Shown piece after piece: positions 1 through 64,000 of a stretch of 64,000 nucleotides of DNA (positions are counted from its first letter, which is position 1; each line of letters opens with the position of its first letter). The position numbers and the translations under genes are program-made. The notes below the pieces were generated by a model. It saw only the letters and a program-made list of their open reading frames with translations, was not told where the DNA came from and did not search any database. This DNA comes from Falsiroseomonas oleicola. Its GTDB lineage: Bacteria > Pseudomonadota > Alphaproteobacteria > Acetobacterales > Acetobacteraceae. The DNA lies in the NCBI RefSeq assembly GCF_019029495.1, contig NZ_JAERQM010000006.1:325115-389114 (forward strand), given 5' to 3'.

Positions 1-975
1 ATTTTTGAAAATTGTCTTAATTTGGTTGCCTCGAATCTCTTTGCCATTAAGGACTGGAGGAGATCGGTTCTCGGCGGCTAGTATTTCCAGTTCTAATGAA
101 AGCCGCTTTCCCAGATGATTGATCCATAGTTCCACGTCAGGTGCCGGAACAATAATCCGATGCTGAAAAAAAGCCCTGGCATCACCTCCCTTAAATAGCT
201 CGTCCGTAACATTCGGCCTGACGCAAATAAAGCATCGAAAATTGGTAGATGTAGTGATTTGGCGGCCGAAATTAACTGCGGCCTTCCAGTAATCGCGGCT
301 TAGGTGGTCAAGATTATCGAAAACGACGACATATTTTGCTTCTTTCTGAGACAGCAAATTTTGCTCAAGTGCTACAAAAGAATCGCGAATGGCAGGCTGA
401 GACACGTCCGTCGACAAAACTCTTGAAGCACGCTTGAGGGCAGTGACTTCTCGAGGAGAACTACCTCGACCTATGGCTTGCTGGATAGCCTTGTTGACGC
501 TTGACCTAATCGCACGGCCATAATCTTCGGCAACCTCCTTCTCTACGTTCGGACCTCGCAAATCGGCAAGCTGAAGACCATCAATAATCAAAAATCGTAT
601 CTTGGATTCTGGAGAGCACTGATGGATAACCTCCTCAAGATAATGCAGTAGTGAGGTTTTTCCTGATCCACGCCAACCCTCGACTAACGCCACACGACAC
701 CGATCCATATTATAAATCACATCAAGAAGGTCGATTTCGGTGATTCCGATCGGGGCATTATGATATTCTGAAGGCAATCTGGCTACACTGGATTTGTAGT
801 TGAAGTTTTTGTGTCCCTTTCGGGCGGTAAGATAGTTCTCGCGAAGAACACTCCATTCTTGCCGCGGCATTGGGGCGGTTGCTGCTACGCGATCGTATAA
901 AGTTTCCAGTGCTTGGAATATCGCGGAGGTCTGTTTTCCCGTGACCGATCCGTCGCATGAAGGTCTCCAAGGCAT
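1..975 (-). CDS. P-loop NTPase, C-terminus outside window
   Basis: Partial gene running off the left edge; 325 codons are open without a stop. A Walker A motif GWRGSGKT lies at about residues 100-107 and a Walker B-like run VVVFDNLDH at about 216-224, so it should bind and hydrolyse ATP. The arrangement resembles KAP- or STAND-type signalling or defence NTPases, but the family cannot be fixed without the missing part. The chosen ATG has GGAG seven bases upstream. A second open frame (976-1054 and inward) reads like a natural N-terminal extension and meets this frame at a GGGAAAA run (934-940), so a frameshift or an earlier start is possible. Base composition is clearly AT-richer than the neighbours, which suggests transfer. 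Confidence 0.75.
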   Translation of the reverse strand, partial: MPWRPSCDGSVTGKQTSAIFQALETLYDRVAATAPMPRQEWSVLRENYLTARKGHKNFNYKSSVARLPSEYHNAPIGITEIDLLDVIYNMDRCRVALVEGWRGSGKTSLLHYLEEVIHQCSPESKIRFLIIDGLQLADLRGPNVEKEVAEDYGRAIRSSVNKAIQQAIGRGSSPREVTALKRASRVLSTDVSQPAIRDSFVALEQNLLSQKEAKYVVVFDNLDHLSRDYWKAAVNFGRQITTSTNFRCFICVRPNVTDELFKGGDARAFFQHRIIVPAPDVELWINHLGKRLSLELEILAAENRSPPVLNGKEIRGNQIKTIFKN

Positions 976-1143
976 CGGTGATCTCCAGTCCTGTGGACAT
1001 CGAGAGCGAGAACAACATCACTAGCCTATCTCGCGGCTGAAGCGATACAATCATGTGGAAGCTGCACCGAGAGGCAACATTGTAATTTTTGAGGCATTTT
1101 TTGCTCTAAACGGTGAGCCTGCCGAACATCGCGCGCGCCCACT

Positions 1144-1171
1144 GTAAGCGTGCACTGGCGACTGCGGCAGT
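1144..1171 (+). repeat. IS66-like terminal repeat remnant
   Basis: The stretch starts GTAAGCGTGC and closely matches another stretch at 58185-58211, which sits next to a recognisable IS66 TnpC tail. IS66-family ends begin with GTAA. No IS66 gene is recognisable beside this copy, so it is probably a scar. Confidence 0.4.
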
Positions 1172-1334
1172 CAGCGGAGCCTTCGGCTTGGCGGCTCAGG
1201 CGCGCCTGCGGTCCGGCCGTGCTGGCGACGTCTGGCGATGACGACGAGGCGGGCGTTGATGCGCTCCTCGTCGATCCGCCAGCCGGGTCGAGTTTACGCG
1301 AGATCCGACTTATCAAGGCCTTGGAGGCGAGGGA

Positions 1335-1400
1335 AATGTTTGTCAAACGGCGCGGAAGTGGGACCCCGGATCGGCGTCGAATAGGGACCCCTCTTTGGTG
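1335..1400. repeat. IS21-type end with repeated GGGACCCC units
   Basis: Just downstream of istB the sequence carries two copies of a unit ending in GGGACCCC (about 1370 and 1395), like the multiple terminal repeats of IS21-family elements. A related stretch occurs at 37320-37375. I take this as the istB-side end of the element. Confidence 0.5.
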
Positions 1401-1485
1401 TGCTGATGCGCGCTGCGGTCGTCCGGCCCGCAGCCTTAGGCGGAGGGGCGGACGACCGCAGCGCGGCGGCTGTTGGATGGATGGC

Positions 1486-2217
1486 TCAGGCGCGGTTCTT
1501 GAACCGCCAGCTCTCGTTGCCGGTCTCGACGATGTCGCAGTGGTGCGTCAGACGGTCGAGCAGCGCCGTGGTCATCTTGGCGTCGCCGAACACGCTCGGC
1601 CATTCGCCAAAGGCCAGGTTGGTGGTGACCAGCACCGAGGTCTGCTCGTAGAGGCGGCTGACCAGATGGAACAGCAACTGCCCACCGGATTGCGCGAACG
1701 GCAGGTAGCCGAGCTCGTCCAGCACGACGAAGTCCATCCGGCACAGATGGTCCGCCAGCCGTCCCTGATGCCCGCTGCGGCTTTCCGCCTCAAGCCGGTT
1801 CACCAGGTCGACCACGGTGTAGAACCGGCCACGTGCCCCGCTGCGGATCAGCGCGCGGGCAATGGCGATGGTGAGGTGCGTCTTCCCCGTGCCGGTGCCG
1901 CCGACCAGCACCACGTTGCGCTGATGGGCCAGGAAGTTGCCCGTGGCGAGATCACGCACCAGGGCCTCGTTGATTGGCGTGCCCTCGAACCGAAAGTCCT
2001 CGACGTCCTTCGCCAGCGGCAGCCTCGATGCGGTGACCTGGTACTTGATCGACCGGGCCTGCTTCTCGGCAATCTCGGCGCCGACGAAGTCGCCGATGAC
2101 CTGCTGCGGCTCATGCTGGCGCTTCACTGCCGTGGTGACGATCTGGTCGAACGCCGCCTTCATGCCGAACAGCTTCAGCTCGCCCATGCTGGCGAGGATC
2201 TCGGACCGCTCCATCAC
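1486..2217 (-). CDS. istB: IS21-family transposition helper ATPase IstB
   Basis: This is the AAA+ helper of IS21 transposases, which loads and stimulates the IstA transposase. The 243-residue length is normal for IstB. The Walker A motif [10 protein letters not shown] is at about residues 105-114 and the Walker B region is [11 protein letters not shown]. The start codon overlaps the end of the istA fragment by four bases (ATGA), the usual IS21 gene coupling. The gene looks intact, but its partner is truncated, so the element is probably immobile unless helped in trans. Confidence 0.93.
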
Positions 2218-2906
2218 ACGCTTCTCCTCAGGCTGTCATAGCGGGCGCAGTCGGCCAGCGGCTCGTGCCGCAGCCGCAGGGCATCTGGCGTCAGGATGGT
2301 CAGCGGCGCCGGGGGCTCGCGCTGGCGGGCCAGGATGTTCAGCACCACATCGGCGGAGTGCACGCCCTCCCGCAGCGCCTCGGCACAGGCCGCCTCGACC
2401 GCCACCAGGCCGTCGCTGAGCACGGCGGTGAGGATGTCCACCATCTGCCGGTCGCCATCGCCGACCCCGGCCAGCTTGCGGCGCACCCGTTCCAGCGCAC
2501 CGGGCAGCAGCCAATCCTTGAACGGCGCCCCGTTCCGCCAGGCGCCAGGCTTGCGGGCCAGCACCGGCACATAGTGCCAGGGGTCGAACACCATCTGGCC
2601 CCGACCAAAGCTCCGCCGGTGCTCGCCGACCACGCGCCCGTCTTGGCGGAGTTCGATCCGCTCGGCATAGGCGCGGATTTCCACCGGCCGCCCGACGGCG
2701 CCCGCCGCCACGGAGTATTTGTTGCTGTCGAACCGAACCAGGCAGGTCTTCGAGACCGAGGCCGTCACGGCGTGGAAGCCGTCGAACCGACCGGCGTAGG
2801 GCACCAGGCTTGGCCGCTCAGCCTCGAATACCTCCCAGACCGTCTGGTCGCGCTGCTCAGGATGCCGACCCGAAACGGTGCGCTGGTCGTCCACCCTGAT
2901 CTTCAT
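2214..2906 (-). pseudogene. istA: Truncated IS21 transposase IstA, C-terminal part
   Basis: Only the C-terminal beta-barrel and tail region of an IS21 transposase remains, about 230 residues. It begins around a segment with TVWEVFEAERP and continues with VTASVSKTCLVRFDSNKYSV, both typical of IstA. The N-terminal helix-turn-helix and the DDE catalytic core are missing. Homology fades at about 2906, the likely breakpoint; the open frame continues upstream, but with no transposase-like sequence. It overlaps istB by four bases. Confidence 0.85.
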
Positions 2907-2941
2907 GAGGCTCTCCGGATGATGGCGGGTCGCTTCGAAGC

Positions 2942-2958
2942 TACCTGGTGACCAGGTA
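2942..2958. repeat. 17-base near-perfect palindrome beside the IS21 breakpoint
   Basis: TACCTGGT-G-ACCAGGTA has 8-base arms around one central base. It sits just outside the point where istA homology stops. It could be an operator for a GntR- or MarR-like regulator or a cruciform-prone breakpoint; nothing nearby decides this. Confidence 0.5.
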
Positions 2959-3051
2959 CCAAGCGAAGGTGTCGGGAGGTCAGGGCAGCGCCCCCACTCC
3001 TGCGCCACGGGCAGTCTTGCGTGAGGAACATATATAGAACATGCTGACGTC

Positions 3052-3474
3052 ATGGATGCTCCTGGCCCCATCGATCCCGAAGTCCGACGTCGCATGCGCG
3101 CCGTCTTCACGACCGCCATCGGCACCCGGAGCAAGAGCATTTCCGAGGCTGCCGCCGAGGCCCGAGGCCTGGGGTGCGGAATGCAGCCCGCACTGCCGGT
3201 CAGCGTGGTTGATGACGCAGTGCAAGACATCATGCGCGAGGTAGGAGCCTGCCTGCCATCAGAAGATCCGGTAGAGCATGCGGGTCAAACCCTGCGGCCG
3301 GTCACGCCGGAGGAGGTCGCGGATAGCCTGGCCTACGCCATGCGCTTCAATGAGCGCGGCAAGGCGAGGCGGACGGGGCACGAGTACATGTCGCAGGTCG
3401 CGGCGGGTCAACTGGTGCAGCATCTGCTCCTAAGCGGGTACATCATCCTGCGATGCCCCACCACTCGGCCCTAG
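3052..3474 (+). CDS. Hypothetical protein, 140 residues
   Basis: I do not recognise the family with certainty. The C-terminal half (EEVADSLAYAMRFNERGKARR followed by a hydrophobic helix, GQLVQHLLLSGYIIL) has the balanced composition of a real soluble helical protein. It resembles small hypothetical proteins common in Acetobacteraceae accessory DNA; that resemblance is from memory. The N-terminal half is less convincing and the ribosome-binding site is weak, so the true start may be further in. There is no signal peptide or membrane segment. Confidence 0.5.
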   Translation: MDAPGPIDPEVRRRMRAVFTTAIGTRSKSISEAAAEARGLGCGMQPALPVSVVDDAVQDIMREVGACLPSEDPVEHAGQTLRPVTPEEVADSLAYAMRFNERGKARRTGHEYMSQVAAGQLVQHLLLSGYIILRCPTTRP

Positions 3475-3912
3475 TTCGACCGTGTCGACTGCACGGCCGA
3501 GCGCCATCTGCGACGCGAGCAACACGTCAAACGAGGCGTAAGGGCCGCGCTATGATCCCCTGGACGGGTCGGCAATTGCCGTCAGGCCTGAACCGGGGGC
3601 GGGGACCGGGTCTCCACCTCAAACAGGCAGGCTGTCGCGGCGCGAAGCGCATCCAGCCTGCGGGTGCGGTCGTCCTCGAACTTGTTGAGGGAGCCGAGCC
3701 GCTGCTGCGCAGGTTTTGAGAGCGACCTGGGAAGGGCGCCGAAGGTTGATGAGCCGCGTCTGGATACTGGACGATGTTCCGCTGAGATAAATCAGCGGCC
3801 AGGAGGAACAGACGATGGTGCATTTTTCCCCTCGAACGAACAACAGGAGCATGGTTATGCTGCCTTCATGAAGCGCGGGCCTTCAGAACGCGCATGACCG
3901 AGGAGCGATGGG
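3475..3912. other. Gap without a convincing gene
   Basis: No complete gene is visible. On the minus strand, about 3582-3760 reads as an open stretch ending in SPPPVQA-stop, with charged helical content (KFEDDRTRRLDALRAATA), and could be the tail of a lost gene. It has no start and no recognisable family. Confidence 0.3.
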
Positions 3913-4458
3913 ATGCTTGACCTGGACCGGTTCGCCGACGACTGCCGAGCGGCACTGGCTGAGGATCGAGGCGGGCACCGGGCGGTGCGCGAGGTCGTGG
4001 CACGAACGTTGTCAGATCCCAATGCCGTTCTGGCCGCGGTCGGCGAGCCGACGCGGGCTGGCGTGCACAAACTCTACCACTCGCCCGACCTGACCATCCT
4101 GAACCTGGTCTGGGGGCCGAAGATGACGCTCATGCCGCACGACCACCGCATGTGGGCGGTTATCGGTATCTACACGGGCCGCGAGGACAACATCTTCTGG
4201 CGCCGTCTTGAAGGCGGCAAGGTGGAGGCTGCCGGGGCGAAGGCGCTCGGGGTTGGCGACTGCACGGTACTCGGCCGCGACATCATTCACTCCGTCACCA
4301 ATCCCATTCCACGCCTGACCGGCGCGCTTCACGTCTATGGAGGCGATTTCTTCGCCATGGAGCGGAGTGAGTGGGACCCCGAATCGCTGGCGGAGAAGCG
4401 GTACGACGTGGAGAAGAACATGCGACTGTTCGAAGAGGCGAACGCAGCCCTGCGCTAA
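3913..4458 (+). CDS. Cupin-fold metal-dependent protein (cysteine dioxygenase-like)
   Basis: A 181-residue single-domain cupin. The first cupin motif shows His76 and His78 (PHDHRMW) and Glu91, and the second contributes His126 in DIIHSVTNP. This is the usual three-histidine/one-glutamate iron site of cysteine- or thiol-dioxygenase-like double-stranded beta-helix proteins (COG5553 type). Substrate is not predictable. The start is chosen at 3913 because GAGGAG lies just upstream. A hairpin terminator follows the gene. It is convergent with the DUF1127 pair. Confidence 0.8.
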   Translation: MLDLDRFADDCRAALAEDRGGHRAVREVVARTLSDPNAVLAAVGEPTRAGVHKLYHSPDLTILNLVWGPKMTLMPHDHRMWAVIGIYTGREDNIFWRRLEGGKVEAAGAKALGVGDCTVLGRDIIHSVTNPIPRLTGALHVYGGDFFAMERSEWDPESLAEKRYDVEKNMRLFEEANAALR

Positions 4459-4533
4459 ACGGGTAGCATCGGCGGCCCGAGCCATGGATCCACCCAGCCT
4501 GCCTGCTGAGAAGGAAGAAGCGCGGCCCGGCGG

Positions 4534-4557
4534 CCCCTCGCCCGAAGGGGGGGTTTT
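4534..4557. terminator. Hairpin plus T-run between convergent genes
   Basis: CCCCT pairs with AGGGG around a seven-base loop, followed by GGGTTTT. It lies between the cupin gene (+) and the DUF1127 pair (-), where a terminator for the cupin gene is expected. Confidence 0.45.
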
Positions 4558-4622
4558 GCTGATGCCGGGCTTCATACGCCCAATCCAGTCTGCTGTGAGC
4601 AGACATGAAGCTGTGCGCGGAA

Positions 4623-4901
4623 TCAGCACCGCCAGAAGGGACGCTCCAACTCGCGATGCACCTCGTAGCGGTTGGTCCCCATGTCACGCAGCTCCCGATA
4701 GTCCAGACCAGCCAGTTGATGAGACTCACGAAAGCGGCGCAGCGTCCGGGTGAACCAGGCTGCAGCAGCGGACAGTGGCCTCCATCGCGTGCGATGAACC
4801 GCTGGCGCGGCACCCTTCAAGCGATCGGCCGCGTCACCACATCCCGCGTCCCTAACCAGTCGGCGCGTCAGCATCCCAGGTTCCATGATGCCCCTCGTCA
4901 C
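4623..4901 (-). CDS. DUF1127 small basic protein
   Basis: 92 residues. The C-terminal half matches the DUF1127 (YjiS-like) pattern: an arginine-rich helix, then LDYRELRDMG and the closing RELERPFW. In alphaproteobacteria some DUF1127 proteins bind RNA and affect phosphate or stress metabolism; this one's role is unknown. The GTG start overlaps the stop of the upstream DUF1127 gene (GTGA), implying translational coupling. An in-frame ATG at 4886 preceded by GAGGGG is an alternative start. Confidence 0.75.
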   Translation of the reverse strand: MTRGIMEPGMLTRRLVRDAGCGDAADRLKGAAPAVHRTRWRPLSAAAAWFTRTLRRFRESHQLAGLDYRELRDMGTNRYEVHRELERPFWRC

Positions 4902-5191
4902 CCCTGCCAGAACGGCTTGCTGAACTCGCGGAATGCATCCGCGCGACTCAGGCCGATGTCTTTCAGCGCCGAGTCAGGCAGCGATTTGAGATGCTGGCGC
5001 TGCGACCAGCGTTCGGCCCATAGGACACCGACACGGAGCAAGGCCTGCGGCGGGTAATTGCCCGTGGCCCGGTTCTGCTCGGCTCCGCCCCGCGAAGTGC
5101 GGCGGCATTCCGTTATGGCTGGCGCGCCGCCCGCACCGGCAACGTTGGGAAATGTTGGATCGGTGCCTTGCCCTGACTTGATGAGTTGCAT
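4898..5191 (-). CDS. DUF1127 small basic protein
   Basis: 97 residues with the DUF1127 domain at the C-terminus: RWSQRQHLKSLPDSALKDIG followed by LSRADAFREFSKPFW. The start at 5191 is chosen because GGAG sits seven bases upstream; a longer reading to 5227 has no such site. It is coupled by a four-base overlap to the second DUF1127 gene, so the two form a small operon of diverged paralogues. The N-terminal half is low in predicted structure. Confidence 0.78.
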   Translation of the reverse strand: MQLIKSGQGTDPTFPNVAGAGGAPAITECRRTSRGGAEQNRATGNYPPQALLRVGVLWAERWSQRQHLKSLPDSALKDIGLSRADAFREFSKPFWQG

Positions 5192-5316
5192 CGGATGGCT
5201 CCAATGATTGGCTGAGCCATCGTGCATCCTGTGGTCGATCCAGCCGACCGACTTGTCCTCATGCCGTGTGAAGTGGCTTCACCGCCCAGGCGGGTGGCCG
5301 CCGGACCCGGACAACC

Positions 5317-6366
5317 TCAGTAGGGCGTTCCATCCTTGTGCCTGAACAGCCATGCGCCGCGCTCATCCAGCGACGCCTCGATATCATCAGCGGGATAGGC
5401 GACCTCGTCGCCCGGCGTTCTGTCGCCGATCTCGATGAAGGAGCAGTCCCGCGTCGTCCCGTTCTCGATGTGGTGTGCCTCGCCACCCGCCTTGAAGCCA
5501 GCCACCATGCCGGGGCGAAGCCTGACCGTCCGATCGCCGATGAACAGGGTCGGCTCCCCGTCGAGCACGTAGATGAACTCGTCCTGGCGGCTGTGGGCAT
5601 GGTGGAGGGCAGACACCGCGCCCGGGGCGAGCACCGTCAGGTTGACCCCGAAATTCGTCAGGCCAAACAGGTTACCGAGCTGTCGCTTCAGGCGCCCGTT
5701 CATCCGTGATCTGAACGGCTCGGGATAGTTGCTCGGCTTGCGCCTGGGCGGCACGTCGGCCGCGATGATCGCCGCGGCGTCCTGGATACCCGTTGTTTCA
5801 CTCGGCCGGTCACCGCTCAGGTCGAGTTGGATCGGCGCGCCGATACCGGCCGCGAAGGCGGATAGCAGCATGGCGCCTTCCCGCCAGTCACTCGGACCGC
5901 TTGCTGTGTCGCAGTCGCGAAGTGCGCCAACCTGCAGGAAGGCCGCACCCCAGGCACCAGCCAATTCTCTGGCATGCGTTCTGGACGTGCAGGGGTCGTC
6001 CACACTTGTGAGCACCAGCGTCGGGAATGCCAGCCGGTCAGTGGGCGCCGGGTGGAAGTCGGCAGCTGCTCCGGTGAAGGCTGCGGAGTCCGGCACGCCA
6101 ACGAGGAAAGCACCAGCAACGGCCGAGTTGCCTTCGCTCCTCGCCCAATGCGCCACCAGAAGGCAGCCCAGGCCGTCGGCGACCAGCAACGGGGCTTCGC
6201 TGCAAGACCGCACGGCGTCGTCCAGGGCCTTCACCCAGCTTCGCAGGTTCGGTGCGTCCCAGCCTGGTGGCGCAATGCGGACCGCCTGCTTCATCGATGC
6301 CTGCCAGCGTCCCTGCCAATGTGCGTTTTCCGACCCGCCAGGGCCGGGGATGAATATCGTGCTCAT
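5317..6366 (-). CDS. RBBP9/YdeN-type hydrolase-fold domain fused to a cupin
   Basis: 349 residues in two domains. Residues 1-180 match the RBBP9/YdeN serine-hydrolase fold: IPGPGGSENAHWQGRW at the start, DGLGCLLVAHWA at the nucleophile elbow, and SGPSDWREG near the end. The catalytic serine expected in H-S-L-G is Gly65, and the position of the catalytic histidine (G-H-x-N in the family) reads Asp151, so the triad seems lost. Residues 210-349 form a cupin with HHAHSRQDEFIYVLDGEP and a later HH pair (EAHHIENG). The likely role is ligand binding or a cupin reaction with an inactive hydrolase domain. The gene overlaps the upstream TetR gene by ATGA and has GGAGG before its ATG. Confidence 0.85.
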   Translation of the reverse strand: MSTIFIPGPGGSENAHWQGRWQASMKQAVRIAPPGWDAPNLRSWVKALDDAVRSCSEAPLLVADGLGCLLVAHWARSEGNSAVAGAFLVGVPDSAAFTGAAADFHPAPTDRLAFPTLVLTSVDDPCTSRTHARELAGAWGAAFLQVGALRDCDTASGPSDWREGAMLLSAFAAGIGAPIQLDLSGDRPSETTGIQDAAAIIAADVPPRRKPSNYPEPFRSRMNGRLKRQLGNLFGLTNFGVNLTVLAPGAVSALHHAHSRQDEFIYVLDGEPTLFIGDRTVRLRPGMVAGFKAGGEAHHIENGTTRDCSFIEIGDRTPGDEVAYPADDIEASLDERGAWLFRHKDGTPY

Positions 6367-7064
6367 GGGTCCTCCGAAGCCATACGATTGGCTGCTGCCA
6401 TGGGTTCGCTGCAATTCACCGGGCGGTGTACCTCGCGGCGCATCGTCGGAGCTGTGGGCGTGACGGTGGCTGCCTTCGGCAAGGCGGCTCCAGCGCCGTC
6501 GGGCGAGAGCACCATCTGAACCATCGACAGCGCCTGTGCGGCGTATCGGATGTCCCGGTGCACCACGAGTTGCGCGATCAGCCCGTCCAGGACGAGCATC
6601 AGGCTGCGCGCCCGTCCTTCAGCGTCCTGCAGTCCCTCCGTCGCAATCCGTCGCGCCATCCAGGCTTCGAGTTGGCGCTTGTGAGCGGCCGCCATGATGC
6701 GGGCCGGGTGCCCCGGCAGTTCCGCGAACTCGAAGGCGGCTCTCAGGAATCCACACCCGCGCCATCGTGGTTCCGCTGACGCCTGCGCGATGCGGTGGAT
6801 GATCTGGCCCATGCCATCCCGCATCGAGGTCCGGGGACTCGTCATCCAGCCCAACAGGCGCTCGCAGCCCGCATCATCGCCCTCGGCGAGGAAGGCAGAG
6901 ATCAGGTCATCCTTGCTGCGAAAATGGTAGTAGATCGTTCGCTTGGTTACGCCCGCCCGGGCCGCGATGCGGTCCATGCCGCCCGCGCGCAGCCCTTCAT
7001 TGGCGAAGACCTCTCCGGCGGCCGCGAGGATTCGATCGCGCATGCCGGAATTCCCACGCGTCAT
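6363..7064 (-). CDS. TetR/AcrR-family transcriptional regulator
   Basis: 233 residues. The N-terminal helix-turn-helix is classic TetR (RILAAAGEVFANEG, then GVTKRTIYYHFRSKDDLI at about residues 38-55). The ligand-binding half resembles the TetR C-terminal domain up to about residue 190; the last 40 residues are low-complexity. The gene overlaps and precedes the pseudo-hydrolase/cupin gene and is divergent from an MFS transporter 87 bases away. It probably represses its own operon and the transporter. Confidence 0.9.
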   Translation of the reverse strand: MTRGNSGMRDRILAAAGEVFANEGLRAGGMDRIAARAGVTKRTIYYHFRSKDDLISAFLAEGDDAGCERLLGWMTSPRTSMRDGMGQIIHRIAQASAEPRWRGCGFLRAAFEFAELPGHPARIMAAAHKRQLEAWMARRIATEGLQDAEGRARSLMLVLDGLIAQLVVHRDIRYAAQALSMVQMVLSPDGAGAALPKAATVTPTAPTMRREVHRPVNCSEPMAAANRMASEDP

Positions 7065-7150
7065 CAGGGTCTCCGATATACCGGGCGGTGAATGTCGATG
7101 CCTGTCCTGGCGTGCCAGCCTGTGTTCCGGTCAAGGGACAGGAGAAGGCG

Positions 7151-8401
7151 ATGACGCGGCTGCGTCGGGCATCGGATCAGGCGGAGGCGGGCCTTCCCTC
7201 GGCCTGTCGCATCGCCCTCGCCGCGGGCTGCGCGCTGGCACTTCTGAGCTTCGGCCTGCGCGGTACCTTCGGCCTGTTCACCGCACCGCTCTCGGAAGCT
7301 CGCGGCTGGGACCGCGAGGTCTTCGCCGTGGCTGTCGCGATCCAGAACCTGGCCTGGGGGATCGGCCAGCCATTGGCCGGTATCGCGGCGGATCGCTGGG
7401 GCGCGTCGCGCGTCGTGGCTCTCGGGGGTTTGCTCTACGCAGCCGGACTGGCCGCAGCGCCCTTCGCCGACACGCCGCTCCTGCTGCATCTCAGCGTGGG
7501 CGTGCTGACGGGCCTCGGCATGGGGGGCGCATCCTACATCACGGTCATGGCGGCGATCGGCCGCATGGCGCCTGAGGCGAAGCGGTCCTGGGCGCTGGGC
7601 GTGGCGACCGCGGCGGGTTCGCTCGGACAGTTCATCGTGGTGCCCCTCGGTCAGGCCCTTATCAGTGCCTACGGCTGGAACATCGCCTTTCTGCTGCTGG
7701 CCGCGATGGGCGCCGCGATGCCGCTGCTCGCCCTGGGCCTGCGCGGCGACGTGCCGCCTGAACAGCCGCAGACCGATATGCAGGAGCTGGAGCGGGGCTC
7801 CTGGGCCATCATCGCCGATGCATTCAGGCTGCCGAGCTATCGCCTGCTCGTCGCGGCCTTCTTCGTCTGCGGTTTCCAGCTCGCATTCATCACCATCCAC
7901 ATGCCGCCCTGGCTCGCCGACCTTGGGCTCGATCCGTCCGTCGCGGCACTGGGCATCGCGCTGGTCGGGCTGTTCAACGTGGCTGGCGCCTATGCTGCGG
8001 GCGTCCTCGGCGCGCGCCGCAGCAGGCGCCTCCTGCTGGCCGGAATCTATCTTGGTCGCGCCCTGGCGGTGGCGGTATTCGTGTCCCTGCCGGTGACGCC
8101 CGTCACGGTGATGATCTTCTGTTCGGTCATGGGCGCGTTCTGGCTGTCCACCGCCCCTTTGACATCCGGCCTCGTCGCGGTGTTCTTCGGCACGCGACAC
8201 CTCGCGACACTGTTCGGGATCGCCTTCCTCAGCCACCAGCTTGGGTCGTTCCTTGGCGTCTGGCTCGGTGCCGCCATCGTCAGCGCGACGGGAAGCTACG
8301 ACATGGCCTGGTGGCTCTCCGCGCTGCTCGGCATCGCGGCGGCCCTGCTGCACCTGCCGATCCGGGAGGTGCCCGCGACCTCCCGTGTCCGCTTCGCCTA
8401 G
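7151..8401 (+). CDS. MFS transporter, monocarboxylate-type
   Basis: 416 residues, about 12 hydrophobic segments. It resembles the bacterial MFS group related to monocarboxylate/oxalate porters: N-terminal GLRGTFGLFTAPLSEARGW, then the loop motif ADRWGASRVV. The start ATG at 7151 is preceded by AGGAG; upstream in-frame codons look non-coding. It is divergent from the TetR gene and followed closely by a small membrane-anchored protein gene. Substrate is unknown; organic-acid uptake is a reasonable guess. Confidence 0.88.
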   Translation: MTRLRRASDQAEAGLPSACRIALAAGCALALLSFGLRGTFGLFTAPLSEARGWDREVFAVAVAIQNLAWGIGQPLAGIAADRWGASRVVALGGLLYAAGLAAAPFADTPLLLHLSVGVLTGLGMGGASYITVMAAIGRMAPEAKRSWALGVATAAGSLGQFIVVPLGQALISAYGWNIAFLLLAAMGAAMPLLALGLRGDVPPEQPQTDMQELERGSWAIIADAFRLPSYRLLVAAFFVCGFQLAFITIHMPPWLADLGLDPSVAALGIALVGLFNVAGAYAAGVLGARRSRRLLLAGIYLGRALAVAVFVSLPVTPVTVMIFCSVMGAFWLSTAPLTSGLVAVFFGTRHLATLFGIAFLSHQLGSFLGVWLGAAIVSATGSYDMAWWLSALLGIAAALLHLPIREVPATSRVRFA

Positions 8402-8410
8402 GTCCGCCGC

Positions 8411-8782
8411 ATGCCACGCGCGGCCCGCGCCATCGGAGGCCTGCTGAGCTGCCTCCTGATGATGGCAATGGTCCTTGCGCTCCCGCTCGGCGCGGCGCTT
8501 TGGCTGGGCCAGGAGAGAGCACCCAGGGGCCGTGTCCTTGTGGTCGCCCCGCCGTGGCAGCCGGATGCGGAGGTGATCGGCCGCCTTGGCTCGCTCGGCG
8601 CCGACTGGGCGCTGCCGCTCTGGGTGCCTGGTGCTTGGCTGGCCGAGTTCGGGCAGGGGCAAGCGGCCGGTCCGGTGCGCGGCCTGATGCTGTTCGGCCT
8701 TGCTGACGGCAGGACCTGGTTGGGCGGCTGCGTACCCCCGGGACAGGCGCCGCGTCCCGGAAATGCTGGCGCCGCCCGCTGA
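8411..8782 (+). CDS. Small membrane-anchored hypothetical protein
   Basis: 123 residues, starting ten bases after the MFS gene and so probably co-transcribed. One strong hydrophobic segment near the N-terminus (LLSCLLMMAMVLALPLGAAL, about residues 11-30) acts as a signal anchor or signal peptide. The rest is a small globular domain with VLVVAPPW and a conserved-looking glycine/tryptophan pattern. I do not recognise a family. Confidence 0.55.
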   Translation: MPRAARAIGGLLSCLLMMAMVLALPLGAALWLGQERAPRGRVLVVAPPWQPDAEVIGRLGSLGADWALPLWVPGAWLAEFGQGQAAGPVRGLMLFGLADGRTWLGGCVPPGQAPRPGNAGAAR

Positions 8783-8890
8783 ACCTGCTTCCACTGTCCT
8801 GTCCTGCGAATCTGACCTCGGCCCGCCGCAACCGGCGGCGGATCCCCAGCCTGCCCAAGTTCGGGACTGCCCAATGCAGAGATCTCCTCA

Positions 8891-9529
8891 ATGTCGATGA
8901 GCCCCACTCACGCAGATTCACAGCCGCCGTCGGGCGCCATCTCCTTCTGGTTCGATTTCGGCTCGCCCTATGCCTGGATCGCCGCCGCGCAGTTGCCTGC
9001 GGTCGCGGCGCGATGCGGCAGGCCATTGCTCTGGCGTCCCATGCTGCTCGGCGTGGTGTTCCGTCAGACCGGCATGCTGCCCCTGGCGGAACAGCCGGTC
9101 CGGAGCGAGTACGCCCGCCATGATGTCCAGCGCCTGGCCCGGCGCCTTGGCCTGCCCTTCGCCACGGTGACGCCACCGCATGGCACCTCCCTCGCGCTCG
9201 GGCGCGTCTTCCACGCCATTGCACTGGAGGACACCGCGCTGGCGGCCGACTTCGCGGCGCAGGCGCTCATGGCGACCTTCGGCCACGGTGAGGCATTGGG
9301 TGACCTCGAAGCCGCTGCGGCCTTCGCCGCACGGCTTGGCCCGGAGGCGGCGGCCGCCGCCGCCACGGCACTGGCTCCCCCGGCGCGGGAGGCGCTGCGC
9401 GCGACGACCCGCGAGGCCATCAGCCTGGGCATCTTCGGCGCGCCGTTCTTCACCGTGGATGGAGAGGCCTTCTGGGGCCAGGACAGGCTGCCGCTGCTCG
9501 AAGCCTGGATCCGCGAGGGGCCCTGGTAG
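8891..9529 (+). CDS. 2-hydroxychromene-2-carboxylate isomerase (DsbA fold)
   Basis: 212 residues with the kappa-GST/DsbA-like fold. The N-terminal FWFDFGSPYAWIA carries the conserved Ser of this family, which places the glutathione thiol. The C-terminal GIFGAPFFTVDGEAFWGQDRL is diagnostic. These enzymes use glutathione to isomerise hydroxychromene carboxylates in aromatic ring breakdown, mostly naphthalene-type. No other naphthalene genes are nearby, so the substrate may differ. A GcvA-like LysR gene follows. Confidence 0.9.
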   Translation: MSMSPTHADSQPPSGAISFWFDFGSPYAWIAAAQLPAVAARCGRPLLWRPMLLGVVFRQTGMLPLAEQPVRSEYARHDVQRLARRLGLPFATVTPPHGTSLALGRVFHAIALEDTALAADFAAQALMATFGHGEALGDLEAAAAFAARLGPEAAAAAATALAPPAREALRATTREAISLGIFGAPFFTVDGEAFWGQDRLPLLEAWIREGPW

Positions 9530-9586
9530 GCGGGCACCCCCGGGCATGAGATGCGTCCGCGCTGTCCTGGATGCTACGCTGTCCAA

Positions 9587-10534
9587 ATGGACGCTGCCCC
9601 GCACAACCTGCCGCCCCTCGCGGCGCTCCGCATCTTCGAGGCGGCGGGCCGCCACGCCAGCTTTTCCGCCGCCGCCGCGGAACTCGGCGTCACCCCGAGT
9701 GCCGTAAGCCATGCGGTTCGCACGCTGGAGGATCGGCTGGGCATCCCGCTGTTCCGCCGGAATGCGAAGGGCCTGTCCCTGACCCCGGCCGGGGAGGATC
9801 TGCTGTCGGAGGCGACGCGTGCCTTCGAAGGCCTATCCCGCGTAATGGCACGCCTGAAGGAGGCGCAGGGCGATGCCGGATTGCGCGTCAGCGCGGCGCC
9901 GACCTTCGCCGCGAGCTGGTTGCTGCCGCGCCTCGCGGATCTGCGTCGCCGACATCCCAGGCTCTCGGTCGCCATTACGACGGAGCAGGAGTGGGTCGAA
10001 CTGGGTGACGGCCGCTTCGACTTCGCCGTCAGGATGGCGGCCGCGCCTTCCGGCCCAGGCGAATGGCTGCGGCTGGCACCCGTGCGCCTGGTCCCCGTGG
10101 CGGCGCCCGCCTTCAAGGGCCTGGATGTCGGTGCCGCCATGGCGCGATTGCCCGGCATCCATGTCACCTCCACGCGGGATGACTGGGCCAGCTGGTCCGC
10201 CGCGCAAGGCATGGCGCCGCCCGAGCTCGCGCGCGGGATGCGCTTCGACACGGTGCACATGGCCATCGATGCGGCGGCGCAGGGGCTGGGCGTCGCCCTG
10301 GCGCGCCTGCCGGTCTGCGACGCCGACCTTGCCTCCGGCCGCGTCACGGCACTGGCCGAGCCGCTCGAGACTGGCATGGCCTACTGGCTCGTGGGCAGGC
10401 CCGGGGTGCTCCGGCAGTTCGATGGCCGCATCTTCGCGGAGTGGCTGCAGGCGGAGCTGACGGCGGAGCTGACGCCGGAAGAAAAAGCCACGCCGGAAAC
10501 CCCATCGGTCACGGGCACCCGGGCCCGCCGCTAG
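9587..10534 (+). CDS. LysR-family regulator, GcvA-like
   Basis: 315 residues. The helix-turn-helix segment is GcvA-type: PPLAALRIFEAAGRHASFS, then GVTPSAVSHAVRTLEDRLG. The effector domain ends in the GcvA-like YWLVGRPG and FAEWL pattern. The ATG at 9587 is preferred over upstream codons, which encode a cysteine-rich non-family stretch. It lies just downstream of the isomerase gene and is a clear paralogue of the regulator at 16955. Confidence 0.9.
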   Translation: MDAAPHNLPPLAALRIFEAAGRHASFSAAAAELGVTPSAVSHAVRTLEDRLGIPLFRRNAKGLSLTPAGEDLLSEATRAFEGLSRVMARLKEAQGDAGLRVSAAPTFAASWLLPRLADLRRRHPRLSVAITTEQEWVELGDGRFDFAVRMAAAPSGPGEWLRLAPVRLVPVAAPAFKGLDVGAAMARLPGIHVTSTRDDWASWSAAQGMAPPELARGMRFDTVHMAIDAAAQGLGVALARLPVCDADLASGRVTALAEPLETGMAYWLVGRPGVLRQFDGRIFAEWLQAELTAELTPEEKATPETPSVTGTRARR

Positions 10535-10535
10535 C

Positions 10536-11426
10536 ATGCGCTTTGACCTCACCGACCTAAGGCTGTTCCTGGCGACCGTCGAGACCGGCAGCATCACGCG
10601 GGGTGCCGAACGCTCGGCCATGGTGCTGGCATCGGCCAGCGCGCGCATCAAGGGCATGGAGGATGCCCTGGGCGTACCCCTGCTGCTGCGCGGCCGCGGC
10701 GGCGTGTCACCGACACCGGCCGGGCATTCCCTCGCGCATCATGCCGCCCTCGTCCTCGGGCAGCTCGAGGTCATGGTGGGCGAGCTGGCGTCCTATGCGG
10801 GTGGACTGAAGGGCCAGGTTCGGCTCCTGGCCAATACCGCCGCCATCAGCGAGTTCCTGCCGGACCTGCTGGGGCCGTGGCTGGCGGAGCACCCCAACAT
10901 CGACATCGACCTTGCGGAGCGGCCGAGCCACAGCATCGTCAGGGCGGTTGCGGAAGGCACGGCCGATGCCGGAATTGTCGCCGACTGGGCGAATTCGGAG
11001 GGGCTCCAGCTTCTTCCCTTCCGCGTTGACCGGCTTGTGCTCGTGCTGCCGCGCGGCCACCGCCTGGCGCAGCGTCGCGTCGTGGCCTTCGAGGAAACGC
11101 TCGACGAGCCTTTCGTCGGGCTGGCGGAAGGAACCGCGCTGCAGGCGCATCTGGCGCTCAACGCCGCATCCTCACACCGCAAGCCGAGGCTCCGCATCCG
11201 GCTTGGAAGCTTCGACGCCGTATGTCGTCTTGTAGCGGGCGGCGCGGGAATCGGCGTCGTCTCGGACACGGCGTTCCGGCGCTGCCGCCGCTCGATGGCG
11301 ATCAGCCGCGTCGCACTCTCTGATTCCTGGGCCGAGCGCCAACTCGGCATCTGCATCCGCGACCTGGCGAAGCTGCCTGCGCATGCCCGGAAGCTGGTGG
11401 AATATTTGGCAGATCAGAGAAGCTGA
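10536..11426 (+). CDS. LysR-family transcriptional regulator
   Basis: 296 residues with an N-terminal LysR helix-turn-helix (DLRLFLATVETGSITRGA). The expected small residues of the recognition helix are replaced by VLASASARIKGMEDALG. The substrate-binding domain carries VRLLANTAAISEFLPDLL, typical of a LysR group found beside transporter genes. It starts one base after the previous LysR gene ends, and is followed by the TauE-type permease gene, which it probably regulates. Confidence 0.9.
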   Translation: MRFDLTDLRLFLATVETGSITRGAERSAMVLASASARIKGMEDALGVPLLLRGRGGVSPTPAGHSLAHHAALVLGQLEVMVGELASYAGGLKGQVRLLANTAAISEFLPDLLGPWLAEHPNIDIDLAERPSHSIVRAVAEGTADAGIVADWANSEGLQLLPFRVDRLVLVLPRGHRLAQRRVVAFEETLDEPFVGLAEGTALQAHLALNAASSHRKPRLRIRLGSFDAVCRLVAGGAGIGVVSDTAFRRCRRSMAISRVALSDSWAERQLGICIRDLAKLPAHARKLVEYLADQRS

Positions 11427-11500
11427 CTGAGGCGCAGCCGAAGGCTGCCTTCGCCAATCCCAGATTGCGGTCATCGCGACGGGCGATGAAACCATCGCCC

Positions 11501-12247
11501 ATGAACGAAAGCATCCTCACCGCCATGGCCGTCGCGGCCGTCTTCCTCCTGGCAGGCCTGGTCAAGGGCGTGGTGGGCCTGGGGCTGCCGACCGTCGCCA
11601 TGGGCCTGCTGACGCTTGCCGTCGCACCGGCGCAGGCAGCAGCGCTGCTCCTCGCTCCGTCCCTGGTGACTAACGTCTGGCAAGCGCTTGTCGGGCCGGG
11701 GCTGCCGGGGCTCCTCGTCCGTCTCTGGCCGATGCTGGCCTGCGCCTTCATCGGGACATTGGCTGGCATAGGTTCCCTGACGGGCGCCCATGCCTCGGAG
11801 GCCGGAATGGCCCTGGGCGTTGTCCTCGCCGCCTACGCCGTCGTCGCGCTCTGGGCTCCTCGGCTGCAGGTGCCGCCATCCAGTGAGCGATGGCTGGGCC
11901 CCCTCGTGGGTCTGGTGACCGGCCTGATCACGGGTGCGACCGGCGTCTTCGTCGTACCGGCCGTGCCATACCTCCAAGCACTCGGATTGGGGAAGGATGC
12001 GCTGGTCCAGGCATTGGGGCTCTCCTTCACCGTCTCGACGATCGCACTGGGCTCGGCACTGGCGATGCAGGCGACGCTGGAGCCTGGCATCGCGGCGCTG
12101 TCGCTGGCGGCCGTGCTGCCAGCCCTCCTCGGCATGGCGTTGGGGCAAGGCGTGCGGCGCCGGGTGGATCCAGGTCGCTTCCGCTTGTGGTTCCTGGTCT
12201 CCCTGCTGCTGCTCGGCGCCTGGCTGGCACTCAAGCCCTTCGTGTGA
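11501..12247 (+). CDS. TauE/SafE-family permease
   Basis: 248 residues, about eight membrane segments in two related halves: AGLVKGVVGLGLPTVAMGLL near the N-terminus and GLVTGLITGATGVFVVPAVP near the middle. This repeat is the TauE/SafE (sulfite or organosulfur exporter) signature. The start at 11501 is chosen because the preceding residues are basic and not family-like. The 3' end overlaps the convergent MFS gene by 17 bases. The LysR gene upstream is the likely regulator. Confidence 0.87.
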   Translation: MNESILTAMAVAAVFLLAGLVKGVVGLGLPTVAMGLLTLAVAPAQAAALLLAPSLVTNVWQALVGPGLPGLLVRLWPMLACAFIGTLAGIGSLTGAHASEAGMALGVVLAAYAVVALWAPRLQVPPSSERWLGPLVGLVTGLITGATGVFVVPAVPYLQALGLGKDALVQALGLSFTVSTIALGSALAMQATLEPGIAALSLAAVLPALLGMALGQGVRRRVDPGRFRLWFLVSLLLLGAWLALKPFV

Positions 12248-13427
12248 CGAGAACGAACACCGCCAGCGCCGCAACCGCCAGCGCCGCCAGCCCGAGCATC
12301 GCGGAGGTGTAGCCGCCGCCCTGTTGCCAGAGCGCGGCCACGGCAATGGGCCCCGCCGACCTGGCAAGGGCGCCGCATCCCGCCAGCGCCCCGGCGATCG
12401 CGCCATAATGCGCGGTGCCGAACATGCGCGACGGCAGCGCTCCCCGGACGATGGTCAGCGCCCCATTGGCCGCGCCGTAGAACAATACGGCCGCAGCCAG
12501 GACCCAATCCGCCGTCGCGCTGGCGAGGCACAGGAAGGCGGGCGTCACGATCGCCAGGGCCACGATGCCGGTGGCGCGCAGCGACCAGCGCCGCCCGGCC
12601 AGGAACTCCATGATGCGGCCCGCCACCTGCGCCACGCCGAACAGCGACGCAACCTGCGTGGCGGCGGCACCCAGGCCGCGCTCCTGCAGAAGGGGCACGA
12701 GATGGACGGCGATCGTCGCGGTGCAGACGCCGACGACCGCATAGACGAAAGCCAGACCCCAGAAGCGAGGCTGCCGGATCGCATCTGTCAGCCCCGGCTC
12801 TACGGCTGGCACAAGGGCTGGCTGCAGCACGACGAGCCTTGTGTCCGGCTGCGCTTTCCTCGGCAGCAGGAACAGGTGCGGCAGGGCGCAGAGCGCATTG
12901 GCAAGCGCCAGGATGGCGCAGGCGTCCCGCCAGCCCAGCTCCGTCACCATCGCGCCGGTCAGCGGCCAGGCCACGGTGCTCGCCAAGCCGCCCGCGAACA
13001 CCACCACGGCGATGCCGCGCCGTGCGGCCTGTGCGCCGAAGGCAGCCGTCACCGCGGCGAAGGATGCCTCGTAGAGGGTCGTGGCCATGACCACGCCGAG
13101 GCAGATCCAGACCATGTAGAGCTGCCACAGGTTCGTGACCTGCCCCGCCGCCAGCAGGCCGAGCCCCGCGGCCAGCGAGCCCACCGCCATGACCCGGCGG
13201 GCGCCGATGCGGTCCAGCAGCGTGCCCACCAGCACAGCCGCCGCCGCCTCCGCGAGCAGCGCGGCGGAGAAGGCGCCGACCACGGTCTCGCGCTGCCATC
13301 CCATCTCCGCCGCTATCGCGGGCATCAGGACCGAGAAGGCGTAGAACAGCGAACCCCAATGGACGATCTGCGTCGCGGCGAGCGCCCCCGGCACGCGCCA
13401 GGGCAGCCCTGCGGTGGGTGCGCTCAT
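12231..13427 (-). CDS. MFS transporter
   Basis: 398 residues, about 12 hydrophobic segments. It belongs to the oxalate/formate-antiporter-like MFS group: the N-terminal IVHWGSLFYAFSVLMPAIAA and the loop LDRIGARRVMAVGSLAAGLG are typical. The start ATG (13427) overlaps the SDR stop by four bases, so the two are translationally coupled. Its 3' end overlaps the convergent TauE gene. Co-transcription with a dehydrogenase suggests uptake of the SDR's substrate. Confidence 0.87.
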   Translation of the reverse strand: MSAPTAGLPWRVPGALAATQIVHWGSLFYAFSVLMPAIAAEMGWQRETVVGAFSAALLAEAAAAVLVGTLLDRIGARRVMAVGSLAAGLGLLAAGQVTNLWQLYMVWICLGVVMATTLYEASFAAVTAAFGAQAARRGIAVVVFAGGLASTVAWPLTGAMVTELGWRDACAILALANALCALPHLFLLPRKAQPDTRLVVLQPALVPAVEPGLTDAIRQPRFWGLAFVYAVVGVCTATIAVHLVPLLQERGLGAAATQVASLFGVAQVAGRIMEFLAGRRWSLRATGIVALAIVTPAFLCLASATADWVLAAAVLFYGAANGALTIVRGALPSRMFGTAHYGAIAGALAGCGALARSAGPIAVAALWQQGGGYTSAMLGLAALAVAALAVFVLVTRRA

Positions 13428-14197
13428 AGCCCGCCCGTGACCCGCAGCACCGCCCCGGTGGTGTAGGAGGCGGCGTCGGAGACCAGCCACAGCACGGCCT
13501 CCGCCACTTCCTCGGGCGCACCGACCCGGCGCATCGGCACGCGAGGCGCGATGCGGGCCGGGCGCTCCGGGTCGCCCGCGGCGGCGTGGATGCCGGTCTG
13601 GACCGTGCCCGGTGCCACGGCGTTGACCCGGATGCCCTCGGCGGCAAGTTCCCGCGCCAGCCCGACGGTGAAGCTCTCCACCGCACCCTTGGTCGCCGCG
13701 TAATGGACGTATTCCCCCGGGCTGCCCGTGCTCGCCGCCACCGAGGAGATGTTGACGATCGAGCGGCCTGGCGCGGTAGGATAGCGGGCGAAGCGGCGGA
13801 CGGCTTCCTGCGCACAGAGCAGCGTCCCGATCAGATTCACTTCCACCACCCGCCGCAGCGCCGCCACGTCGAGATCGACGAAGCGGCCGAGGGGTCCGGT
13901 GATGCCCGCGTTGTTCACCAGCGCATGCAACGGCCCAAGTGCCGCCTCGGCCTCGTCGAACATCCGGGCGACATCCGCTGCATTCGCGGTATCGGCCTGG
14001 ATGGCACAGGCGGAGCCGCCATCGGCCCTGATGGCCTGCACGAGCGTTTCCGCGGCGGCGGCGTCCGCGCGGAAGTTGACGCAGACGGCATGGCCCGCCT
14101 GTGCCAGGCGGCGCGCGGTGGCAGCGCCGATGCCACGGCCGCCGCCCGTCACGACGACGGCCCGCAATGTGCCCGCCTTGCCCTTGTCCCCTGCCAT
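13424..14197 (-). CDS. Short-chain dehydrogenase/reductase
   Basis: 257 residues, a classical SDR. The cofactor loop TGGGRGIG is at residues 17-24, NNAG at about 95-98, the catalytic Ser at about 151, and the Tyr-x3-Lys pair in YAATK at 166-170. It oxidises or reduces an alcohol/ketone with NAD(P); glucose-1-dehydrogenase or FabG-like annotation would be usual, but the substrate is open. The start at 14197 places GAGGAG 11 bases upstream; a TTG at 14206 is a weaker option. Coupled to the MFS gene and divergent from a LysR gene. Confidence 0.9.
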   Translation of the reverse strand: MAGDKGKAGTLRAVVVTGGGRGIGAATARRLAQAGHAVCVNFRADAAAAETLVQAIRADGGSACAIQADTANAADVARMFDEAEAALGPLHALVNNAGITGPLGRFVDLDVAALRRVVEVNLIGTLLCAQEAVRRFARYPTAPGRSIVNISSVAASTGSPGEYVHYAATKGAVESFTVGLARELAAEGIRVNAVAPGTVQTGIHAAAGDPERPARIAPRVPMRRVGAPEEVAEAVLWLVSDAASYTTGAVLRVTGGL

Positions 14198-14323
14198 TGC
14201 CTGCAAGACTCCTCTTTCCCTGGCTCAGCAATCCGCTTCTGAAGCCGGGATCCAGGGTGCTCGCGGATCCCGCGGGCTCAAAGGAAGTCTTTTCAATGCG
14301 GCGCATCAGCATAAGCTTTGGCT

Positions 14324-15232
14324 ATGACCCAGCCGACCCTTCGCCAGATGCGGACCTTTCTCTCGGTCGTCGCAACCGGCAGCGTCTCCGCCGCAGCAAG
14401 AAGCCTCGGCCTGACCCAACCCGCCGCCAGTCAGCAGCTGCGTGAGCTGGAGCGCCACCTGGGCGTCCGGTTGCTGGAGCGTGCAGCAGGGCTGGCCCAG
14501 CCCACCGCCGCGGGAGAGGCGCTGCTGGCCCCCGCGCGACGGGCGCTCGCCGCGGCGGATGACGCGATCGCGGCGATGGCCGCGCACCGCACCGGCGATG
14601 CCGGGCGGGTCCGGCTGGGCACCGGTGCCACCGCCTGCATCTACCTGCTGCCGCCCATCCTCGCCTCGGTCAGGAAGCAGATGCCCGGGTTGAACCTCTC
14701 GGTCGCGACCGGCAATACCGGCGACATGGTGCGCCAGGTGGAGGATGGGGCGCTTGACCTCGCCGTGGTGACCCTGCCCGTGCCACGCAGCCGGTCGCTC
14801 TCCGTGACCCGCCTGCTGTCGGACCCCATGGTGGCCGTCATCCCCAGGGGCGAGGCCACCCGGTTCGGTGCCTCCGTCAGCGCGGCGGAGTTGAACGGCC
14901 TTCCGCTGATCCTCTACGAATCAGGTGCCAATGTGCGGAGCCTGGTGGAGGGCTGGTTCAGCGCGGCGGGGCTGGCGGTGCGTCCGGCCATGGAGCTTGG
15001 CAATGTGGAGGCGATCAAGGGGCTGGTCGCGAGCGGGCTGGGCTGCTCGATCCTGCCAGGCTCCGCCACCGCTTCCGGCATGAAGGGCGCCGTCGCGCTC
15101 AAGCTGCGGCCGGGGATGAAGCGGGACCTCGCGCTTGTGCTGCGGAAGGAGAAGATCATCGACCGCGGATTGCGCGCGGTGCTCGATGCGTTGTCACGGC
15201 TCGGCAAGCCCATCCCGCCTGAAAAAACATAG
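14324..15232 (+). CDS. LysR-family transcriptional regulator
   Basis: 302 residues. The helix-turn-helix is LRQMRTFLSVVATGSVSAAA followed by LTQPAASQQLRELERHLG, and the effector domain has TGNTGDMVRQVEDGALDLAV. It is divergent from the SDR-MFS operon with a gap of about 126 bases, the usual arrangement for a LysR protein that controls the neighbouring operon. The ATG at 14324 is preferred over a TTG six bases upstream. Confidence 0.9.
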   Translation: MTQPTLRQMRTFLSVVATGSVSAAARSLGLTQPAASQQLRELERHLGVRLLERAAGLAQPTAAGEALLAPARRALAAADDAIAAMAAHRTGDAGRVRLGTGATACIYLLPPILASVRKQMPGLNLSVATGNTGDMVRQVEDGALDLAVVTLPVPRSRSLSVTRLLSDPMVAVIPRGEATRFGASVSAAELNGLPLILYESGANVRSLVEGWFSAAGLAVRPAMELGNVEAIKGLVASGLGCSILPGSATASGMKGAVALKLRPGMKRDLALVLRKEKIIDRGLRAVLDALSRLGKPIPPEKT

Positions 15233-15422
15233 CTTCCGGGCTTGATGCGTGCGCCAGTGCGGAGGCTGTGAATGCGGCTCATGCAATGTGAGCACATCTC
15301 CTTGGCGGCGGGCATTCAGTCTCGCCGAGGATGCAGGTTCGGAAGGAAACCTCATGCGCCTGCTACAGCGACATCGTCCGCCTGCCCCCAATGGCGCGCC
15401 GCCACCTCAGGCGGAGCCTCGG

Positions 15423-16634
15423 ATGCCCGAGCCTGCAACGCCGCCCGACTACTGGAACGGGCGCTATGCGAAGCGCGCGGACGGTATGCAGGCATCCGAG
15501 ATCCGCGAGTTGCTGAAACTCCTCGCGCGCACCAATGTCACCTCCCTCGCGGGCGGCATTCCCGACCCTGCACTTTTCCCCGTTGACGAGTTCCGCACCG
15601 CGCAAGACGAACTGCTGTCGGATCCGGAATCGGCAGGTGCGGCACTGCAGTATTCCCCGACCGAAGGCTTCGAGCCGCTCCGGCGGTGGATCGCCGCCAG
15701 GATGGGAAGCCTAGGCGTGCCGTGCGATGTCGAGAACATCGCCATCACATCCGGATCGCAGCAGGCCCTCGATCTGCTCGGCAAGCTCTTCATCGGGCCT
15801 GGGGACAAGGTGCTGACGCAGGCGCCGACCTATCTAGGCGCGCTCCAGACGTTCAATGCCTACGAGGCGTCCTATGATGAGTTCGGTGACCCGCTCCCGC
15901 CTGCTGGCGCCGGGCAGGCGCGCGTGGCATTCGCCTACGTGGTCCCGGACTTCGCGAACCCGACCGGCGAGAGCCTCTCGCGCGAGGCACGCGAACAGTT
16001 GCTGGCGCTGACGCGGGATCTCGACGTTCCCCTGGTGGAGGACGCGGCCTACCAGGCGCTGAGGTTCGACGGGGCACCCATCCCGTCCTGCCTCGCGCTC
16101 GACATCGAGGCGGTCTCCGACATCGAACGAAGCCGGGTCATCTACTGCGGCAGCTTCTCGAAGATCCTGTCGCCCGGCTTCCGGATTGGCTGGATCTGCG
16201 GCGCGAAGGACTTGGTGCGCAAGGTCGTCCTGGCAAAGCAGGGCACCGACCTGCACACGCCCACGCTCAACCAGATGGTCATGCATCGCGTCGCCGAGCG
16301 CGCCTATGACAAGCAAATATCCCTGAGCATTGTCCATTACCGGCGACGACGGGACGCCATGCTGGCGGCCCTGGCGCGCCACATGCCTTCCGGCGTGACC
16401 TGGACAGAACCGCAGGGCGGCATGTTCATCTGGCTCACGCTTCCTTCCGGAATGGACGGCGGGTCGCTTCTGCGCGATGCCCTGGATGAAGGGATAGCCT
16501 TCGTGCCCGGCGGCGCCTTCTTCGCGAATGGAGGCGGCGCCAACACGATCCGCCTGAACTTCTCGCTGCCCTCACCGGCGCAGATCGAGGCGGCCGTCCC
16601 CGTGCTTGCACGGTTGGTTCGGCGCGGAAGCTGA
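15423..16634 (+). CDS. PLP-dependent aminotransferase (2-aminoadipate type)
   Basis: About 403 residues, fold-type I aminotransferase of the LysN/aminoadipate group without a DNA-binding domain. Diagnostic parts are SEIRELLKLL, SLAGGIPDPALFP, the SGSQQALDL loop, FANPTGESLS, VEDAAYQALRF, and the PLP lysine in GSFSKILSPGFRIGW. The start at 15423 has GGCGGAG upstream; an ATG at 15354 with GGAAGG is equally possible and adds 23 proline-rich residues. Neighbours on both sides are LysR regulators. Substrate is unknown. Confidence 0.88.
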   Translation: MPEPATPPDYWNGRYAKRADGMQASEIRELLKLLARTNVTSLAGGIPDPALFPVDEFRTAQDELLSDPESAGAALQYSPTEGFEPLRRWIAARMGSLGVPCDVENIAITSGSQQALDLLGKLFIGPGDKVLTQAPTYLGALQTFNAYEASYDEFGDPLPPAGAGQARVAFAYVVPDFANPTGESLSREAREQLLALTRDLDVPLVEDAAYQALRFDGAPIPSCLALDIEAVSDIERSRVIYCGSFSKILSPGFRIGWICGAKDLVRKVVLAKQGTDLHTPTLNQMVMHRVAERAYDKQISLSIVHYRRRRDAMLAALARHMPSGVTWTEPQGGMFIWLTLPSGMDGGSLLRDALDEGIAFVPGGAFFANGGGANTIRLNFSLPSPAQIEAAVPVLARLVRRGS

Positions 16635-16954
16635 CGATCTTCGTGATGAGCGGTTAGACGGGCGCTGTCACCAAGACATATCAGACGTCACGCAAACCGC
16701 CTCCGGGGCGGAGAGATGGCCGTTCGTCATTGCCTCCTGGCGCAGGGCCGTGCTCCACAGGCGGACCCTCCGAACCCGATCCTACCTGAGCGAGCGCGAG
16801 GGCGCCGCGCATGCTGAACCGTGGAGCGCGGTCGCGGTCGCTGCACCAGCAAGCGCTGGTTGCCCCCGGTTGCGAAATGAACAGGTCAGCCATGCTGACA
16901 TTTATGTGGCGGATGACGGTTCCCCCTGCTGCTGTGCGCCGGGAGGAGAGCCGG
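16635..16954. other. Gap upstream of a LysR gene
   Basis: No gene, repeat or terminator recognised. The reading frame of the next gene is open back to 16811, but that extension encodes no family-like sequence. Confidence 0.5.
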
Positions 16955-17839
16955 ATGCTGCACAAATTGTATCCGTTGTCCGCGCTGCGTCTCTTCGAGG
17001 CGGCGGGTCGTCGCGGCGGATTCACGGCTGCCGCCGAGGAACTGGGGGTGACGCCCAGCGCGGTGAGCCACGCCATCCGTTCGCTCGAGGACCGTCTTGG
17101 AATCCCTCTGTTCCATCGCGCGCCGGGCGGGCTGAAGCTGACAGAGGCCGGTGTGGAACTGCTCGACGAGACAAGCCGCGCCATGCAGGGCCTGTCGCGG
17201 GTCGTGGAGCGGATCACGCGGTCGCGCTCATCCGCGGGACTGACGCTGAGCACTGGCCCCACCTTCGCGTCGCGCTGGTTGGTGCCACGGCTTGCGGCAC
17301 TCCGGCGCCGCCATCCCCGGATATCCATCAGCATCTCGACCGAGCGGCACTGGGTCGACCTGGCCGACGGCGATTTCGACCTAGCGATCCGCGTGGCCCG
17401 AGAGCCATCCGGTGCGGGCGAATGGTTCCACCTCGCCCAGGAACGGCTGGTCCCCGTAGCGGCGAAGGCATTGGCTGGACTGCCGCTGGCGGACGCGCTG
17501 AGGCGGGTGCCTGCGATCCACGTCACCGGCCTGCGCGAAGATTGGCATAGCTGGGCGACCGCGCGACAGATCGCTCCGCCGGACCCGGCAAAGGGCGTGC
17601 GCTTCGACACCGCGCATCTCGCGCTCGAAGCCGTTGCCGAGGGAGCGGGCGTTGCGCTGGCTCGCCTGCCCGTGTGCGCCGCCGACATCTCGTCGGGCCG
17701 CCTCGTCATGCTCGACGAGCCCACCCTGAGCGGGTCCGCCTACTGGCTCGTGGCGCGGCCGGGTCTCCTCAGACAGCCCGACGGTCGGATCTTCGCCCAG
17801 TGGCTGAAGGAAGAACTATCAGAAGCCGCTGCGTGCTGA
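16955..17839 (+). CDS. LysR-family regulator, GcvA-like (paralogue of 9587)
   Basis: 294 residues. The helix-turn-helix LSALRLFEAAGRRGGFT and GVTPSAVSHAIRSLEDRLG is almost the same as in the regulator at 9587, and the effector domains share TFASRWLVPRL, VRFDTAHLALEA and the YWLVARPG ending. The ATG at 16955 has GGAGAG upstream. It presumably arose by duplication and may bind similar operators. The aminotransferase upstream is a possible target. Confidence 0.9.
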   Translation: MLHKLYPLSALRLFEAAGRRGGFTAAAEELGVTPSAVSHAIRSLEDRLGIPLFHRAPGGLKLTEAGVELLDETSRAMQGLSRVVERITRSRSSAGLTLSTGPTFASRWLVPRLAALRRRHPRISISISTERHWVDLADGDFDLAIRVAREPSGAGEWFHLAQERLVPVAAKALAGLPLADALRRVPAIHVTGLREDWHSWATARQIAPPDPAKGVRFDTAHLALEAVAEGAGVALARLPVCAADISSGRLVMLDEPTLSGSAYWLVARPGLLRQPDGRIFAQWLKEELSEAAAC

Positions 17840-17882
17840 CGCCGATGGATCGGCGCCGGGAATGATAGGCAATGCCAGCACC

Positions 17883-18776
17883 TCACGTGGCGTTCGGCAG
17901 GGCTCGGCCCAGATGGCGCCTGATGGACTTCAGGAAGGCATCCAACGCGCTCGAACGGTAGCCCTCCCGATGCCGGATGAACGCCGTCTGGACCAAGCCC
18001 TGGCCATCTTCCAACGGCTCAACCAAGAGGCGGCCAGGCTTGATGACCGGGCCTATCAGCGACCGCGGCAGCAGTGTGACTCCAAGTCCGGCTGAGACAG
18101 CCGAGAAGATGGCTTCCAGCGTGCCAAACTCGAGCACGCGAGGCGCAGGGACGCCCCTGTGCGCCAGGTACTCCTCAAGGCGCTGTCGGTAGGAGCATCC
18201 GAGGCGGAGCACGATCATCCGCGGGGGCTGAACTGAGTTCGCGAGAATCCGCAGAGCAGTCGCGCCAGGTGCGGAGAGAAGGACGAGTTCCTCCTGGCAG
18301 ATTAGCTCCACCTCAATCTCCGCGTGCACCAGAGGCCCGCAAACGAATGCTCCTTCGACACGCCGTGCGATGACATCATCCAGGAGTTCACGGGTCGTGC
18401 CGGTTCGTAAGCAGAGATCCACGTCGGGGTAGGTGCCCGCGAATTCTGAGAGCGCAGGCGCGAGACGGAGCGCCAGCGTCGTCTCCAGCGACCCGAGCGT
18501 CAACGCTCCCTGCGGCGTCCCCGTATCAAGCACCGCCCGCTGGGCGTCGCTGAGAAGGGATGACAATCGCTGCGCATAGGGAAGCAGTCGCTGCCCCGCT
18601 GCCGTCAGAATCACACCCTTGGGCGTCCTCTCGAACAGTCGCAAGCCCAGTCGAGACTCGATTTTCCGCACGCGGGCCGTAACGTTCGACTGGACCGTAT
18701 GGAGCTCGGCTGCCGCCATGCTCATCGAGCCCGCCCGCGCCACAGCCTCGAACACCTTGAGATCCTGCGCGTCCAT
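17883..18776 (-). CDS. LysR-family transcriptional regulator
   Basis: 297 residues with the LysR helix-turn-helix DLKVFEAVARAGSMSMAA and VQSNVTARVRKIESRLG, close to the CysL/YofA-like group (LGSLETTLALRLAPALSEFA at the start of the effector domain). Convergent with the GcvA-like gene. Downstream of nitronate monooxygenase on the same strand with a gap of about 140 bases; it may control that gene or a transporter elsewhere. Confidence 0.9.
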   Translation of the reverse strand: MDAQDLKVFEAVARAGSMSMAAAELHTVQSNVTARVRKIESRLGLRLFERTPKGVILTAAGQRLLPYAQRLSSLLSDAQRAVLDTGTPQGALTLGSLETTLALRLAPALSEFAGTYPDVDLCLRTGTTRELLDDVIARRVEGAFVCGPLVHAEIEVELICQEELVLLSAPGATALRILANSVQPPRMIVLRLGCSYRQRLEEYLAHRGVPAPRVLEFGTLEAIFSAVSAGLGVTLLPRSLIGPVIKPGRLLVEPLEDGQGLVQTAFIRHREGYRSSALDAFLKSIRRHLGRALPNAT

Positions 18777-18918
18777 TCAGCCCACCACCCGACGCATGCG
18801 CAGCCAGGGCAAGGAAAAGCAGAAGCCTAGCCCGGGCCACATCAGGTTGGCACTCTCGAGACCCGTTGGCCATTCCGGCCCGGCCCAGTTCGCGCAGATT
18901 GCGGCTGCCGCAGGCCAT

Positions 18919-19989
18919 TTAGCCCAGCAGGCAAGACGCCTCGTCCCACAGCGCCCGAGCGAGGTTGGCCGCGGGCTCCGCTCGGGCGAGCGCTGCGGAC
19001 TGCCCAGCCCATGCCTGCATCCTCTCGATGTCGCCCGACCTGGTGCCCAAATCCCGCATCGTCGCCGTCAGGCCGCGCTGGACAGGATAGGGTGCCGGGA
19101 CCGGCGCCTCGGGGGCTGTCGCAGCGCGCACATAGGCGGTCGCGATGCTCCGTCCTGCCCTGCCGCTGAACGCGCGGCTCACGGCAGTGCCCTCGGGCGG
19201 CGTCTGCGCCAGCGCATCCGCCCAGGCCGGTGCTAGCTTGGCCTCGGGACAGCGCAGGAACCCGGTGCCGATCTGTGCTGCCGAGGCGCCAAGAACCAGC
19301 GCCGCCGCCACCCCGCGCCCATCCGCGATGCCACCGGTTGCGACAACGGGAATCCGCACGGCATCGACCACGGCGGGCACCAGGGAGAAGAGGCCCACCA
19401 TGCCTGCCTCCGCACTTGCCGCGTCAAAGCAGCCCCGGTGGCCGCCTGCCTCCATCCCCTGCGCCACGACGGCATCCGCTCCTGCGGCCTCGGCCGCCCG
19501 GGCCTCCGCGACGGTGGAGACATTGGCGAACCACTGGATGCCGCATGCCTTCAGGCGCGCGACAAACTCTGCCGGGAACAGGCCCATTACGGAGGAGACA
19601 ATCGGCGGCCTCGCCGCGATCAGGGCCTCGCACTGGGCCGTGAAATCAGGAGGTGTCGCATCCCCGGCGTCGGGCGCGACATCCGGCCCCCAGCCGGAGA
19701 GGAACGCGCGAAGCCGGGCCTCGTGGGCCGGATCGCGACACGGCGGCGGGTCCGGAATCCAGAGGTTCATCTGGAAGGCTCCGTTGGTCCCGCCCCGGAC
19801 CTCGTCGGCCCAGGCCTGGATCGCGGATGGCTGCATCAGCAGCGCCCCGCAGGCACCCAATCCACCGGCATTAGCCACGGCTATGGACAGCGATGGCGGA
19901 CAAGCTCCGGCCATCGGGGCCAGCAGGATAGGGCGCTCCAATCCGAACCGGGAGCAGAAGTCGCTGGCTCGCGAATTGACCCGGTTCAT
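18919..19989 (-). CDS. Nitronate monooxygenase family (NMO/2-nitropropane dioxygenase)
   Basis: 356 residues, FMN-dependent TIM-barrel. Seen are PILLAPMAGACPPSLSIAVA at the N-terminus, the catalytic-His segment GMEAGGHRG, VPAVVDAVRIPVVATGGIADG and the phosphate-binding GASAAQIGTGFLRCPEA. These proteins oxidise alkyl nitronates to carbonyl and nitrite. The ATG at 19989 starts the family-like sequence; the frame stays open to 20250 but that part is not protein-like. Transcribed toward a LysR gene. Confidence 0.9.
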   Translation of the reverse strand: MNRVNSRASDFCSRFGLERPILLAPMAGACPPSLSIAVANAGGLGACGALLMQPSAIQAWADEVRGGTNGAFQMNLWIPDPPPCRDPAHEARLRAFLSGWGPDVAPDAGDATPPDFTAQCEALIAARPPIVSSVMGLFPAEFVARLKACGIQWFANVSTVAEARAAEAAGADAVVAQGMEAGGHRGCFDAASAEAGMVGLFSLVPAVVDAVRIPVVATGGIADGRGVAAALVLGASAAQIGTGFLRCPEAKLAPAWADALAQTPPEGTAVSRAFSGRAGRSIATAYVRAATAPEAPVPAPYPVQRGLTATMRDLGTRSGDIERMQAWAGQSAALARAEPAANLARALWDEASCLLG

Positions 19990-20467
19990 GGAGCCTGGAC
20001 TCCTGCGCTTCCCGATCGAGTGATTGTCACGCTGAACATCATGGCGGCCCTCCTCGCGACGATGGTCTTGCCTGGTCAGATCCACCTCAAGCGAAGAAAT
20101 GAGATGCCTGCCATCGCTCCGGCTGATGGGGTGTAACCGTACATTGCCAACGCGAGTGCTGCCTTGGGAAGCGGCATGGCGATATCCCACCCCGCGCGTC
20201 TTGAGGCGTGGGGCTGGACACCTGACACGGTGAATTTCTGTCAAGCCCAATGAGCCCTATTCTCTTGAGGAAATGAGGGGGCGCGCGGATCCTGTCCTGA
20301 TCATGGTTCAGCCCCGACGACACGCTGTCTGAATGACCCTGGCCTTGTTCATGGCGCCTCATTGGCAGGACGAGGCGCTTCGGCGGTCGCGCGGCGCGCG
20401 CCTGAGGACAGAACCGCAGCTGAGCGATCCCGGCGCACAATTCCGGCAGCACCCGGGAGATGATCAT
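19990..20467. other. Gap between divergent genes
   Basis: No gene is convincing. A GC hairpin lies at about 20189-20214 (CCCCGCGC paired with GCGTGGGG allowing one mismatch) without a T-run. A short stretch near 20127 (GATGGGGTGTAACCGTACA) resembles one near 35229. Promoters for both flanking genes must lie here, but I cannot place them. Confidence 0.4.
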
Positions 20468-21382
20468 ATGTCGGCGCAAGCCTCCGCATCACACACGCCT
20501 GCCAGCAATCTTCTCAGTCTGACGGCGGGCGCTGCCATCATCGCCATCCTCGCAAGTTTCACGCTCGCTTCCCGGCTCGCCTACGCGTCGGCGCTGGCAC
20601 CACAGGACCTGATGGCGATCCGGTTCGTCACCAGCGGTCTACTTCTGCTCCCGGTCGCACTCAGCCGTGGCGCGTCAGGTCTGCTCACCCTGGATTCAGC
20701 CAAGCTCGCTCTGACCGGAGGACTCGGTTTCGCTACGCTGGCTTTCGCCGGGCTGATGCTTGTTCCCGCGTCTCACGCTGGCGCGCTGCTGCACGGGGCG
20801 CTCCCACTCTTCACCTTCACCCTTGGGCTCGTACTCGGAAGGACCACAGCGGACCGCGGGCGGGTTGCAGGTGCCTTCCTCGTGGTCATCGCGCTCTCGA
20901 TAATCGCCTGGGACAACATGCGTGGGACGGGCTGGCAGCAGCTATTGGGGTGCGCACTGCTGCTGACTGCGTCGGCGACGTGGTCCGCCTTTGGGATCCT
21001 GGCCGCCCGCCTGAAGCCGGACCCGATCAGCACGGCCGCCACGGTCAGCGTGCTGTCAGCAGCGGTCTACCTGCCACTCTACGTCGCTTTCCTCGAATCG
21101 AGCCTCGACGAGGCACCCTTGTCCCCAGTGCTGATTCAGGTGGCCGTACAGGGAGTCCTGGTCGGCACGATCTCAGTCTTTGCCTATAGTTGGGCAATCT
21201 CTAAGATTGGCGCCCTCGGCGCGGCCGTCGCGACCGCCATGGTGCCCTCTGTGACCGCGCTGACGGCAATGCCTCTGCTATCCGAGTTTCCGTCGCCCAC
21301 CGTCGCGACGGGCCTCGCGATCCTCGTTGCGGGCAGTTTGCTCGTCCTGCCGGTGCGATTTCAGGAGCGGCGAAATGGCTAG
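20468..21382 (+). CDS. EamA/DMT-family membrane exporter
   Basis: 304 residues with ten predicted hydrophobic segments in two EamA halves. The first half includes LMAIRFVTSGLLLLPVAL and VPASHAGALLHGALPLFT, the second ISKIGALGAAVATAMVPSVT. These are the drug/metabolite transporter signatures (RhaT/YedA type). The start at 20468 has GGGAG upstream, while the upstream open frame is not hydrophobic. Substrate is unknown, typically amino acids or metabolites. Confidence 0.88.
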   Translation: MSAQASASHTPASNLLSLTAGAAIIAILASFTLASRLAYASALAPQDLMAIRFVTSGLLLLPVALSRGASGLLTLDSAKLALTGGLGFATLAFAGLMLVPASHAGALLHGALPLFTFTLGLVLGRTTADRGRVAGAFLVVIALSIIAWDNMRGTGWQQLLGCALLLTASATWSAFGILAARLKPDPISTAATVSVLSAAVYLPLYVAFLESSLDEAPLSPVLIQVAVQGVLVGTISVFAYSWAISKIGALGAAVATAMVPSVTALTAMPLLSEFPSPTVATGLAILVAGSLLVLPVRFQERRNG

Positions 21383-21523
21383 GATCGGGTGTGCCAGATG
21401 GTCGGCGGCTCGTGCTACATCGAGTTTGGATGCTAGGCGCAGGTGTGAGCGGGCCGGACCATGTGCTGCGGAGGCCCGTCGCTTCCGCTGGGTCGATCCA
21501 CAGCCGACGACAGTCAAGGCACA

Positions 21524-21970
21524 ATGATACGGCCCGCGCGACCCGACGAGGCGGACACGGTTCGTGCACTCGTGGTCGCGGCTTACCAGCACTACGTCGA
21601 GCGGATCGGAAAGCCGCCCGGACCAATGCTCGACGACTACGGGCGCCGCATCCGCGACGGCCAGGTCTGGGTACTGGACCATGCAGGGCGTTTCTGCGGC
21701 GTCCTCGTGCTCGAGGGCCTCGGTGATGACGCGATACTGTTGGACAACGTGGCAGTGGCGCCGCCCGAGAAAGGCAAGGGTCACGGACGGACGCTCATCT
21801 CCTTCGCCGAGACTGAGGCGCGTCGTCGATGCTGTCGCGAGATCCGCCTGTACACCCACGTCCTGATGACTGAGAACATCGCGCTGTATCGCAAGCTCGG
21901 ATTTGTCGAGACCGGCCGCGTGACGGAGAAGGGCTACAATCGCGTCTACATGGTCAAGGCGCTGCGTTGA
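21524..21970 (+). CDS. GNAT-family N-acetyltransferase
   Basis: 148 residues, one GNAT fold. The start IRPARPDEADTVRALV is family-like; the acetyl-CoA loop appears in VAPPEKGKGHGRTLISFAE, and the C-terminal LYRKLGFVETGRV is typical. The ATG at 21524 gives the normal length. It follows the DMT exporter on the same strand. Acceptor substrate is unknown. Confidence 0.88.
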   Translation: MIRPARPDEADTVRALVVAAYQHYVERIGKPPGPMLDDYGRRIRDGQVWVLDHAGRFCGVLVLEGLGDDAILLDNVAVAPPEKGKGHGRTLISFAETEARRRCCREIRLYTHVLMTENIALYRKLGFVETGRVTEKGYNRVYMVKALR

Positions 21971-22018
21971 ACGCCGGATCCAGCCGAGGCCGCGCAAAAG
22001 TTCTGTGCTAGCGCTGGG

Positions 22019-22753
22019 TCAGTCGAACACGTCGCAGAGATCTTTGACGATCCGGTCCGCGACATCACGTTGGTCCGCGGCAGCATCGGGGTTTCCGATC
22101 CAGAGCGTAGCTATCCCGAGGCTTCTTGCAGGCACAACGTCTCGCAGAAGATCGTCGCCGACGAACAGGACATCGCCGGGCATCAAGTCGAGTGCGCGCA
22201 ACGCGATCTCAAACGGGCGACGCGACGGCTTCACGGAACGATGGTCAGAGGAGAAAACGACCACCTCGAACGTGCGTTCGAGGCCAAGAGCGCCGAAGGC
22301 GTCGCGCCATGGTCCGCTGTGCGACCAAATGTTGGACACCACGCCCAGGCGATGCGTCTGCGCGAGACGTTGGAGCGCGGCGGCATGGCGCTCAGGAATC
22401 TTGTCCATCTCGTGCTTGGCGATCACCGCCTCAAGCGCGTGGCGCTCCGCATCCGGCAGCGATGGGAAGATCTCGGACAGTGCCTCGAGAACCGTAGGGA
22501 AGTCGTCCGCCAACGCGGGGTTCGCGTAGAGTGTCCCGTACGAGCTGAGAAATGCGCAGATGGCGGTATCCACCTCCTCCTCCGTCAGAACCTGCCCACC
22601 GATCGCTACGTAGGTGCTCCAATAATTTGTCCTTGGCAGAAAGCGATCGTGACCGAACATGAAGGTGCCGTTCATGTCGAGCAGTATTGCCTTGAACCTG
22701 GCGAGCCAGGATGCCCATCCGCAACTGTTTTCGGAGGCTTCGAGGCGTCGCAT
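22019..22753 (-). CDS. HAD-family hydrolase with DxNGT motif I
   Basis: 244 residues. HAD motif I is LLDMNGTFMFG (about residues 25-35), so the second aspartate of the usual DxDGT is Asn. Motif II is in VVSNIWSHSG, motif III is the Lys in SVKPSRRPF, and motif IV is LFVGDDLLRDV. The substitution occurs in some HAD groups but would affect the general acid step of a phosphatase. The start is chosen before the first family-like residues. Immediately downstream of a LysE fragment. Confidence 0.82.
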   Translation of the reverse strand: MRRLEASENSCGWASWLARFKAILLDMNGTFMFGHDRFLPRTNYWSTYVAIGGQVLTEEEVDTAICAFLSSYGTLYANPALADDFPTVLEALSEIFPSLPDAERHALEAVIAKHEMDKIPERHAAALQRLAQTHRLGVVSNIWSHSGPWRDAFGALGLERTFEVVVFSSDHRSVKPSRRPFEIALRALDLMPGDVLFVGDDLLRDVVPARSLGIATLWIGNPDAAADQRDVADRIVKDLCDVFD

Positions 22754-22760
22754 CGTGCGG

Positions 22761-22976
22761 CTACCTTCCACCATCGGGCGCCCCGGCGAGGCCGACAGCG
22801 ACAAGTGAGCTCCACACCAGCACGCCGACGCAGATGCCGGTGCCTGCAACCATAGCTCGGAGAGGGCCCTCCACCGCCGCAGTTCGAAAGACGAGAGCGG
22901 TGCCCGACCCCGGTGTCAGCGTAAGTAGTCCGGCTACACCGAATGCGCACATCAGAACGATTAGCTCCATCATCAC
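22761..22976 (-). pseudogene. LysE/RhtB exporter, N-terminal fragment
   Basis: 71 residues that match only the first third of a LysE/RhtB amino-acid exporter: a hydrophobic start, then LLTLTPGSGTALVFRTAAVE and GICVGVLVWSSLVAVGL. The open frame then ends in APDGGR and stops, where a full protein needs about 130 more residues. The HAD gene begins eight bases further on, so a deletion probably joined the two. An intact relative lies at 30609. Confidence 0.7.
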
Positions 22977-23170
22977 CCCTTCATGGAAGAAGTGGGCCTA
23001 AAGATTCCTAACTGGAAACAGATGTCGGCGAGGCGAGTCGCGCTCGTCTGATCGTCAAAGTTCGGGCTGGCTCGCTTGATAATGCTGGAGTCCTTCCGCC
23101 CGCTGACGCCGGAGGCGTCGCCGCGCTTCTTGGCCGCGACCTCGACGTCCGTCGTAGGCACGCCAGTCCA

Positions 23171-23596
23171 TCAAGCGGGCTGTGCAACCGACCCCGCCTG
23201 CTCGCCGCGTTCTATGACGAAGCCCTCGTCTTCCCACCCTGTCATGCCACCGAGCATTAGCTTCACTGGACGGCCAAGCCTTGCAAGTCGCAAGGCGCCC
23301 CGGTCGGCTCCGTTGCAGTGCGGGCCCGCGCAGTAAACGACGAATACAGTGTCGTCCGGCCACTCTGCCATGTGCGTAGCAGTGATCTTGCCATGCGGAA
23401 GGCTCAGCGCACCTGGCACGTGCCCAGCTACGTACGAGGCGTGTCCCCGTACATCTAGAAGGACAAAGTCCATTTTGCCCGTGCGCATGGACTCGTGGAC
23501 GTCCCAGCAGTCGGTCTCGAACTCGAACTTCTTTGCGAAGTGCTCAGTGGCGGTCTGCGCAGTTGCGGGCTTCACATCAGTAATTCGGCTCGGCAT
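23171..23596 (-). CDS. Rhodanese-domain protein
   Basis: 141 residues, a single rhodanese domain. Seen are FVLLDVRGHASYVAGHVPGA, LPHGKITATHMAEWP, and the active-site loop VVYCAGPHCNGADRGA with the catalytic cysteine, then LMLGGMTGWEDEGF. It transfers sulfur from thiosulfate or a persulfide to an acceptor. The ATG at 23596 has GAGGAG upstream. No sulfur operon partner is visible nearby. Confidence 0.88.
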   Translation of the reverse strand: MPSRITDVKPATAQTATEHFAKKFEFETDCWDVHESMRTGKMDFVLLDVRGHASYVAGHVPGALSLPHGKITATHMAEWPDDTVFVVYCAGPHCNGADRGALRLARLGRPVKLMLGGMTGWEDEGFVIERGEQAGSVAQPA

Positions 23597-23842
23597 CCCG
23601 GTCTCCTCTGGCTTGCCGTGGTTTCCCAATCGTGGCCCGCATCCGGTGCCTTGCATGCGTCCGTCGCCTCGACAGAACTGCGGAGCCTGACCGATATTGC
23701 CCTATGTCAGACGATCTAAGTTTCACTCGTCGGTCTACCTGCTCCGGATCGCTGGCGCCCGGCGCGTACACTGTCGTCGCCACCAAGCAACAGGAAAGAG
23801 CGCAGCATGGACGGACGCGGGTGAGCAGGCATCATAGCCGTT

Positions 23843-24215
23843 GTGGCGGCACTCGCAGCCGTGGCGACGAGCCTGCTCCAGGCGGCTAAGCCGAGCTTCA
23901 GGCTGGCGGGAGCGACCACAACCGGAGGGGCGCCGATGCCAGCTAGGCATCTGCTGGACGGCTTCGGCTGTATGGGCGCGAGCGTCTCCTCATCGCTGCA
24001 TTTGACTGACCCGTCATCCGGGGAGCCGAGCTTCGCCGTAACCGTCTCGACCGGGACTTGCCGCTGGGAGCGACTACTGACGCTGTGTCGTGTTCAACAT
24101 TCGGGTGGTGACCTCAGAACTGCGGGAGGTGCTGGCGACGCTGCTGGCCGTGGGCTGCCCATGGCTACGTCCAGGTGCGCACCTCCTCGGACTCTCACGA
24201 TACCGAGGAACGCGT
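23843..24215 (+). pseudogene. Decayed PEBP/YbhB-family protein gene
   Basis: Reading forward, the first part gives a hydrophobic start, then FRLAGATTTGGAPMPARHLL, DGFGCMGASVSSSL and EPSFAVTV, in the order of YbhB-type phosphatidylethanolamine-binding proteins (family consensus: GG-x-IPARHV-x-NGFGC, SP-x-L, SFAVTVYDPDAP). At about 24080-24100 a shifted frame gives RCVVFNI, the family's W-x-VVFNI, and about 24165 gives YVQVRT. At least one frameshift and lost key residues mean it is not functional. No family-like sequence remains after about 24215. Confidence 0.6.
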
Positions 24216-24435
24216 TGGATGACCGCTACTCATTCCGCCTGAGCAGAACTCGGTCGGGATTGGCCGTCTCAGAATGCAACATAGGCACCCTGGAGCGACG
24301 CCAGCAGCACCAGGCCTCGAGGTGACTTTTCGCTGAGCTGGTGCGCGTGGGTGCCGGGACGACGATTCTTTCCGAGGGTTCGTCGCTGGGCGCCCTGGCT
24401 AATGCCAACGGGCAACATGACGCTGAGGACGAGAG

Positions 24436-25245
24436 ATGGACGCAAGCATGGCTGCAGCAGCGAGCCCGCTGGGGCGCGACGACCAGGGCGGCGTCGCGGT
24501 ACTCACGCTAAGCAGGCCGGAGAAGCTGAACGCCCTGAACGACGACCTGCTCGGCGCACTCATGATGGAGCTCGACGAGATTGAGTTGAACGAGCGGATC
24601 CGGGCAGTCGTAATCACTGGCGCCGGTCGGGCCTTCAGCGCCGGTGCCGACGTCGCCTGGTTCAAGCCGCACATGGCGGCGGGGCCAGGGGCGGCTGTGG
24701 CGCGGTTCTTACGCCCCGGCCAGAGGATGACAAGGCGGGTGGAGGCATTTCCCAAGCCGATCATCGCCGCAGTCAACGGGTTGGCCTTCGGTGGAGGCTG
24801 CGAACTGGTTGAGGCCACGCATATGGCGGTGGCCGCTGAATCGGCGGCATTCTCGAAGGCGGAAATCAACATCGGTATCATCCCGACTTTTGGAGGCACC
24901 CAGCGGCTGCCGCGGCACATTGGCCGAAAAGCGGCCATCGAACTCATCCTGACGGGCAGGCCGATCGCTGCCGCCGAGGCGCTGCGCCTGGGGCTCATCA
25001 ACCGGATCGTGCCGGACGCCCGCGTCCTGGCCGAGGCCCTGGCACTCGCGGAGGAGGTGGCCGCCAAGCCGCCGCAGACGGTCGCGGCGGCGCTTTCCGC
25101 CATTCATCGCGGGATGGACGCCTCGATCGACGACGGCCTCGCCATCGAGGAGGCCGCCTATTTGGCAATTGTGCCGACTTGCGACGCGCAGGAGGGAGTC
25201 GCCGCCTTCATCGAGAAGCGCAAGCCGCTCTATGGAGGGAGCTGA
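24436..25245 (+). CDS. Enoyl-CoA hydratase/isomerase (crotonase)
   Basis: 269 residues, crotonase fold. Seen are VLTLSRPEKLNALNDDLL, the first oxyanion segment AFSAGADVAW, GLAFGGGCELVEATHMAVAA and the second catalytic region SKAEINIGIIPTFGGTQRL. Both glutamates used by enoyl-CoA hydratases (in GGGCE and in AEI) are present, so hydration of an enoyl-CoA is likely. It stands alone between decayed genes; no beta-oxidation partners adjoin it. Confidence 0.9.
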   Translation: MDASMAAAASPLGRDDQGGVAVLTLSRPEKLNALNDDLLGALMMELDEIELNERIRAVVITGAGRAFSAGADVAWFKPHMAAGPGAAVARFLRPGQRMTRRVEAFPKPIIAAVNGLAFGGGCELVEATHMAVAAESAAFSKAEINIGIIPTFGGTQRLPRHIGRKAAIELILTGRPIAAAEALRLGLINRIVPDARVLAEALALAEEVAAKPPQTVAAALSAIHRGMDASIDDGLAIEEAAYLAIVPTCDAQEGVAAFIEKRKPLYGGS

Positions 25246-25311
25246 AGGCGTCGTGCTCAACGCTCCTGAATTCCGCTTGCGGCCGCATTCTTAAGGCCTG
25301 GGGGGTTCCCG

Positions 25312-25735
25312 ATGTCAGGTGACCCTCCCCGTGGACTCGTAATCCGGGCTTATGACAACGAGGACGAGGCGGCCGTCAGGGAGTTGCTTGTGACCGTGAA
25401 CCGAGCTCTTGCGCCCGATGCGATGAGGGCGGCGTTCGAGGGCTACCTTGAACCTAGCCTTCGACGCCATCCTGGTGAACTCTGCGTGGCAGAACGTGCC
25501 CCACGGACCGTCGGCGCATTCCCGAAACTGGTCGGCTTGCTCCGACCGCACGGTGTCCTTGCCATGACGCTCAGGGACGGATCCTCGGAGCCGGAGGGCG
25601 GAATGCACGCGGCGCCCCTGGCCAGGGTTGAGGAACTCGCGCGCGACCACAGGTTGGTAGTGGTGCGGGCGAGGCCAGCCCCTGCCCCCTGAGACGCCCG
25701 GACGGCAGTTGGGTGAACGTGGCGCTCCTTCGTCT
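25312..25735 (+). pseudogene. Chimeric remnant: GNAT start joined to methyltransferase piece
   Basis: The first 45 codons read as the N-terminus of a GNAT acetyltransferase (VIRAYDNEDEAAVRELLVTV, then RALAPDAMRAAFEGYL). From about 25450 the sequence instead matches the methyltransferase domain of the gene at 35541: one frame gives LAFDAILVNSAWQNV, the next gives FPKLVGLLRPHGVLAMTLRD and ARVEELARDH, and a third, past the stop, gives WVNVALLR. Two frameshifts show decay. A 126-residue open frame exists but is a fusion of fragments, not a real protein. Confidence 0.72.
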
Positions 25736-25770
25736 TTTGTCGAACTCCGCTGATGCTGTAGCTACCGAGC

Positions 25771-26268
25771 ATGCTCATCCGCTCTGAGGTCACTGCCGAC
25801 GCGCAGGCAATCCGCATTCTCGTGACCGCCGCGTTTCAGGATGCAGCGCATAGCAGCGGCACCGAAGCAGACATTGTTGACGCTCTGCGGGCGGGCGAAG
25901 CCCTAACGATCTCCCTCGTCGCGGTCGAGGGCGGCGTGGTCGTGGGGTATGTGGCCTTCTCCTCGGTCACTATCGCGGGGAAGGACTTCGGATGGTTTGG
26001 CCTCGGTCCTGTAGCCGTGGAGCGCAGCAAGCGACGGCGAGGCATCGGTCAGCGCCTTGTCGAGGAGGGCCTGAGTCAGCTTCGGAGCCGCGGGGCAAGC
26101 GGATGCGTCGTGCTGGGCGATCCGTCCTACTACGGCCGGTTCGGCTTCGAGCCGGACCCGGCCATCACGCTCGTCGGGGTTCCGGCGGAATACTTCCAGC
26201 GCCTTCGCCTCCAGGGCGAGCAGCCGGTGGGTGAGGTCGTTTACCATCCCGCCTTCGGGTCGGCCTGA
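25771..26268 (+). CDS. GNAT-family N-acetyltransferase (YhbS-like)
   Basis: 165 residues. YhbS-type pattern: LIRSEVTADAQAIRILVTAA at the start, the acetyl-CoA loop in RRRGIGQRLVEEGLSQLRSRG, and GCVVLGDPSYYGRFGFEPD near the end. The length and the closing beta-strands fit the family. It stands alone; no substrate can be inferred. Confidence 0.9.
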   Translation: MLIRSEVTADAQAIRILVTAAFQDAAHSSGTEADIVDALRAGEALTISLVAVEGGVVVGYVAFSSVTIAGKDFGWFGLGPVAVERSKRRRGIGQRLVEEGLSQLRSRGASGCVVLGDPSYYGRFGFEPDPAITLVGVPAEYFQRLRLQGEQPVGEVVYHPAFGSA

Positions 26269-26401
26269 TATGAGGGTACTGCTCGGGCGTTTCTTGTGAG
26301 CGTGCCCGATCCCACTTCCCGGTCGCGGCCGGGAGCTTCCGAGACCTACCGCGCAGCCGGTTGCCCTTCCCGGCGCTCGTGCTGGCGTCTGGACAATCCC
26401 T

Positions 26402-26902
26402 TCAGATCGTCGGTGCAAGCGGCCTCGCCTGCCAGGTGGCGATCTCGTCCAGCACGGCGTCCGTGACCGTGCTGACCAGGTCCGGCGAGACCTCGATGCC
26501 GTAGAGCTCCTCGAGGTGCCCTGCGATCTCCCGCGTGCTCATGCCGCGGGCGTACATCGACACGATCTTCTCGTCGAAGCCGGGAAAGCGCCGCTGGTAC
26601 TTGGCGATCAGCACCCGGTCGAAGCTGCCCTGCCGGTCACGGGGGATATCCAGCGCGATCCGGCCGGTGTCAGTGACCACGCTCTTGCGGCCGTAGCCGT
26701 TGCGGCTGTTCCGGGCGCCGCCTTCGCCCGCCAGATGGTGGTCCATCTCAGCGTTCAGCGCCCGCTCCGCCAATGCCTTCTTCAGCTGGTCCAGCAGGCC
26801 GCCCTGGTCAAAGGCCGTGCTGGCGCTCGCGCCAGACAACAGCTGGTCCAGCATCTCATCCGGGATCGTCGGAGCTTTCCGTCGGGTCATGGGGGTCTTC
26901 AT
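26402..26902 (-). pseudogene. IS256-family transposase, N-terminal part only
   Basis: About 166 codons matching the start of IS256/Mutator transposases: ALAERALNAEMDHHLAGEGG, NSRNGYGRKSVVTDTGRIAL, and DEKIVSMYARGMSTREIAGHL. A normal protein has about 400 residues with a DDE core; here the sequence stops after WQARPLAPTI. The break lies at about 26402. One terminal repeat survives upstream of the start codon. Confidence 0.88.
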
Positions 26903-26915
26903 CTCCTTCCCTCAT

Positions 26916-26947
26916 GACCGGCAACACACGAAATCCCTGACAGTCCC
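26916..26947. repeat. IS256-type terminal repeat
   Basis: Outward from the transposase start, the stretch ending in AAATCCCTGACAGTCCC has the look of an IS256-family inverted repeat. No matching repeat was seen on the other side near 26300-26400, in line with truncation. Confidence 0.5.
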
Positions 26948-27461
26948 GATTCGCACTTGCCCACCGGAGCCTCCACCGGCGGACTTACTGACGTGCGAGC
27001 CGATGACAGATGAGATTCGATCACCTGCGGTGAGCAGAAGTCGGTCGGCCAAGCAAGCAAGGAGGCGCAGCATGACTGTCCGAAATTGTGGAAGCTTGCG
27101 CCCATGCTCACTCTGCCAGCTCCCAGCGCTCTCGCGCTCGGCCGCGGGCCGTCGCCGCCACCTGCTTTTGACCGGCCGCCTGCCGCCGAGACCTATAGCG
27201 AGCTCCCGATCCTTCACGGTGGACGCGCCACCGTCCCGTAGTCCTCGTGGTCCAGTGCGCTGTCGGTCCTCGAACGCTGGTTTCGCGTGTGCGTCTAGGC
27301 AGGCCGCTCGCATCCGTCCCGGACGCGCTGCTGAGGGACGTCGGCGGCACGCGCGCCCTTCCTTCCAGGGCGCTCGCACGTGTCGGCATAATGTCGGCGG
27401 CGATCTGCGAAATTCAATATTAATATACCCACCGATCCAAATCCTTTTCCTCTCTGAAGGA
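26948..27461. other. Gap of about 510 bases
   Basis: Open frames exist but have arginine-rich, shadow-like composition. The last 60 bases before 27462 are AT-richer (ATATTAATATAC at about 27417) and may hold the promoter of the hydrolase gene. Confidence 0.4.
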
Positions 27462-28295
27462 ATGAAATCAGTGCAGTGGACGGTTCCTGAGAGCTTCGAC
27501 TTCAATGGACAGTCTGTTCGATTCGGCGTTATGGGTGACGGACCACCGCTCGTTCTGGTTCACGGAACTCCATTTTCCTCATACGTGTGGCACCGCATTG
27601 CGCCCCATCTGGCCGCGTGGCGCCGCGTCTTTTATTTTGACCTCATCGGATACGGTCTCTCCGCGATGAACGAGGGTCAGGACATATCTCTTGGCGTTCA
27701 AAACCGCCTTCTTGCAGAATTACTGCGCCATTGGGATCTGGAGCACCCAGACGTAGTGGCGCACGACTTCGGCGGCGCGACCGCGCTTCGCACCCACCTG
27801 CTGAACGGCTGCGACTTCCGTTCCCTCACATTGGTCGACCCTGTCGCACTCAGACCGTGGGGTAGCCCGTTCGTAAGGCATGTCCGACGGTATGAAGCCG
27901 CCTTCGCAGGGCTACCTCCCCAAATACATGAGGCCATACTGGCGGCTTATGTCGCAGGCGCAGCACATCGGAGGCTGACCGCCGAGGAGCTCCAGCCTTA
28001 CTTGAAGCCCTGGATTGGGCCTGTCGGTCAATCGGCCTTCTACCGACAGATAGCTCAGATGGACGAGCACTACACCGCCGAAGTGGAGGACAGATACGCA
28101 GAAATTCGATGCCCATTGTTGGTCGTTTGGGGAGAAGAGGATGCATGGCTCCCTATCGAGCAAGGCCGGAATCTGGCGGCGCGGGTGCCGGGCTCGCGTT
28201 TCTTGCCTGTGGCGCGTGCCGCCCATCTGGTGCAGGAGGACGCTCCCGAGGCGCTTGTTGCGGCATTGCTTGATTTTCTGCCGAGGGTTGCTTGA
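27462..28295 (+). CDS. Alpha/beta hydrolase, haloalkane dehalogenase-like
   Basis: 277 residues. The oxyanion loop is LVHGTPFSSYVW (about 32-43) and the nucleophile elbow is VVAHDFGGA, with Asp102 where esterases have Ser; aspartate is used by haloalkane dehalogenases and epoxide hydrolases. The acid is in VVWGEEDAWLP and the histidine in ARAAHLVQED. The pattern HGTPFSSY-x-W fits haloalkane dehalogenases, but an epoxide hydrolase is not excluded. The ATG at 27462 follows GAAGGA directly. Convergent with the MocR gene. Confidence 0.85.
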   Translation: MKSVQWTVPESFDFNGQSVRFGVMGDGPPLVLVHGTPFSSYVWHRIAPHLAAWRRVFYFDLIGYGLSAMNEGQDISLGVQNRLLAELLRHWDLEHPDVVAHDFGGATALRTHLLNGCDFRSLTLVDPVALRPWGSPFVRHVRRYEAAFAGLPPQIHEAILAAYVAGAAHRRLTAEELQPYLKPWIGPVGQSAFYRQIAQMDEHYTAEVEDRYAEIRCPLLVVWGEEDAWLPIEQGRNLAARVPGSRFLPVARAAHLVQEDAPEALVAALLDFLPRVA

Positions 28296-28337
28296 GGTGC
28301 GGGTGTTCACATTTAGAGGGCTGGGCAGTTCGGTTGT

Positions 28338-29813
28338 TCAGAACGACTGTGATCTGAAGCGGCGGGTGAAGCTGTCGAGAACTTCCCTGAGCATCCGCAC
28401 GCCTCGCCGGATGGCGCTATCATCGAGGCTGGCATACCCCATCAGCAGCCCCGCCGTGGCAGGCAGGAGGGTTGCCGGGCCGGGCGCGTAGAGCGGGGTG
28501 ACAGGGTACACGCCGACGCCCGCCGCGAGAGCTCGCGCAATCAGCTCATCCTCCCACGTCCTAGGCAGGCCGTTGAGCCAGACGACGACGTGAAGCCCGG
28601 CGTCGGCGCCAACCACCGTCGCCGCGTTCCCTAGGCTGTCCGCCAACGCGGCCAGAAGCGCTGCACGTCGGTCCCCGTTCAGGCGCCGGACGCGGCGAAC
28701 ATGCCGCTCATAGGCACCGCTCCCGATCAGGTCGGCGAGGGCCTCCTGCTCCAGGCCCGGCGCGTGCCTGTCCGTAAGACGCTTTGCCTGGGTGAAAGCC
28801 GTGGACAGCGCGGGCGGAACCACGAGGTAGCCGAGGCGCAGGGTGGGCGAGAGCGTCTTGGAGACCGTGCCGAGATAGATGACCCGCCCCGCATCATCCA
28901 TCGCCTGCAGAGGCGGGATCGGGGCGATGTCGTAGCGGTACTCGCTGTCGTAATCGTCCTCAATGACATGAGCGCCGGTGCGCCGTGCCCAGGCCAGAAG
29001 CTCCCGACGCCGCCCTGCCGACAGAACTCCGCCGAGCGGAAATTGGTGGGACGGGGTGGTGTAGGCGAGCCGCGCCGCGGGCAGCCCTTCCGTCTGAAGG
29101 CCTTCCCCGTCTACTTGGACGGGGACCACCTCCGCACCGGACGCCAGGAATACCTGCTGCGCGAGCGCGTAGCCGGGGTTCTCCATCACCACCCGGTCGC
29201 CCGGGTCAAGCAGCAGCCGGGCGCAGAGGTCGAGGCCCTGCTGCGAGCCGTTGACCACGATGATCTGGTCCTGGTCGCATCGCAGCCCGCGGGCCCGCCA
29301 CAGGTAGCCCTGCAAAGCCACCCGCAGGCCAGCCAACCCGCGGGGATCACCGTAGCGGAGGCGCTCCTGCCGCCGCAGCACCGCGCCCCCGACCGCCTTC
29401 CGCCAAGCGAGCACCGGGAAGTCGGCGGCTGCCACGTCCCCGTACCGGAAATCCGCGATCATGCGTCCGCCGCCAGGCATGGGCGGGAGGGCGAATTCCA
29501 TCAGCCGTTGGCCATAGGCCGACAGTCGCTCCGGCACATCAGGTGGCTCAGCCTGTCCCTGTGGCGCGGGGGCAAGGCCAAGCCCCTGCGCCACGCGCGT
29601 CCGCGCGCCCTGCCGCGCCTCCAGGTATCCCTCGGCGATCAACTGCTCATACGCGGCGGTCACAGTGGTCCGCGACACGCCCCATTCCGCCGCCAAGGCT
29701 CGGGTGGAGGGCAAGGGCGTGCCGGGGCCGAGCGCACCGGCAGCAATCTGGCCCTTGATCGCCTCGCAGATCCTACGGGTGATCCGGGCAGAGGCGGGTG
29801 CTTCCGGTGTCAT
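28338..29813 (-). CDS. MocR/PdxR-type GntR-aminotransferase regulator
   Basis: 491 residues: a GntR winged helix at about 10-75 (LPSTRALAAEWGVSRTTVTA) fused to a fold-type I aminotransferase domain. The PLP lysine lies in GTVSKTLSPTLRLGYL, and VIEDDYDSEYRYD is typical of MocR proteins. Such regulators sense PLP or an amino compound and control a divergent gene, here the PaiB-like gene 94 bases away. Arrays of ACTGG/CCAGT half-sites lie between them. The frame stays open to 30140 but the extension is not family-like. Confidence 0.92.
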   Translation of the reverse strand: MTPEAPASARITRRICEAIKGQIAAGALGPGTPLPSTRALAAEWGVSRTTVTAAYEQLIAEGYLEARQGARTRVAQGLGLAPAPQGQAEPPDVPERLSAYGQRLMEFALPPMPGGGRMIADFRYGDVAAADFPVLAWRKAVGGAVLRRQERLRYGDPRGLAGLRVALQGYLWRARGLRCDQDQIIVVNGSQQGLDLCARLLLDPGDRVVMENPGYALAQQVFLASGAEVVPVQVDGEGLQTEGLPAARLAYTTPSHQFPLGGVLSAGRRRELLAWARRTGAHVIEDDYDSEYRYDIAPIPPLQAMDDAGRVIYLGTVSKTLSPTLRLGYLVVPPALSTAFTQAKRLTDRHAPGLEQEALADLIGSGAYERHVRRVRRLNGDRRAALLAALADSLGNAATVVGADAGLHVVVWLNGLPRTWEDELIARALAAGVGVYPVTPLYAPGPATLLPATAGLLMGYASLDDSAIRRGVRMLREVLDSFTRRFRSQSF

Positions 29814-29820
29814 GGCAGGC

Positions 29821-29870
29821 GACTGGCCCAGTGCGTTCAGGGGAAACTGGACGTTCCTTATGGACCAGTC
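29821..29870. promoter_or_regulatory. Candidate MocR operator array (ACTGG/CCAGT)
   Basis: ACTGG-C-CCAGT at 29822-29832 is a perfect short dyad; ACTGGAC at 29846 and GGACCAGT at 29862-29869 form a second, spaced dyad. All lie in the intergenic region between the divergent MocR and PaiB-like genes, where such regulators usually bind. Confidence 0.55.
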
Positions 29871-29907
29871 CGCAAGCAGGATACACGCCAATTTAGGAGC
29901 CACCGCG

Positions 29908-30531
29908 ATGTACGTCCCGTCCGCCTTCCGCGAGGATGACCTCGCCGCTCTACATGGCACGATGCGGGCGGCGCGTCTGGCCAACCTTGTCACCGCCACG
30001 GGCGAGAGCCTGATGGCCACGCCATTGCCGCTGTTCCTGGCGGCGGAGGAGGGCCCCCACGGCACGCTGTACGGCCACTTGGCCCGCGCGAACCCGCAAT
30101 GGAGGCTGCCGCCGACCGGCGAGGCGATGGCGCTGTTCATGGGGCCGGACGCCTATGTCAGCCCTTCCTGGTACCCCTCCAAGCAGGAGCACCAGCGTGT
30201 GGTGCCGACCTGGAACTACATCGCGGTCCACGCATACGGGCCGGTCGAGTTCTTCGAGGACGCGGACCGCCTGCTGGACCTCGTGACCCGGCTGACCAAC
30301 CTGCACGAGCGCCCGCGCGCACGGCCCTGGGCCGTGACCGACGCCCCGGCGGAGTTTGTCCGTGCGCAGCTCAAGGGGATCGTCGGCTTGCGCCTGCCAA
30401 TCACGCGGATCGAGGGCAAGCGGAAAATGAGTCAGAACCGGTCCGCCGCCGACCGGCGGGGCGTTGCCGCTGGCCTGGCCGAGAGCGAACTGCCCTCAGA
30501 GCGCGCTGTGGCACAGCTGATCCCGGGCTGA
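29908..30531 (+). CDS. PaiB-like FMN-binding negative transcriptional regulator
   Basis: 207 residues of the PaiB family (FMN_bind_2, split-barrel fold): MYVPSAFREDD at the start, LYGHLARANPQW, YVSPSWYPSKQEH and VPTWNYIAVHAYG are diagnostic. PaiB is known from Bacillus; in proteobacteria these genes are commonly paired with MocR regulators and efflux genes. AGGAG precedes the ATG. A LysE exporter gene follows on the same strand, so the unit is probably regulator, flavoprotein, exporter. Confidence 0.9.
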   Translation: MYVPSAFREDDLAALHGTMRAARLANLVTATGESLMATPLPLFLAAEEGPHGTLYGHLARANPQWRLPPTGEAMALFMGPDAYVSPSWYPSKQEHQRVVPTWNYIAVHAYGPVEFFEDADRLLDLVTRLTNLHERPRARPWAVTDAPAEFVRAQLKGIVGLRLPITRIEGKRKMSQNRSAADRRGVAAGLAESELPSERAVAQLIPG

Positions 30532-30608
30532 TCCCGCCGACCGGTGGAGACGGCGCCAAGGAGGCGCCGGAGGACGAGAAAGCCGCATACGAGTAGAGGT
30601 GCCCGCCC

Positions 30609-31256
30609 ATGCCCGACATGACCCAACTTGCAGTCTTCCTTGCTGCGGCCATCGTGCTCGCGGTGACCCCTGGTCCGGGGATCTTCTACGTCGCCGCGCG
30701 CACGCTGGCTGGCGGCCGTGCCGAAGGTGTGGCCTCCAGCTTTGGGACGGGGCTGGGCGGCATGGCCCATGTCGTCGCGGGTGGCTTGGGCGTCTCGGCC
30801 ATCGTGCTCGCCAGCGCGGAGCTTTTCACCGCGCTGAAGCTGGTCGGGGCTGCCTATCTCGTCTGGCTCGGCGTCCGCACCATTCAGTCCGCCCGCCGCG
30901 ATGTGGCGACATCCCTGAACGGCGGATCAGTGCCGCCCATCGGCCAACGGCGGGCCTTCCGCGAGGGCGTGGTGGTGGAGGCGCTGAACCCGAAGACGGC
31001 GGCCTTCTTCCTCGCCTTCGTCCCACAGTTCGTGGATCCCGCCGCTGGCCATGTGGCCCTGCAGTTCGTCGTGCTCGGCTTCGTATCGGTCACGCTGAAC
31101 ACTCTTGCCGACATCGTGGTCGCCTTCGCAGCGAGCGGCATCCGCGACGGTGCCGCTGCACGCCCGACCCTGATCCGCCGCCTGCGAGAAGCGTCCGGCG
31201 CAGGAATGGTCGCGCTTGGCCTCGGCCTTGCTCTGGCGAGGCGCCCCGCTGCTTGA
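30609..31256 (+). CDS. LysE/RhtB-family amino-acid exporter
   Basis: 215 residues, six hydrophobic segments. Typical parts are VLAVTPGPGIFYVAARTL, LVGAAYLVWLGVRTI and VVEALNPKTAAFFLAFVPQF. These permeases export amino acids or related metabolites. It lies 77 bases after the PaiB-like gene and is probably in its operon under the divergent MocR regulator, which fits the sensing of an amino compound. Confidence 0.9.
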   Translation: MPDMTQLAVFLAAAIVLAVTPGPGIFYVAARTLAGGRAEGVASSFGTGLGGMAHVVAGGLGVSAIVLASAELFTALKLVGAAYLVWLGVRTIQSARRDVATSLNGGSVPPIGQRRAFREGVVVEALNPKTAAFFLAFVPQFVDPAAGHVALQFVVLGFVSVTLNTLADIVVAFAASGIRDGAAARPTLIRRLREASGAGMVALGLGLALARRPAA

Positions 31257-31662
31257 GTGCGGTAGAAGGCCGGAATTTTGTATCAGGAGAGCCAGGCCCG
31301 ACCCACAAGCGACCCACGGGCCTTTACCCGGGAGGTCCGGTATTGGTGGATGAGCAGACGCAGTCGGTAGGTGGCCAAGATCGGCGGCTCTGCGCCCATT
31401 CTGGGCATTCAAGCTTGCAGGTCGAATTCTGCAAAGCGGACGTCAGACCTATTCGAGGCTGTTCAATATTTGGTGCAAGGTTTGCCAACGGCAACAACCG
31501 GGTTGGTGGGTATGGGCTTCATGCTGTTCATGCCCATAGGGGAATCCCGTTTGCTCCATGGCAAGCCCAAGTCGTCCAACAACATCGATCGCGTGCCCAA
31601 CTGAGTGCAGGGCAAAGCCGTCATGTGGAAACGGTGACGTAATACACCATGATGGCTATGAT
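31257..31662. other. Gap of about 400 bases at the island boundary
   Basis: No recognisable gene. Composition is less GC-rich than the flanking metabolic genes. It marks the border between the MocR/PaiB/LysE operon and the defence-type genes. Confidence 0.4.
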
Positions 31663-33822
31663 TTAGCCCGGCAACAGTTCCTCGGCGATCCAGCGTTGTT
31701 GCTCGTTCAGCCGGTCGAGGGATGCACGAAGAGTATCCTTTAGGGTCTCGAGATCCGCGTCGGCTAGGCTCATTCGATCAAGAAGGATAGCCAGCAGGAA
31801 CTCGCCCAGCGCTTCGCCTTGCTGCCGGTCAGATAGGTCCACCATCTGGCGGATAAGATCGCCGACCAAGCGGCTTTCCTCAGGGGTGTCACGATAGTTC
31901 AACTCAATAGGCAGTGCCGCCCGAAGAATGGCCGCCTGAATTACACCGTCGTTGTATCGGGCGAACGTCTCACCAGACAGGACGGTGTGCGTCTGCGGGT
32001 CGTTCACGATACGGTGCTCCGGTAGTACATCGGCTCCCGTCCGGAGATTTTGCAGTATTGCGGCCATGGTAAGAAAGACGTCGGCTTGGCTGGCGGCGCC
32101 GCAAGGCGTGCCAACTGGCCAGAAGGCGAAATTATCGCGGAGCTTTAAACCTTCCTTCGCACCGGGCAGGAAGAGGTCATTCCTGAGTCCCGATGGACTA
32201 TTGTCCAGGAGCTGGAGCCTACTCGCGACTGTGTTCGGCAGGGTTTGGTCGAGTTCGGCTAGGTAATCCCGTTCTTTGTCCCAACTCTCCGACGCCGTCG
32301 CGCGATCGAGAAACACCTCGAACATCGAACTGAAACAGTGGCTGGGCTGTCTTAGGTTCGATTGCAGGAGGCCGAAAGCCCGTTTCGATGATGGTATCGT
32401 TGCCGCCGATAGGAAGATGCGATGGGAAGCCGGGGCGTAGCGGCGGAGTGCGCGGCTGATCGACAGCAACTTCTCGCCATGGCCCGTGGCGCCCCCGACA
32501 ATAACGATGGGGGATCCAGACACCGGCCATCCTGCCGTTTTGTCCTGCTCGATCTCGCTTAGCCCCAACAAGGTGACATTTTTGAGGTCGCCCCCATGCC
32601 GACGGATTGCCTCGATCAGGGCATCGGCCACGGACTTTGCCGAAGTATCCTTGTCGGGGTAGACGATGGCGCGAACAGAAGCCGGGATTTCGCGGATGAC
32701 AGTTTTCTCGACCCACTCCTTGAAGGGCTCCGTCTGACGGAGCTGTTCCACATCGATCCAAATCGCGCGGCGCGAACTCCGCTCGGCGTCGGCCTTGTAC
32801 GCGACGAATATCCCCTGGCCCTGGAGGCGCGAAATCTTTTCGGCGATGACCGTTGGAGCGTGCTTCAGCCCAGGCACCACGGTCCGCGCAGGTTCCGGCG
32901 CGGCGATGAAATGCTCGCCGATCAGCCGAATCGGCCGGGTTAAGGCTGGGTCGGGAGGAGGCGGGGCGGGCGGATATCCAGTGGGATTCAGCTTCTCGTC
33001 GATACGGAGATCACACAACACCTGTGTAGGCTTCGGCGGATCGCCGCCCATGGAGAACAAGGTTACGACACGCTCTGCGTCCTTTACACGGCTAGCGATT
33101 AGCCCAGCCATACTGCCCGACTGCGAAGCGGAAATCAGGACCAAATCGGCTCGGTCGGGGCTAAATGGATGGGTGTAAATCCCCCGGTAGGATTGAAACG
33201 TGCGCACCGTCGGCATCCTGGTCAACCGCTTTATCAAGAGCCCGGCAAGCACGACGCTGGCGATGGATGACGTGTCTAGGTGGACAAAATCCAGGTCGTC
33301 GGTTAGGTACGGCAGCAGCCAAAACGCCACGAAGAATATTTCGGCGCCTTCGGAAAGCGCGTGAGACGCGCGGAGAAACCGGGAATCGGTTTTCTTGGAT
33401 GGTTTCACGAAATGGGCAGTCGGCCCGGCTTCAAGAAGGCCCTGTCGCCGGTTGAACAGCTCCGTCAAGCCCTGGCGGCGAATGTGCTGGAGCGGGAGGG
33501 CTTCGGGTGGCGCTCCACGCAGCACCGCATGCCGTCGCACGACGCCAGCTTCGTCGTAAGAGTAAAGGCCGATAGACGTATCCACCGACAGCGTGTGGAA
33601 AGCAGAATTGTCTTCCTCCAGTTGGCTTCGTACCTCCGCAGCCCGATCCTTGGGATAGATGAGGTATGCGGCATCTGGGGACAGCGCGCGGCTCGTTTCT
33701 GACTTAATCGCGGCAGCAAGATCGTTGATCGAGAAAGCCGTCGGCCCGCAGAAGACGACGAGGGTGGAAATGGCTTGCGGATGCTCGGGCGTCCGGCAAC
33801 GGAACGCGTAGACGCTGCTCAT
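31663..33822 (-). CDS. Phosphoribosyltransferase-like protein, putative defence component
   Basis: 719 residues; I do not recognise a named family. Two stretches resemble the PRPP loop of type I phosphoribosyltransferases: LVLISASQSGSMAGLIASRV (about 228-246) and PIVIVGGATGHGEKLLSIS (about 438-456). In both, the usual paired aspartates are absent (GG in the second), so a binding or altered catalytic role is likely. Cytoplasmic, with no signal peptide or membrane segment. The ATG at 33822 overlaps the stop of the GHKL ATPase gene (ATGA), so the two are translated together. Their pairing points to a signalling or immune pair; this is inference. Confidence 0.65.
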   Translation of the reverse strand: MSSVYAFRCRTPEHPQAISTLVVFCGPTAFSINDLAAAIKSETSRALSPDAAYLIYPKDRAAEVRSQLEEDNSAFHTLSVDTSIGLYSYDEAGVVRRHAVLRGAPPEALPLQHIRRQGLTELFNRRQGLLEAGPTAHFVKPSKKTDSRFLRASHALSEGAEIFFVAFWLLPYLTDDLDFVHLDTSSIASVVLAGLLIKRLTRMPTVRTFQSYRGIYTHPFSPDRADLVLISASQSGSMAGLIASRVKDAERVVTLFSMGGDPPKPTQVLCDLRIDEKLNPTGYPPAPPPPDPALTRPIRLIGEHFIAAPEPARTVVPGLKHAPTVIAEKISRLQGQGIFVAYKADAERSSRRAIWIDVEQLRQTEPFKEWVEKTVIREIPASVRAIVYPDKDTSAKSVADALIEAIRRHGGDLKNVTLLGLSEIEQDKTAGWPVSGSPIVIVGGATGHGEKLLSISRALRRYAPASHRIFLSAATIPSSKRAFGLLQSNLRQPSHCFSSMFEVFLDRATASESWDKERDYLAELDQTLPNTVASRLQLLDNSPSGLRNDLFLPGAKEGLKLRDNFAFWPVGTPCGAASQADVFLTMAAILQNLRTGADVLPEHRIVNDPQTHTVLSGETFARYNDGVIQAAILRAALPIELNYRDTPEESRLVGDLIRQMVDLSDRQQGEALGEFLLAILLDRMSLADADLETLKDTLRASLDRLNEQQRWIAEELLPG

Positions 33823-35009
33823 CGCGCCAGCTCCCGGTTCAGCGGCAACATCGCTGTGATGACGGTTCCCTCTGCCCATGCCTGGGGTACGCTGGGCCTG
33901 CCGCCCCTAACCATATCCTCCATGGCTAGATCCTCTTCGGTCGGTTGGCCCAAGCCGGAGCCGTCGAACGCCTTTATGAGCGACAGCCTCCCGCTGCGGA
34001 TGCGGACGAAGCCTCCCGTGCGTTTCGCTACGTCCATAATCCGGAACAACCCGATCCCACTCGTGAGGTCGGACTTCGTTGTGCCACCCTTGCGTAGGCA
34101 CGCGCCAACCGCTTGGTACTCGACCTCTAGGGGAACGCTGTCGGCGATAATGCCCTTGTCGAGACCTACTGTCTTTGCAAGCCAGTTCTGAGCTAATCCG
34201 GGACCGCTGTCGAAAACCGACACCTCGACGAACTGAGCATGCCGCGCCCCGCCGCGAGGCGCCCAGCCCCCAAAATGAGCGCGAAGGGGCCCGTGCGCGC
34301 CCGCCATCCCCTGGAGCTGGTCAACCGCCAAGTAACGATACCCAACCAGAATGCCGCGGGTTGACCTCCGCAGCCGCACTTCCCGGAAATCGGTTCGAGC
34401 GTGGTCGTCGGTGTTTTTGAAGGCTTCCTGCACCAGCGCCGCGATTGCCCCCAACGTACCTGACCGCTCGACCGTCGGCATCCCCGGCCGGAGCGTCCTG
34501 AGGCAACTTCCGATCAAGGCCTCAAAGTCTCTGGCACTGCGGACGTCGACCGTGCCGGGAACGTACAGGCGGATCGGTCGCCGGTATTCTTGAGCGTTGT
34601 CAACGCAGACGATCGGGATGGCCGATTTGTCGATGTCGCGCAATTTGTCGAGCGCCCCTCCGTGCATGGCCAGGACGTAGTCTCTCGTCTGCAGTAACGC
34701 CTCGCGGCGCCCGACGGCTTCACCACCGGAGAGCGCGACCTTGCCTGCCATGTTTAGGGCGACGACTCCGAACGGCGTATTCGCAAAATTGTGGAAAGCA
34801 ACGTCATCGACGCGCTGTGCGTGAATGCGTAGACGCGAGTCCTCCTCGCCACGTACAGCCCAGGTGATGATAAGCTGGATGAGTGCAGCAAGACTGCCGA
34901 CCGCGCTCGCCTTAACTTTATTAGGAATACGCAACTCCGGTTCACCTAAAGCGATCCGGGAAAGCCCCGCCTCGAATTCATCAAGCGAGAAGTCTTTGTT
35001 AATACTAAG
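33819..35009 (-). CDS. GHKL (histidine-kinase-like) ATPase, no kinase core seen
   Basis: 396 residues. The Bergerat ATP-binding fold is visible: N-box LVQEAFKNTDDHA (about 193-205), G1 box DSGPG (268-272), G2 box SGIGLFRIMD (318-327) and a closing GTVITAMLPL. No phospho-acceptor H-box, transmembrane sensor or DNA-binding domain is seen, so it is more like MORC/Hsp90/MutL-style or anti-sigma-like ATPases than a two-component kinase. GGGGAG precedes the ATG at 35009. It is the first gene of a two-gene operon with the phosphoribosyltransferase-like gene. Confidence 0.8.
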   Translation of the reverse strand, partial: LSINKDFSLDEFEAGLSRIALGEPELRIPNKVKASAVGSLAALIQLIITWAVRGEEDSRLRIHAQRVDDVAFHNFANTPFGVVALNMAGKVALSGGEAVGRREALLQTRDYVLAMHGGALDKLRDIDKSAIPIVCVDNAQEYRRPIRLYVPGTVDVRSARDFEALIGSCLRTLRPGMPTVERSGTLGAIAALVQEAFKNTDDHARTDFREVRLRRSTRGILVGYRYLAVDQLQGMAGAHGPLRAHFGGWAPRGGARHAQFVEVSVFDSGPGLAQNWLAKTVGLDKGIIADSVPLEVEYQAVGACLRKGGTTKSDLTSGIGLFRIMDVAKRTGGFVRIRSGRLSLIKAFDGSGLGQPTEEDLAMEDMVRGGRPSVPQAWAEGTVITAMLPLNRELAR

Positions 35010-35540
35010 CATTAGACTCCCCGTGATGCGCATGGCTCAAGATCTTCGGCTCTCCGATGTGCCCCAAGCCCATCTCGTGTGAGGCTAGAATGAGATGAAA
35101 GCCCTGTGCCTTTGGCTCGAAGGCCGATTTGGTGCCTCGTCAATCATGGCAGCTTGCCGGACCACCCGCCAGCACGCTCTCCCGCCAAGAACCGCGTTAT
35201 CGCCCGGCGCCACAGCGTAGCAAAAACGATGAGGTGTGACCGTCCACTTTACTTCGGCGTTGCACCATACCGGACGGACTGGATTCGGCCAGACCACGCC
35301 AGAAGTGCAGTCTCAGACGGAATGCTGCTATGTCCGCTTGTGAGGGTGGCGCGGACATCGACATACCCGGGCTTCTACAGCCGCTTTCCGCCCAGACCCG
35401 ACGAAGCGCGGCCTTTTATGGATCAGGCGCTGATTGGCAGGCCGCGGCAGTCACACGCAACGGGATCGACCGCGCCGCCACCCCGGCATCAGCTGACTCT
35501 GACCATTACGCCGTGCCCGGCTCCGTCCTAGACTGTCCCC
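35010..35540. other. Gap between divergent defence-type genes
   Basis: About 530 bases with no convincing gene. A stretch near 35229 (GATGAGGTGTGACCGTCCA) resembles one near 20127. Promoters for both divergent units should lie here. Confidence 0.4.
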
Positions 35541-37280
35541 GTGACATCCCACGTGTTCCCCGTCGCCTGGTACGACGCGAACGCGGCTCGCCTCGCGGCA
35601 GACTACGCACGCGTTGACCCGTCCCTGGCGCTGAACTGGCTGCTCCCCCTCCTCCCGGACCCGCCCGGTCTGGTTCTCGACGTGGGTGCAGGTACGGGCC
35701 GGGATGCAGCATGGCTGGCCTCGCTGGGCCACAACGTCGTGGCCGCCGAGCCAGCCGCAGGCATGCGCGATCAGGCCGCACGACAGCACCCTCATGAACG
35801 CCTCCAGTGGATCGATGACAGCCTGCCTGCGCTGATGGCGATTGGACGCCTGGGTCTCGCCTTCGACACCATCCTGGTCAACGCGGCCTGGCAGCACGTC
35901 GCACCAGCGGACCGGCGACGCGCATTCCGGAAACTGGTCGGCTTGCTAAGGTCCGGCGGCGTCCTCGCCATGACGCTGCGGGACGGGCCTGCCGAAGCGG
36001 AGCGGGCGATGTTCCCCGCGCCGCTGGCCGAGGTCGAGGCGCTCGCGCGCGACCACGGCATGACCATGGTGCTGACCGAGCCAGCATCCGACGCTCTCGG
36101 CCGTCCGGAGATCAGCTGGACCCATGTTGCTTTCAGGCTGCCGGACGACGGAACCGGTGCGCTACCGCTCCTTCGGCATGTCATCCTCAATGACCAGAAG
36201 ACGTCGACCTATAAACTCGGCCTGCTCAGAGCCCTCTCAAGAATTGCCGATGGAATGGCGGGCCTAGCGAGGCACGTAGACGACGATCGCGTCGAACTCC
36301 CGCTCGGCCTCGTCGCGCTGACGTGGCTGCGCCTCTACCTGCCCCTAGTCGCCGCCAACTTGCCGCAGATGCCCGCGAACCGAGGCGCCGACGGACTGGG
36401 CTTCGCAGGCGACGGGTTCCGCGCGCTGCTCGGGGGCGTCATCCCGCGCCTCGACCTGCGCCTCGGCGCCCGCTTCTCGGGTGACGCCGCGCAGGCGGTG
36501 CACGCGGCGCTACGCGACGCAGCGACGACCATCACGCGCATGCCCGCAAACTACATGACGTACCCCAACGGTGGCGCAATCCTCCCCGTGACGCGCGCAT
36601 CCCCCAGGCTTCGCGGCACCGAGGTCGCACTCGACGCGAGCTACCTGTGGGACTTCGGCACCATGGAGGTGCCCCGGACGATGTGGTCGGCGCTCGGCAG
36701 GTTCTCTGCGTGGATCGAGCCCGCCGTGAACGCGGAATGGGTGCGCCTTATGCAGGGCTACGCAGCCAGCCAGGGACGCCGCCTTGACGAAGGTGCCATC
36801 GCGTCAGCGATGACGTGGTCGGACCCTACCCGCGATGTGGCATTGCCACGCCAGATCGCGACCAGGCTGCTGACCTCGGGCCGCCCGGTCCTTTGCTCGT
36901 GGAGCGGCAAATTGCTGAATGCCGAGCGGCTGGACATCGACCATTGCATGCCCTGGTCTGCCTGGCCCTGCTCTGACCTGTGGAACCTGCTTCCAGCGGA
37001 CCGCCGGGTCAATCAACACCTGAAGCGCGATCGGCTCCCAGCGGAGGCGCTGCTCTTGGCATCGCGGGGCCGGATGCTCGAATGGTGGGAGGCGGCCTAC
37101 CTGCCGCAGGAACGGCAGCTGCTTGCCGAGAGGTTCGTGGAGGAGGCGCGGGCAAGCCTTCCTAGCCTCGCTGGAGCAGCTTCGCTGGAACGGCCGGAGG
37201 ACGTGTTCGCTGCCGTCCGCGTGCAGAGGCTGCGGCTCAGGCGCGACCAGCAGGTCCCGGAGTGGGCGGGGATGTCCTGA
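35541..37280 (+). CDS. SAM-dependent methyltransferase fused to an HNH nuclease
   Basis: 579 residues. The N-terminal class I methyltransferase has motif I LVLDVGAGTGRDAAWLA (about 45-61), FDTILVNAAWQHV and LLRSGGVLAMTLRDG, ending at about residue 215. A helical middle region follows. The C-terminus has an HNH nuclease core, LDIDHCMPWS (about 463-472), WNLLPADRRVNQHLKRDRLP. The methyltransferase lacks the DPPY or PC motifs of DNA methylases and looks like the small-molecule/tRNA type. GTG start with a weak ribosome site. Pieces of paralogues lie at 25450 and 40373. Confidence 0.85.
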   Translation: MTSHVFPVAWYDANAARLAADYARVDPSLALNWLLPLLPDPPGLVLDVGAGTGRDAAWLASLGHNVVAAEPAAGMRDQAARQHPHERLQWIDDSLPALMAIGRLGLAFDTILVNAAWQHVAPADRRRAFRKLVGLLRSGGVLAMTLRDGPAEAERAMFPAPLAEVEALARDHGMTMVLTEPASDALGRPEISWTHVAFRLPDDGTGALPLLRHVILNDQKTSTYKLGLLRALSRIADGMAGLARHVDDDRVELPLGLVALTWLRLYLPLVAANLPQMPANRGADGLGFAGDGFRALLGGVIPRLDLRLGARFSGDAAQAVHAALRDAATTITRMPANYMTYPNGGAILPVTRASPRLRGTEVALDASYLWDFGTMEVPRTMWSALGRFSAWIEPAVNAEWVRLMQGYAASQGRRLDEGAIASAMTWSDPTRDVALPRQIATRLLTSGRPVLCSWSGKLLNAERLDIDHCMPWSAWPCSDLWNLLPADRRVNQHLKRDRLPAEALLLASRGRMLEWWEAAYLPQERQLLAERFVEEARASLPSLAGAASLERPEDVFAAVRVQRLRLRRDQQVPEWAGMS

Positions 37281-37319
37281 ACATGCGCTAGTCTCCCGCC
37301 TGGAATGTGGTCAGCATGG

Positions 37320-37375
37320 AAGAAGGACCCCGGTGAGGGGTGATCGGCGTCCAAACGGGACCCCTTTGGTGATGG
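37320..37375. repeat. IS21-like end remnant
   Basis: Contains GGACCCC at about 37326 and AAACGGGACCCCTTTGG at about 37356-37372, with GATCGGCGTC between, closely matching the istB-side end at 1360-1400. No IS21 gene remains here. Confidence 0.5.
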
Positions 37376-37450
37376 GGTTCACGCTGGTTCCTTGGATGAC
37401 CAGCGGCCTGGTTCGGGATGCTGGTACCCTCGACTTCGCCCGACCAGAGG

Positions 37451-37549
37451 CGTCAGTATAATGAGCGGCTCTACAACCCAAGGCGGCGACACTCGGCCAT
37501 TGGCTATCTCAGCCCCATGGCGTTCGAGCGCTTGCCCGGTTCAGGCTAA
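37451..37549 (+). pseudogene. IS3-family transposase OrfB, C-terminal scrap
   Basis: The frame reads RQYNERLYNPRRRHSAIGYL then SPMAFE before a stop about eight codons later. That is the well-known C-terminus of IS3-group OrfB integrases. Everything upstream, including the DDE core, is gone. It lies just downstream of thsA in the space between the methyltransferase-HNH gene and Thoeris. Confidence 0.75.
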
Positions 37550-37597
37550 ACTAGGTGCCCCGCGAACCGGCAGCAGTCCAGGCCAATTTGGCCCCGA

Positions 37598-39049
37598 TCA
37601 CAACGCGCGAACCTTCTTGAACTCTCGCAGGACGGCCTGGACTGCTCTGGCCAGCGCTTGCGGCGGCAGGGACGGATTGTTGAGTGCCTTGAAGGCGTCT
37701 CTTGGGTACCAGGGCCAGCGCGCCAGCTCGGTCTGCGTGGCGGTCCACGCTCGGGCTGCGGCATGCCCGGTGGCGCCTATCGGGATCGGCACGCGGCCGC
37801 TGTCCAGAGTCATCCTGAACTCTTCCATGACGCCATCGGCGACCGACAGTGTCCCGTCGGCTTCGCGCTTCGCACCGGCGATGATCACGGTTGCGCCTGC
37901 CCGGCTGACCATTTCCTGCCGCCAAGCCCTCCAGAGTGCCGGGTCCGGCACTTCGCCGGGCGCCGGTTGAGGGAATGGTCGGAGCAGCATGTGCCTGTCC
38001 AGGCGCAGCGACGGCTGCCCGGTTCTGTTCAGCGCCCCCAGCAGGCCAGAGATGGCGGCAGATCCGATGGTGAGGCCGAAGCCCGACACCAGCCGGAAGC
38101 CCTCACCAGGAAGCAGGCCAGCGACCGCCTCAGCGACGGCGCTGGGAAGTTCACGCTCGGCCTCTGAAGCGATCTCAGGAAGGCTGCCCGAGATCAGCAC
38201 CGACTCCCTCACCGTTCGGAGTTCAACGCGCCCCAGCAGGGCGGGCACCTCGTCCCAGTTGTTAACCTCGACGAACTTGACGCCGTACCTGACCTCCCAG
38301 TCCTGGACCCACAGGTCGAAGCGCCGGTCAACTTCGTCCTGGTCTTCCGAAAGTTCGGCCTTGGGGCGCCGTGCGAGGCTGAAGTGCCGCGCGGCGCCGT
38401 TGCCGAACATTCGGCGCAGTGTGCTGAACATAATCGCCAGATTCGGATCTCGATGCCCGAAGCCGAGGAAGAGCATCCGCTTCCCGATCAGGTCGGCGGC
38501 AAGAGCCGTGAAGAAGCCCTCGCGTGAAGCTGCGTACTGGTCGTAGTGGTCCTTGGCGATGACGATGCTATCGAGGTCGCCGACGCAGCCGTGCATCTTG
38601 TAGAGCGTGCCATCCGCCCACGGAGGAGGTGCAACTTTGAAGTCCTCCTGATTACGCTTCACGTCGAGATGTAGACCCTGCTGCTTCCAGGCCTGCTCGA
38701 TGATTTGGTCGTAGTTGGTGGTCCAGATTGTCCGCAACTGCGACCGCGCCAGAATTTTCAGGGAGCGGGGAAGCCGGTCATCTGGGACAGGGCTCAGCGA
38801 ATCCCTGATGGTCTGTCGAAGCTCTGCGCCGCGATTTCCGCCTTGGTTCAGGTAATGCTGCGCCACCATCGCCAGGTCATCGAGGCGGTGGAGCTTGATA
38901 CGGAGTTCCTTGGCGCAGGTTTCCAAAAGGTCTGACCAGGACCCGTAGCCCGCCTCCAGGCTGACGCCGGAACCGACGAACAGCGATGCCTGGCCCTTGG
39001 CCAAGGCGTCACCCCATTCAGCGACGAAGGTCTCGGGCGATACCGCCAT
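37598..39049 (-). CDS. thsA: Thoeris ThsA: SIR2-SLOG NADase effector
   Basis: 483 residues. The SIR2 domain shows SLFVGSGVSLEAGYGSWSDL (22-41), TTNYDQIIEQ with Asn112, LYKMHGCVGDLDS with His153, and FLGFGHRDPNLA. The C-terminal SLOG domain shows LISGSLPEIASEAERELPSA and RLVSGFGLTIGSAAISGL (about 319-336). In Bacillus cereus ThsA, the catalytic pair is Asn112/His152, and the SLOG domain binds the cyclic ADP-ribose signal made by ThsB to trigger NAD destruction. Divergent from the two TIR genes, 66 bases away. The ATG at 39049 is the first family-like start. Confidence 0.93.
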   Translation of the reverse strand: MAVSPETFVAEWGDALAKGQASLFVGSGVSLEAGYGSWSDLLETCAKELRIKLHRLDDLAMVAQHYLNQGGNRGAELRQTIRDSLSPVPDDRLPRSLKILARSQLRTIWTTNYDQIIEQAWKQQGLHLDVKRNQEDFKVAPPPWADGTLYKMHGCVGDLDSIVIAKDHYDQYAASREGFFTALAADLIGKRMLFLGFGHRDPNLAIMFSTLRRMFGNGAARHFSLARRPKAELSEDQDEVDRRFDLWVQDWEVRYGVKFVEVNNWDEVPALLGRVELRTVRESVLISGSLPEIASEAERELPSAVAEAVAGLLPGEGFRLVSGFGLTIGSAAISGLLGALNRTGQPSLRLDRHMLLRPFPQPAPGEVPDPALWRAWRQEMVSRAGATVIIAGAKREADGTLSVADGVMEEFRMTLDSGRVPIPIGATGHAAARAWTATQTELARWPWYPRDAFKALNNPSLPPQALARAVQAVLREFKKVRAL

Positions 39050-39115
39050 GGCGCAATGCTTGTCCCGTTGTATAGGCGGCATGATATTCTAAATGCCGAT
39101 TCGAGAGGAACCTGC

Positions 39116-39712
39116 ATGGCGCGCCGCGTCTTCTTCAGCTTCCACTACCAGCCGGACGTCTTCCGCGCCAACGTGGTCAAGAACGCATGGGTCGGCCGCG
39201 ATCGGGAAGATGCGGGCTTCTTCAACGCATCTGTCGTTGAGGCGACGAAGAAGACCAGCGACGATGCGCTCCGGACATTCCTTCGGAAGGGCTTGGAGGG
39301 GTCGAGCGTCCTGTGCGCGCTCGCCGGGGCCGAAACGGCGAGCCGCCGCTGGGTGAGGTTTGAAGTGCTACAGGCGCTTCGGGATGGCCGCGGCATCATG
39401 GAAATCGCCATCCACGGCATCAAGTGCGCCAAGACAGGGAATACAGCGGCGGCCGGTTCATCGGTGTTGGGTGAACTCGGTTTCTGGGCTGGGGACGGCC
39501 GGGTGACGTTCATGGAAGTCGGGCCGGACCGGCAGTGGCGCCGAAACGACGACGTGCCGAGCATCGCTGTCAGCGATTTCCACTGGTCAGTGCAGGACAA
39601 GCAGGGCGTGAACCTCTCCTCAATGTTCAAACGCCACGACTGGGTCCTGGGCGACGGTTACGCAAATCTTGGGTCCTGGGTCGAGGCGGCCGCGAAGCAG
39701 GCGGGCTACTGA
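39116..39712 (+). CDS. thsB: Thoeris ThsB: TIR-domain signal synthase
   Basis: 198 residues matching the ThsB (DUF1863/MTH538 TIR-like) family almost from the first residue: RRVFFSFHYQPDVFRANVVK, then KKTSDDALRTFL and SRRWVRFEVLQAL. Glu83 in the last segment corresponds to the catalytic glutamate of ThsB. The C-terminus keeps HDWVLGDGYANLGSWVEAA. On sensing phage it should make a cyclic ADP-ribose isomer from NAD. GAGAGGAA precedes the ATG. It is divergent from thsA and ten bases before a second TIR gene. Confidence 0.93.
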   Translation: MARRVFFSFHYQPDVFRANVVKNAWVGRDREDAGFFNASVVEATKKTSDDALRTFLRKGLEGSSVLCALAGAETASRRWVRFEVLQALRDGRGIMEIAIHGIKCAKTGNTAAAGSSVLGELGFWAGDGRVTFMEVGPDRQWRRNDDVPSIAVSDFHWSVQDKQGVNLSSMFKRHDWVLGDGYANLGSWVEAAAKQAGY

Positions 39713-39722
39713 GGATCGGCAG

Positions 39723-40325
39723 ATGGCATTTATCACCCTCGGCGAGGCTCGCAGGCGCGGCATGACGCCGCCCCAGACGACCTCAGCCCGCGTGCTCAAG
39801 GAGGAGGCCGGAACCCTCCGCAAGAGCGCCGCCCGCTACGACATTTTCCTATCGCACAGCTTCAGCGACGCGACCTTGGTGCTCGGCGTGAAGCGAATTC
39901 TCGAGGAGGACGGGGGACTGCGGGTCTTCGTGGACTGGGTGGAGTACCCGGAACTGGACAGGAGCCGGGTGACCGCCGAGACGGCCGCGATCATCCGGGC
40001 CGCCATGGAAAACTCGAATTCGATGATCTTCACAACTTCGGAAACATCGCCCTCGTCGAAGTGGATGCCCTGGGAACTGGGCTTCTTCGATGGGAAGCGA
40101 GGGTCCGACAAGGTGGCAGTCCTTCCGCTGGTTGAGACCGAGGGCAAGGAGTTCAAGGGGCAGGAATATCTGGCGCTCTACGGACAGGTCGAGCGCCACG
40201 ACCTGCGGCTGACGAAGAGCGACGGCAGTTCACGCCAACTGCCGCGCGCCCTGGCCGTGGTCTCCTCACCGCGCAGCGCACGGGAGAGCTATACCTTGGT
40301 CCCCATGTTCGCCAGCCGCGGCTAG
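39723..40325 (+). CDS. Second TIR-domain protein of the Thoeris locus
   Basis: 200 residues. A TIR fold of a different subtype from the first: YDIFLSHSFSDATLVLGVKR (39-58), RVFVDWVEYPELDRSRVTAE, and SSKWMPWELGFFDG, in which Glu118 is the expected catalytic glutamate. The ribosome-binding site GAGGAT overlaps the stop of the first TIR gene, so the two form one operon. Thoeris loci with more than one ThsB are known; extra TIRs broaden phage recognition. The first 38 residues are an unassigned helical extension. Confidence 0.88.
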   Translation: MAFITLGEARRRGMTPPQTTSARVLKEEAGTLRKSAARYDIFLSHSFSDATLVLGVKRILEEDGGLRVFVDWVEYPELDRSRVTAETAAIIRAAMENSNSMIFTTSETSPSSKWMPWELGFFDGKRGSDKVAVLPLVETEGKEFKGQEYLALYGQVERHDLRLTKSDGSSRQLPRALAVVSSPRSARESYTLVPMFASRG

Positions 40326-40372
40326 ATGCTTCGCCCTGTCCTTGCGACGGGCGGATGTCAGGCTTCAGTCTC

Positions 40373-40515
40373 CGGTTGCTCGAGTGGTAGGAGCTGGTCC
40401 ACTTGCCCAAAGAATGACAGGTGCTTCAAGAGAAGTTTGTTGAGGAGGCTCGGGCAAGCCTCCCTGGTCTGGCTGGAGCAGCTTCGCTCAAGCGGTACGA
40501 AATGTGTTCGCTGCA
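40373..40515 (+). pseudogene. Decayed 3' end of a methyltransferase-HNH gene copy
   Basis: One frame reads RLLEW-stop-ELVHLPKE-stop-QVLQEKFVEEARASLPG followed by LAGAASLKR. The gene at 35541 has RMLEWWEAAYLPQERQLLAE and FVEEARASLPSLAGAASLER at the same place. The nucleotide match covers about 37077-37215 and includes two in-frame stops here. It is a relic of a second copy lying on the far side of Thoeris. Confidence 0.8.
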
Positions 40516-40726
40516 CCCGTTACCTTGCTCGGCCGAATAACGAGCCGCGCGATAGCCATCCTGGGCATTGAACTTGCGTGGGAGTCGGCACCTCCACCAC
40601 GCGCACCGGCACCACGCGGGTGCCGCATCAGCGCGCACCACGCCCCGCATCGTCCCTGCACACGCAGGGGGTCTGCGTTGCTCGCGGGCAGAGAGGACGC
40701 AGCACCACCCTACCGCATAGCGCTGC
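40516..40726. other. Short gap after the relic
   Basis: No gene recognised; GC-rich with proline/arginine-type shadow frames only. Confidence 0.4.
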
Positions 40727-43700
40727 TCAAAGCTCGTTCTGGTCCGGCAGGCCGCCGTCGTCCCTTAGGGTATACTTGATCGATACGGGGGCTGGTCCAG
40801 ATAGCGCCACACGAAACCCGAAGCGCATTATCAGGGTCCCATCCTCGGCACTGGGCTCTGCGACAAATTCGGCAGTTGCCAGATGGGAACCGCTAACGGT
40901 GAACTGGACAGCTGCGAGTGCGCGCCTGGAGACAACGATAGTCCAATCCGACGGCAGAAGGGCGTGAAAAAGGGGAATTCCGTTCAGGTCGAGAAAGTAG
41001 CCCTGTCGCGCTTCGTCCTGCCGAACCGCGACCGAGAGCCCAGCGGGAACAGGCGCGCCGTAGCCGTGCTTCCACCCGTTGAGCCAAATCAGACTGTTGC
41101 TCTGCGATACCAGGATGAGGACTTCGTGGGGCGGCTCGCCGATCCCATCGACGGCAGAAGTCACTGCATCGCACCAAGTCTCGGCATTTGCCACCTGCAC
41201 GACAGGCGTCGATTGATCCAGCAGCGCACTGCCGACCCCCCAGGCTGCCCGGTCGGCAAGCGCGCCGGGCAACAAGCCCCAGTCACTCTTTGCCTCAACG
41301 AGCCGCGGCGACGTGAACTCCCCGCGGGAGTAGCCTTGGAAGCTGATTTCTGCACTGTGCGCCGGGGTGAAAGATGCAGTCTCGACCCGGTCAAAGAGGT
41401 TCACGGGGCATCGGGCCATACCCGACGCAAAGGCCGCGCGCGCCGCATCGTCGGCAGTGGTCTGCAGCCGCACCTGATCAAGCGGCAGCGAGGTCAGAGC
41501 CGTCTCCAGGTTGGAGGCAACTTGCTGCCTGAGCTCTTGCAGGCGCGCGACGGCCCGTCCACGCCACTCGTCGAAGTCAACTGGGGTCGCCGACCCGGCC
41601 GGGTCATCAGACGTCAAGGCGGCGGCAATCGGGGACCATTCGGCGGCGTTGAGCGCGTGCAGGTTGCGGGCGAGTCGGTCGAGGTCCTGAATGGTGTGGC
41701 GAGCGGTTTGCGCTTCCCCAGCCGTCGAGGGCACCGCAGTGGCGGCCGCCTCACCCGGCTGCCCGACTGCCCGAGATGCCGCCGCGACCAAGAGCAGGGC
41801 TTCTGCGGCGCTCAAGTCGCTCGCCGGACCCGAAGACATGTAGATGCGCATGGAAACCATGTCTTGCGGCGCTTGGCGGGCGAGCGCCGACGCTACCCCC
41901 TCCAGGCCATCGCGCGACGCATCCAGCGTCGCGCGCAGGGTGCCACCGAGCCCGCTCCCGAAAGGCCGTTTGGACAGCCGCGAGTGAGCAGCCGTGTCGT
42001 GCAGTTCGTGCCGGAAGAGCATGCGCGCGCCAATAATTGATGGATCTTCCCGACCCTTCTGCGACGCCCAAGACAGCAGCACCTCGGCCAACGCGATCAA
42101 CACAAGGGCCCAGGCCTCCTCCGCCGCCGCACCGAAAGCGGCTCCTGGCGTGATACCAAGGCTGAAGCCGTCCGGCGCGAGCGTGTCCCGGACCTTCTTC
42201 CAATCCCTTTCCTCGATGAGGCTCGTGCTCACGCGCCGGTACATCGGCGGCAGGGGCGGATTGTACCCGGTCGCCTTTGACAGTTCATCTGGCCATCGCA
42301 GCAGCGCATCGATAGCCCAGCGCACCCCTTCGATGTCGCCGAGGCTCGCCGCCCTGGCCGCCATCCTGGCCGTCCCTTGCAGGTGGGCATTTATCGACGA
42401 CCAGCCGCCAACAAGCCGCTGCCACTCATCCTCCCCGTCCACCACAGGGGCCGTGCGCATTCGTTCGAGCAGAAGGTAGTTCCACGCACCGATCATGGTG
42501 CGCCAAGCTGCCGACTGGACGTCAGGTGCCGGTAGGACCTGGGGGCTGGCCAGTACGGCCGGTCCGCCGCCTGGCGCCCGCCTGAGGCGCATGGAGACAA
42601 AGTTGGCGAGCAATGGGAGCAGAGCGTCGCTCGCGGAAAGGGACGAGAGCGGCACGCGGCCTGCGGCGGCGGCAATCCTGGTTGGCAGATAGGCGGCCAC
42701 TTGGAGCAACTCGGGTCGAGAGAGCGAGACCTCAGCTACGCGCTCGAGCGCGTCCCGGTAGCACTCGCCCCATTCCTGGCCCAGCGTCGCGAATGAGCGC
42801 CGACCTGGTTGGTCCGCGTAGCTGCCAGAGTTCCCCTGCATGGCAGCCAGCCGCAGCAACAGGCCATGCAGGTCGGCAGCTTCGGCCAGCCGGACGCGAA
42901 GCTCCATGGAGTCACCCGCGAGCGTGGCAGCCATCATCTCATTCGCAGCGTCAGAGAGCAGGTCTCTGGATGACGGCGGTGTCGCCCAGTCCCCCGAATC
43001 TCGCTCGATGCTGAACGAGAGGCGAACGAGAAGGCGCTCCACCCGAGTCAGCTCCGCGTCCGCGGTCCATGTGGCGAGGGTAACCGGTCCTTGAACGGCG
43101 TCGCCCGGGAGAAGCGGGAAACTGACGCTGCGCCGCTCTGGCGAATGGAGCAGGTTGGCTCCGGCGGCCAGATCGCGACGTTGACGATCCGCCCAGGAGC
43201 CTGCCACCAAGTCGAGCAGCGCAACGCGCACGTCCCTCACAATGTGGGGCGTGCCTGGGAGGTGACGCACCACAGCGCCCCCTTTGCCGTGCCCTGCCGC
43301 GCGACCTGCTGCAACCTCGACGAGGGGTGACGCGGGTGAGATGGCCGCCGTGTTCACCTCCCGCCCTACCTGGGTCACGATCGTGGGCACGAGCAACTGT
43401 TCGAACTCCCTCGGCCAAGCCACGTTGCAGGCGTACGCGTGCCTGAGTGCCTGTCGTCCGGCAGGCGTGAGGAAAGCAAGTGTGCTTTTCAGGAAGAGGC
43501 CGATGCCGAGGAGGTTCCCAAGGAACCACACGAGGTTCACCGCCGTAAATCCGACGATGATAGAAATTGGTAGCGACGTGGCGAAGGCCAGGGCAACCGT
43601 TGCCGTCCCGCACAATGACAAGGCACTGGCGCCGACCTGGATGGCACCGGTCTGCCGGACGAAGATGAGCATTCTCGCACCGCCGGTTGACCGAGCGCCG

Positions 43701-44197
43701 AGCAGGACGCTGACCAAGGCTATGACGATGGGGTAGACGAGGCCGAGCAGCGTTGCCTGGGCGGAGAGGAGGGCCACGTTGACGTCACGCAGGACCGCCA
43801 ACGCCGAGGATGCGTCACCTTGGTTCGCCCCCTGGGACACACTCCCGCCGAGCATGCTGATGAGCGTAGCGTCCCCCACGAAGGCAGCTCCTCCGTACGC
43901 AGCGGTGGTACAAACCGCAAAGGTCGCCGCGGCGACCTTCCAGTTGGCCTGCAGCACGGAAAGGACGAACCGCACCGGGTGGCGACGGTGTGCCATCGCT
44001 TCATCGTTCGAGGCGTGGTGCTGTCGCACCCTGACGCGCGCCGTTACGCGTGCGCTTGGCCAGACGAGCGCGAGCATGGCCGCCGCCAGCAGTAGCCGGA
44101 TAGCGCGTGCGGCCATTAGACCCCGGAGCCGTATGGGACCCAGAGCCAACCTTAGCCGCTGGGCCGCCGAGTGAAGGTGGGAGAGCGTCGTTCTCAT
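40727..44197 (-). CDS. Very large membrane protein of unknown function
   Basis: 1156 residues in the longest reading. The first 260 residues hold four or five hydrophobic stretches: LLLAAAMLALVW, WKVAAATFAVC, LLGLVYPIVIALVSVLLGA, then VALAFATSLPISIIVGF and LVWFLGNLLGIGLFL. The remaining 900 residues are soluble, mostly helical, ending in a beta-rich domain (LIWLNGWKHGYGAP, YFLDLNGIPLF). No family is recognised. Start alternatives exist at 44116 and a little further in. Same strand as, and 262 bases downstream of, the kinase triad, so it may be a membrane partner of that system. Confidence 0.72.
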   Translation of the reverse strand: MRTTLSHLHSAAQRLRLALGPIRLRGLMAARAIRLLLAAAMLALVWPSARVTARVRVRQHHASNDEAMAHRRHPVRFVLSVLQANWKVAAATFAVCTTAAYGGAAFVGDATLISMLGGSVSQGANQGDASSALAVLRDVNVALLSAQATLLGLVYPIVIALVSVLLGARSTGGARMLIFVRQTGAIQVGASALSLCGTATVALAFATSLPISIIVGFTAVNLVWFLGNLLGIGLFLKSTLAFLTPAGRQALRHAYACNVAWPREFEQLLVPTIVTQVGREVNTAAISPASPLVEVAAGRAAGHGKGGAVVRHLPGTPHIVRDVRVALLDLVAGSWADRQRRDLAAGANLLHSPERRSVSFPLLPGDAVQGPVTLATWTADAELTRVERLLVRLSFSIERDSGDWATPPSSRDLLSDAANEMMAATLAGDSMELRVRLAEAADLHGLLLRLAAMQGNSGSYADQPGRRSFATLGQEWGECYRDALERVAEVSLSRPELLQVAAYLPTRIAAAAGRVPLSSLSASDALLPLLANFVSMRLRRAPGGGPAVLASPQVLPAPDVQSAAWRTMIGAWNYLLLERMRTAPVVDGEDEWQRLVGGWSSINAHLQGTARMAARAASLGDIEGVRWAIDALLRWPDELSKATGYNPPLPPMYRRVSTSLIEERDWKKVRDTLAPDGFSLGITPGAAFGAAAEEAWALVLIALAEVLLSWASQKGREDPSIIGARMLFRHELHDTAAHSRLSKRPFGSGLGGTLRATLDASRDGLEGVASALARQAPQDMVSMRIYMSSGPASDLSAAEALLLVAAASRAVGQPGEAAATAVPSTAGEAQTARHTIQDLDRLARNLHALNAAEWSPIAAALTSDDPAGSATPVDFDEWRGRAVARLQELRQQVASNLETALTSLPLDQVRLQTTADDAARAAFASGMARCPVNLFDRVETASFTPAHSAEISFQGYSRGEFTSPRLVEAKSDWGLLPGALADRAAWGVGSALLDQSTPVVQVANAETWCDAVTSAVDGIGEPPHEVLILVSQSNSLIWLNGWKHGYGAPVPAGLSVAVRQDEARQGYFLDLNGIPLFHALLPSDWTIVVSRRALAAVQFTVSGSHLATAEFVAEPSAEDGTLIMRFGFRVALSGPAPVSIKYTLRDDGGLPDQNEL

Positions 44198-44459
44198 TCC
44201 GGACGGATATCACCCTGCACGCCCCTTGGCACAACGCACCGGATCCTAGGATCGTCGACCTTCGATGATGTCCTCGGCCACAGTGGATACTCCTCGCCTC
44301 GAGGGGTGACAGTGCTTGCGGCTGAGGTGCAGGACCTTCTGCAGCGCGTAGCCGACAACCAGCCGGGCTTCAGCGGAGCGCGCTTTGCCTGCATTGGATG
44401 CGGGCGGATCGCTGCCCGGGATGACCTTCGCCCTCGTAAGAGCCAAGTGTTGATCGATG
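44198..44459. other. Gap between the kinase gene and the large membrane protein
   Basis: 262 bases. A 66-codon minus-strand open frame (44246-44446) lacks any family-like feature. No terminator hairpin seen. Confidence 0.35.
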
Positions 44460-46949
44460 CTAAGGTGCGGGTTCCATAAGCCCGGAAAATACCCATCCCC
44501 ACGGATCCTCTTCCCCGATCAGGACCCATCCAGCATTCCTCTCAAAGACCCTGAGCACGGCACCACTGGGCGCAGTTCGAACAACCGCCGAACTGCCGCT
44601 GGCTCCCGCCCTGACATTGGCCGCCTGCCTCATGATGACGCGTTCGCCGACGCCCGCGGTTGATGCTGCCGACGCCGGTCTGGATATCGGAGGTAGAGGC
44701 AGACTGGTCACAGTTCGAGTTGGCGCAAGTGCCTCGGGCGCTGAGGCTTGCTCGGACTTTGGCGCCTTAACCTCCGGCGTTGTCCGATCCGCCGAAGCGG
44801 GGCGAGGTGCTTCAGCCGATCGGCTTGGCGCTGGCGGCGCGGGCAGAGGAACTGGTAGCGTCACCACAGGGGTGACTGGCAAGTCTGTGGCTGCACTCGA
44901 AGGGCGATGTTCGATGATGGGAGAGCGATGTCCGATACCGGTGACAAGGGCGACGGCGGCCGCCGCGCCTGCCAGCGCGAGCAAGCGCTTATGGGTCGTC
45001 CTGTTCTCCGGCACGACAGCGGCGTCGGCTGCGGCCTGCGCATATTGAGGGCGGAGTTCCGCCACTCGACCTTCCAAGGCTTGGCGACGGCTCGTATGAG
45101 CGGCTGCCGCCGCTCGCATCCGGGCAAGCCCTGCCGCAACTTCGCGTTCCAGCTTTGTGCGCTGTGCCGCAATGTCTCTCTCGACCAATGCTATCTCGGA
45201 CGAGGAAACGCCTTTGCTCGGATCGAAGCGAAATGAGGCTTCGTGCGACCGGCGCCAGGCCAGCAGTTTGGCCACTGTGGCCGGGCCGAAGCCTGGCACT
45301 GCCAACAGGCGATGGCTGATGATGTCGCTGGCCGTGTCGATGCCATGGCTGGCCAGGGTGGCAACACGTGCCGGGCCGATGCCGGGGACCTTGGCGTTGG
45401 TCAGTGAGAAGTGGTCCAGATGGTCTTCGAGCTGCTTTTCCCGACGCTGCTCGTTCAGCTTCTGCATGCGCTTGGCGCGTTCGCCGTTGAGCCCATCATA
45501 CTGAGCCTTGAGACGAGTGAGGTTCGCCCTGATGTCCGAAGCGCTAGGCCCAGGCAACGGCATGTTCCAAGCGCGCCGAAGCTCATCCCATTCCCGCTTC
45601 AGTTCGCCCAGCCTTTGCTGAAACGGGTTCTGCTGCGCGTTCTGACCGATGCGGTGGATGATGAAGGCGATCACGCCGATGGCAGGCACCATCGCGGCGC
45701 GGAAGTCAGGAGAAGCGAAAGCGAGTGTTACCGCCAAGCTCGCAGCTACCGAACCCCAAGCAGCCGTCTTCAGGCTGCGTCCGCTCCCGGCCAATGCTTG
45801 CGCAGCTGGAGACGCCTGAACTGCCGGGCCGGGTGGAGGTGGACACTGACCCAGCAGAGGCGGGTCAGGGAGCTTGGAGACCTCCTGCCAAAGCGCTGCC
45901 ATACCGGTCGCGCCAACCGCACCGGGTTTGAACACCACGGGAAACAGCGTGATCCCACTCGCATTCTCAATCGCGCACCACGGACAGGCGCTGAGCCCCT
46001 TGCGGTAGAAGTGGGCGCCGTTCGCGCCGCACGACTTCAGATCAGATGCGAGTTCACCTAAAGCCGTGACCCACTGGTCAGCATTCGGTCGTCCAGCACG
46101 TGCTGCCCCGGGAGCGAAGGCTCTCTCGAACAGGTCCTGGATGGAGGGCGTCAGCGCGTCAACTGGGAGGCTCCCTGGAGGAGGCTCCATGGCTGTGCGT
46201 GAACGGTCGCGCGAGTAGGCATAGCGGGACGCCTTGATCGCATCCTCGATTGAGGGCGGTTCGCCAGGACCCTTGTATCGTCCCGCAAAAGGATGGCGCG
46301 CAATGCAGAGCAGCTGGAAGACGATAACTGCCAAGCCAAAGCTGTCGTGGTTTGGCGTCCTCAACACACCGGCGTAGCTGTCGAGGGCCTGCATTTCCGG
46401 AGGTTGATGCGTCCCCACCCCGACCTCACAGAACCAGGTCTTCCCGGCCTGCGTCACCTGGAAGCTGTCGCAGTCAATCATGCGGACCGTGGCGTCTTGA
46501 CCAACCACAAGATTGCCGTGGTTGACATCGCCGATGACCAGTCCCGCAGCGTGCACGGTCGAGAACGAGCGTGCGGCATTGGCCGCAGCGTGGATCAGGA
46601 AGCGCCAGTCGGCAGTCGGGAATTCCTGCATTCGCAGTTTGGGGCCGTACAACTTAAAGACCGGCTCGTGCCCGCCGACCTTCGGCATCATAAAACCTGC
46701 AACCGAGCCCGACGGCTCGTGGAGCGTTCCGGTCGGCCAAGCTGCGATGCGTAGAAGCGGAGCAGACGCCATCCCAGCCATGGCTGACAGCTTCGCGGCA
46801 CGCTGGGCGCTGGGAGCCTTGAGGTAGACCTTGGCGACCGCGTCGGGTTTTCCGGCTACGTCGAACACCGCCCCCTCGCCACCACGACCGAGCTCCTTCC
46901 CAAGCGTGACGGAGTTGCCCCGAGCATCCAGGAGCCGACCCGGCTTCAC
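44460..46949 (-). CDS. YegI-type protein kinase with HhH and SH3 domains
   Basis: 829 residues. The kinase domain shows a glycine loop LGRGGEGAVFDV (about 20-31), Lys40 in VAKVY, the catalytic loop GDVNHGN (140-146) and DCD in place of DFG. A zinc-ribbon-like CPWC follows at about 335. Then come a hydrophobic pair (about 395-440), a coiled coil, a helix-hairpin-helix unit (KVPGIGPARVATLASHGIDT and VPGFGPATVAKLL), a third hydrophobic segment, a proline-rich linker and a C-terminal bacterial SH3 domain (ANVRAGASGSSAVVR). This matches the kinase of YegI/PphC/YegL or TerY-P triads. The start overlaps the phosphatase stop by four bases. Confidence 0.88.
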   Translation of the reverse strand: MKPGRLLDARGNSVTLGKELGRGGEGAVFDVAGKPDAVAKVYLKAPSAQRAAKLSAMAGMASAPLLRIAAWPTGTLHEPSGSVAGFMMPKVGGHEPVFKLYGPKLRMQEFPTADWRFLIHAAANAARSFSTVHAAGLVIGDVNHGNLVVGQDATVRMIDCDSFQVTQAGKTWFCEVGVGTHQPPEMQALDSYAGVLRTPNHDSFGLAVIVFQLLCIARHPFAGRYKGPGEPPSIEDAIKASRYAYSRDRSRTAMEPPPGSLPVDALTPSIQDLFERAFAPGAARAGRPNADQWVTALGELASDLKSCGANGAHFYRKGLSACPWCAIENASGITLFPVVFKPGAVGATGMAALWQEVSKLPDPPLLGQCPPPPGPAVQASPAAQALAGSGRSLKTAAWGSVAASLAVTLAFASPDFRAAMVPAIGVIAFIIHRIGQNAQQNPFQQRLGELKREWDELRRAWNMPLPGPSASDIRANLTRLKAQYDGLNGERAKRMQKLNEQRREKQLEDHLDHFSLTNAKVPGIGPARVATLASHGIDTASDIISHRLLAVPGFGPATVAKLLAWRRSHEASFRFDPSKGVSSSEIALVERDIAAQRTKLEREVAAGLARMRAAAAAHTSRRQALEGRVAELRPQYAQAAADAAVVPENRTTHKRLLALAGAAAAVALVTGIGHRSPIIEHRPSSAATDLPVTPVVTLPVPLPAPPAPSRSAEAPRPASADRTTPEVKAPKSEQASAPEALAPTRTVTSLPLPPISRPASAASTAGVGERVIMRQAANVRAGASGSSAVVRTAPSGAVLRVFERNAGWVLIGEEDPWGWVFSGLMEPAP

Positions 46950-47752
46950 GGGAGCACGGTCCTGGCAGGCGGCAGCGCTCGGGTTGCCATCACGAGGGTC
47001 TTGTCGTCGTCAGTGCGACGATTGACGTGATCCGAGTCGAGGTAGGCTAGCAGTCCTGGGGAAACGCACCCGGAGTAGTCAGGCTCAGTCCCTGCGAGCC
47101 ATTCGAAGATCGGCTGGAACGCCGGGCCGTGCACGGTCCTGGCCGACATGTCGAGCACAAGGCGCTCGATGCCGTCGGAGAAAAGCGCGATCTGATCCAT
47201 TGCAGGTTGGACTTCGAACTGCAGGACGCGCTCGGCGCCGTCCTGGGTGATGAAGTAGGTGCTGTTCGCGTACTCCCCATGCTGCGGCCAAAAGATCCAG
47301 GAATAGCCTTGAGCCTCTGCGGTCGAGACTACGATCGCTCCGTCGCCAATCTGGACGTAGGCGGCCATGCTCGGCCCGACCACGGCGCCGAGCAGGGTGC
47401 ATGCATATTCATTGGGCTCAGCACCGTCTTGGACGGCACGCGCCCCGATGGCGTCGCGAACTTCGTCGAACCATTCCTCTACGAAGGCGTGGTCCACCGT
47501 CTTGAGGTCGGATGATGCTGCTCCGGCCAGGGCGAAGCGCTCCAGGAAGCTCTCGACGACCAGCGCGGAACCGACATCAGATCGCTTGGCCGTGCCAGCC
47601 CCGTCGCTTACCGCGGCGACCAGGACCTCCGTTCCATCGGCAGCCTTCACCACCCGGCAGGCACCGGCATCCTGGCATGGGGTGCCGTTCTTCTGGTGCG
47701 AGGTACCGATTGACGAAGCGAATGCAGTCCGCCAGCTCCTCCCCGTGATCAC
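46946..47752 (-). CDS. PP2C-type protein phosphatase (PphC/YegK-like)
   Basis: 268 residues from a GTG start that overlaps the vWA stop (GTGA). PP2C features are GTSHQKNGTPCQDA near the start, the metal aspartate in AAVSDGAGTAKRSD, YVQIGDGAIVV, ALFSDGIERLVLD and a closing DDDKTLVMAT. It should dephosphorylate Ser/Thr residues modified by the neighbouring kinase. The frame is open to 47839, but that part lies inside the vWA gene. Coupled by four-base overlaps to both neighbours. Confidence 0.88.
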   Translation of the reverse strand: MITGRSWRTAFASSIGTSHQKNGTPCQDAGACRVVKAADGTEVLVAAVSDGAGTAKRSDVGSALVVESFLERFALAGAASSDLKTVDHAFVEEWFDEVRDAIGARAVQDGAEPNEYACTLLGAVVGPSMAAYVQIGDGAIVVSTAEAQGYSWIFWPQHGEYANSTYFITQDGAERVLQFEVQPAMDQIALFSDGIERLVLDMSARTVHGPAFQPIFEWLAGTEPDYSGCVSPGLLAYLDSDHVNRRTDDDKTLVMATRALPPARTVLP

Positions 47753-48426
47753 ACTGCTGACCAACCAGATGGCGGCGGGAGGGCCACGAGCTGGCCCGGC
47801 TGGGAACGGGCAACACCCCCCAGAGAACTCGACAGCCAAGTAAACAACTCGCGGAAGCTCAGGCCCTGCAGCTTCAACGGCGGACGGCTGGGGCTGCAGA
47901 TCTGCCCGAGCTTACTCATGTCGGCGCCTTCGACACCAACGGCGAAGAAGCTGAATGCCTTCCGCTCCGGGTTGTCGCCTTGACGAACGCGCTCGGCCGC
48001 TGCGGCATAGCTATCTGTGGGCGCGCCGTCAGTGATGAGGAATACCCACGGACGGTAGTACGCAACGCCTGCATGCTTGTAGATGCCCTTTCGGGTCTCC
48101 AGCATGTCCAGGCCCTGCATGATTGCTGAGCCCATCGGGGTGTCGCCCCCAGCTTGCAGAGTCGGGGGTTGGAAGACATCAGCGGTTTCGAAATCCGACA
48201 GGACATTGACCGGTCCGAAGGTCATCATGGCGACCTCGACCCTCTGGGAGGCCATGGCGTCGCCGGTCAGTTCCTCCCTGAAGGTTCGTAGGCCGTCGTT
48301 CAGCGCCGCGATGGGCCTGCCGTTCATGGATCCAGAAGTGTCGAGCAGCAGGAGGCACGGACACCTCGGCTCGGGGTTCTCAATGAGACTAGGGGGGACG
48401 AAGGGGATCTGATCGGAAAAGCTCAT
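47749..48426 (-). CDS. vWA-domain protein (YegL/TerY-like)
   Basis: 225 residues. The metal-ion-dependent adhesion site is complete: DTSGSMNG (Asp29, Ser31, Ser33), the threonine in GGDTPMGSAI and the aspartate in FLITDGAPTD. This is the TerY/YegL type that leads kinase-phosphatase triads, thought to act as a metal-regulated scaffold or substrate of the kinase. First gene of the three-gene operon, divergent from the DUF4236 gene 171 bases away. Confidence 0.9.
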   Translation of the reverse strand: MSFSDQIPFVPPSLIENPEPRCPCLLLLDTSGSMNGRPIAALNDGLRTFREELTGDAMASQRVEVAMMTFGPVNVLSDFETADVFQPPTLQAGGDTPMGSAIMQGLDMLETRKGIYKHAGVAYYRPWVFLITDGAPTDSYAAAAERVRQGDNPERKAFSFFAVGVEGADMSKLGQICSPSRPPLKLQGLSFRELFTWLSSSLGGVARSQPGQLVALPPPSGWSAV

Positions 48427-48597
48427 GGTCGTTCCTGCCTAAGGGGCGGCAGGATATACTTTGACCTAGTTTAGCAACAAGGCTGGAACGGCCCCGGCTA
48501 AAACCAGCTTCATGACCCGCTGCGACGGTGGTCGCCGATAACGGCTATTGTCGCCGCCGCACCGCCGTTTATGCTGGTTTCGGAGGGGAGTAACGGC

Positions 48598-49293
48598 ATG
48601 GGCTGGCGCTTTAGGAAATCCGTCAAGATCCTGCCCGGCGTCCGAATGAACATCGGGTCAAAAGGTATAACCAGCTGGTCGTTTGGCGGCCGCGGAGTCA
48701 GGGTCAACGTCGGAAAACGCGGGACCTCGACAACTTACAGCCTGTTCGGCACGGGCCTGTCCTATCGTTCGCACACCCCTCGCGCCCAGCCGAGCCAGTC
48801 AGCCGTCAAAGCCAGGGTCATCGCGCAATCGCCTTCACCTCCCCCTTTGCCCGGGCCTGCACCGGCTAGGCGGAGCTCTATCGGCACATACGCATTTGTC
48901 GGTGTCGCGGCGCTGATCATGTACCTGGTGCTGAAGCCAGATCGTCCCGTCTCGCAGGACCCCGCATCCCCGGTTGAGGCCAGCTCTCGGGTGCTCCAGA
49001 CGTCGCCTCCTTCTCCCGCATCAAGGCCTACGCTCGTCGCCCCTGTGTCTGCGTCTCCTTCCTCGCCGGTAGCCCGGCCGCCTGAAAGTGCACCACGTCC
49101 GACGTTCTTGAGGGACGCCGTGACCACAACCGGTGCCAATGTCAGAGCTTCGGCGTCGAGGTCCGGTTCAGTCGTCAGAGTTCTGAATGCTGGAACTCAG
49201 GTCCAGATCGTCGGCCAGGAGGGTGCCTGGCACAGGGTCGCTGACTCGAGCGGGGAAATCATGGGATGGGTGCACGGCTCCATCCTCCGCTAG
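48598..49293 (+). CDS. DUF4236 protein with membrane anchor and SH3 domain
   Basis: 231 residues. DUF4236 occupies residues 1-55 (GWRFRKSVKILPGVRMNIG, SFGGRGVRVNVGKRGTSTTY, GTGLSY). A single membrane segment follows (TYAFVGVAALIMYLVL, about 98-113), then a proline/serine-rich linker and a C-terminal bacterial SH3 domain (ANVRASASRSGSVVRVLNAG, ending GWVHGSILR). The same SH3 type ends the kinase of the divergent operon. GGAGGGGAG precedes the ATG at 48598. Probably inner-membrane anchored with the SH3 outside. Confidence 0.85.
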   Translation: MGWRFRKSVKILPGVRMNIGSKGITSWSFGGRGVRVNVGKRGTSTTYSLFGTGLSYRSHTPRAQPSQSAVKARVIAQSPSPPPLPGPAPARRSSIGTYAFVGVAALIMYLVLKPDRPVSQDPASPVEASSRVLQTSPPSPASRPTLVAPVSASPSSPVARPPESAPRPTFLRDAVTTTGANVRASASRSGSVVRVLNAGTQVQIVGQEGAWHRVADSSGEIMGWVHGSILR

Positions 49294-49327
49294 CGGAACC
49301 GAAAAAGGCCGACCGACCTCTACTTTG

Positions 49328-50002
49328 TCAGCAACGAAGCCCCATAGCCGCGAGCGTCGCGTTGTCGAGCGTGCCCGTCTCGGACAGCCGTCGGGATCTC
49401 TGGAACTGCACGAGAGCCGAACGCGTACCCGGCCCCATGATCCCGTCGATCGCACCTGTGTAGAGGCCGAGCGCACGGAGCTCGACCTGCGCCCGCATTC
49501 CCATGACGGCGCCTGCGGTAGAGCAGGTCCCAACATCCTGCGTCGGTGCCTGCTGGGCAGGCCGCGCGGCTTGCCCGCTGCCGGGTGACCTGGCTGCTGG
49601 CGGCGGCGGGCTCGAAGGAACGATCTGTGCTGGGGCGGGTGCCGGGACTGGCGCCGAACGCAGCGGTGCGGCGTAGCTGGGCGGGGCTATGTACCTCGGT
49701 GGCGGAGCATAGGAGGGCGAAGGCGCGTAGCTGTTCCCGCGATAGCCGGATCCCGAGTAGTGGCTGGAATGGCTACGGTGGCTGGAATGGCTACGGTGGC
49801 TACGGTGCTGTGCATAAAGCTCTGGGCCATCGACGCGGTTCTGCAACTCCATGACAAACGGACCACGACCAGCGTCGTCAGTTGCCGCTGATGGGCCAGG
49901 AGCAGTCGCGGCATGGGCTGCGCCGAACCCGAAGGGTGCGATGGCGAGCCCCGGCAGAGCCCTGTAGAGCAGGCGCACCAGGGTGCTCCAAGTTTTCGTC
50001 AT
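49328..50002 (-). CDS. hxsA: HxsA: His-Xaa-Ser repeat protein with peptidoglycan-binding domain
   Basis: 224 residues. A signal peptide (ALPGLAIAPFGFGAAHA) is followed by six consecutive His-Xaa-Ser tripeptides at residues 66-83 (HRS, HRS, HSS, HRS, HSS, HYS). Then come a Tyr/Pro/Ser-rich stretch and a C-terminal peptidoglycan-binding domain (LGLYTGAIDGIMGPGTRSAL). This is the defining substrate of the His-Xaa-Ser system, whose repeat is presumed to be modified by two radical SAM enzymes before export to the envelope. The start overlaps the hxsC stop by four bases. Confidence 0.92.
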   Translation of the reverse strand: MTKTWSTLVRLLYRALPGLAIAPFGFGAAHAATAPGPSAATDDAGRGPFVMELQNRVDGPELYAQHRSHRSHSSHRSHSSHYSGSGYRGNSYAPSPSYAPPPRYIAPPSYAAPLRSAPVPAPAPAQIVPSSPPPPAARSPGSGQAARPAQQAPTQDVGTCSTAGAVMGMRAQVELRALGLYTGAIDGIMGPGTRSALVQFQRSRRLSETGTLDNATLAAMGLRC

Positions 50003-51210
50003 GCGGATGCCTCCGACATTTCCGCGGCCGAGAGGGGCCGTATGCGCTGACCACGCCATGTGGCATCGGCAGATATGAAGAAGCCACAGCAGGCAGTCCG
50101 AACGGCGCAACCTTCGCACTCGGCCGCGTAATCCTGCTTCCAGTCGCTGATGCTCTGGCGTGCCAGAGGCCATGCCTGTCTGGGTAGGAGGCAAAGCGGG
50201 ACGTTATAGATGGAAACCGGCATCCCTCGGCGCGCCAGGTAGATTGCAGCGTCTGCGACTGTGGCTGCCGCATCCGCAGGGTCGACCCAGAGCCTGTCTC
50301 GATTCTTGCGGGCGTACCCCATCGGCTCCAGACCCATCAGCGCCACGTGCCCCGAGAATGGCAGGTTGCGCCAAATGAACTCCGCCAGTGCAGGCAGCCG
50401 AGGAAGGCTCATGGCGTGCGCGACAAAGCGGATTTCGACGTCGTGGCCAGCTTCCGCCAGGTTGTGGATCCCCTCCAGCGTCTCGTCAAAGGCACCTGAT
50501 GCCTGCACGACATCATCGTGTACGCGAGCCACCTCGGCATAGAGCGGGATGCCCCAGGTGACCGCATCGACGCCTGCGGAGACTGTGCGAACCAGCCCTG
50601 GATCCGAGAAGAGTCTGCCGTTGGTCAGGATGTGCAGTCGGGTCGATGGAAGGCGTTCCCGAACCACTTCCAGCAACCTGCCGAGCCCCTCGCCCAAGAG
50701 GGTCGGCTCGCCGCCGGTGATGCCCAAGACCTCAATATCGTGGTCGAGTAGCGGGATAACGTCGAGCGCCTCGGCAAGGCGCCAGCTGTCATCCTCATCT
50801 CGAGGAGGTTGGCTGCACATGACGCAAAGGCTGTTGCAGCGCTCTGTGAGGAGCAAGGTATTCGCGTTGGCGCCGCGACGATGCACGATGCCAACCCGTC
50901 CCGGGCTCGACTCAACCCGCACGACATCGCCTGATCCGGCGACGTCACCGCGTCGAAGCGAGTGGATCAACGGTAGCCCGGCTTCGCGCGCTTCGGGCAC
51001 GTGATCGATTGTGCCGAAGGCAGCACCGAAGTCAGCGGCGGCCAGCGCGGCAAGCAGGACCTTACCGGAACTCGGATGTCGAAGGTCCACGGCAACCCGG
51101 TTGAGCGGGAGCTCGGTTGCCAACGCTTCCGGCAGAGCCAAGAGCTTTAGCAGCTTAGGCGTCGGCCCGAGGCCCTCCACCTGCGCAAGGGTGTGCAACG
51201 GAAGGCTCAT
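49999..51210 (-). CDS. hxsC: HxsC: radical SAM maturase of the His-Xaa-Ser system
   Basis: 403 residues. The radical SAM cluster motif is CNSLCVMC (Cys125, Cys129, Cys132), then GGEPTLLGEGLGRLL. Cysteine-rich ECEGCAVRTACCGFF near the C-terminus suggests an auxiliary cluster. Family and order identify it as HxsC. Together with HxsB it should modify the repeat of HxsA; the chemistry is not known to me. The start overlaps hxsB by four bases (ATGA). Confidence 0.9.
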   Translation of the reverse strand: MSLPLHTLAQVEGLGPTPKLLKLLALPEALATELPLNRVAVDLRHPSSGKVLLAALAAADFGAAFGTIDHVPEAREAGLPLIHSLRRGDVAGSGDVVRVESSPGRVGIVHRRGANANTLLLTERCNSLCVMCSQPPRDEDDSWRLAEALDVIPLLDHDIEVLGITGGEPTLLGEGLGRLLEVVRERLPSTRLHILTNGRLFSDPGLVRTVSAGVDAVTWGIPLYAEVARVHDDVVQASGAFDETLEGIHNLAEAGHDVEIRFVAHAMSLPRLPALAEFIWRNLPFSGHVALMGLEPMGYARKNRDRLWVDPADAAATVADAAIYLARRGMPVSIYNVPLCLLPRQAWPLARQSISDWKQDYAAECEGCAVRTACCGFFISADATWRGQRIRPLSAAEMSEASA

Positions 51211-52826
51211 GCTAATGGCGCTCCGTCCGTACCCCACCGCCTCGTCGCCCAGCTCAGCAGTACGTCCCGTGTCGCGGCATCGCCGTGTTCAAGCAAGCCG
51301 AGCAGCAGGTCGAACAGGCCCATGTGCCGTTGGCAAAAGTCGCTGGACAGTCGATCTGCGGCTACGTCGCCCGCCGTGGCATGGTGGTGAACCGGGTCAG
51401 AGCCGCACCACGGAACAAGGGCACAGTCGCGGCACCCCGGCTGCTCCTCCGCAACACCGCCACGCGCCAGCGTCTCCATAGCGGCGGACGCCATCAGCTG
51501 CGCCAGCGGCTCAGTGACTGCACCGAGCCTGAAGGTGGGATCGCCGGTGGCGCCGAGCATCCGGCCTTCGTCGGATGCGTAGACGGACCCATCGTGGTCG
51601 TAGACGAGTACGCCGAGACCGGCACCTGCAGGAGAACGAAGGTCCAGATAGCCGGAGTGAAAGGGGGTCAGCATGTGGCGGAGGAGAACGGCAGCGTACG
51701 CCTCCTCCACGGCCAATCCGCCTCGGTTGAGCTCAAGGATCCGCCGCAGCGCGCGCTCGTAGAACGCCAAGAACGCAGCCATGTCGTAGCCCGTGCGACG
51801 AGCTGAGCGGACCGCGAAGCCAAACGGGCTGACCGAACGCAGGAACAGTGACCGGAAGCCGAGCGACACCAGCGCGTTCACCATCGCCTCCGGCTGCTCC
51901 AGCCCCGAGCGCGTGACCGTGGTGATCGCGGCTACATTCGCGGGGCCGAGCACCTCGCGGGCAAGAGCAACGCCTTGCAGTGTCTTGGCAAGCGAGTTGC
52001 CGCCAGGAACTGGGCGGTTGCTGTCGTGGACCGCGGCAGGCCCATCAATGGAGGCGGACAACTGGAAGGCGTGGTCGCGGAGGAAGGCGGCAATCTCCGG
52101 GGTCAGGTGATGCAGCGTCGATGTCATGGAGAAAGTCACGCTGCGGCCCGCGGCTCTTCGCGTGACCTCCTCCGTCACGCGCTGGATGACGTCGAAAGCC
52201 AGTAGAGGCTCGCCCCCCTGGAACTCCACCGTCAGTGCCTTGGCGGGGGACTCAAGTATCCGGTCCACCGCTGCCAGCGCGTGGGTCGGACTCATGTCAT
52301 AGCCCGCCTCGTCCATCCGGCGCCGCGAGACCTGGCAGTAGCCGCAGGAGTGGTCGCACCGGAGTGTGGGCACCATGATGTGGAGGCTGGGCCCCTCAAG
52401 CACGAACGCCTTCTTGGTGCGGAGTTTGGTCGCCAGAAGCCGCAAAGGCACTGCGACCTGCCCTTCGTGGATCATGTGCCGGGCCAACAGCGCATCGTAC
52501 GCGGCAGTCCCCCGCGGAAGCGTGCCATCCAGCAGGGCAGCATGTTCAGCTTCGGTCAGCAGGGCGAACTCGCCAGCCTCGTTCGTGACGAGCAGCCTTC
52601 CGGACAATGACGGGAGCCGGGTGCTGCGGACGGGGAGCAGACCAAAGCCGCCCGGTCCTCGTGACGCGAAGCGGGACCGCAAGGTGCTGGATCCCACGCC
52701 AAGCGCGGCGGTAGCGATGACATTGCGCCAGGCGTCGCCATCATTCCATCGCGCGTGGCTGAGTTGAGCGTTGCTGGGCTGCTCTCCGAAAGCGTCGGCC
52801 GAGGCAGAAAAGCCATCCGGTGTCAT
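51207..52826 (-). CDS. hxsB: HxsB: radical SAM maturase of the His-Xaa-Ser system
   Basis: 539 residues from the ATG. The radical SAM motif is CDHSCGYC (Cys157, Cys161, Cys164), followed by VEFQGGEPLLAFDVI, and a SPASM-like C-terminus (GCRDCALVPWCGSDPV, then DFCQRH). The recognisable HxsB start (GFGLLPVR, RLLVTNEAGEFALL) begins only at about residue 60, so the first 50 residues are either an extension or mis-assigned; GTG and TTG codons near residues 44-49 are alternatives. First recognised gene of the operon. Confidence 0.88.
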   Translation of the reverse strand: MTPDGFSASADAFGEQPSNAQLSHARWNDGDAWRNVIATAALGVGSSTLRSRFASRGPGGFGLLPVRSTRLPSLSGRLLVTNEAGEFALLTEAEHAALLDGTLPRGTAAYDALLARHMIHEGQVAVPLRLLATKLRTKKAFVLEGPSLHIMVPTLRCDHSCGYCQVSRRRMDEAGYDMSPTHALAAVDRILESPAKALTVEFQGGEPLLAFDVIQRVTEEVTRRAAGRSVTFSMTSTLHHLTPEIAAFLRDHAFQLSASIDGPAAVHDSNRPVPGGNSLAKTLQGVALAREVLGPANVAAITTVTRSGLEQPEAMVNALVSLGFRSLFLRSVSPFGFAVRSARRTGYDMAAFLAFYERALRRILELNRGGLAVEEAYAAVLLRHMLTPFHSGYLDLRSPAGAGLGVLVYDHDGSVYASDEGRMLGATGDPTFRLGAVTEPLAQLMASAAMETLARGGVAEEQPGCRDCALVPWCGSDPVHHHATAGDVAADRLSSDFCQRHMGLFDLLLGLLEHGDAATRDVLLSWATRRWGTDGAPLA

Positions 52827-53435
52827 AACGCTCACTGTCCATTTAATTCGACCACTCAACTACTTCAGCTTGCACAGCCTCAATCTGATTGGGAAGCTGC
52901 ATTCGAGTAATTCGGGCGCGGCTGACATTAATGGCCCAGGGGTCCGCCGCGGACTGGTTGAGAGATGCGCCTACACCACGCCTCGAACCGGCTCTCAACG
53001 GTGACGCTCTCAACAGCCGAGAGAGCAAGGCCGATGTCACACAACCAGTTTCGTCTCGCGAAATGAACGCTATGTCCCAACGGGCATTGCAAAAGCGGTC
53101 GCGAGCTTGGCGCCCATTTAGCATCGGCGCACGTAAATGCCCGCGCCACCGACACATGTCGCGGCTTCTGTCGGCGCTTGGCTTCAGCGTTATGGCGAGT
53201 TCCTCGGTGCCGGAGCTTTTGCATGAGAGGGACGGCCTGTTGACGCCGAAGGAGGCGGCTGATGCCTGTGCACGAGGCGACAGCGTGACCTCGGCAGGCG
53301 AGCATCAGGATGGTCAACAGTAAGATCGTGCCGCAGTCTCGCGCGACGCGGGTCATCTCGCGGCAGGCCGGTGCCTGGAACGGGGACGTCATGCCAGCAG
53401 GCAGGGCGACGGCGCTACAGCAGGGGAGAGAACAG
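52827..53435. other. Gap upstream of hxsB, where hxsD is expected
   Basis: About 600 bases. Both strands carry open frames of 100-150 codons (such as 52843-53157 and 52928-53392, minus), but none shows a clear HxsD pattern. The minus-strand frame at 52928-53392 has a signal-peptide-like run (ILLLTILMLACRGHAVAS) without a recognisable domain after it. Confidence 0.4.
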
Positions 53436-54410
53436 ATGCGCGCAGCTGTTGTGGCCGAGGGCGGTTTGGTGGTGAAGGAGGTGCCTGATCCGCGCCCTGG
53501 TCCACGTCAGGTGCTGGTCCGGCTGCGTGCCATCGGCCTGAACCGCGCCGACCTGGGTGTGGCGTCAGGCCACAAGCACGGCAACCAGGGCGGGCCCGGC
53601 GCCATCCCCGGCATCGAGGGCGCGGGCGAGGTTGTCGAGGTCGGGTCGGAGGTGCCCTCCCACATCGTACCGGGCATGCGCGTCATGGCCTCGATGTCTG
53701 GCTCCTACGCCGAGTACTGCGCCGTTGACTGGGACCGCCTGTTCCCTGTGCCGTCCAACAACATGTCCTGGGAGGTTGCGGCGACGCTGCCACTGGCTCT
53801 GCAGACCATGCATGACGCGGTCGTCACCCATGGGCTGTGTGGTCCCGGCCGCAGCATCCTGATCCAAGGCGCCTCCTCCGGCGTCGGATTGATGGGCTTG
53901 CAGGTGGCGCGACTGATGGGCGCCACCACGGTCATCGGCACCTCGACGAATGCCGAACGCAGGGCGCGGCTTACAGAGTTCGGCGCCACCCATGCGGTGG
54001 ACACCTCGGACACGCGCTGGGTGGACCAGGTGCTGGAGGCGACAGGTGGCCGCGGTGTGGACGCAGTGGTCGACATGATCAGCGGGCCTCTCGTCTCCCA
54101 GACACTGCGCGCGACAGCCATTCTCGGGCGGATCGTCAATGTCGGCCGTCTTGGCGGCACCGTGGCGGAGTTCGACTTCGACACCCATGCGGCGCGGCGC
54201 ATCACCTATGTCGGCGTGACCTTCCGGACCCGCAGCGCCGAGGAGGTCGCCGAGATCGTGCGCCGGTCCCGGACTGACTTGTGGGGTGCGCTGGAAGCCG
54301 GGAAGCTCTCGCTCCCGCTGGACCGGACATACGCGCTGGACGAGGTGAACGAGGCGCTGGCACAGATGAAGGCAAATCAGCACTTCGGCAAGCTGGCACT
54401 TATTCCGTGA
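53436..54410 (+). CDS. Zinc-type NADPH:quinone oxidoreductase (MDR family)
   Basis: 324 residues of the medium-chain reductase superfamily, quinone-oxidoreductase group. The N-terminal RPGPRQVLVRLRAIGLNRAD and IPGIEGAGEVVEVGSEVP are typical, the cofactor loop is GASSGVGLMGLQVARLMGA, and VDAVVDMISGPLVSQTLRA follows. No catalytic zinc ligands are seen, as usual for QOR. GGGGAGAG precedes the ATG. It reduces quinones or enones with NADPH; its position beside the HNH gene looks incidental. Confidence 0.9.
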   Translation: MRAAVVAEGGLVVKEVPDPRPGPRQVLVRLRAIGLNRADLGVASGHKHGNQGGPGAIPGIEGAGEVVEVGSEVPSHIVPGMRVMASMSGSYAEYCAVDWDRLFPVPSNNMSWEVAATLPLALQTMHDAVVTHGLCGPGRSILIQGASSGVGLMGLQVARLMGATTVIGTSTNAERRARLTEFGATHAVDTSDTRWVDQVLEATGGRGVDAVVDMISGPLVSQTLRATAILGRIVNVGRLGGTVAEFDFDTHAARRITYVGVTFRTRSAEEVAEIVRRSRTDLWGALEAGKLSLPLDRTYALDEVNEALAQMKANQHFGKLALIP

Positions 54411-54450
54411 GCCACCCGCGCACGGACACTGTTCCCGAATCCCGGAACTC

Positions 54451-55362
54451 GTGAAGGCCGTCTTCGACACGCGGCCGGTGACATCGTACGACGACGATGT
54501 CACGCACCGCTACCACTTCCCAGACCGATACCTCGAGGCTGCGCGTCGCACCCTAGGCGATTGGGTGTTGTTCCGGGAACCGCGGCGCGGCGGCGGCCGC
54601 GAGGGCTATGTGGCGGTCGCGCGCGTCGAGCGGATCACGCCCGATCCGGCGCGCCCGAAGCATTCCTACGCATGGCTATGCGACTTCCTGCCTTTCGACG
54701 AGGTGGTGCCGTTGCGGCGAGGAGCGGGCTTCTACGAGGTCACGCTGAACTCGGTGCCCGACCCGTCGCGGATTGGCGCCGCACTGCAGGGCAGGTCCAT
54801 CAGGAACATCTCCGACGCCGAGTTCGGCGCCGTCGCCAGAGCCGGACTGCAAGCGACGCTCGACCCGGCGAACGCAATTGCCAGGCGCCTTTCGCCGACT
54901 GAGATTGACGTCGACACTGCAGCGGCACTGCATGCGTCACCTGAGGAACAGGAACGGCGCATCGTCCAGCTGCTCGTGAACCGCAAGATCCGCGACGCTG
55001 CGTTCCGAGGAGCGGTGTGCGCCGCCTACGACAGCCGATGCGCTGTGACGCGACTGCGGATCGTAAACGGTGGCGGCCGGGCTGAGGTGCAGGCGGCACA
55101 TATCTGGTCTGTGGCAAGCGGCGGACCCGATGTCGTCCAGAACGGGATCGCGCTCTCGGCCACAGTGCACTGGCTGTTCGACCGCCACCTCATCTCGCTG
55201 ACTGACAACTACGGCCTGTTGGTGTCGCACAACAAGGTGCCCTCAGAGCTCCGAACCCTGTTCACGCGGCAGCTCGACAAGATCCACCTGCCTGCCGATC
55301 GCGGGCTGTGGCCCCATCTAGACTACGTCAGGCGCCACAGAGAGGAATTTGTGGCCGGTTGA
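54451..55362 (+). CDS. HNH endonuclease, McrA-like
   Basis: 303 residues. The C-terminal HNH_2 domain shows CAAYDSRCAVTRLR, then VQAAHIWSVASGGPDVVQNG with the catalytic His and metal-site residues, and LSATVHWLFDRHLISLTDNY. The N-terminal 130 residues look like a PUA- or SRA-like modified-base reader placed before the nuclease; that is inference from layout. Such proteins cut modified or foreign DNA (type IV-like restriction). GTG start; it begins 40 bases after the oxidoreductase gene. Confidence 0.83.
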   Translation: MKAVFDTRPVTSYDDDVTHRYHFPDRYLEAARRTLGDWVLFREPRRGGGREGYVAVARVERITPDPARPKHSYAWLCDFLPFDEVVPLRRGAGFYEVTLNSVPDPSRIGAALQGRSIRNISDAEFGAVARAGLQATLDPANAIARRLSPTEIDVDTAAALHASPEEQERRIVQLLVNRKIRDAAFRGAVCAAYDSRCAVTRLRIVNGGGRAEVQAAHIWSVASGGPDVVQNGIALSATVHWLFDRHLISLTDNYGLLVSHNKVPSELRTLFTRQLDKIHLPADRGLWPHLDYVRRHREEFVAG

Positions 55363-55481
55363 GGTGAAGGACGCGCGACAGTGCGCGGGATGCAAGTCGG
55401 CCAAACAAGGCCATGCCGCCGTGCACATGGATGTGAGCCAAAGCATTGGCCATTCAGACCTACTCGGGCCCAGCCAAGCGG

Positions 55482-57854
55482 TTAATCATGTCGCGGCACC
55501 TCTCGGTCAAGGAGTTCGACCGTGACGTCGGCGGTCCCCCAATTATTGGACCCATAGAACTGACCGATTCTCAGAACCGGTGCAGCGTCGTTGACATAGA
55601 GATAGATCGGGCCAGAGCGCCTTGCGCGTATCTGCGCCCGATAAGTCGTGGCGCCTTGGTCCGGGGCGAGCCGCCAGTCAGGCGCGTACACGTCTGAACC
55701 GTTGTTCCCGATGCGCGCCATCAGCTTGTGCCACGGCTCGCCTAAGTGGCGCCGGAATGGAACCGCTAATGGCATCCACCATTCTTCTGCGCCCCGGTGG
55801 ATGCCGTTCGGGCCTGCGGGCATCTGGCAGTCCCACCACTCGGCACTAGCGGCGGGGGAGGTCGGCTGGCAGCCATCCTGCGGCGGCTTGGACGGGCCGG
55901 GATCTCGCGCCGGGATCGTGACGCGAATGAGGTAGGTGCCCCCCATTTCGGCCTTATCCAATACCCGGTGACAAAGGGAGCTCGTTCTGAACGTGCTGCC
56001 CTCTGTCATTACCTCCGAGTTGCCACACACGCCTTCGCCAGACTCCATGGCGGACAGGAGCGCCGCGTTTAGGCCCCCCAGGAGGAGCAGCGCCCCGAAG
56101 GCGAAGGCTGTCGTTGGAAGGACGATGCGCCCCGCGAGATCCCAGAAGGCCGAATATACTTGGGATGTCCTGAACGTCTGGACGGCGGAGTTCAGTCGCC
56201 CCGGATCTCTCGGCTCGGCGAAGGCGACCATACCACTATGGCGGTCCGGCCTGAGCTTCGTTCGATACCAAAGCCTTCGCATCTCATCCGGGATTCGCAC
56301 ATCAAGGTGCCGCCCGGTCACCGTTCCGGCGAGCACGACGGCGATTCCGGCGAGGGTGGTTGCCGGGTGTGAGGCGAACACTTGCGTCCAGGTGCTGGCA
56401 AAGCCGGGAAGAACATGCTCGGCGGCTGATAGCAGCGGCGAGAGGGGGCATGCCCATGACGAGCAGGTTGCCACGCCCTTGTGCAGGGGCATGATCGCGA
56501 GGAAGGTCGTCCCTATGAGCGTCGTAAAGTAGGCCACCCTGCGCCACCAGACGAAGTTCCACACGTGCTCCTGCTGCCGGGCAAAATCGTTCTCGGCCTC
56601 CGAAGGGTTCTGATTGTCCCAGAGGCAGGCCTCGGACTTTCGGGTGTCTGCGGCGCCCGCCTCCACGGGTTGCACTAGGAAGGACGGTGGAAGGCTGATT
56701 GGGGCATAACCGTCCTGCCCGACGGAGATGCGGCGGAGCACGCTCTCGTGCACGGTGACGCGCCTAAGCTCCACCTCGTATCCACGGGTGAGGCCCGTGG
56801 GCTGGTGAGCGAGCGACGAGAGCCGCCTCGGCTTGTAGCGGTAGTAGCTCGCGAGGCCAGCCCGGGAGTCGTGCATCGGCGCGTTCTCATCCGCGAGAAC
56901 CCGCTGCCGGGCCCGAATCTCCTCTGAGAAGCGCAATCCTTCATGGCCAGGCACCGCAGCCACCGCCTCGGCCAGCATCCACTCAAGCGTCACATGCGCG
57001 AGGCCAGCGTCCGGGTAGCCCCCACCGACATCCGCGTGAACCCCGGCGAACCAGACCTGGCGGATGCGGTCGGGATCCTGCTCAAGCTTCTCGTTCCAAA
57101 GTCTCGGGTGGAAGGTATTCCGCTGGTCATCGAGCGACAGGGCGTGTCTCGCCCGCCTGACCTCCTTCGCGAGGTCGCCATTGGGCATGGTGAACGGGAA
57201 CAGCACGACGTCCACGGCACGCGTCAACTCCTCAATGGGCAACCCGTAGGCGTCCACCGTGTCCCATACACCCACGAATTCGATGGTGCCCTCGCCAGCC
57301 TCGCCGATGCGGTGCCTTGGTACCTCAGCGAACGGCGTCATTCCCAATGCCGTCTCGTAGGCGCCGATGACGGCATCCCTCACGACGCGCCAGGCGACGG
57401 TCAGCGGGCGGCCGCCGTATCTCTCGCGCCGGTAGGCCCGCCACGCGGCCTGGACGTTGCGCTCTAAGGTCGCCTCGTCGCCGTCGTGGGCGACGATACC
57501 CTGGTTCACGATCAGGCCGACCGTCACGCGCACCGTGAAGGCACCGCGGCTGAAGCCGAAGGCATAAATGCGGTCACCTGGCCGGTAAGTGCGGCACAGG
57601 AAGGCGTAAAGATCACGGACGTTTCTTGAAAGGCCGAAGCCGAATGCCCCGCCAAGTAGTGCCAATGGCCTGAAGGAGGACGTGCCAACGCCGTCGTCGT
57701 AGTAGGCGAACTGCCGCGGGTGCTTCGGGTCCTTCGGGTCCGCGAGGTCAAGTGCCTCGTAGACACGCCGGACATTCGTCTGGAACAGGCTCCTCGAGCT
57801 GTTCCCAGTTCCGTCGGAAAGCAGCACGATGTTCCGACCCGAGCTTTCCGCCAT
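55482..57854 (-). CDS. DUF2235 alpha/beta hydrolase with membrane segments (Tle1-like)
   Basis: 790 residues. DUF2235 features are NIVLLSDGTGNSSRS at the start, YYDDGVGT, the nucleophile elbow AFGFSRGAF with catalytic Ser at about 104, FVGVWDTVDAYG and WFAGVHADVGGGY. The second half has several hydrophobic stretches (about 455-530 and 600-630) and a soluble C-terminal domain. DUF2235 includes type VI secretion phospholipase effectors (Tle1), but no VgrG, PAAR or immunity gene is adjacent, so it may be a resident lipase or a self-acting defence effector. Confidence 0.87.
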   Translation of the reverse strand: MAESSGRNIVLLSDGTGNSSRSLFQTNVRRVYEALDLADPKDPKHPRQFAYYDDGVGTSSFRPLALLGGAFGFGLSRNVRDLYAFLCRTYRPGDRIYAFGFSRGAFTVRVTVGLIVNQGIVAHDGDEATLERNVQAAWRAYRRERYGGRPLTVAWRVVRDAVIGAYETALGMTPFAEVPRHRIGEAGEGTIEFVGVWDTVDAYGLPIEELTRAVDVVLFPFTMPNGDLAKEVRRARHALSLDDQRNTFHPRLWNEKLEQDPDRIRQVWFAGVHADVGGGYPDAGLAHVTLEWMLAEAVAAVPGHEGLRFSEEIRARQRVLADENAPMHDSRAGLASYYRYKPRRLSSLAHQPTGLTRGYEVELRRVTVHESVLRRISVGQDGYAPISLPPSFLVQPVEAGAADTRKSEACLWDNQNPSEAENDFARQQEHVWNFVWWRRVAYFTTLIGTTFLAIMPLHKGVATCSSWACPLSPLLSAAEHVLPGFASTWTQVFASHPATTLAGIAVVLAGTVTGRHLDVRIPDEMRRLWYRTKLRPDRHSGMVAFAEPRDPGRLNSAVQTFRTSQVYSAFWDLAGRIVLPTTAFAFGALLLLGGLNAALLSAMESGEGVCGNSEVMTEGSTFRTSSLCHRVLDKAEMGGTYLIRVTIPARDPGPSKPPQDGCQPTSPAASAEWWDCQMPAGPNGIHRGAEEWWMPLAVPFRRHLGEPWHKLMARIGNNGSDVYAPDWRLAPDQGATTYRAQIRARRSGPIYLYVNDAAPVLRIGQFYGSNNWGTADVTVELLDREVPRHD

Positions 57855-58184
57855 GCCTCACTCCACGCGTGATGGCTGAAGTACTTCGCCAGAGCCGAGC
57901 CGCAAATCCGCTTGGCCTTTGCGCGTCGCGGCACGACCGTCGAGGCCCTGCAGACCCGGCCGATGGTCCTGACAGAAGATGACCTCACGCTGCGGGCCGT
58001 GCACGTTCTGCCAATGACGAACCCGGCGTGTCAGCCTGCGGCAGATTCTGGAGGACGACTTTGGGTAGCGCCGGATCATCTACAATTTCCATCTCTCAAT
58101 CGAGAGCAACCGATAATCGAGATAGCGTAGTCATAACGAAGGTGGCACGTAAGTGTTCAATCGATGGCCTACGTAGCCCGCAGC
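57855..58184. other. Gap before the IS66 scrap
   Basis: No gene recognised on either strand; frames are short and arginine-rich. Confidence 0.4.
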
Positions 58185-58320
58185 GTAAGCGTGCGCTGAC
58201 GGCTACGGCATTGGCAGCTTGACGGTGCTCAGCCCGCGTCTGGCCGAAGGTTCCCGGGCGCCAGATCGCCGATGCGGTTGATCGGGTGGTCGGCGATGCG
58301 GTCAAGGCTTGATGTCGGCC
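58185..58320 (-). pseudogene. IS66 remnant: terminal repeat and TnpC tail
   Basis: On the minus strand the frame ends with SLDRIADHPINRIGDLAPGN then a stop at 58229; IADHPINRI-x-x-LLPWN is the usual C-terminus of IS66 TnpC. The terminal repeat GTAAGCGTGCGCTGACGG begins at 58185, in the correct position outside the gene end. The rest of the element is missing to the right. Confidence 0.7.
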
Positions 58321-58409
58321 GGTGCGAAACTTGGCCATTCACCGCCCCTCCGCCCCAGGGGTGGCCTGTATCGCGCTCCTCCGAGCGGCTGATCCAACCC
58401 GTCGATGGG

Positions 58410-59894
58410 CTAACTCTGACCCTTGCCGTCCCCCGAACTCGACGTGCCCGTCCTGCCTGGGAGACCCGATGTCTGCCCGTGACCGCCCGGAGGTGGAGGT
58501 GTGACGGAGCCGCGCCCTGCCCCGCCAGCGCGATCGCCGCCCGCGGGCGCAGCCTCACCGGGGTTTCCAACAGGGGGCCCGGCGGCGTTATTGGGGCCAG
58601 GCTGGATCTGAACGCTGTTGAAAAGGCTGGGCACAAGCCGTTCAACGAAGCCAGCCAGGAATCCTAGCACAGGGACGTACATCCAATTGTCGATCGTCAT
58701 TGCGTCGGCCTGTCCACCCAACGGCTTGGCGAGGAAGCCGGAGGAGAGGGCAAGCAGCAACGCGCCGCCCGCGATCACGCCTGCGCCGATCCTGACCGTT
58801 GCATCGAGCAGGATCCGGATCTTCTCGTTATCCGGAGCCAGCTTTCGTTCGCGGAAGAGCACCGCGCTCGAGAAGAGCGCGCCGACCGCGCCACCCTTGG
58901 CCGCAGCCCACACATTGGTCGCGGGAGATTCCGTGAACGGAGTCCAGATCCATTCACTGAAGAGGTAGAGGAGGGCGACGAAGCCGATGCAGGCGGCGGC
59001 GGCAAAGAACATCTGCCAGGCGTGCCCTATCCGGAGGCTCTCTTCTCGCAGATCGGCGAGAAGACCCTCCATCAGATTCCGGCCCTTCTCCGCTTCGAAT
59101 TCGGCGGTCGTCCCAAGCGCCTCCGCGAACCGTCTCTCGAACACCGGATTTCGCCACGGGCCGATAATCAGCGCGCTGACCTCGGCGCGGAACCCGCTGA
59201 CGGTCGCCAGTCTTTGGGCTTGTTCCCTCATGATGTCCGGGGCGTCGGAGAGGTGGACGGCGATGCGCGATGTCTTCAGCTGCTGGTTGAGCTCGCTCTT
59301 CTTTGACGCAGGCTTCTCGTCGATGGCGTGGTAGACAACATATTGATCAGGTGACTCGGCGAGGATGTGCAGGACGTAGCGGCCTCGGCTGTCCAGGGCG
59401 CCGACCTTCAAGTCGCGGATGCTGAAGCCACCTCCAGAAATCTCTCCCTTCGCCAAGCGCTCCGCTTGTTCGGCTCGCTTCTCCGCATCCAGCGCCTTCA
59501 TGTTCGCTTCCGCGGCGCGGGCCTCGGCGGCAGAGGCCTGCGCCGCAGCTGCCGCGAATGCGTCGTCCAGGGTGCGCAGGCGGGCCAGCTTCTCGGAGAG
59601 GGCCTGGAGCGTTGCCCGAGCGGACTCCAGACCGCTGCTGATCTTCCTCTCGGCAGCCCGGGCTGCATCCACGTCAGTTTCCCGGACAGTGATATGGTCT
59701 CCGGTTGCCTCGCTCGCGCGCGCCTCCTCGAGCCTCCCCCCCGCGTCGCGCACGGTGGCCTGTGCATCCGCCAGCGAACTTTCCAGGGCGGCCACTTCCG
59801 CCACCAAAGGGGCGAGAAGAGCCTCGTCTGGTGCTTGGCCAGCGTCCGCGCCTTCACCGCTGGCGCTACCGTCGACCAATCGGGGATCGTTCAT
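58410..59894 (-). CDS. Coiled-coil membrane protein of unknown function
   Basis: 494 residues. An alanine/glutamate-rich coiled coil (about 25-150) is followed by a small globular region (about 150-290), then three hydrophobic segments (AWQMFFAAAACIGFVALLYL near 295, ATVRIGAGVIAGGALLLALS near 370, and WMYVPVLGFLAGFVERLVP near 410) and a Gly/Pro-rich tail. No family recognised. GGAGAGG precedes the ATG. It lies 76 bases downstream of the M15 peptidase gene on the same strand and is probably in the same operon. Confidence 0.75.
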   Translation of the reverse strand: MNDPRLVDGSASGEGADAGQAPDEALLAPLVAEVAALESSLADAQATVRDAGGRLEEARASEATGDHITVRETDVDAARAAERKISSGLESARATLQALSEKLARLRTLDDAFAAAAAQASAAEARAAEANMKALDAEKRAEQAERLAKGEISGGGFSIRDLKVGALDSRGRYVLHILAESPDQYVVYHAIDEKPASKKSELNQQLKTSRIAVHLSDAPDIMREQAQRLATVSGFRAEVSALIIGPWRNPVFERRFAEALGTTAEFEAEKGRNLMEGLLADLREESLRIGHAWQMFFAAAACIGFVALLYLFSEWIWTPFTESPATNVWAAAKGGAVGALFSSAVLFRERKLAPDNEKIRILLDATVRIGAGVIAGGALLLALSSGFLAKPLGGQADAMTIDNWMYVPVLGFLAGFVERLVPSLFNSVQIQPGPNNAAGPPVGNPGEAAPAGGDRAGGAGRGSVTPPPPGGHGQTSGLPGRTGTSSSGDGKGQS

Positions 59895-59970
59895 TCGGCC
59901 TCTCCTGTGCCCCTTCCCGAAGACGCCCGCCTGCGTCTTGCCCGCCCCAGCTGGGCCTGATGGATATCCG

Positions 59971-60855
59971 CTAGGTCGGCTTCGCTTGGGCCTTCTTGTT
60001 GGCCGGAGTGATCTTGGCCTGAGCTACGGCAGGAGCTGCCGCGTCTGCGTAGAGCACCTTCAGGCCGCCGTCCCGCCGCAAGACGTGGACCCTCGACCAA
60101 GTGTCGCCATCGACCAGGCCCGTGAGCCGGATCGCCTCTCTGGCCTGGAAACGAAAGATCGCCGCTTGGGTCTCGCGTCCGAAGATGCCGTCCACCAGCA
60201 GCCCTGCTTCGTGCAGGTTCAACGCCTCCTGGACGTAGCGCACTTCGTCCCCGCGGTCGCCCAAGCTCAGCAGGAAGGTCTCCGGCGGGTTCAAGCCGGA
60301 GCCGAACCGCCCACTGGCCAACCAGGAGCGGATGAGGCCATCGGAGACCTCAAAGTGCATGCCGTCCTCCTTGGAGAAGGCCGCGCCCCAGAACCATTCG
60401 TGCCTGTTGAAGATCGGGTAAATGTCGACCAGGCCTCGCTGGACCTTTCCATCGCCGTAGGGGTCGAGGATGCCGCCGATCGTAAGGTCGATCGCGGTGC
60501 CCCAGGCGTGGTTGCTGATGGCGGTCCTGGAGCCGCGCACGTAGCGCACGCAGAGCATGCCCGCGGATCCGAGCGCCCGGTAGACCGCAGGCTGCTCGGC
60601 GGCGATGTCGGCCATGATCGCCCGAAGGCTTTCCACGGCTGGCCGAAGGCCCGTCACCCGGAAGGGGCCGACGCTGCTGGTCACCATGAGCGCCTTCAGC
60701 GACGGCGTCGCCACAGCTTGGCAGTCTTGGTTGAGGTCCGCCCTTGGGCTGCCCAACAGGGCCAGCATGGTGGCTTGCTTGGCGTTCTGGAGGCGTCGGC
60801 CATCAGCCAGCACATTGATGCCCTCTGGGACAGCAACCAGATCGGTAAGAGACAT
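59971..60855 (-). CDS. M15-type peptidase with peptidoglycan-binding domain
   Basis: 294 residues. The zinc peptidase core shows SNHAWGTAIDL (His116, Asp123) and KEDGMHFEVSDG (second His), as in D-Ala-D-Ala carboxypeptidase/L-Ala-D-Glu endopeptidase families. A peptidoglycan-binding repeat follows (LGDRGDEVRYVQEALNLHEA, GLLVDGIFGRETQAAIFRFQ). No N-terminal signal peptide is seen, so secretion would need another route, as with endolysins or toxin-like cell-wall enzymes. First gene of a pair with the coiled-coil membrane protein. Confidence 0.83.
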   Translation of the reverse strand: MSLTDLVAVPEGINVLADGRRLQNAKQATMLALLGSPRADLNQDCQAVATPSLKALMVTSSVGPFRVTGLRPAVESLRAIMADIAAEQPAVYRALGSAGMLCVRYVRGSRTAISNHAWGTAIDLTIGGILDPYGDGKVQRGLVDIYPIFNRHEWFWGAAFSKEDGMHFEVSDGLIRSWLASGRFGSGLNPPETFLLSLGDRGDEVRYVQEALNLHEAGLLVDGIFGRETQAAIFRFQAREAIRLTGLVDGDTWSRVHVLRRDGGLKVLYADAAAPAVAQAKITPANKKAQAKPT

Positions 60856-61079
60856 TTCCCTATCTCCCGTTTCTCTTGGCGACGGGAGGATAACCCGAAA
60901 TCGAGGGGAGATTGCCAGCGATTGTTTCTATACCGAGGTCGTTGGGCAAACCCAGGACAGGATCATGACATCCCTTCCAACAAGCGTCTCCCAGTGCGCT
61001 GCCTGGGCCAGCATCCTACGGAGGGAGTCGAGACAGGTGTTGAGCTGCAAATGCGCTCGGCCGTTCGTCAAATCCGCGG
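60856..61079. other. Gap between the M15 and M19 genes
   Basis: About 220 bases. Nothing recognised beyond presumptive promoter space for the M15 gene. Confidence 0.4.
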
Positions 61080-62396
61080 CTATCGCAGCCGCAGGCAGAT
61101 ATCCTCGGCGGCCTGCATACCGCCACCGGGCAGCGAGAGCGCCATCACCCGGCATACATTTGCGCCCGCGACAAGGGGCAGCGCTTCAGGCGGCATCGCA
61201 GCTGCCGTGCCGCCCGCTCCCTGAACGAGCGCCTGGGTCAGCCCTGGCATTCCGGTGGCGTCGAAGGGAACCTCAACCGCACCGTCGTAGTCCGAACCGA
61301 AGGCCAGATGTCTCCACGGGCTCAGTCCTGCGGACGTGAGAACTGCAGCAGCGCGAGCGAAGCTCGCAAGAATGGCTGAGGTGCCTCCCGAGCCGACGGC
61401 TTCCGGCCAGAAGCCGATGCCGATGACTCCGCCAAGCCGTGCAATGGCGACGAGCTCGTCATCTGCAAGGTTCCTGCCCCTGTGGCAGGGCCCAGTGCAA
61501 CTGGCCTGCACGCCGGTATGGGACACGATCGGCGGTCGACGCAGCAATCGCAAACGTAGGATGTCCTGCAGAGATCTTGAGGAGACGTGCGCCAGGTCGA
61601 TGACCATCCCCAGGTCCTGTGCCTCATCAAGCGCGGCCGCGCCCTGTGGGGTTAGGCCATAGCGGTCACAGCCTTCACTGGACCCAGAAAGCGAATTGTC
61701 GAAGCGATGTGTCAGAGCGAAGGTCCTGAAGCCCGCGTTGTACAGGGCCCTCACTTCCGCCCGGACCTGCGCTTCGCTGAACTCAGCGCCACCGATCCAG
61801 TTGGCACCCTCCAGCCCAAGCACTGCGCCCAGGACATCTCGCCCTTCAGCGTGCAAGCGCACCAGCCTTCTGAGATCGTCCACGTGACGCACAGGTAAAA
61901 GCTCGGTCTCGCCGGATCGCAGGGAGCGAAGAACGGCCTCGTCCAGCCTGCGTGCCTGGTAGAGCGCGCGCGACCGTAAATTGCCCCACGTCTCGAGCGG
62001 GCGACCCTGCACAACGGACAGAAGCCCGGTCATGTTGGTGCTGCTGCTTGAGACACAGTGCTCGTTTTCAATTCCCGGTGCATGGCTGTGCCGTTCGGGC
62101 GGCGTTTGGGTGACCACAGTGAAAACCTGGAGATTGATGCCGCCCTGGCGAAGGCGAGGCACGTCGACGTGCCCCCACCGCCCCCGCTCCAGCAAATCAC
62201 GGCGCCACATCAACGTGTCAGCGTGAAGGTCCGCGACAAAGAGGCGGTCGTGCAGAGATGCGTGCGATGTGGATACAGGACCGGGTCCAGGCCCCACGAC
62301 AGGGTTCAGGCGCGCGTCGACATAGTCTGCCAACGGCGCGCAGGCCGTTGCCAAGCAGGCCAAGACAAAGAAGCAGACTGTGCGAGCCGTTCTCAT
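61080..62396 (-). CDS. Membrane dipeptidase (M19), lipoprotein
   Basis: 438 residues. A lipoprotein signal peptide ends in LATAC with the lipidated Cys19. The M19 renal-dipeptidase zinc site starts DLHADT (His58, Asp60), and GLEGANWIG, MVIDLAHVSS, PIVSHTG and LAFGSDYDG follow in family order. It should cleave dipeptides or beta-lactam-like substrates at the periplasmic face. It transcribes toward the M15/coiled-coil pair, giving a cluster of cell-wall enzymes. Confidence 0.9.
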   Translation of the reverse strand: MRTARTVCFFVLACLATACAPLADYVDARLNPVVGPGPGPVSTSHASLHDRLFVADLHADTLMWRRDLLERGRWGHVDVPRLRQGGINLQVFTVVTQTPPERHSHAPGIENEHCVSSSSTNMTGLLSVVQGRPLETWGNLRSRALYQARRLDEAVLRSLRSGETELLPVRHVDDLRRLVRLHAEGRDVLGAVLGLEGANWIGGAEFSEAQVRAEVRALYNAGFRTFALTHRFDNSLSGSSEGCDRYGLTPQGAAALDEAQDLGMVIDLAHVSSRSLQDILRLRLLRRPPIVSHTGVQASCTGPCHRGRNLADDELVAIARLGGVIGIGFWPEAVGSGGTSAILASFARAAAVLTSAGLSPWRHLAFGSDYDGAVEVPFDATGMPGLTQALVQGAGGTAAAMPPEALPLVAGANVCRVMALSLPGGGMQAAEDICLRLR

Positions 62397-62867
62397 CCGC
62401 GGGCGCTGTCACTGATGCGTTCGCGCGATCGTCGCATGCCGCTTAACCGTGAAAGAAGATAAATATTCGAAATGGAGTGATACCGGCTGCTGCTAGCCTG
62501 ACTGATGTTGATGTTTCCTGAGTAGGCCGAGGCCTGCGAAGATGGAAGCAGGAGGGACGGCGTTGAGGCCGCCTGGGGTCGGGCCAACGAGAACGGCTTG
62601 ATGGCGTGATGTCCGACCGCACGCGCCCGCAGCAGCATGTCTGGCGCGCGGATTGTAGTGCAAGCTGCGGACGGCGCGCGCACGATTGCAGCATGCTCCG
62701 GTGATTGCCGCCCAGATACCTGCCCAACCTACAGCAGTTCACTCTCTCAGTCGGTCTCCACAGTCGTAATTCATGCGGGCCGGAGACCGAACCGACTCCA
62801 ATCGTATTGTTCCGTGGACGGGGCCCTTGCGGATGGGCTTGAATGATGACGACTGGGGAGAATACGC
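62397..62867. other. Gap between divergent genes
   Basis: About 470 bases, with an AT-richer patch at about 62455-62475 (AAGATAAATATTCGAAATGG). No gene recognised; probably holds promoters for both neighbours. Confidence 0.45.
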
Positions 62868-64000
62868 ATGTTCTGCTGTCCCGTCTGCACGCCTGGCCTG
62901 GGCCGCTTCGTCTGTTCGCCGGACATGGGGAGCGGCGGCGGAGGCGGGGCCGCGGCGGCGATCCGCGACGCGGTATCGACGGGCAGACCAGGCGAGCGGT
63001 GGATCGACATACACTGCCATCTATTCAACATCCGAGACCTGCCTGCGCGCGAGTTCATCATGCAGACCCGGCTGAACATGCCGTCGATCGTTGATGTACC
63101 CGCTTTCCTTGCGCTCGCCGCGCTAGTGGGCGGCCTCAACGGCATGGGCATCACGGCGAAGGATGAGCTTAGAGCGCTCGGGAAGGGCACGGACCCGCGG
63201 CTGCTGACCATCGGTGGCGCGGGAAGTACCGAGGAGGCGCTCCGCGCCATCCGCGACGGGGTTGCGACGGAGCCTCACGGATTTCAGGCGCCCTGGGACC
63301 AGGAGCCACGGCTGCCGCCGCTACCGGAAGGCGCCGCCGATGTCTTGAAGCGCGCGGCGGACGAGACGCTGCCGGGCCGCGCTCCGGGGTCAGAAGTATC
63401 GAACGCCGAGATCGCGGCGCTTGCCCGGCGGATCGACGAGGACACTGGACCGTCGCGGGAGGGCTTCACGGGATGGGCGCACACCATGGCCAAACCCCGC
63501 GACCAGCTCACAGGCGAGCTGCTGAAGCAGTTCCCCGAGGGCGCGGACGTGCTCCTCACGCCCGCACTCGTGGACTATAGTCGCTGGCTGGGCATTAGAG
63601 GCAGCCGACTCTTTCCTGATCCCGCCGGGAACGTCGAGGAGCAGATCGGGGTGATGGCCGCGATCTCGGACCGGCGAGCGCGGAATAGTTCAGCGAAGCG
63701 GCGCTCCGGCCTCTTCTCCTTCGCCCCCTTTTGCCCGTGGCGTCAGGCCGAAGCGATGGCCTCGCGGAGCCGCGGGCGCATCGTGGACACGCCGCTCGAA
63801 CGGGTGGAGCGCTGGGTCCGGCAGGGCCACGTCATCGGTGTGAAGCTGTACCCGCCGATGGGCTTTCTCCCCATCGGCAACGAGGGGCGCTCCGCCGATT
63901 TGCCGCGCTTCCCGGACCGCCTCAGGGAACTCGCGGGGACGCGCGATCCCGGTGCGATTCTCGACGCGGCCCTCGCGCAACTCTACGCCTTTTGCGAGGC
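62868..64000 (+). CDS. Amidohydrolase-like protein, 3' end outside window
   Basis: 377 codons are open to the edge. The metal-site segment WIDIHCHLFNIRDLPAREFI (about residues 45-64) and the later GHVIGVKLYPPMGFLPIGN fit the amidohydrolase-2/TIM-barrel superfamily, with His-x-His as first metal ligands. The first 16 residues hold four cysteines (FCCPVCTPG, FVC), an unusual start. GGGGAG lies seven bases before the ATG. The substrate is unknown and the C-terminal half is not visible. Confidence 0.78.
   Translation, partial: MFCCPVCTPGLGRFVCSPDMGSGGGGGAAAAIRDAVSTGRPGERWIDIHCHLFNIRDLPAREFIMQTRLNMPSIVDVPAFLALAALVGGLNGMGITAKDELRALGKGTDPRLLTIGGAGSTEEALRAIRDGVATEPHGFQAPWDQEPRLPPLPEGAADVLKRAADETLPGRAPGSEVSNAEIAALARRIDEDTGPSREGFTGWAHTMAKPRDQLTGELLKQFPEGADVLLTPALVDYSRWLGIRGSRLFPDPAGNVEEQIGVMAAISDRRARNSSAKRRSGLFSFAPFCPWRQAEAMASRSRGRIVDTPLERVERWVRQGHVIGVKLYPPMGFLPIGNEGRSADLPRFPDRLRELAGTRDPGAILDAALAQLYAFCE

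Follow-up and report, generated by a model that had tools for sequence, protein, structure and literature searches.

Proteins with a phosphoribosyltransferase (PRTase) fold have been described in settings of biological conflict, among them PRTase-CE (PF24390) and the PRTase-like effectors found in type III retrons in the consulted part of PMC12548924, while excerpts of PMC7824862 and PMC5512222 propose a nucleotide signal produced by two PRTases of the Ter-system in anti-phage systems. For GHKL ATPases, the available sections of PMC12137116 hypothesise that the corresponding domain of the Shedu protein VcSduA controls a defence effector. The closest described system is, however, a database entry giving no function: PADLOC-DB 2.0.0 (2023) lists the candidate two-gene defence system PDC-M65, for which our literature search found no paper, and likewise no phage assay of a PDC-M65-type pair, the latter counting against a defence reading.

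Here we analyse a gene pair in a stretch of 64,000 nucleotides from Falsiroseomonas oleicola (contig NZ_JAERQM010000006.1), hereafter the window. Its two adjacent genes match, in order and each over nearly the full length, PDC-M65A (E 8.2e-27) and PDC-M65B (E 6.5e-96), which at the sequence level makes the pair a member of PDC-M65 with no essential difference from that entry. A preliminary description had proposed an undescribed pair, which is not supported because both proteins were already in PADLOC-DB. New beyond the entry are the fold, the missing PRPP motifs, outlying relatives bearing a DD pair, a variant with the thymidylate synthase ThyX, the tight coupling of both genes in homologous loci and a neighbourhood rich in PADLOC families relative to a small control. 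We tentatively read the locus as an anti-phage pair whose GHKL protein (A), gated by ATP, controls a pseudo-PRTase acting as sensor or effector (B), and give this reading a probability of roughly 0.4.

The features of the locus are compiled in Table 1. The proposed operon structure with its ATGA overlap, joining the TGA stop of gene A to the ATG start of gene B, was found as described. For gene A the coding region held up, although the limit of 35009 with 396 residues falls 3 bases short: the likely start is the ATG at 35012-35010 with a GGAG ahead of it at 35020-35017. A second candidate ATG lies at 35033. No promoter or terminator match was obtained upstream of the pair.

Table 1. Coordinates of the gene pair and its motifs within the window.
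Feature	Position	Strand	Evidence
Gene A, GHKL ATPase, PDC-M65A, 397 aa	33819..35012	-	PADLOC match, reading frame, alignment, structure model and fold search
A N-box, residues 196-200, E196 and N200 in 76/76	34413..34427	-	alignment
A G1 box DSGPG, residues 268-272	34197..34211	-	alignment
A G2 box GIG, residues 319-321	34050..34058	-	alignment
ATGA overlap, A stop / B start	33819..33822	-	sequence; tight spacing in relatives
Gene B, tandem PRTase-like protein, PDC-M65B, 719 aa	31663..33822	-	PADLOC match, structure model and fold search
B domain d1, about residues 115-315, OPRT-like	32878..33480	-	fold search and profile alignments; limits approximate
d1 PRPP-like loop, residues 231-235, S231 in 83/83, no Asp	33118..33132	-	alignment
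B domain d2, about residues 320-505, second OPRT-like domain	32308..32865	-	model and profile alignments; limits approximate
d2 G443-G444, aligned with DD of relatives L170 and L008	32491..32496	-	alignment
B C-terminal domain, mostly helical, about residues 515-719	31666..32280	-	structure model
Most conserved B motif, residues 622-634	31921..31959	-	alignment

The composition suggested earlier, a GHKL ATPase beside a PRTase-like protein, is borne out by the intact GHKL site of A and the OPRT-like model of B. The latter model (pLDDT 92.2) has orotate PRTase 9e5g as its best PDB match (E 6.3e-6, probability 1.00), with OPRT, HGPRT, APRT, PyrR and PurR structures among the fold matches, so that B is predicted to have a type I, OPRT-like PRTase fold. 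Both d1 and d2 align in register with a PyrE profile (P 0.013 and 0.0097) and d1 aligns in register with d2 (P 0.0026), while the N- and C-terminal domains gave 0.28 and 0.33 in the same test. The HH probabilities of these alignments are low (3-11%), and the PRTase call therefore rests on fold and motif order. Window B matched nothing in Pfam at E <= 1 and nothing usable in NCBIfam, sequence searches of the PDB with the window pair and profiles returned no usable match, and a viral fold search retrieved PRTases and one PRTase-CE protein at low TM-scores. Our own B profile matches 14 PyrE loci (E 1e-6 to 1e-4), which are not an independent draw because the PADLOC B model had brought them in. 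The 14 weakest loci of the M65B model (L009-L022) were rejected as pairs, as our own PyrE profile marks them as PyrE.

As anticipated, the PRTase-like loops lack their aspartates: in an alignment of window B with 82 of the 83 eligible B frames (L037-L119; L060 left out), no protein carries an Asp at positions 231-232 of d1 or 443-444 of d2, and both PRPP aspartate pairs, the acidic signature of type I PRTases, are by this alignment absent from all 83. Invariant throughout are D183, S211 and S231 as well as R622, N624, D625, Q629, A630 and R634. Two outlying pairs (L170 and L008), one of them near Avs1 on Cupriavidus pHG1, keep a DD at the PRPP loop of d2, and both retain D183 and S231. With L008 B as query only itself was found in 396 genomes and only two matches, both from Cupriavidus necator H16, among plasmid records; the DD-bearing form looks rare.

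The most serious competitor to our reading, which we nonetheless consider unlikely, is that B is still an enzyme whose d1 pocket with D183 performs new chemistry, such as base exchange, nucleotide hydrolysis or synthesis of a nucleotide signal, with A as its ATP-dependent activator. The invariance of the three pocket residues, two of them shared with the DD-bearing relatives, fits this idea, as does a ThyX in one clade, which points to pyrimidine deoxynucleotides; against it, the PRTase-type aspartate pair is missing at both loops, B has no sequence match to solved structures, and invariance by itself is no proof of catalysis.

The ThyX variant is confined to one Rhizobiales clade, where this accessory thymidylate synthase adjoins the pair, as in the Mesorhizobium thyX-A-B set L083; the window pair is without it. 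In a first draw ThyX was detected in 2/81 genomes, both pair carriers known beforehand, which hinted that ThyX might be exclusive to carriers of the pair. A larger draw of 394 genomes, treated as the G450 family, contained 13 genomes with ThyX matches (2 weak), 5 with the pair and 3 with both, an association with a Fisher P of 0.0003 that rises to 0.08 once the two previously known genomes are set aside. In G624 and G745 the pair is present without any ThyX match. The third genome with both, G645, has thyX-A on one contig and B on another. It is apparently the genome of L081, which had also been fetched earlier. An exclusive link of ThyX to the pair was rejected, with ThyX in 13/394 genomes versus 3 with both.

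Turning to A, the residues E196, N200, D268, G270, G272, G319 and G321 are invariant in all 76 aligned proteins (window A plus 75 of 76 eligible frames; L093 left out), so that N-box E..N, G1 DxGxG and G2 GxG are all present and the GHKL ATP site of A is intact by sequence. The structure prediction (pLDDT 92.1) finds its best PDB fold matches, at E 1.1e-2, in the CckA CA domain (probability 0.99) and CheA P4 (probability 0.97), which point to a Bergerat-type fold with E values of only about 1e-2; no PDB match reached E <= 0.001. HATPase_c was matched at E <= 0.1 by 15 of the 76 members, the window member not among them, and window A gave no Pfam or NCBIfam match, with no DHp or sensor domain matched.

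The genes around the pair were inspected as well. A methyltransferase-HNH gene (35541-37280) and Thoeris ThsA/ThsB (37598-40325) neighbour the window pair, in agreement with the preliminary description, one relative adjoins Qat, and another lies one gene from Avs1. Two sets of 141 neighbours each (282 of 289 proteins, 7 large ones left out) matched 322 and 179 PADLOC families at 1e-10, whereas 130 control proteins matched 5; these scans count families rather than proteins, many of those listed are type I R-M models that overlap one another, and the control set, small and unmatched, draws on a single phylum (19 of 20 stretches exist, 130 of 234 proteins used). The best-populated family comprises 6/141 and 4/141 neighbours. 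Among 11 annotated plasmid loci (L026-L035 and L170, the fragment L036 left out), defence-type neighbours were recognised in five (L026, L027, L032, L034, L170); the six others, in which none were recognised, count against the association. Neighbour clusters read as HsdR, HsdM and HsdS, named per cluster rather than protein by protein, touch 13 of 93 loci. Pfam counts agree in kind with that reading. Overall, the genomic context supports a putative defence role.

The same neighbourhood bears on the distinctly unlikely possibility that A works as a histidine-kinase-type or anti-sigma-type protein kinase with B or a host protein as its substrate, and that the pair switches neighbouring defence operons rather than being defence itself. 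Kinase ATP-binding domains are indeed the top fold matches of A, some loci adjoin genes resembling type I R-M sets, and the accessible portion of PMC13373217 describes a kinase pair, CapK/CapS, that controls immune operons. The neighbours vary between loci, however, no DNA-binding or receiver domain was matched in A or B in Pfam and NCBIfam, and the fold matches of A stay above E 0.001.

Coupling of the two genes is tight among relatives. A GHKL gene lies <= 10 nt upstream of B in 90/93 homologous loci, and in the remaining three B starts at a contig edge; the overlap count is approximate because spacing was measured from the first possible start codon. The distance matrices of A and B agree with r 0.94 (0/2000 permutations, 76 shared members), plasmid loci lying outside both alignments. 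Far from being restricted to one genus, the pair occurs in loci labelled Pseudomonadota, Bacteroidota, Planctomycetota, Acidobacteriota, Campylobacterota and Thermodesulfobacteriota, among them one of Caulobacter radicis (L038). It is sparse, being present in 5/394 genomes of the G450 group and, as a strong match, in 6/398 genomes of a phylum draw that includes the window's own. Besides 11 plasmid records and 3 viral contigs, it is found on records titled chromosome (L083, L089, L092), while phage records gave no B match. A PRTase in a DefensePredictor figure legend, as seen in part of PMC13092281, could not be tied to the pair because one Pantoea B gene had no DNA-level match in E. coli genomes.

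This distribution, together with the tight two-gene operon, could also suit a toxin-antitoxin-like or plasmid-maintenance module that affects phages only incidentally, yet both proteins are large for one and chromosomal loci exist as well, which leaves this explanation very doubtful. Least probable is a metabolic regulator of pyrimidine synthesis with no link to defence, since the OPRT-like fold of B and the ThyX of one clade in its favour are met by sparse occurrence and by defence genes among the neighbours; nor does B appear as a metabolic enzyme devoid of defence association, being OPRT-like but lacking the PRTase motif.

In the anti-phage reading that we prefer, A would act as an ATP-driven conformational switch and B as a pseudo-enzyme built from two OPRT-like domains and a conserved helical C-terminal domain, and the two proteins would form one complex. 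The d1 pocket may have lost phosphoribose transfer and instead bind a nucleotide-like ligand or phage cue, whose binding, combined with the ATP state of A, would produce an output through R622, N624, D625, Q629, R634 and E674 of the C-terminal domain that stops the infected cell, plausibly via pyrimidine nucleotide supply. A bolder version, which we regard as quite unlikely, pictures an immune receptor in which the GHKL ATPase and a twice-dead PRTase read pyrimidine nucleotide pools through the repurposed pocket; it would derive from an ancestor with an active second PRTase, as kept near Avs1 on pHG1, and the Rhizobiales ThyX would join an attack on thymidylate supply or shield the host from it. 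Either way, an uncharacterised candidate defence pair gains a fold, named residues for mutation and a conceivable route by which an active enzyme became a dead one; should the pair sense or deplete pyrimidine nucleotides, it would amount to a metabolic immune system gated by a GHKL protein, and the clade with ThyX lends itself readily to a genetic test.

Compared with known systems, B shares its fold with PyrE (orotate phosphoribosyltransferase) and matches the hood region weakly in sequence, but it has two copies per chain, lacks the PRPP aspartates, is extended by further domains at both the N and the C terminus and has a GHKL partner. To PRTase-CE the DD-bearing relative L008 matches weakly, with an E of 0.076 that falls short of the family's cut-off, and one such protein came up in the viral fold search. 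The retron PRTase effectors differ in that the partner of window B is a GHKL ATPase, and no RT family was found among the window proteins scanned, a protein-only scan of part of the window genes. In contrast to the Ter-system PRTases, the window operon is without Ter genes and B without PRPP motifs. Finally, VcSduA, as far as the consulted sections of its report describe it, unites GHKL and nuclease domains in one chain, whereas here a separate GHKL gene stands beside a pseudo-PRTase.

Both proteins of the pair find their counterparts in PADLOC-DB, where the 719-residue tandem PRTase-like protein B is matched by PDC-M65B over 701 residues (E 6.5e-96) and the GHKL ATPase A by PDC-M65A over 391 residues (E 8.2e-27). 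As the composition thus already carries a name, the statement of the preliminary description that no named system was known for it had to be dropped; its placement of the pair at 31663-35009 proved correct to within three bases when the probable ATG of A is taken as the start. PDC-M65 is a catalogue name, and a preprint by Payne and co-workers is reportedly the source of the PDCs. No mention of PDC-M65 was found in the literature within scope, where preprints were absent and subscription papers few. In the accessible part of PMC12988326, PDCs are described as unpublished candidates from 'guilt-by-embedding', most of those discussed awaiting validation. Matches of A and B to Pfam, NCBIfam and PDB sequences were absent or meaningless, and the genome of the window holds one B match.

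Features of the window, with strand and supporting matches
Feature	Position	Strand	Remarks
Gene A	35012-33819	-	probable start ATG 35012 behind GGAG
Gene B	33822-31663	-	ATGA overlap with gene A
Methyltransferase joined to HNH-like domain	35541-37280	+	methyltransferase part matches mad2, E 2.4e-17
Thoeris set	37598-40325		ThsA (E 1.8e-119) divergent from two different ThsB-like TIR genes
1156-aa protein	40727-44197	-	Pfam and PADLOC match absent; one weak NCBIfam match, E 0.04
829-aa protein, then PP2C phosphatase, VWA protein	44460-48426	-	829-aa: SH3 and HHH matches, weak kinase match
Two adjacent radical SAM genes	49999-52859	-	prokaryotic-viperin models matched weakly, E 3e-6 to 5e-5
790-aa protein with T6SS Tle1-like phospholipase domain	55482-57854	-	
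Mutator-family transposase fragment	26402-26902	-	spans profile 5-157 of 379

A profile built from 12 B proteins was run against species genomes, where 183 candidate stretches yielded 129 relatives (80 kept), and against viral contigs, where it found three; 11 plasmid records also held a B match, which was absent from the phage records searched. With the short fragment L036 excluded, 93 loci were examined (10 plasmid, 80 genome, 3 viral), 90 of which carry A directly upstream of B on the same strand. Counted from the first possible start codon, the two genes overlap in 68 of these and lie 0-10 nt apart in 22, none being spaced wider, while the three loci without A reach a contig end 45, 166 and 310 bases from the start of B. 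A or B is split in two pieces in 4/93 loci; A or B in two reading frames or with a stop was seen in L034 (11591-13944), L004, L037, L085 and L117. Pairwise distances of A and B agree with r 0.94 over 76 shared members (0/2000 permutations), as expected of a linked unit. Record titles assign 44 tree rows to Pseudomonadota, 29 to Bacteroidota and a single one to each of four further phyla, leaving 16 without assignment. In the tree, the window falls into a group (SH-aLRT 100) with Acetobacter persici, Caulobacter radicis and Falsigemmobacter. Seven phylum changes are needed on this tree against a minimum of five, which hints at some transfer of the pair.

The pair in the window adjoins the methyltransferase-HNH gene and then the Thoeris set, whose two ThsB-like TIR genes have overlapping frames. 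For the 80 genome loci, the closest genes were sampled, at most two per flank (282/289 proteins). In two batches of 141, these proteins hit 322 and 179 PADLOC families at 1e-10, including, among the first 25 families listed, type I R-M subunits, type IIG, Argonaute, CBASS cyclase and SEFIR. A control of 130 proteins from position-picked stretches of same-phylum genomes matched five families with one member each; as these counts are of families, one protein can match many and the best-populated family among the matches listed had 6/141 and 4/141 members, the ratio is not an enrichment factor. Clusters of HsdR-, HsdM- and HsdS-like proteins from BLAST touch 13/93 loci, directly before or after the pair in some (e.g. 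L098, L104, L106, L116). Defence-type neighbours were recognised in 5/11 annotated plasmid loci, namely ThiF/multiubiquitin or TIR (L026, L027), Qat (L032), ThiF plus nucleases (L034) and Avs1 (L170, Cupriavidus necator pHG1), and in none of the other six. We put the probability that the pair has a defence role at roughly 0.8.

Orotate PRTases are the best structural match (E 6.3e-6) of the model predicted for B (pLDDT 92.2, pTM 0.81), ahead of HGPRT, APRT, PyrR and PurR. In profile alignments, the first and second OPRT-like domains of B, d1 and d2, are in register with PyrE (P 0.013 and 0.0097) and with each other (P 0.0026), the terminal domains giving P 0.28 and 0.33; since the HH probabilities are low (3-11%), these alignments back a PRTase relationship of d1 and d2 as support, short of proof. 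The B profile also matches the hood region of 14 PyrE loci (E 1e-6 to 1e-4), which had been selected by the PADLOC B model itself. The loop aspartates noted as missing from the window protein are missing throughout the family, as position 231 in d1 is Ser in 83/83 B proteins and positions 443-444 in d2 are mostly Ala, Gly or Ser and Asp in 0/83. A few members carry Asp or Glu at 447-448 (e.g. Asp in 6/83 and 5/83), off the place of the PRPP pair. C-terminal R622, N624, D625, Q629, A630, R634 and E674 are invariant in 83/83 PDC-M65 proteins. A CxxC pair between d1 and d2 occurs in the family consensus, L008 and L170 and is absent from the window protein (about residues 280-300).

In A, the N-box (E196/N200), G1 box (D268/G270/G272) and G2 box (G319/G321) are invariant in 76/76 aligned proteins, 15 of which, the window member not among them, match HATPase_c at E <= 0.1. 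Its predicted structure (pLDDT 92.1) matches the CckA CA and CheA P4 domains at E ~0.01 (prob 0.97-0.99), with no match found at E <= 0.001, and we read A as a GHKL ATPase plus an N-terminal part beyond the recognised domain. In the reading we favour, put at somewhat below even odds, A would act as an ATP-gated switch controlling B, whose pseudo-PRTase would serve as sensor/effector.

GHKL plus tandem-PRTase pairs also occur at two outlying loci, L008, whose genome belongs to the same phylum, and L170, which lies one gene from avs1c and avs1b; their B proteins match the B profile at E 2.2e-27 and 2e-15. A of L170 matches its profile at E 8.9e-22; that of L008 stays above E 0.01 and was identified by eye from its motifs. 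Both B proteins carry DD in d2 (FLDDVFITG, IIDDVAYG), aligned with G443-G444 of the window, and none in d1. The tree separates the two from the remaining 91 rows (SH-aLRT 99) and gives them its two longest branches, its root being a drawing aid only. The simplest reading of these sequences is that the second PRTase was live in an ancestor and lost its activity in PDC-M65, the alternative being that DD was gained in the two outliers. In d1, both groups retain D183 and S231, suggesting that the d1 pocket is under selection.

An FAD-dependent thymidylate synthase (ThyX) gene adjoins the pair in 6/93 loci, upstream in L026, L027, L028, L049 and L083 and downstream in L084; these form one clade with L081 (SH-aLRT 99), and in G645, apparently the genome of L081, thyX-A lies on another contig. 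In the genomes of L049, L083 and L084 the pair-adjacent ThyX is the only ThyX match, with a ThyA match elsewhere (3/3 checked). In the genome of the window, ThyX is encoded on a different contig from the pair and ThyA finds no match; this ThyX is therefore presumably the housekeeping enzyme. In the group of genomes treated as the family of G450, ThyX also occurs in 10 of the 389 genomes that lack the pair. We take ThyX as a clade-specific third gene, the window not included, and as a hint towards thymidylate metabolism. In L027, the ThyX-bearing pair has a dGTP triphosphohydrolase gene as a neighbour (14482-15825); a search for further copies of this gene at E 1e-5 among the loci collected found none. 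DefensePredictor lists a thymidylate synthase domain among newly validated defence domains, no link to this pair being seen in the accessible part of PMC13092281. Neither the split into dead and live PRTases nor the ThyX variant was found in the accessible portions of the literature searched.

Elsewhere in the window, the genes at 44460-48426 look like a putative kinase-phosphatase-VWA triad, which we take to be Ter-like. Set against known systems, the locus itself is a plain member of the catalogued candidate PDC-M65.
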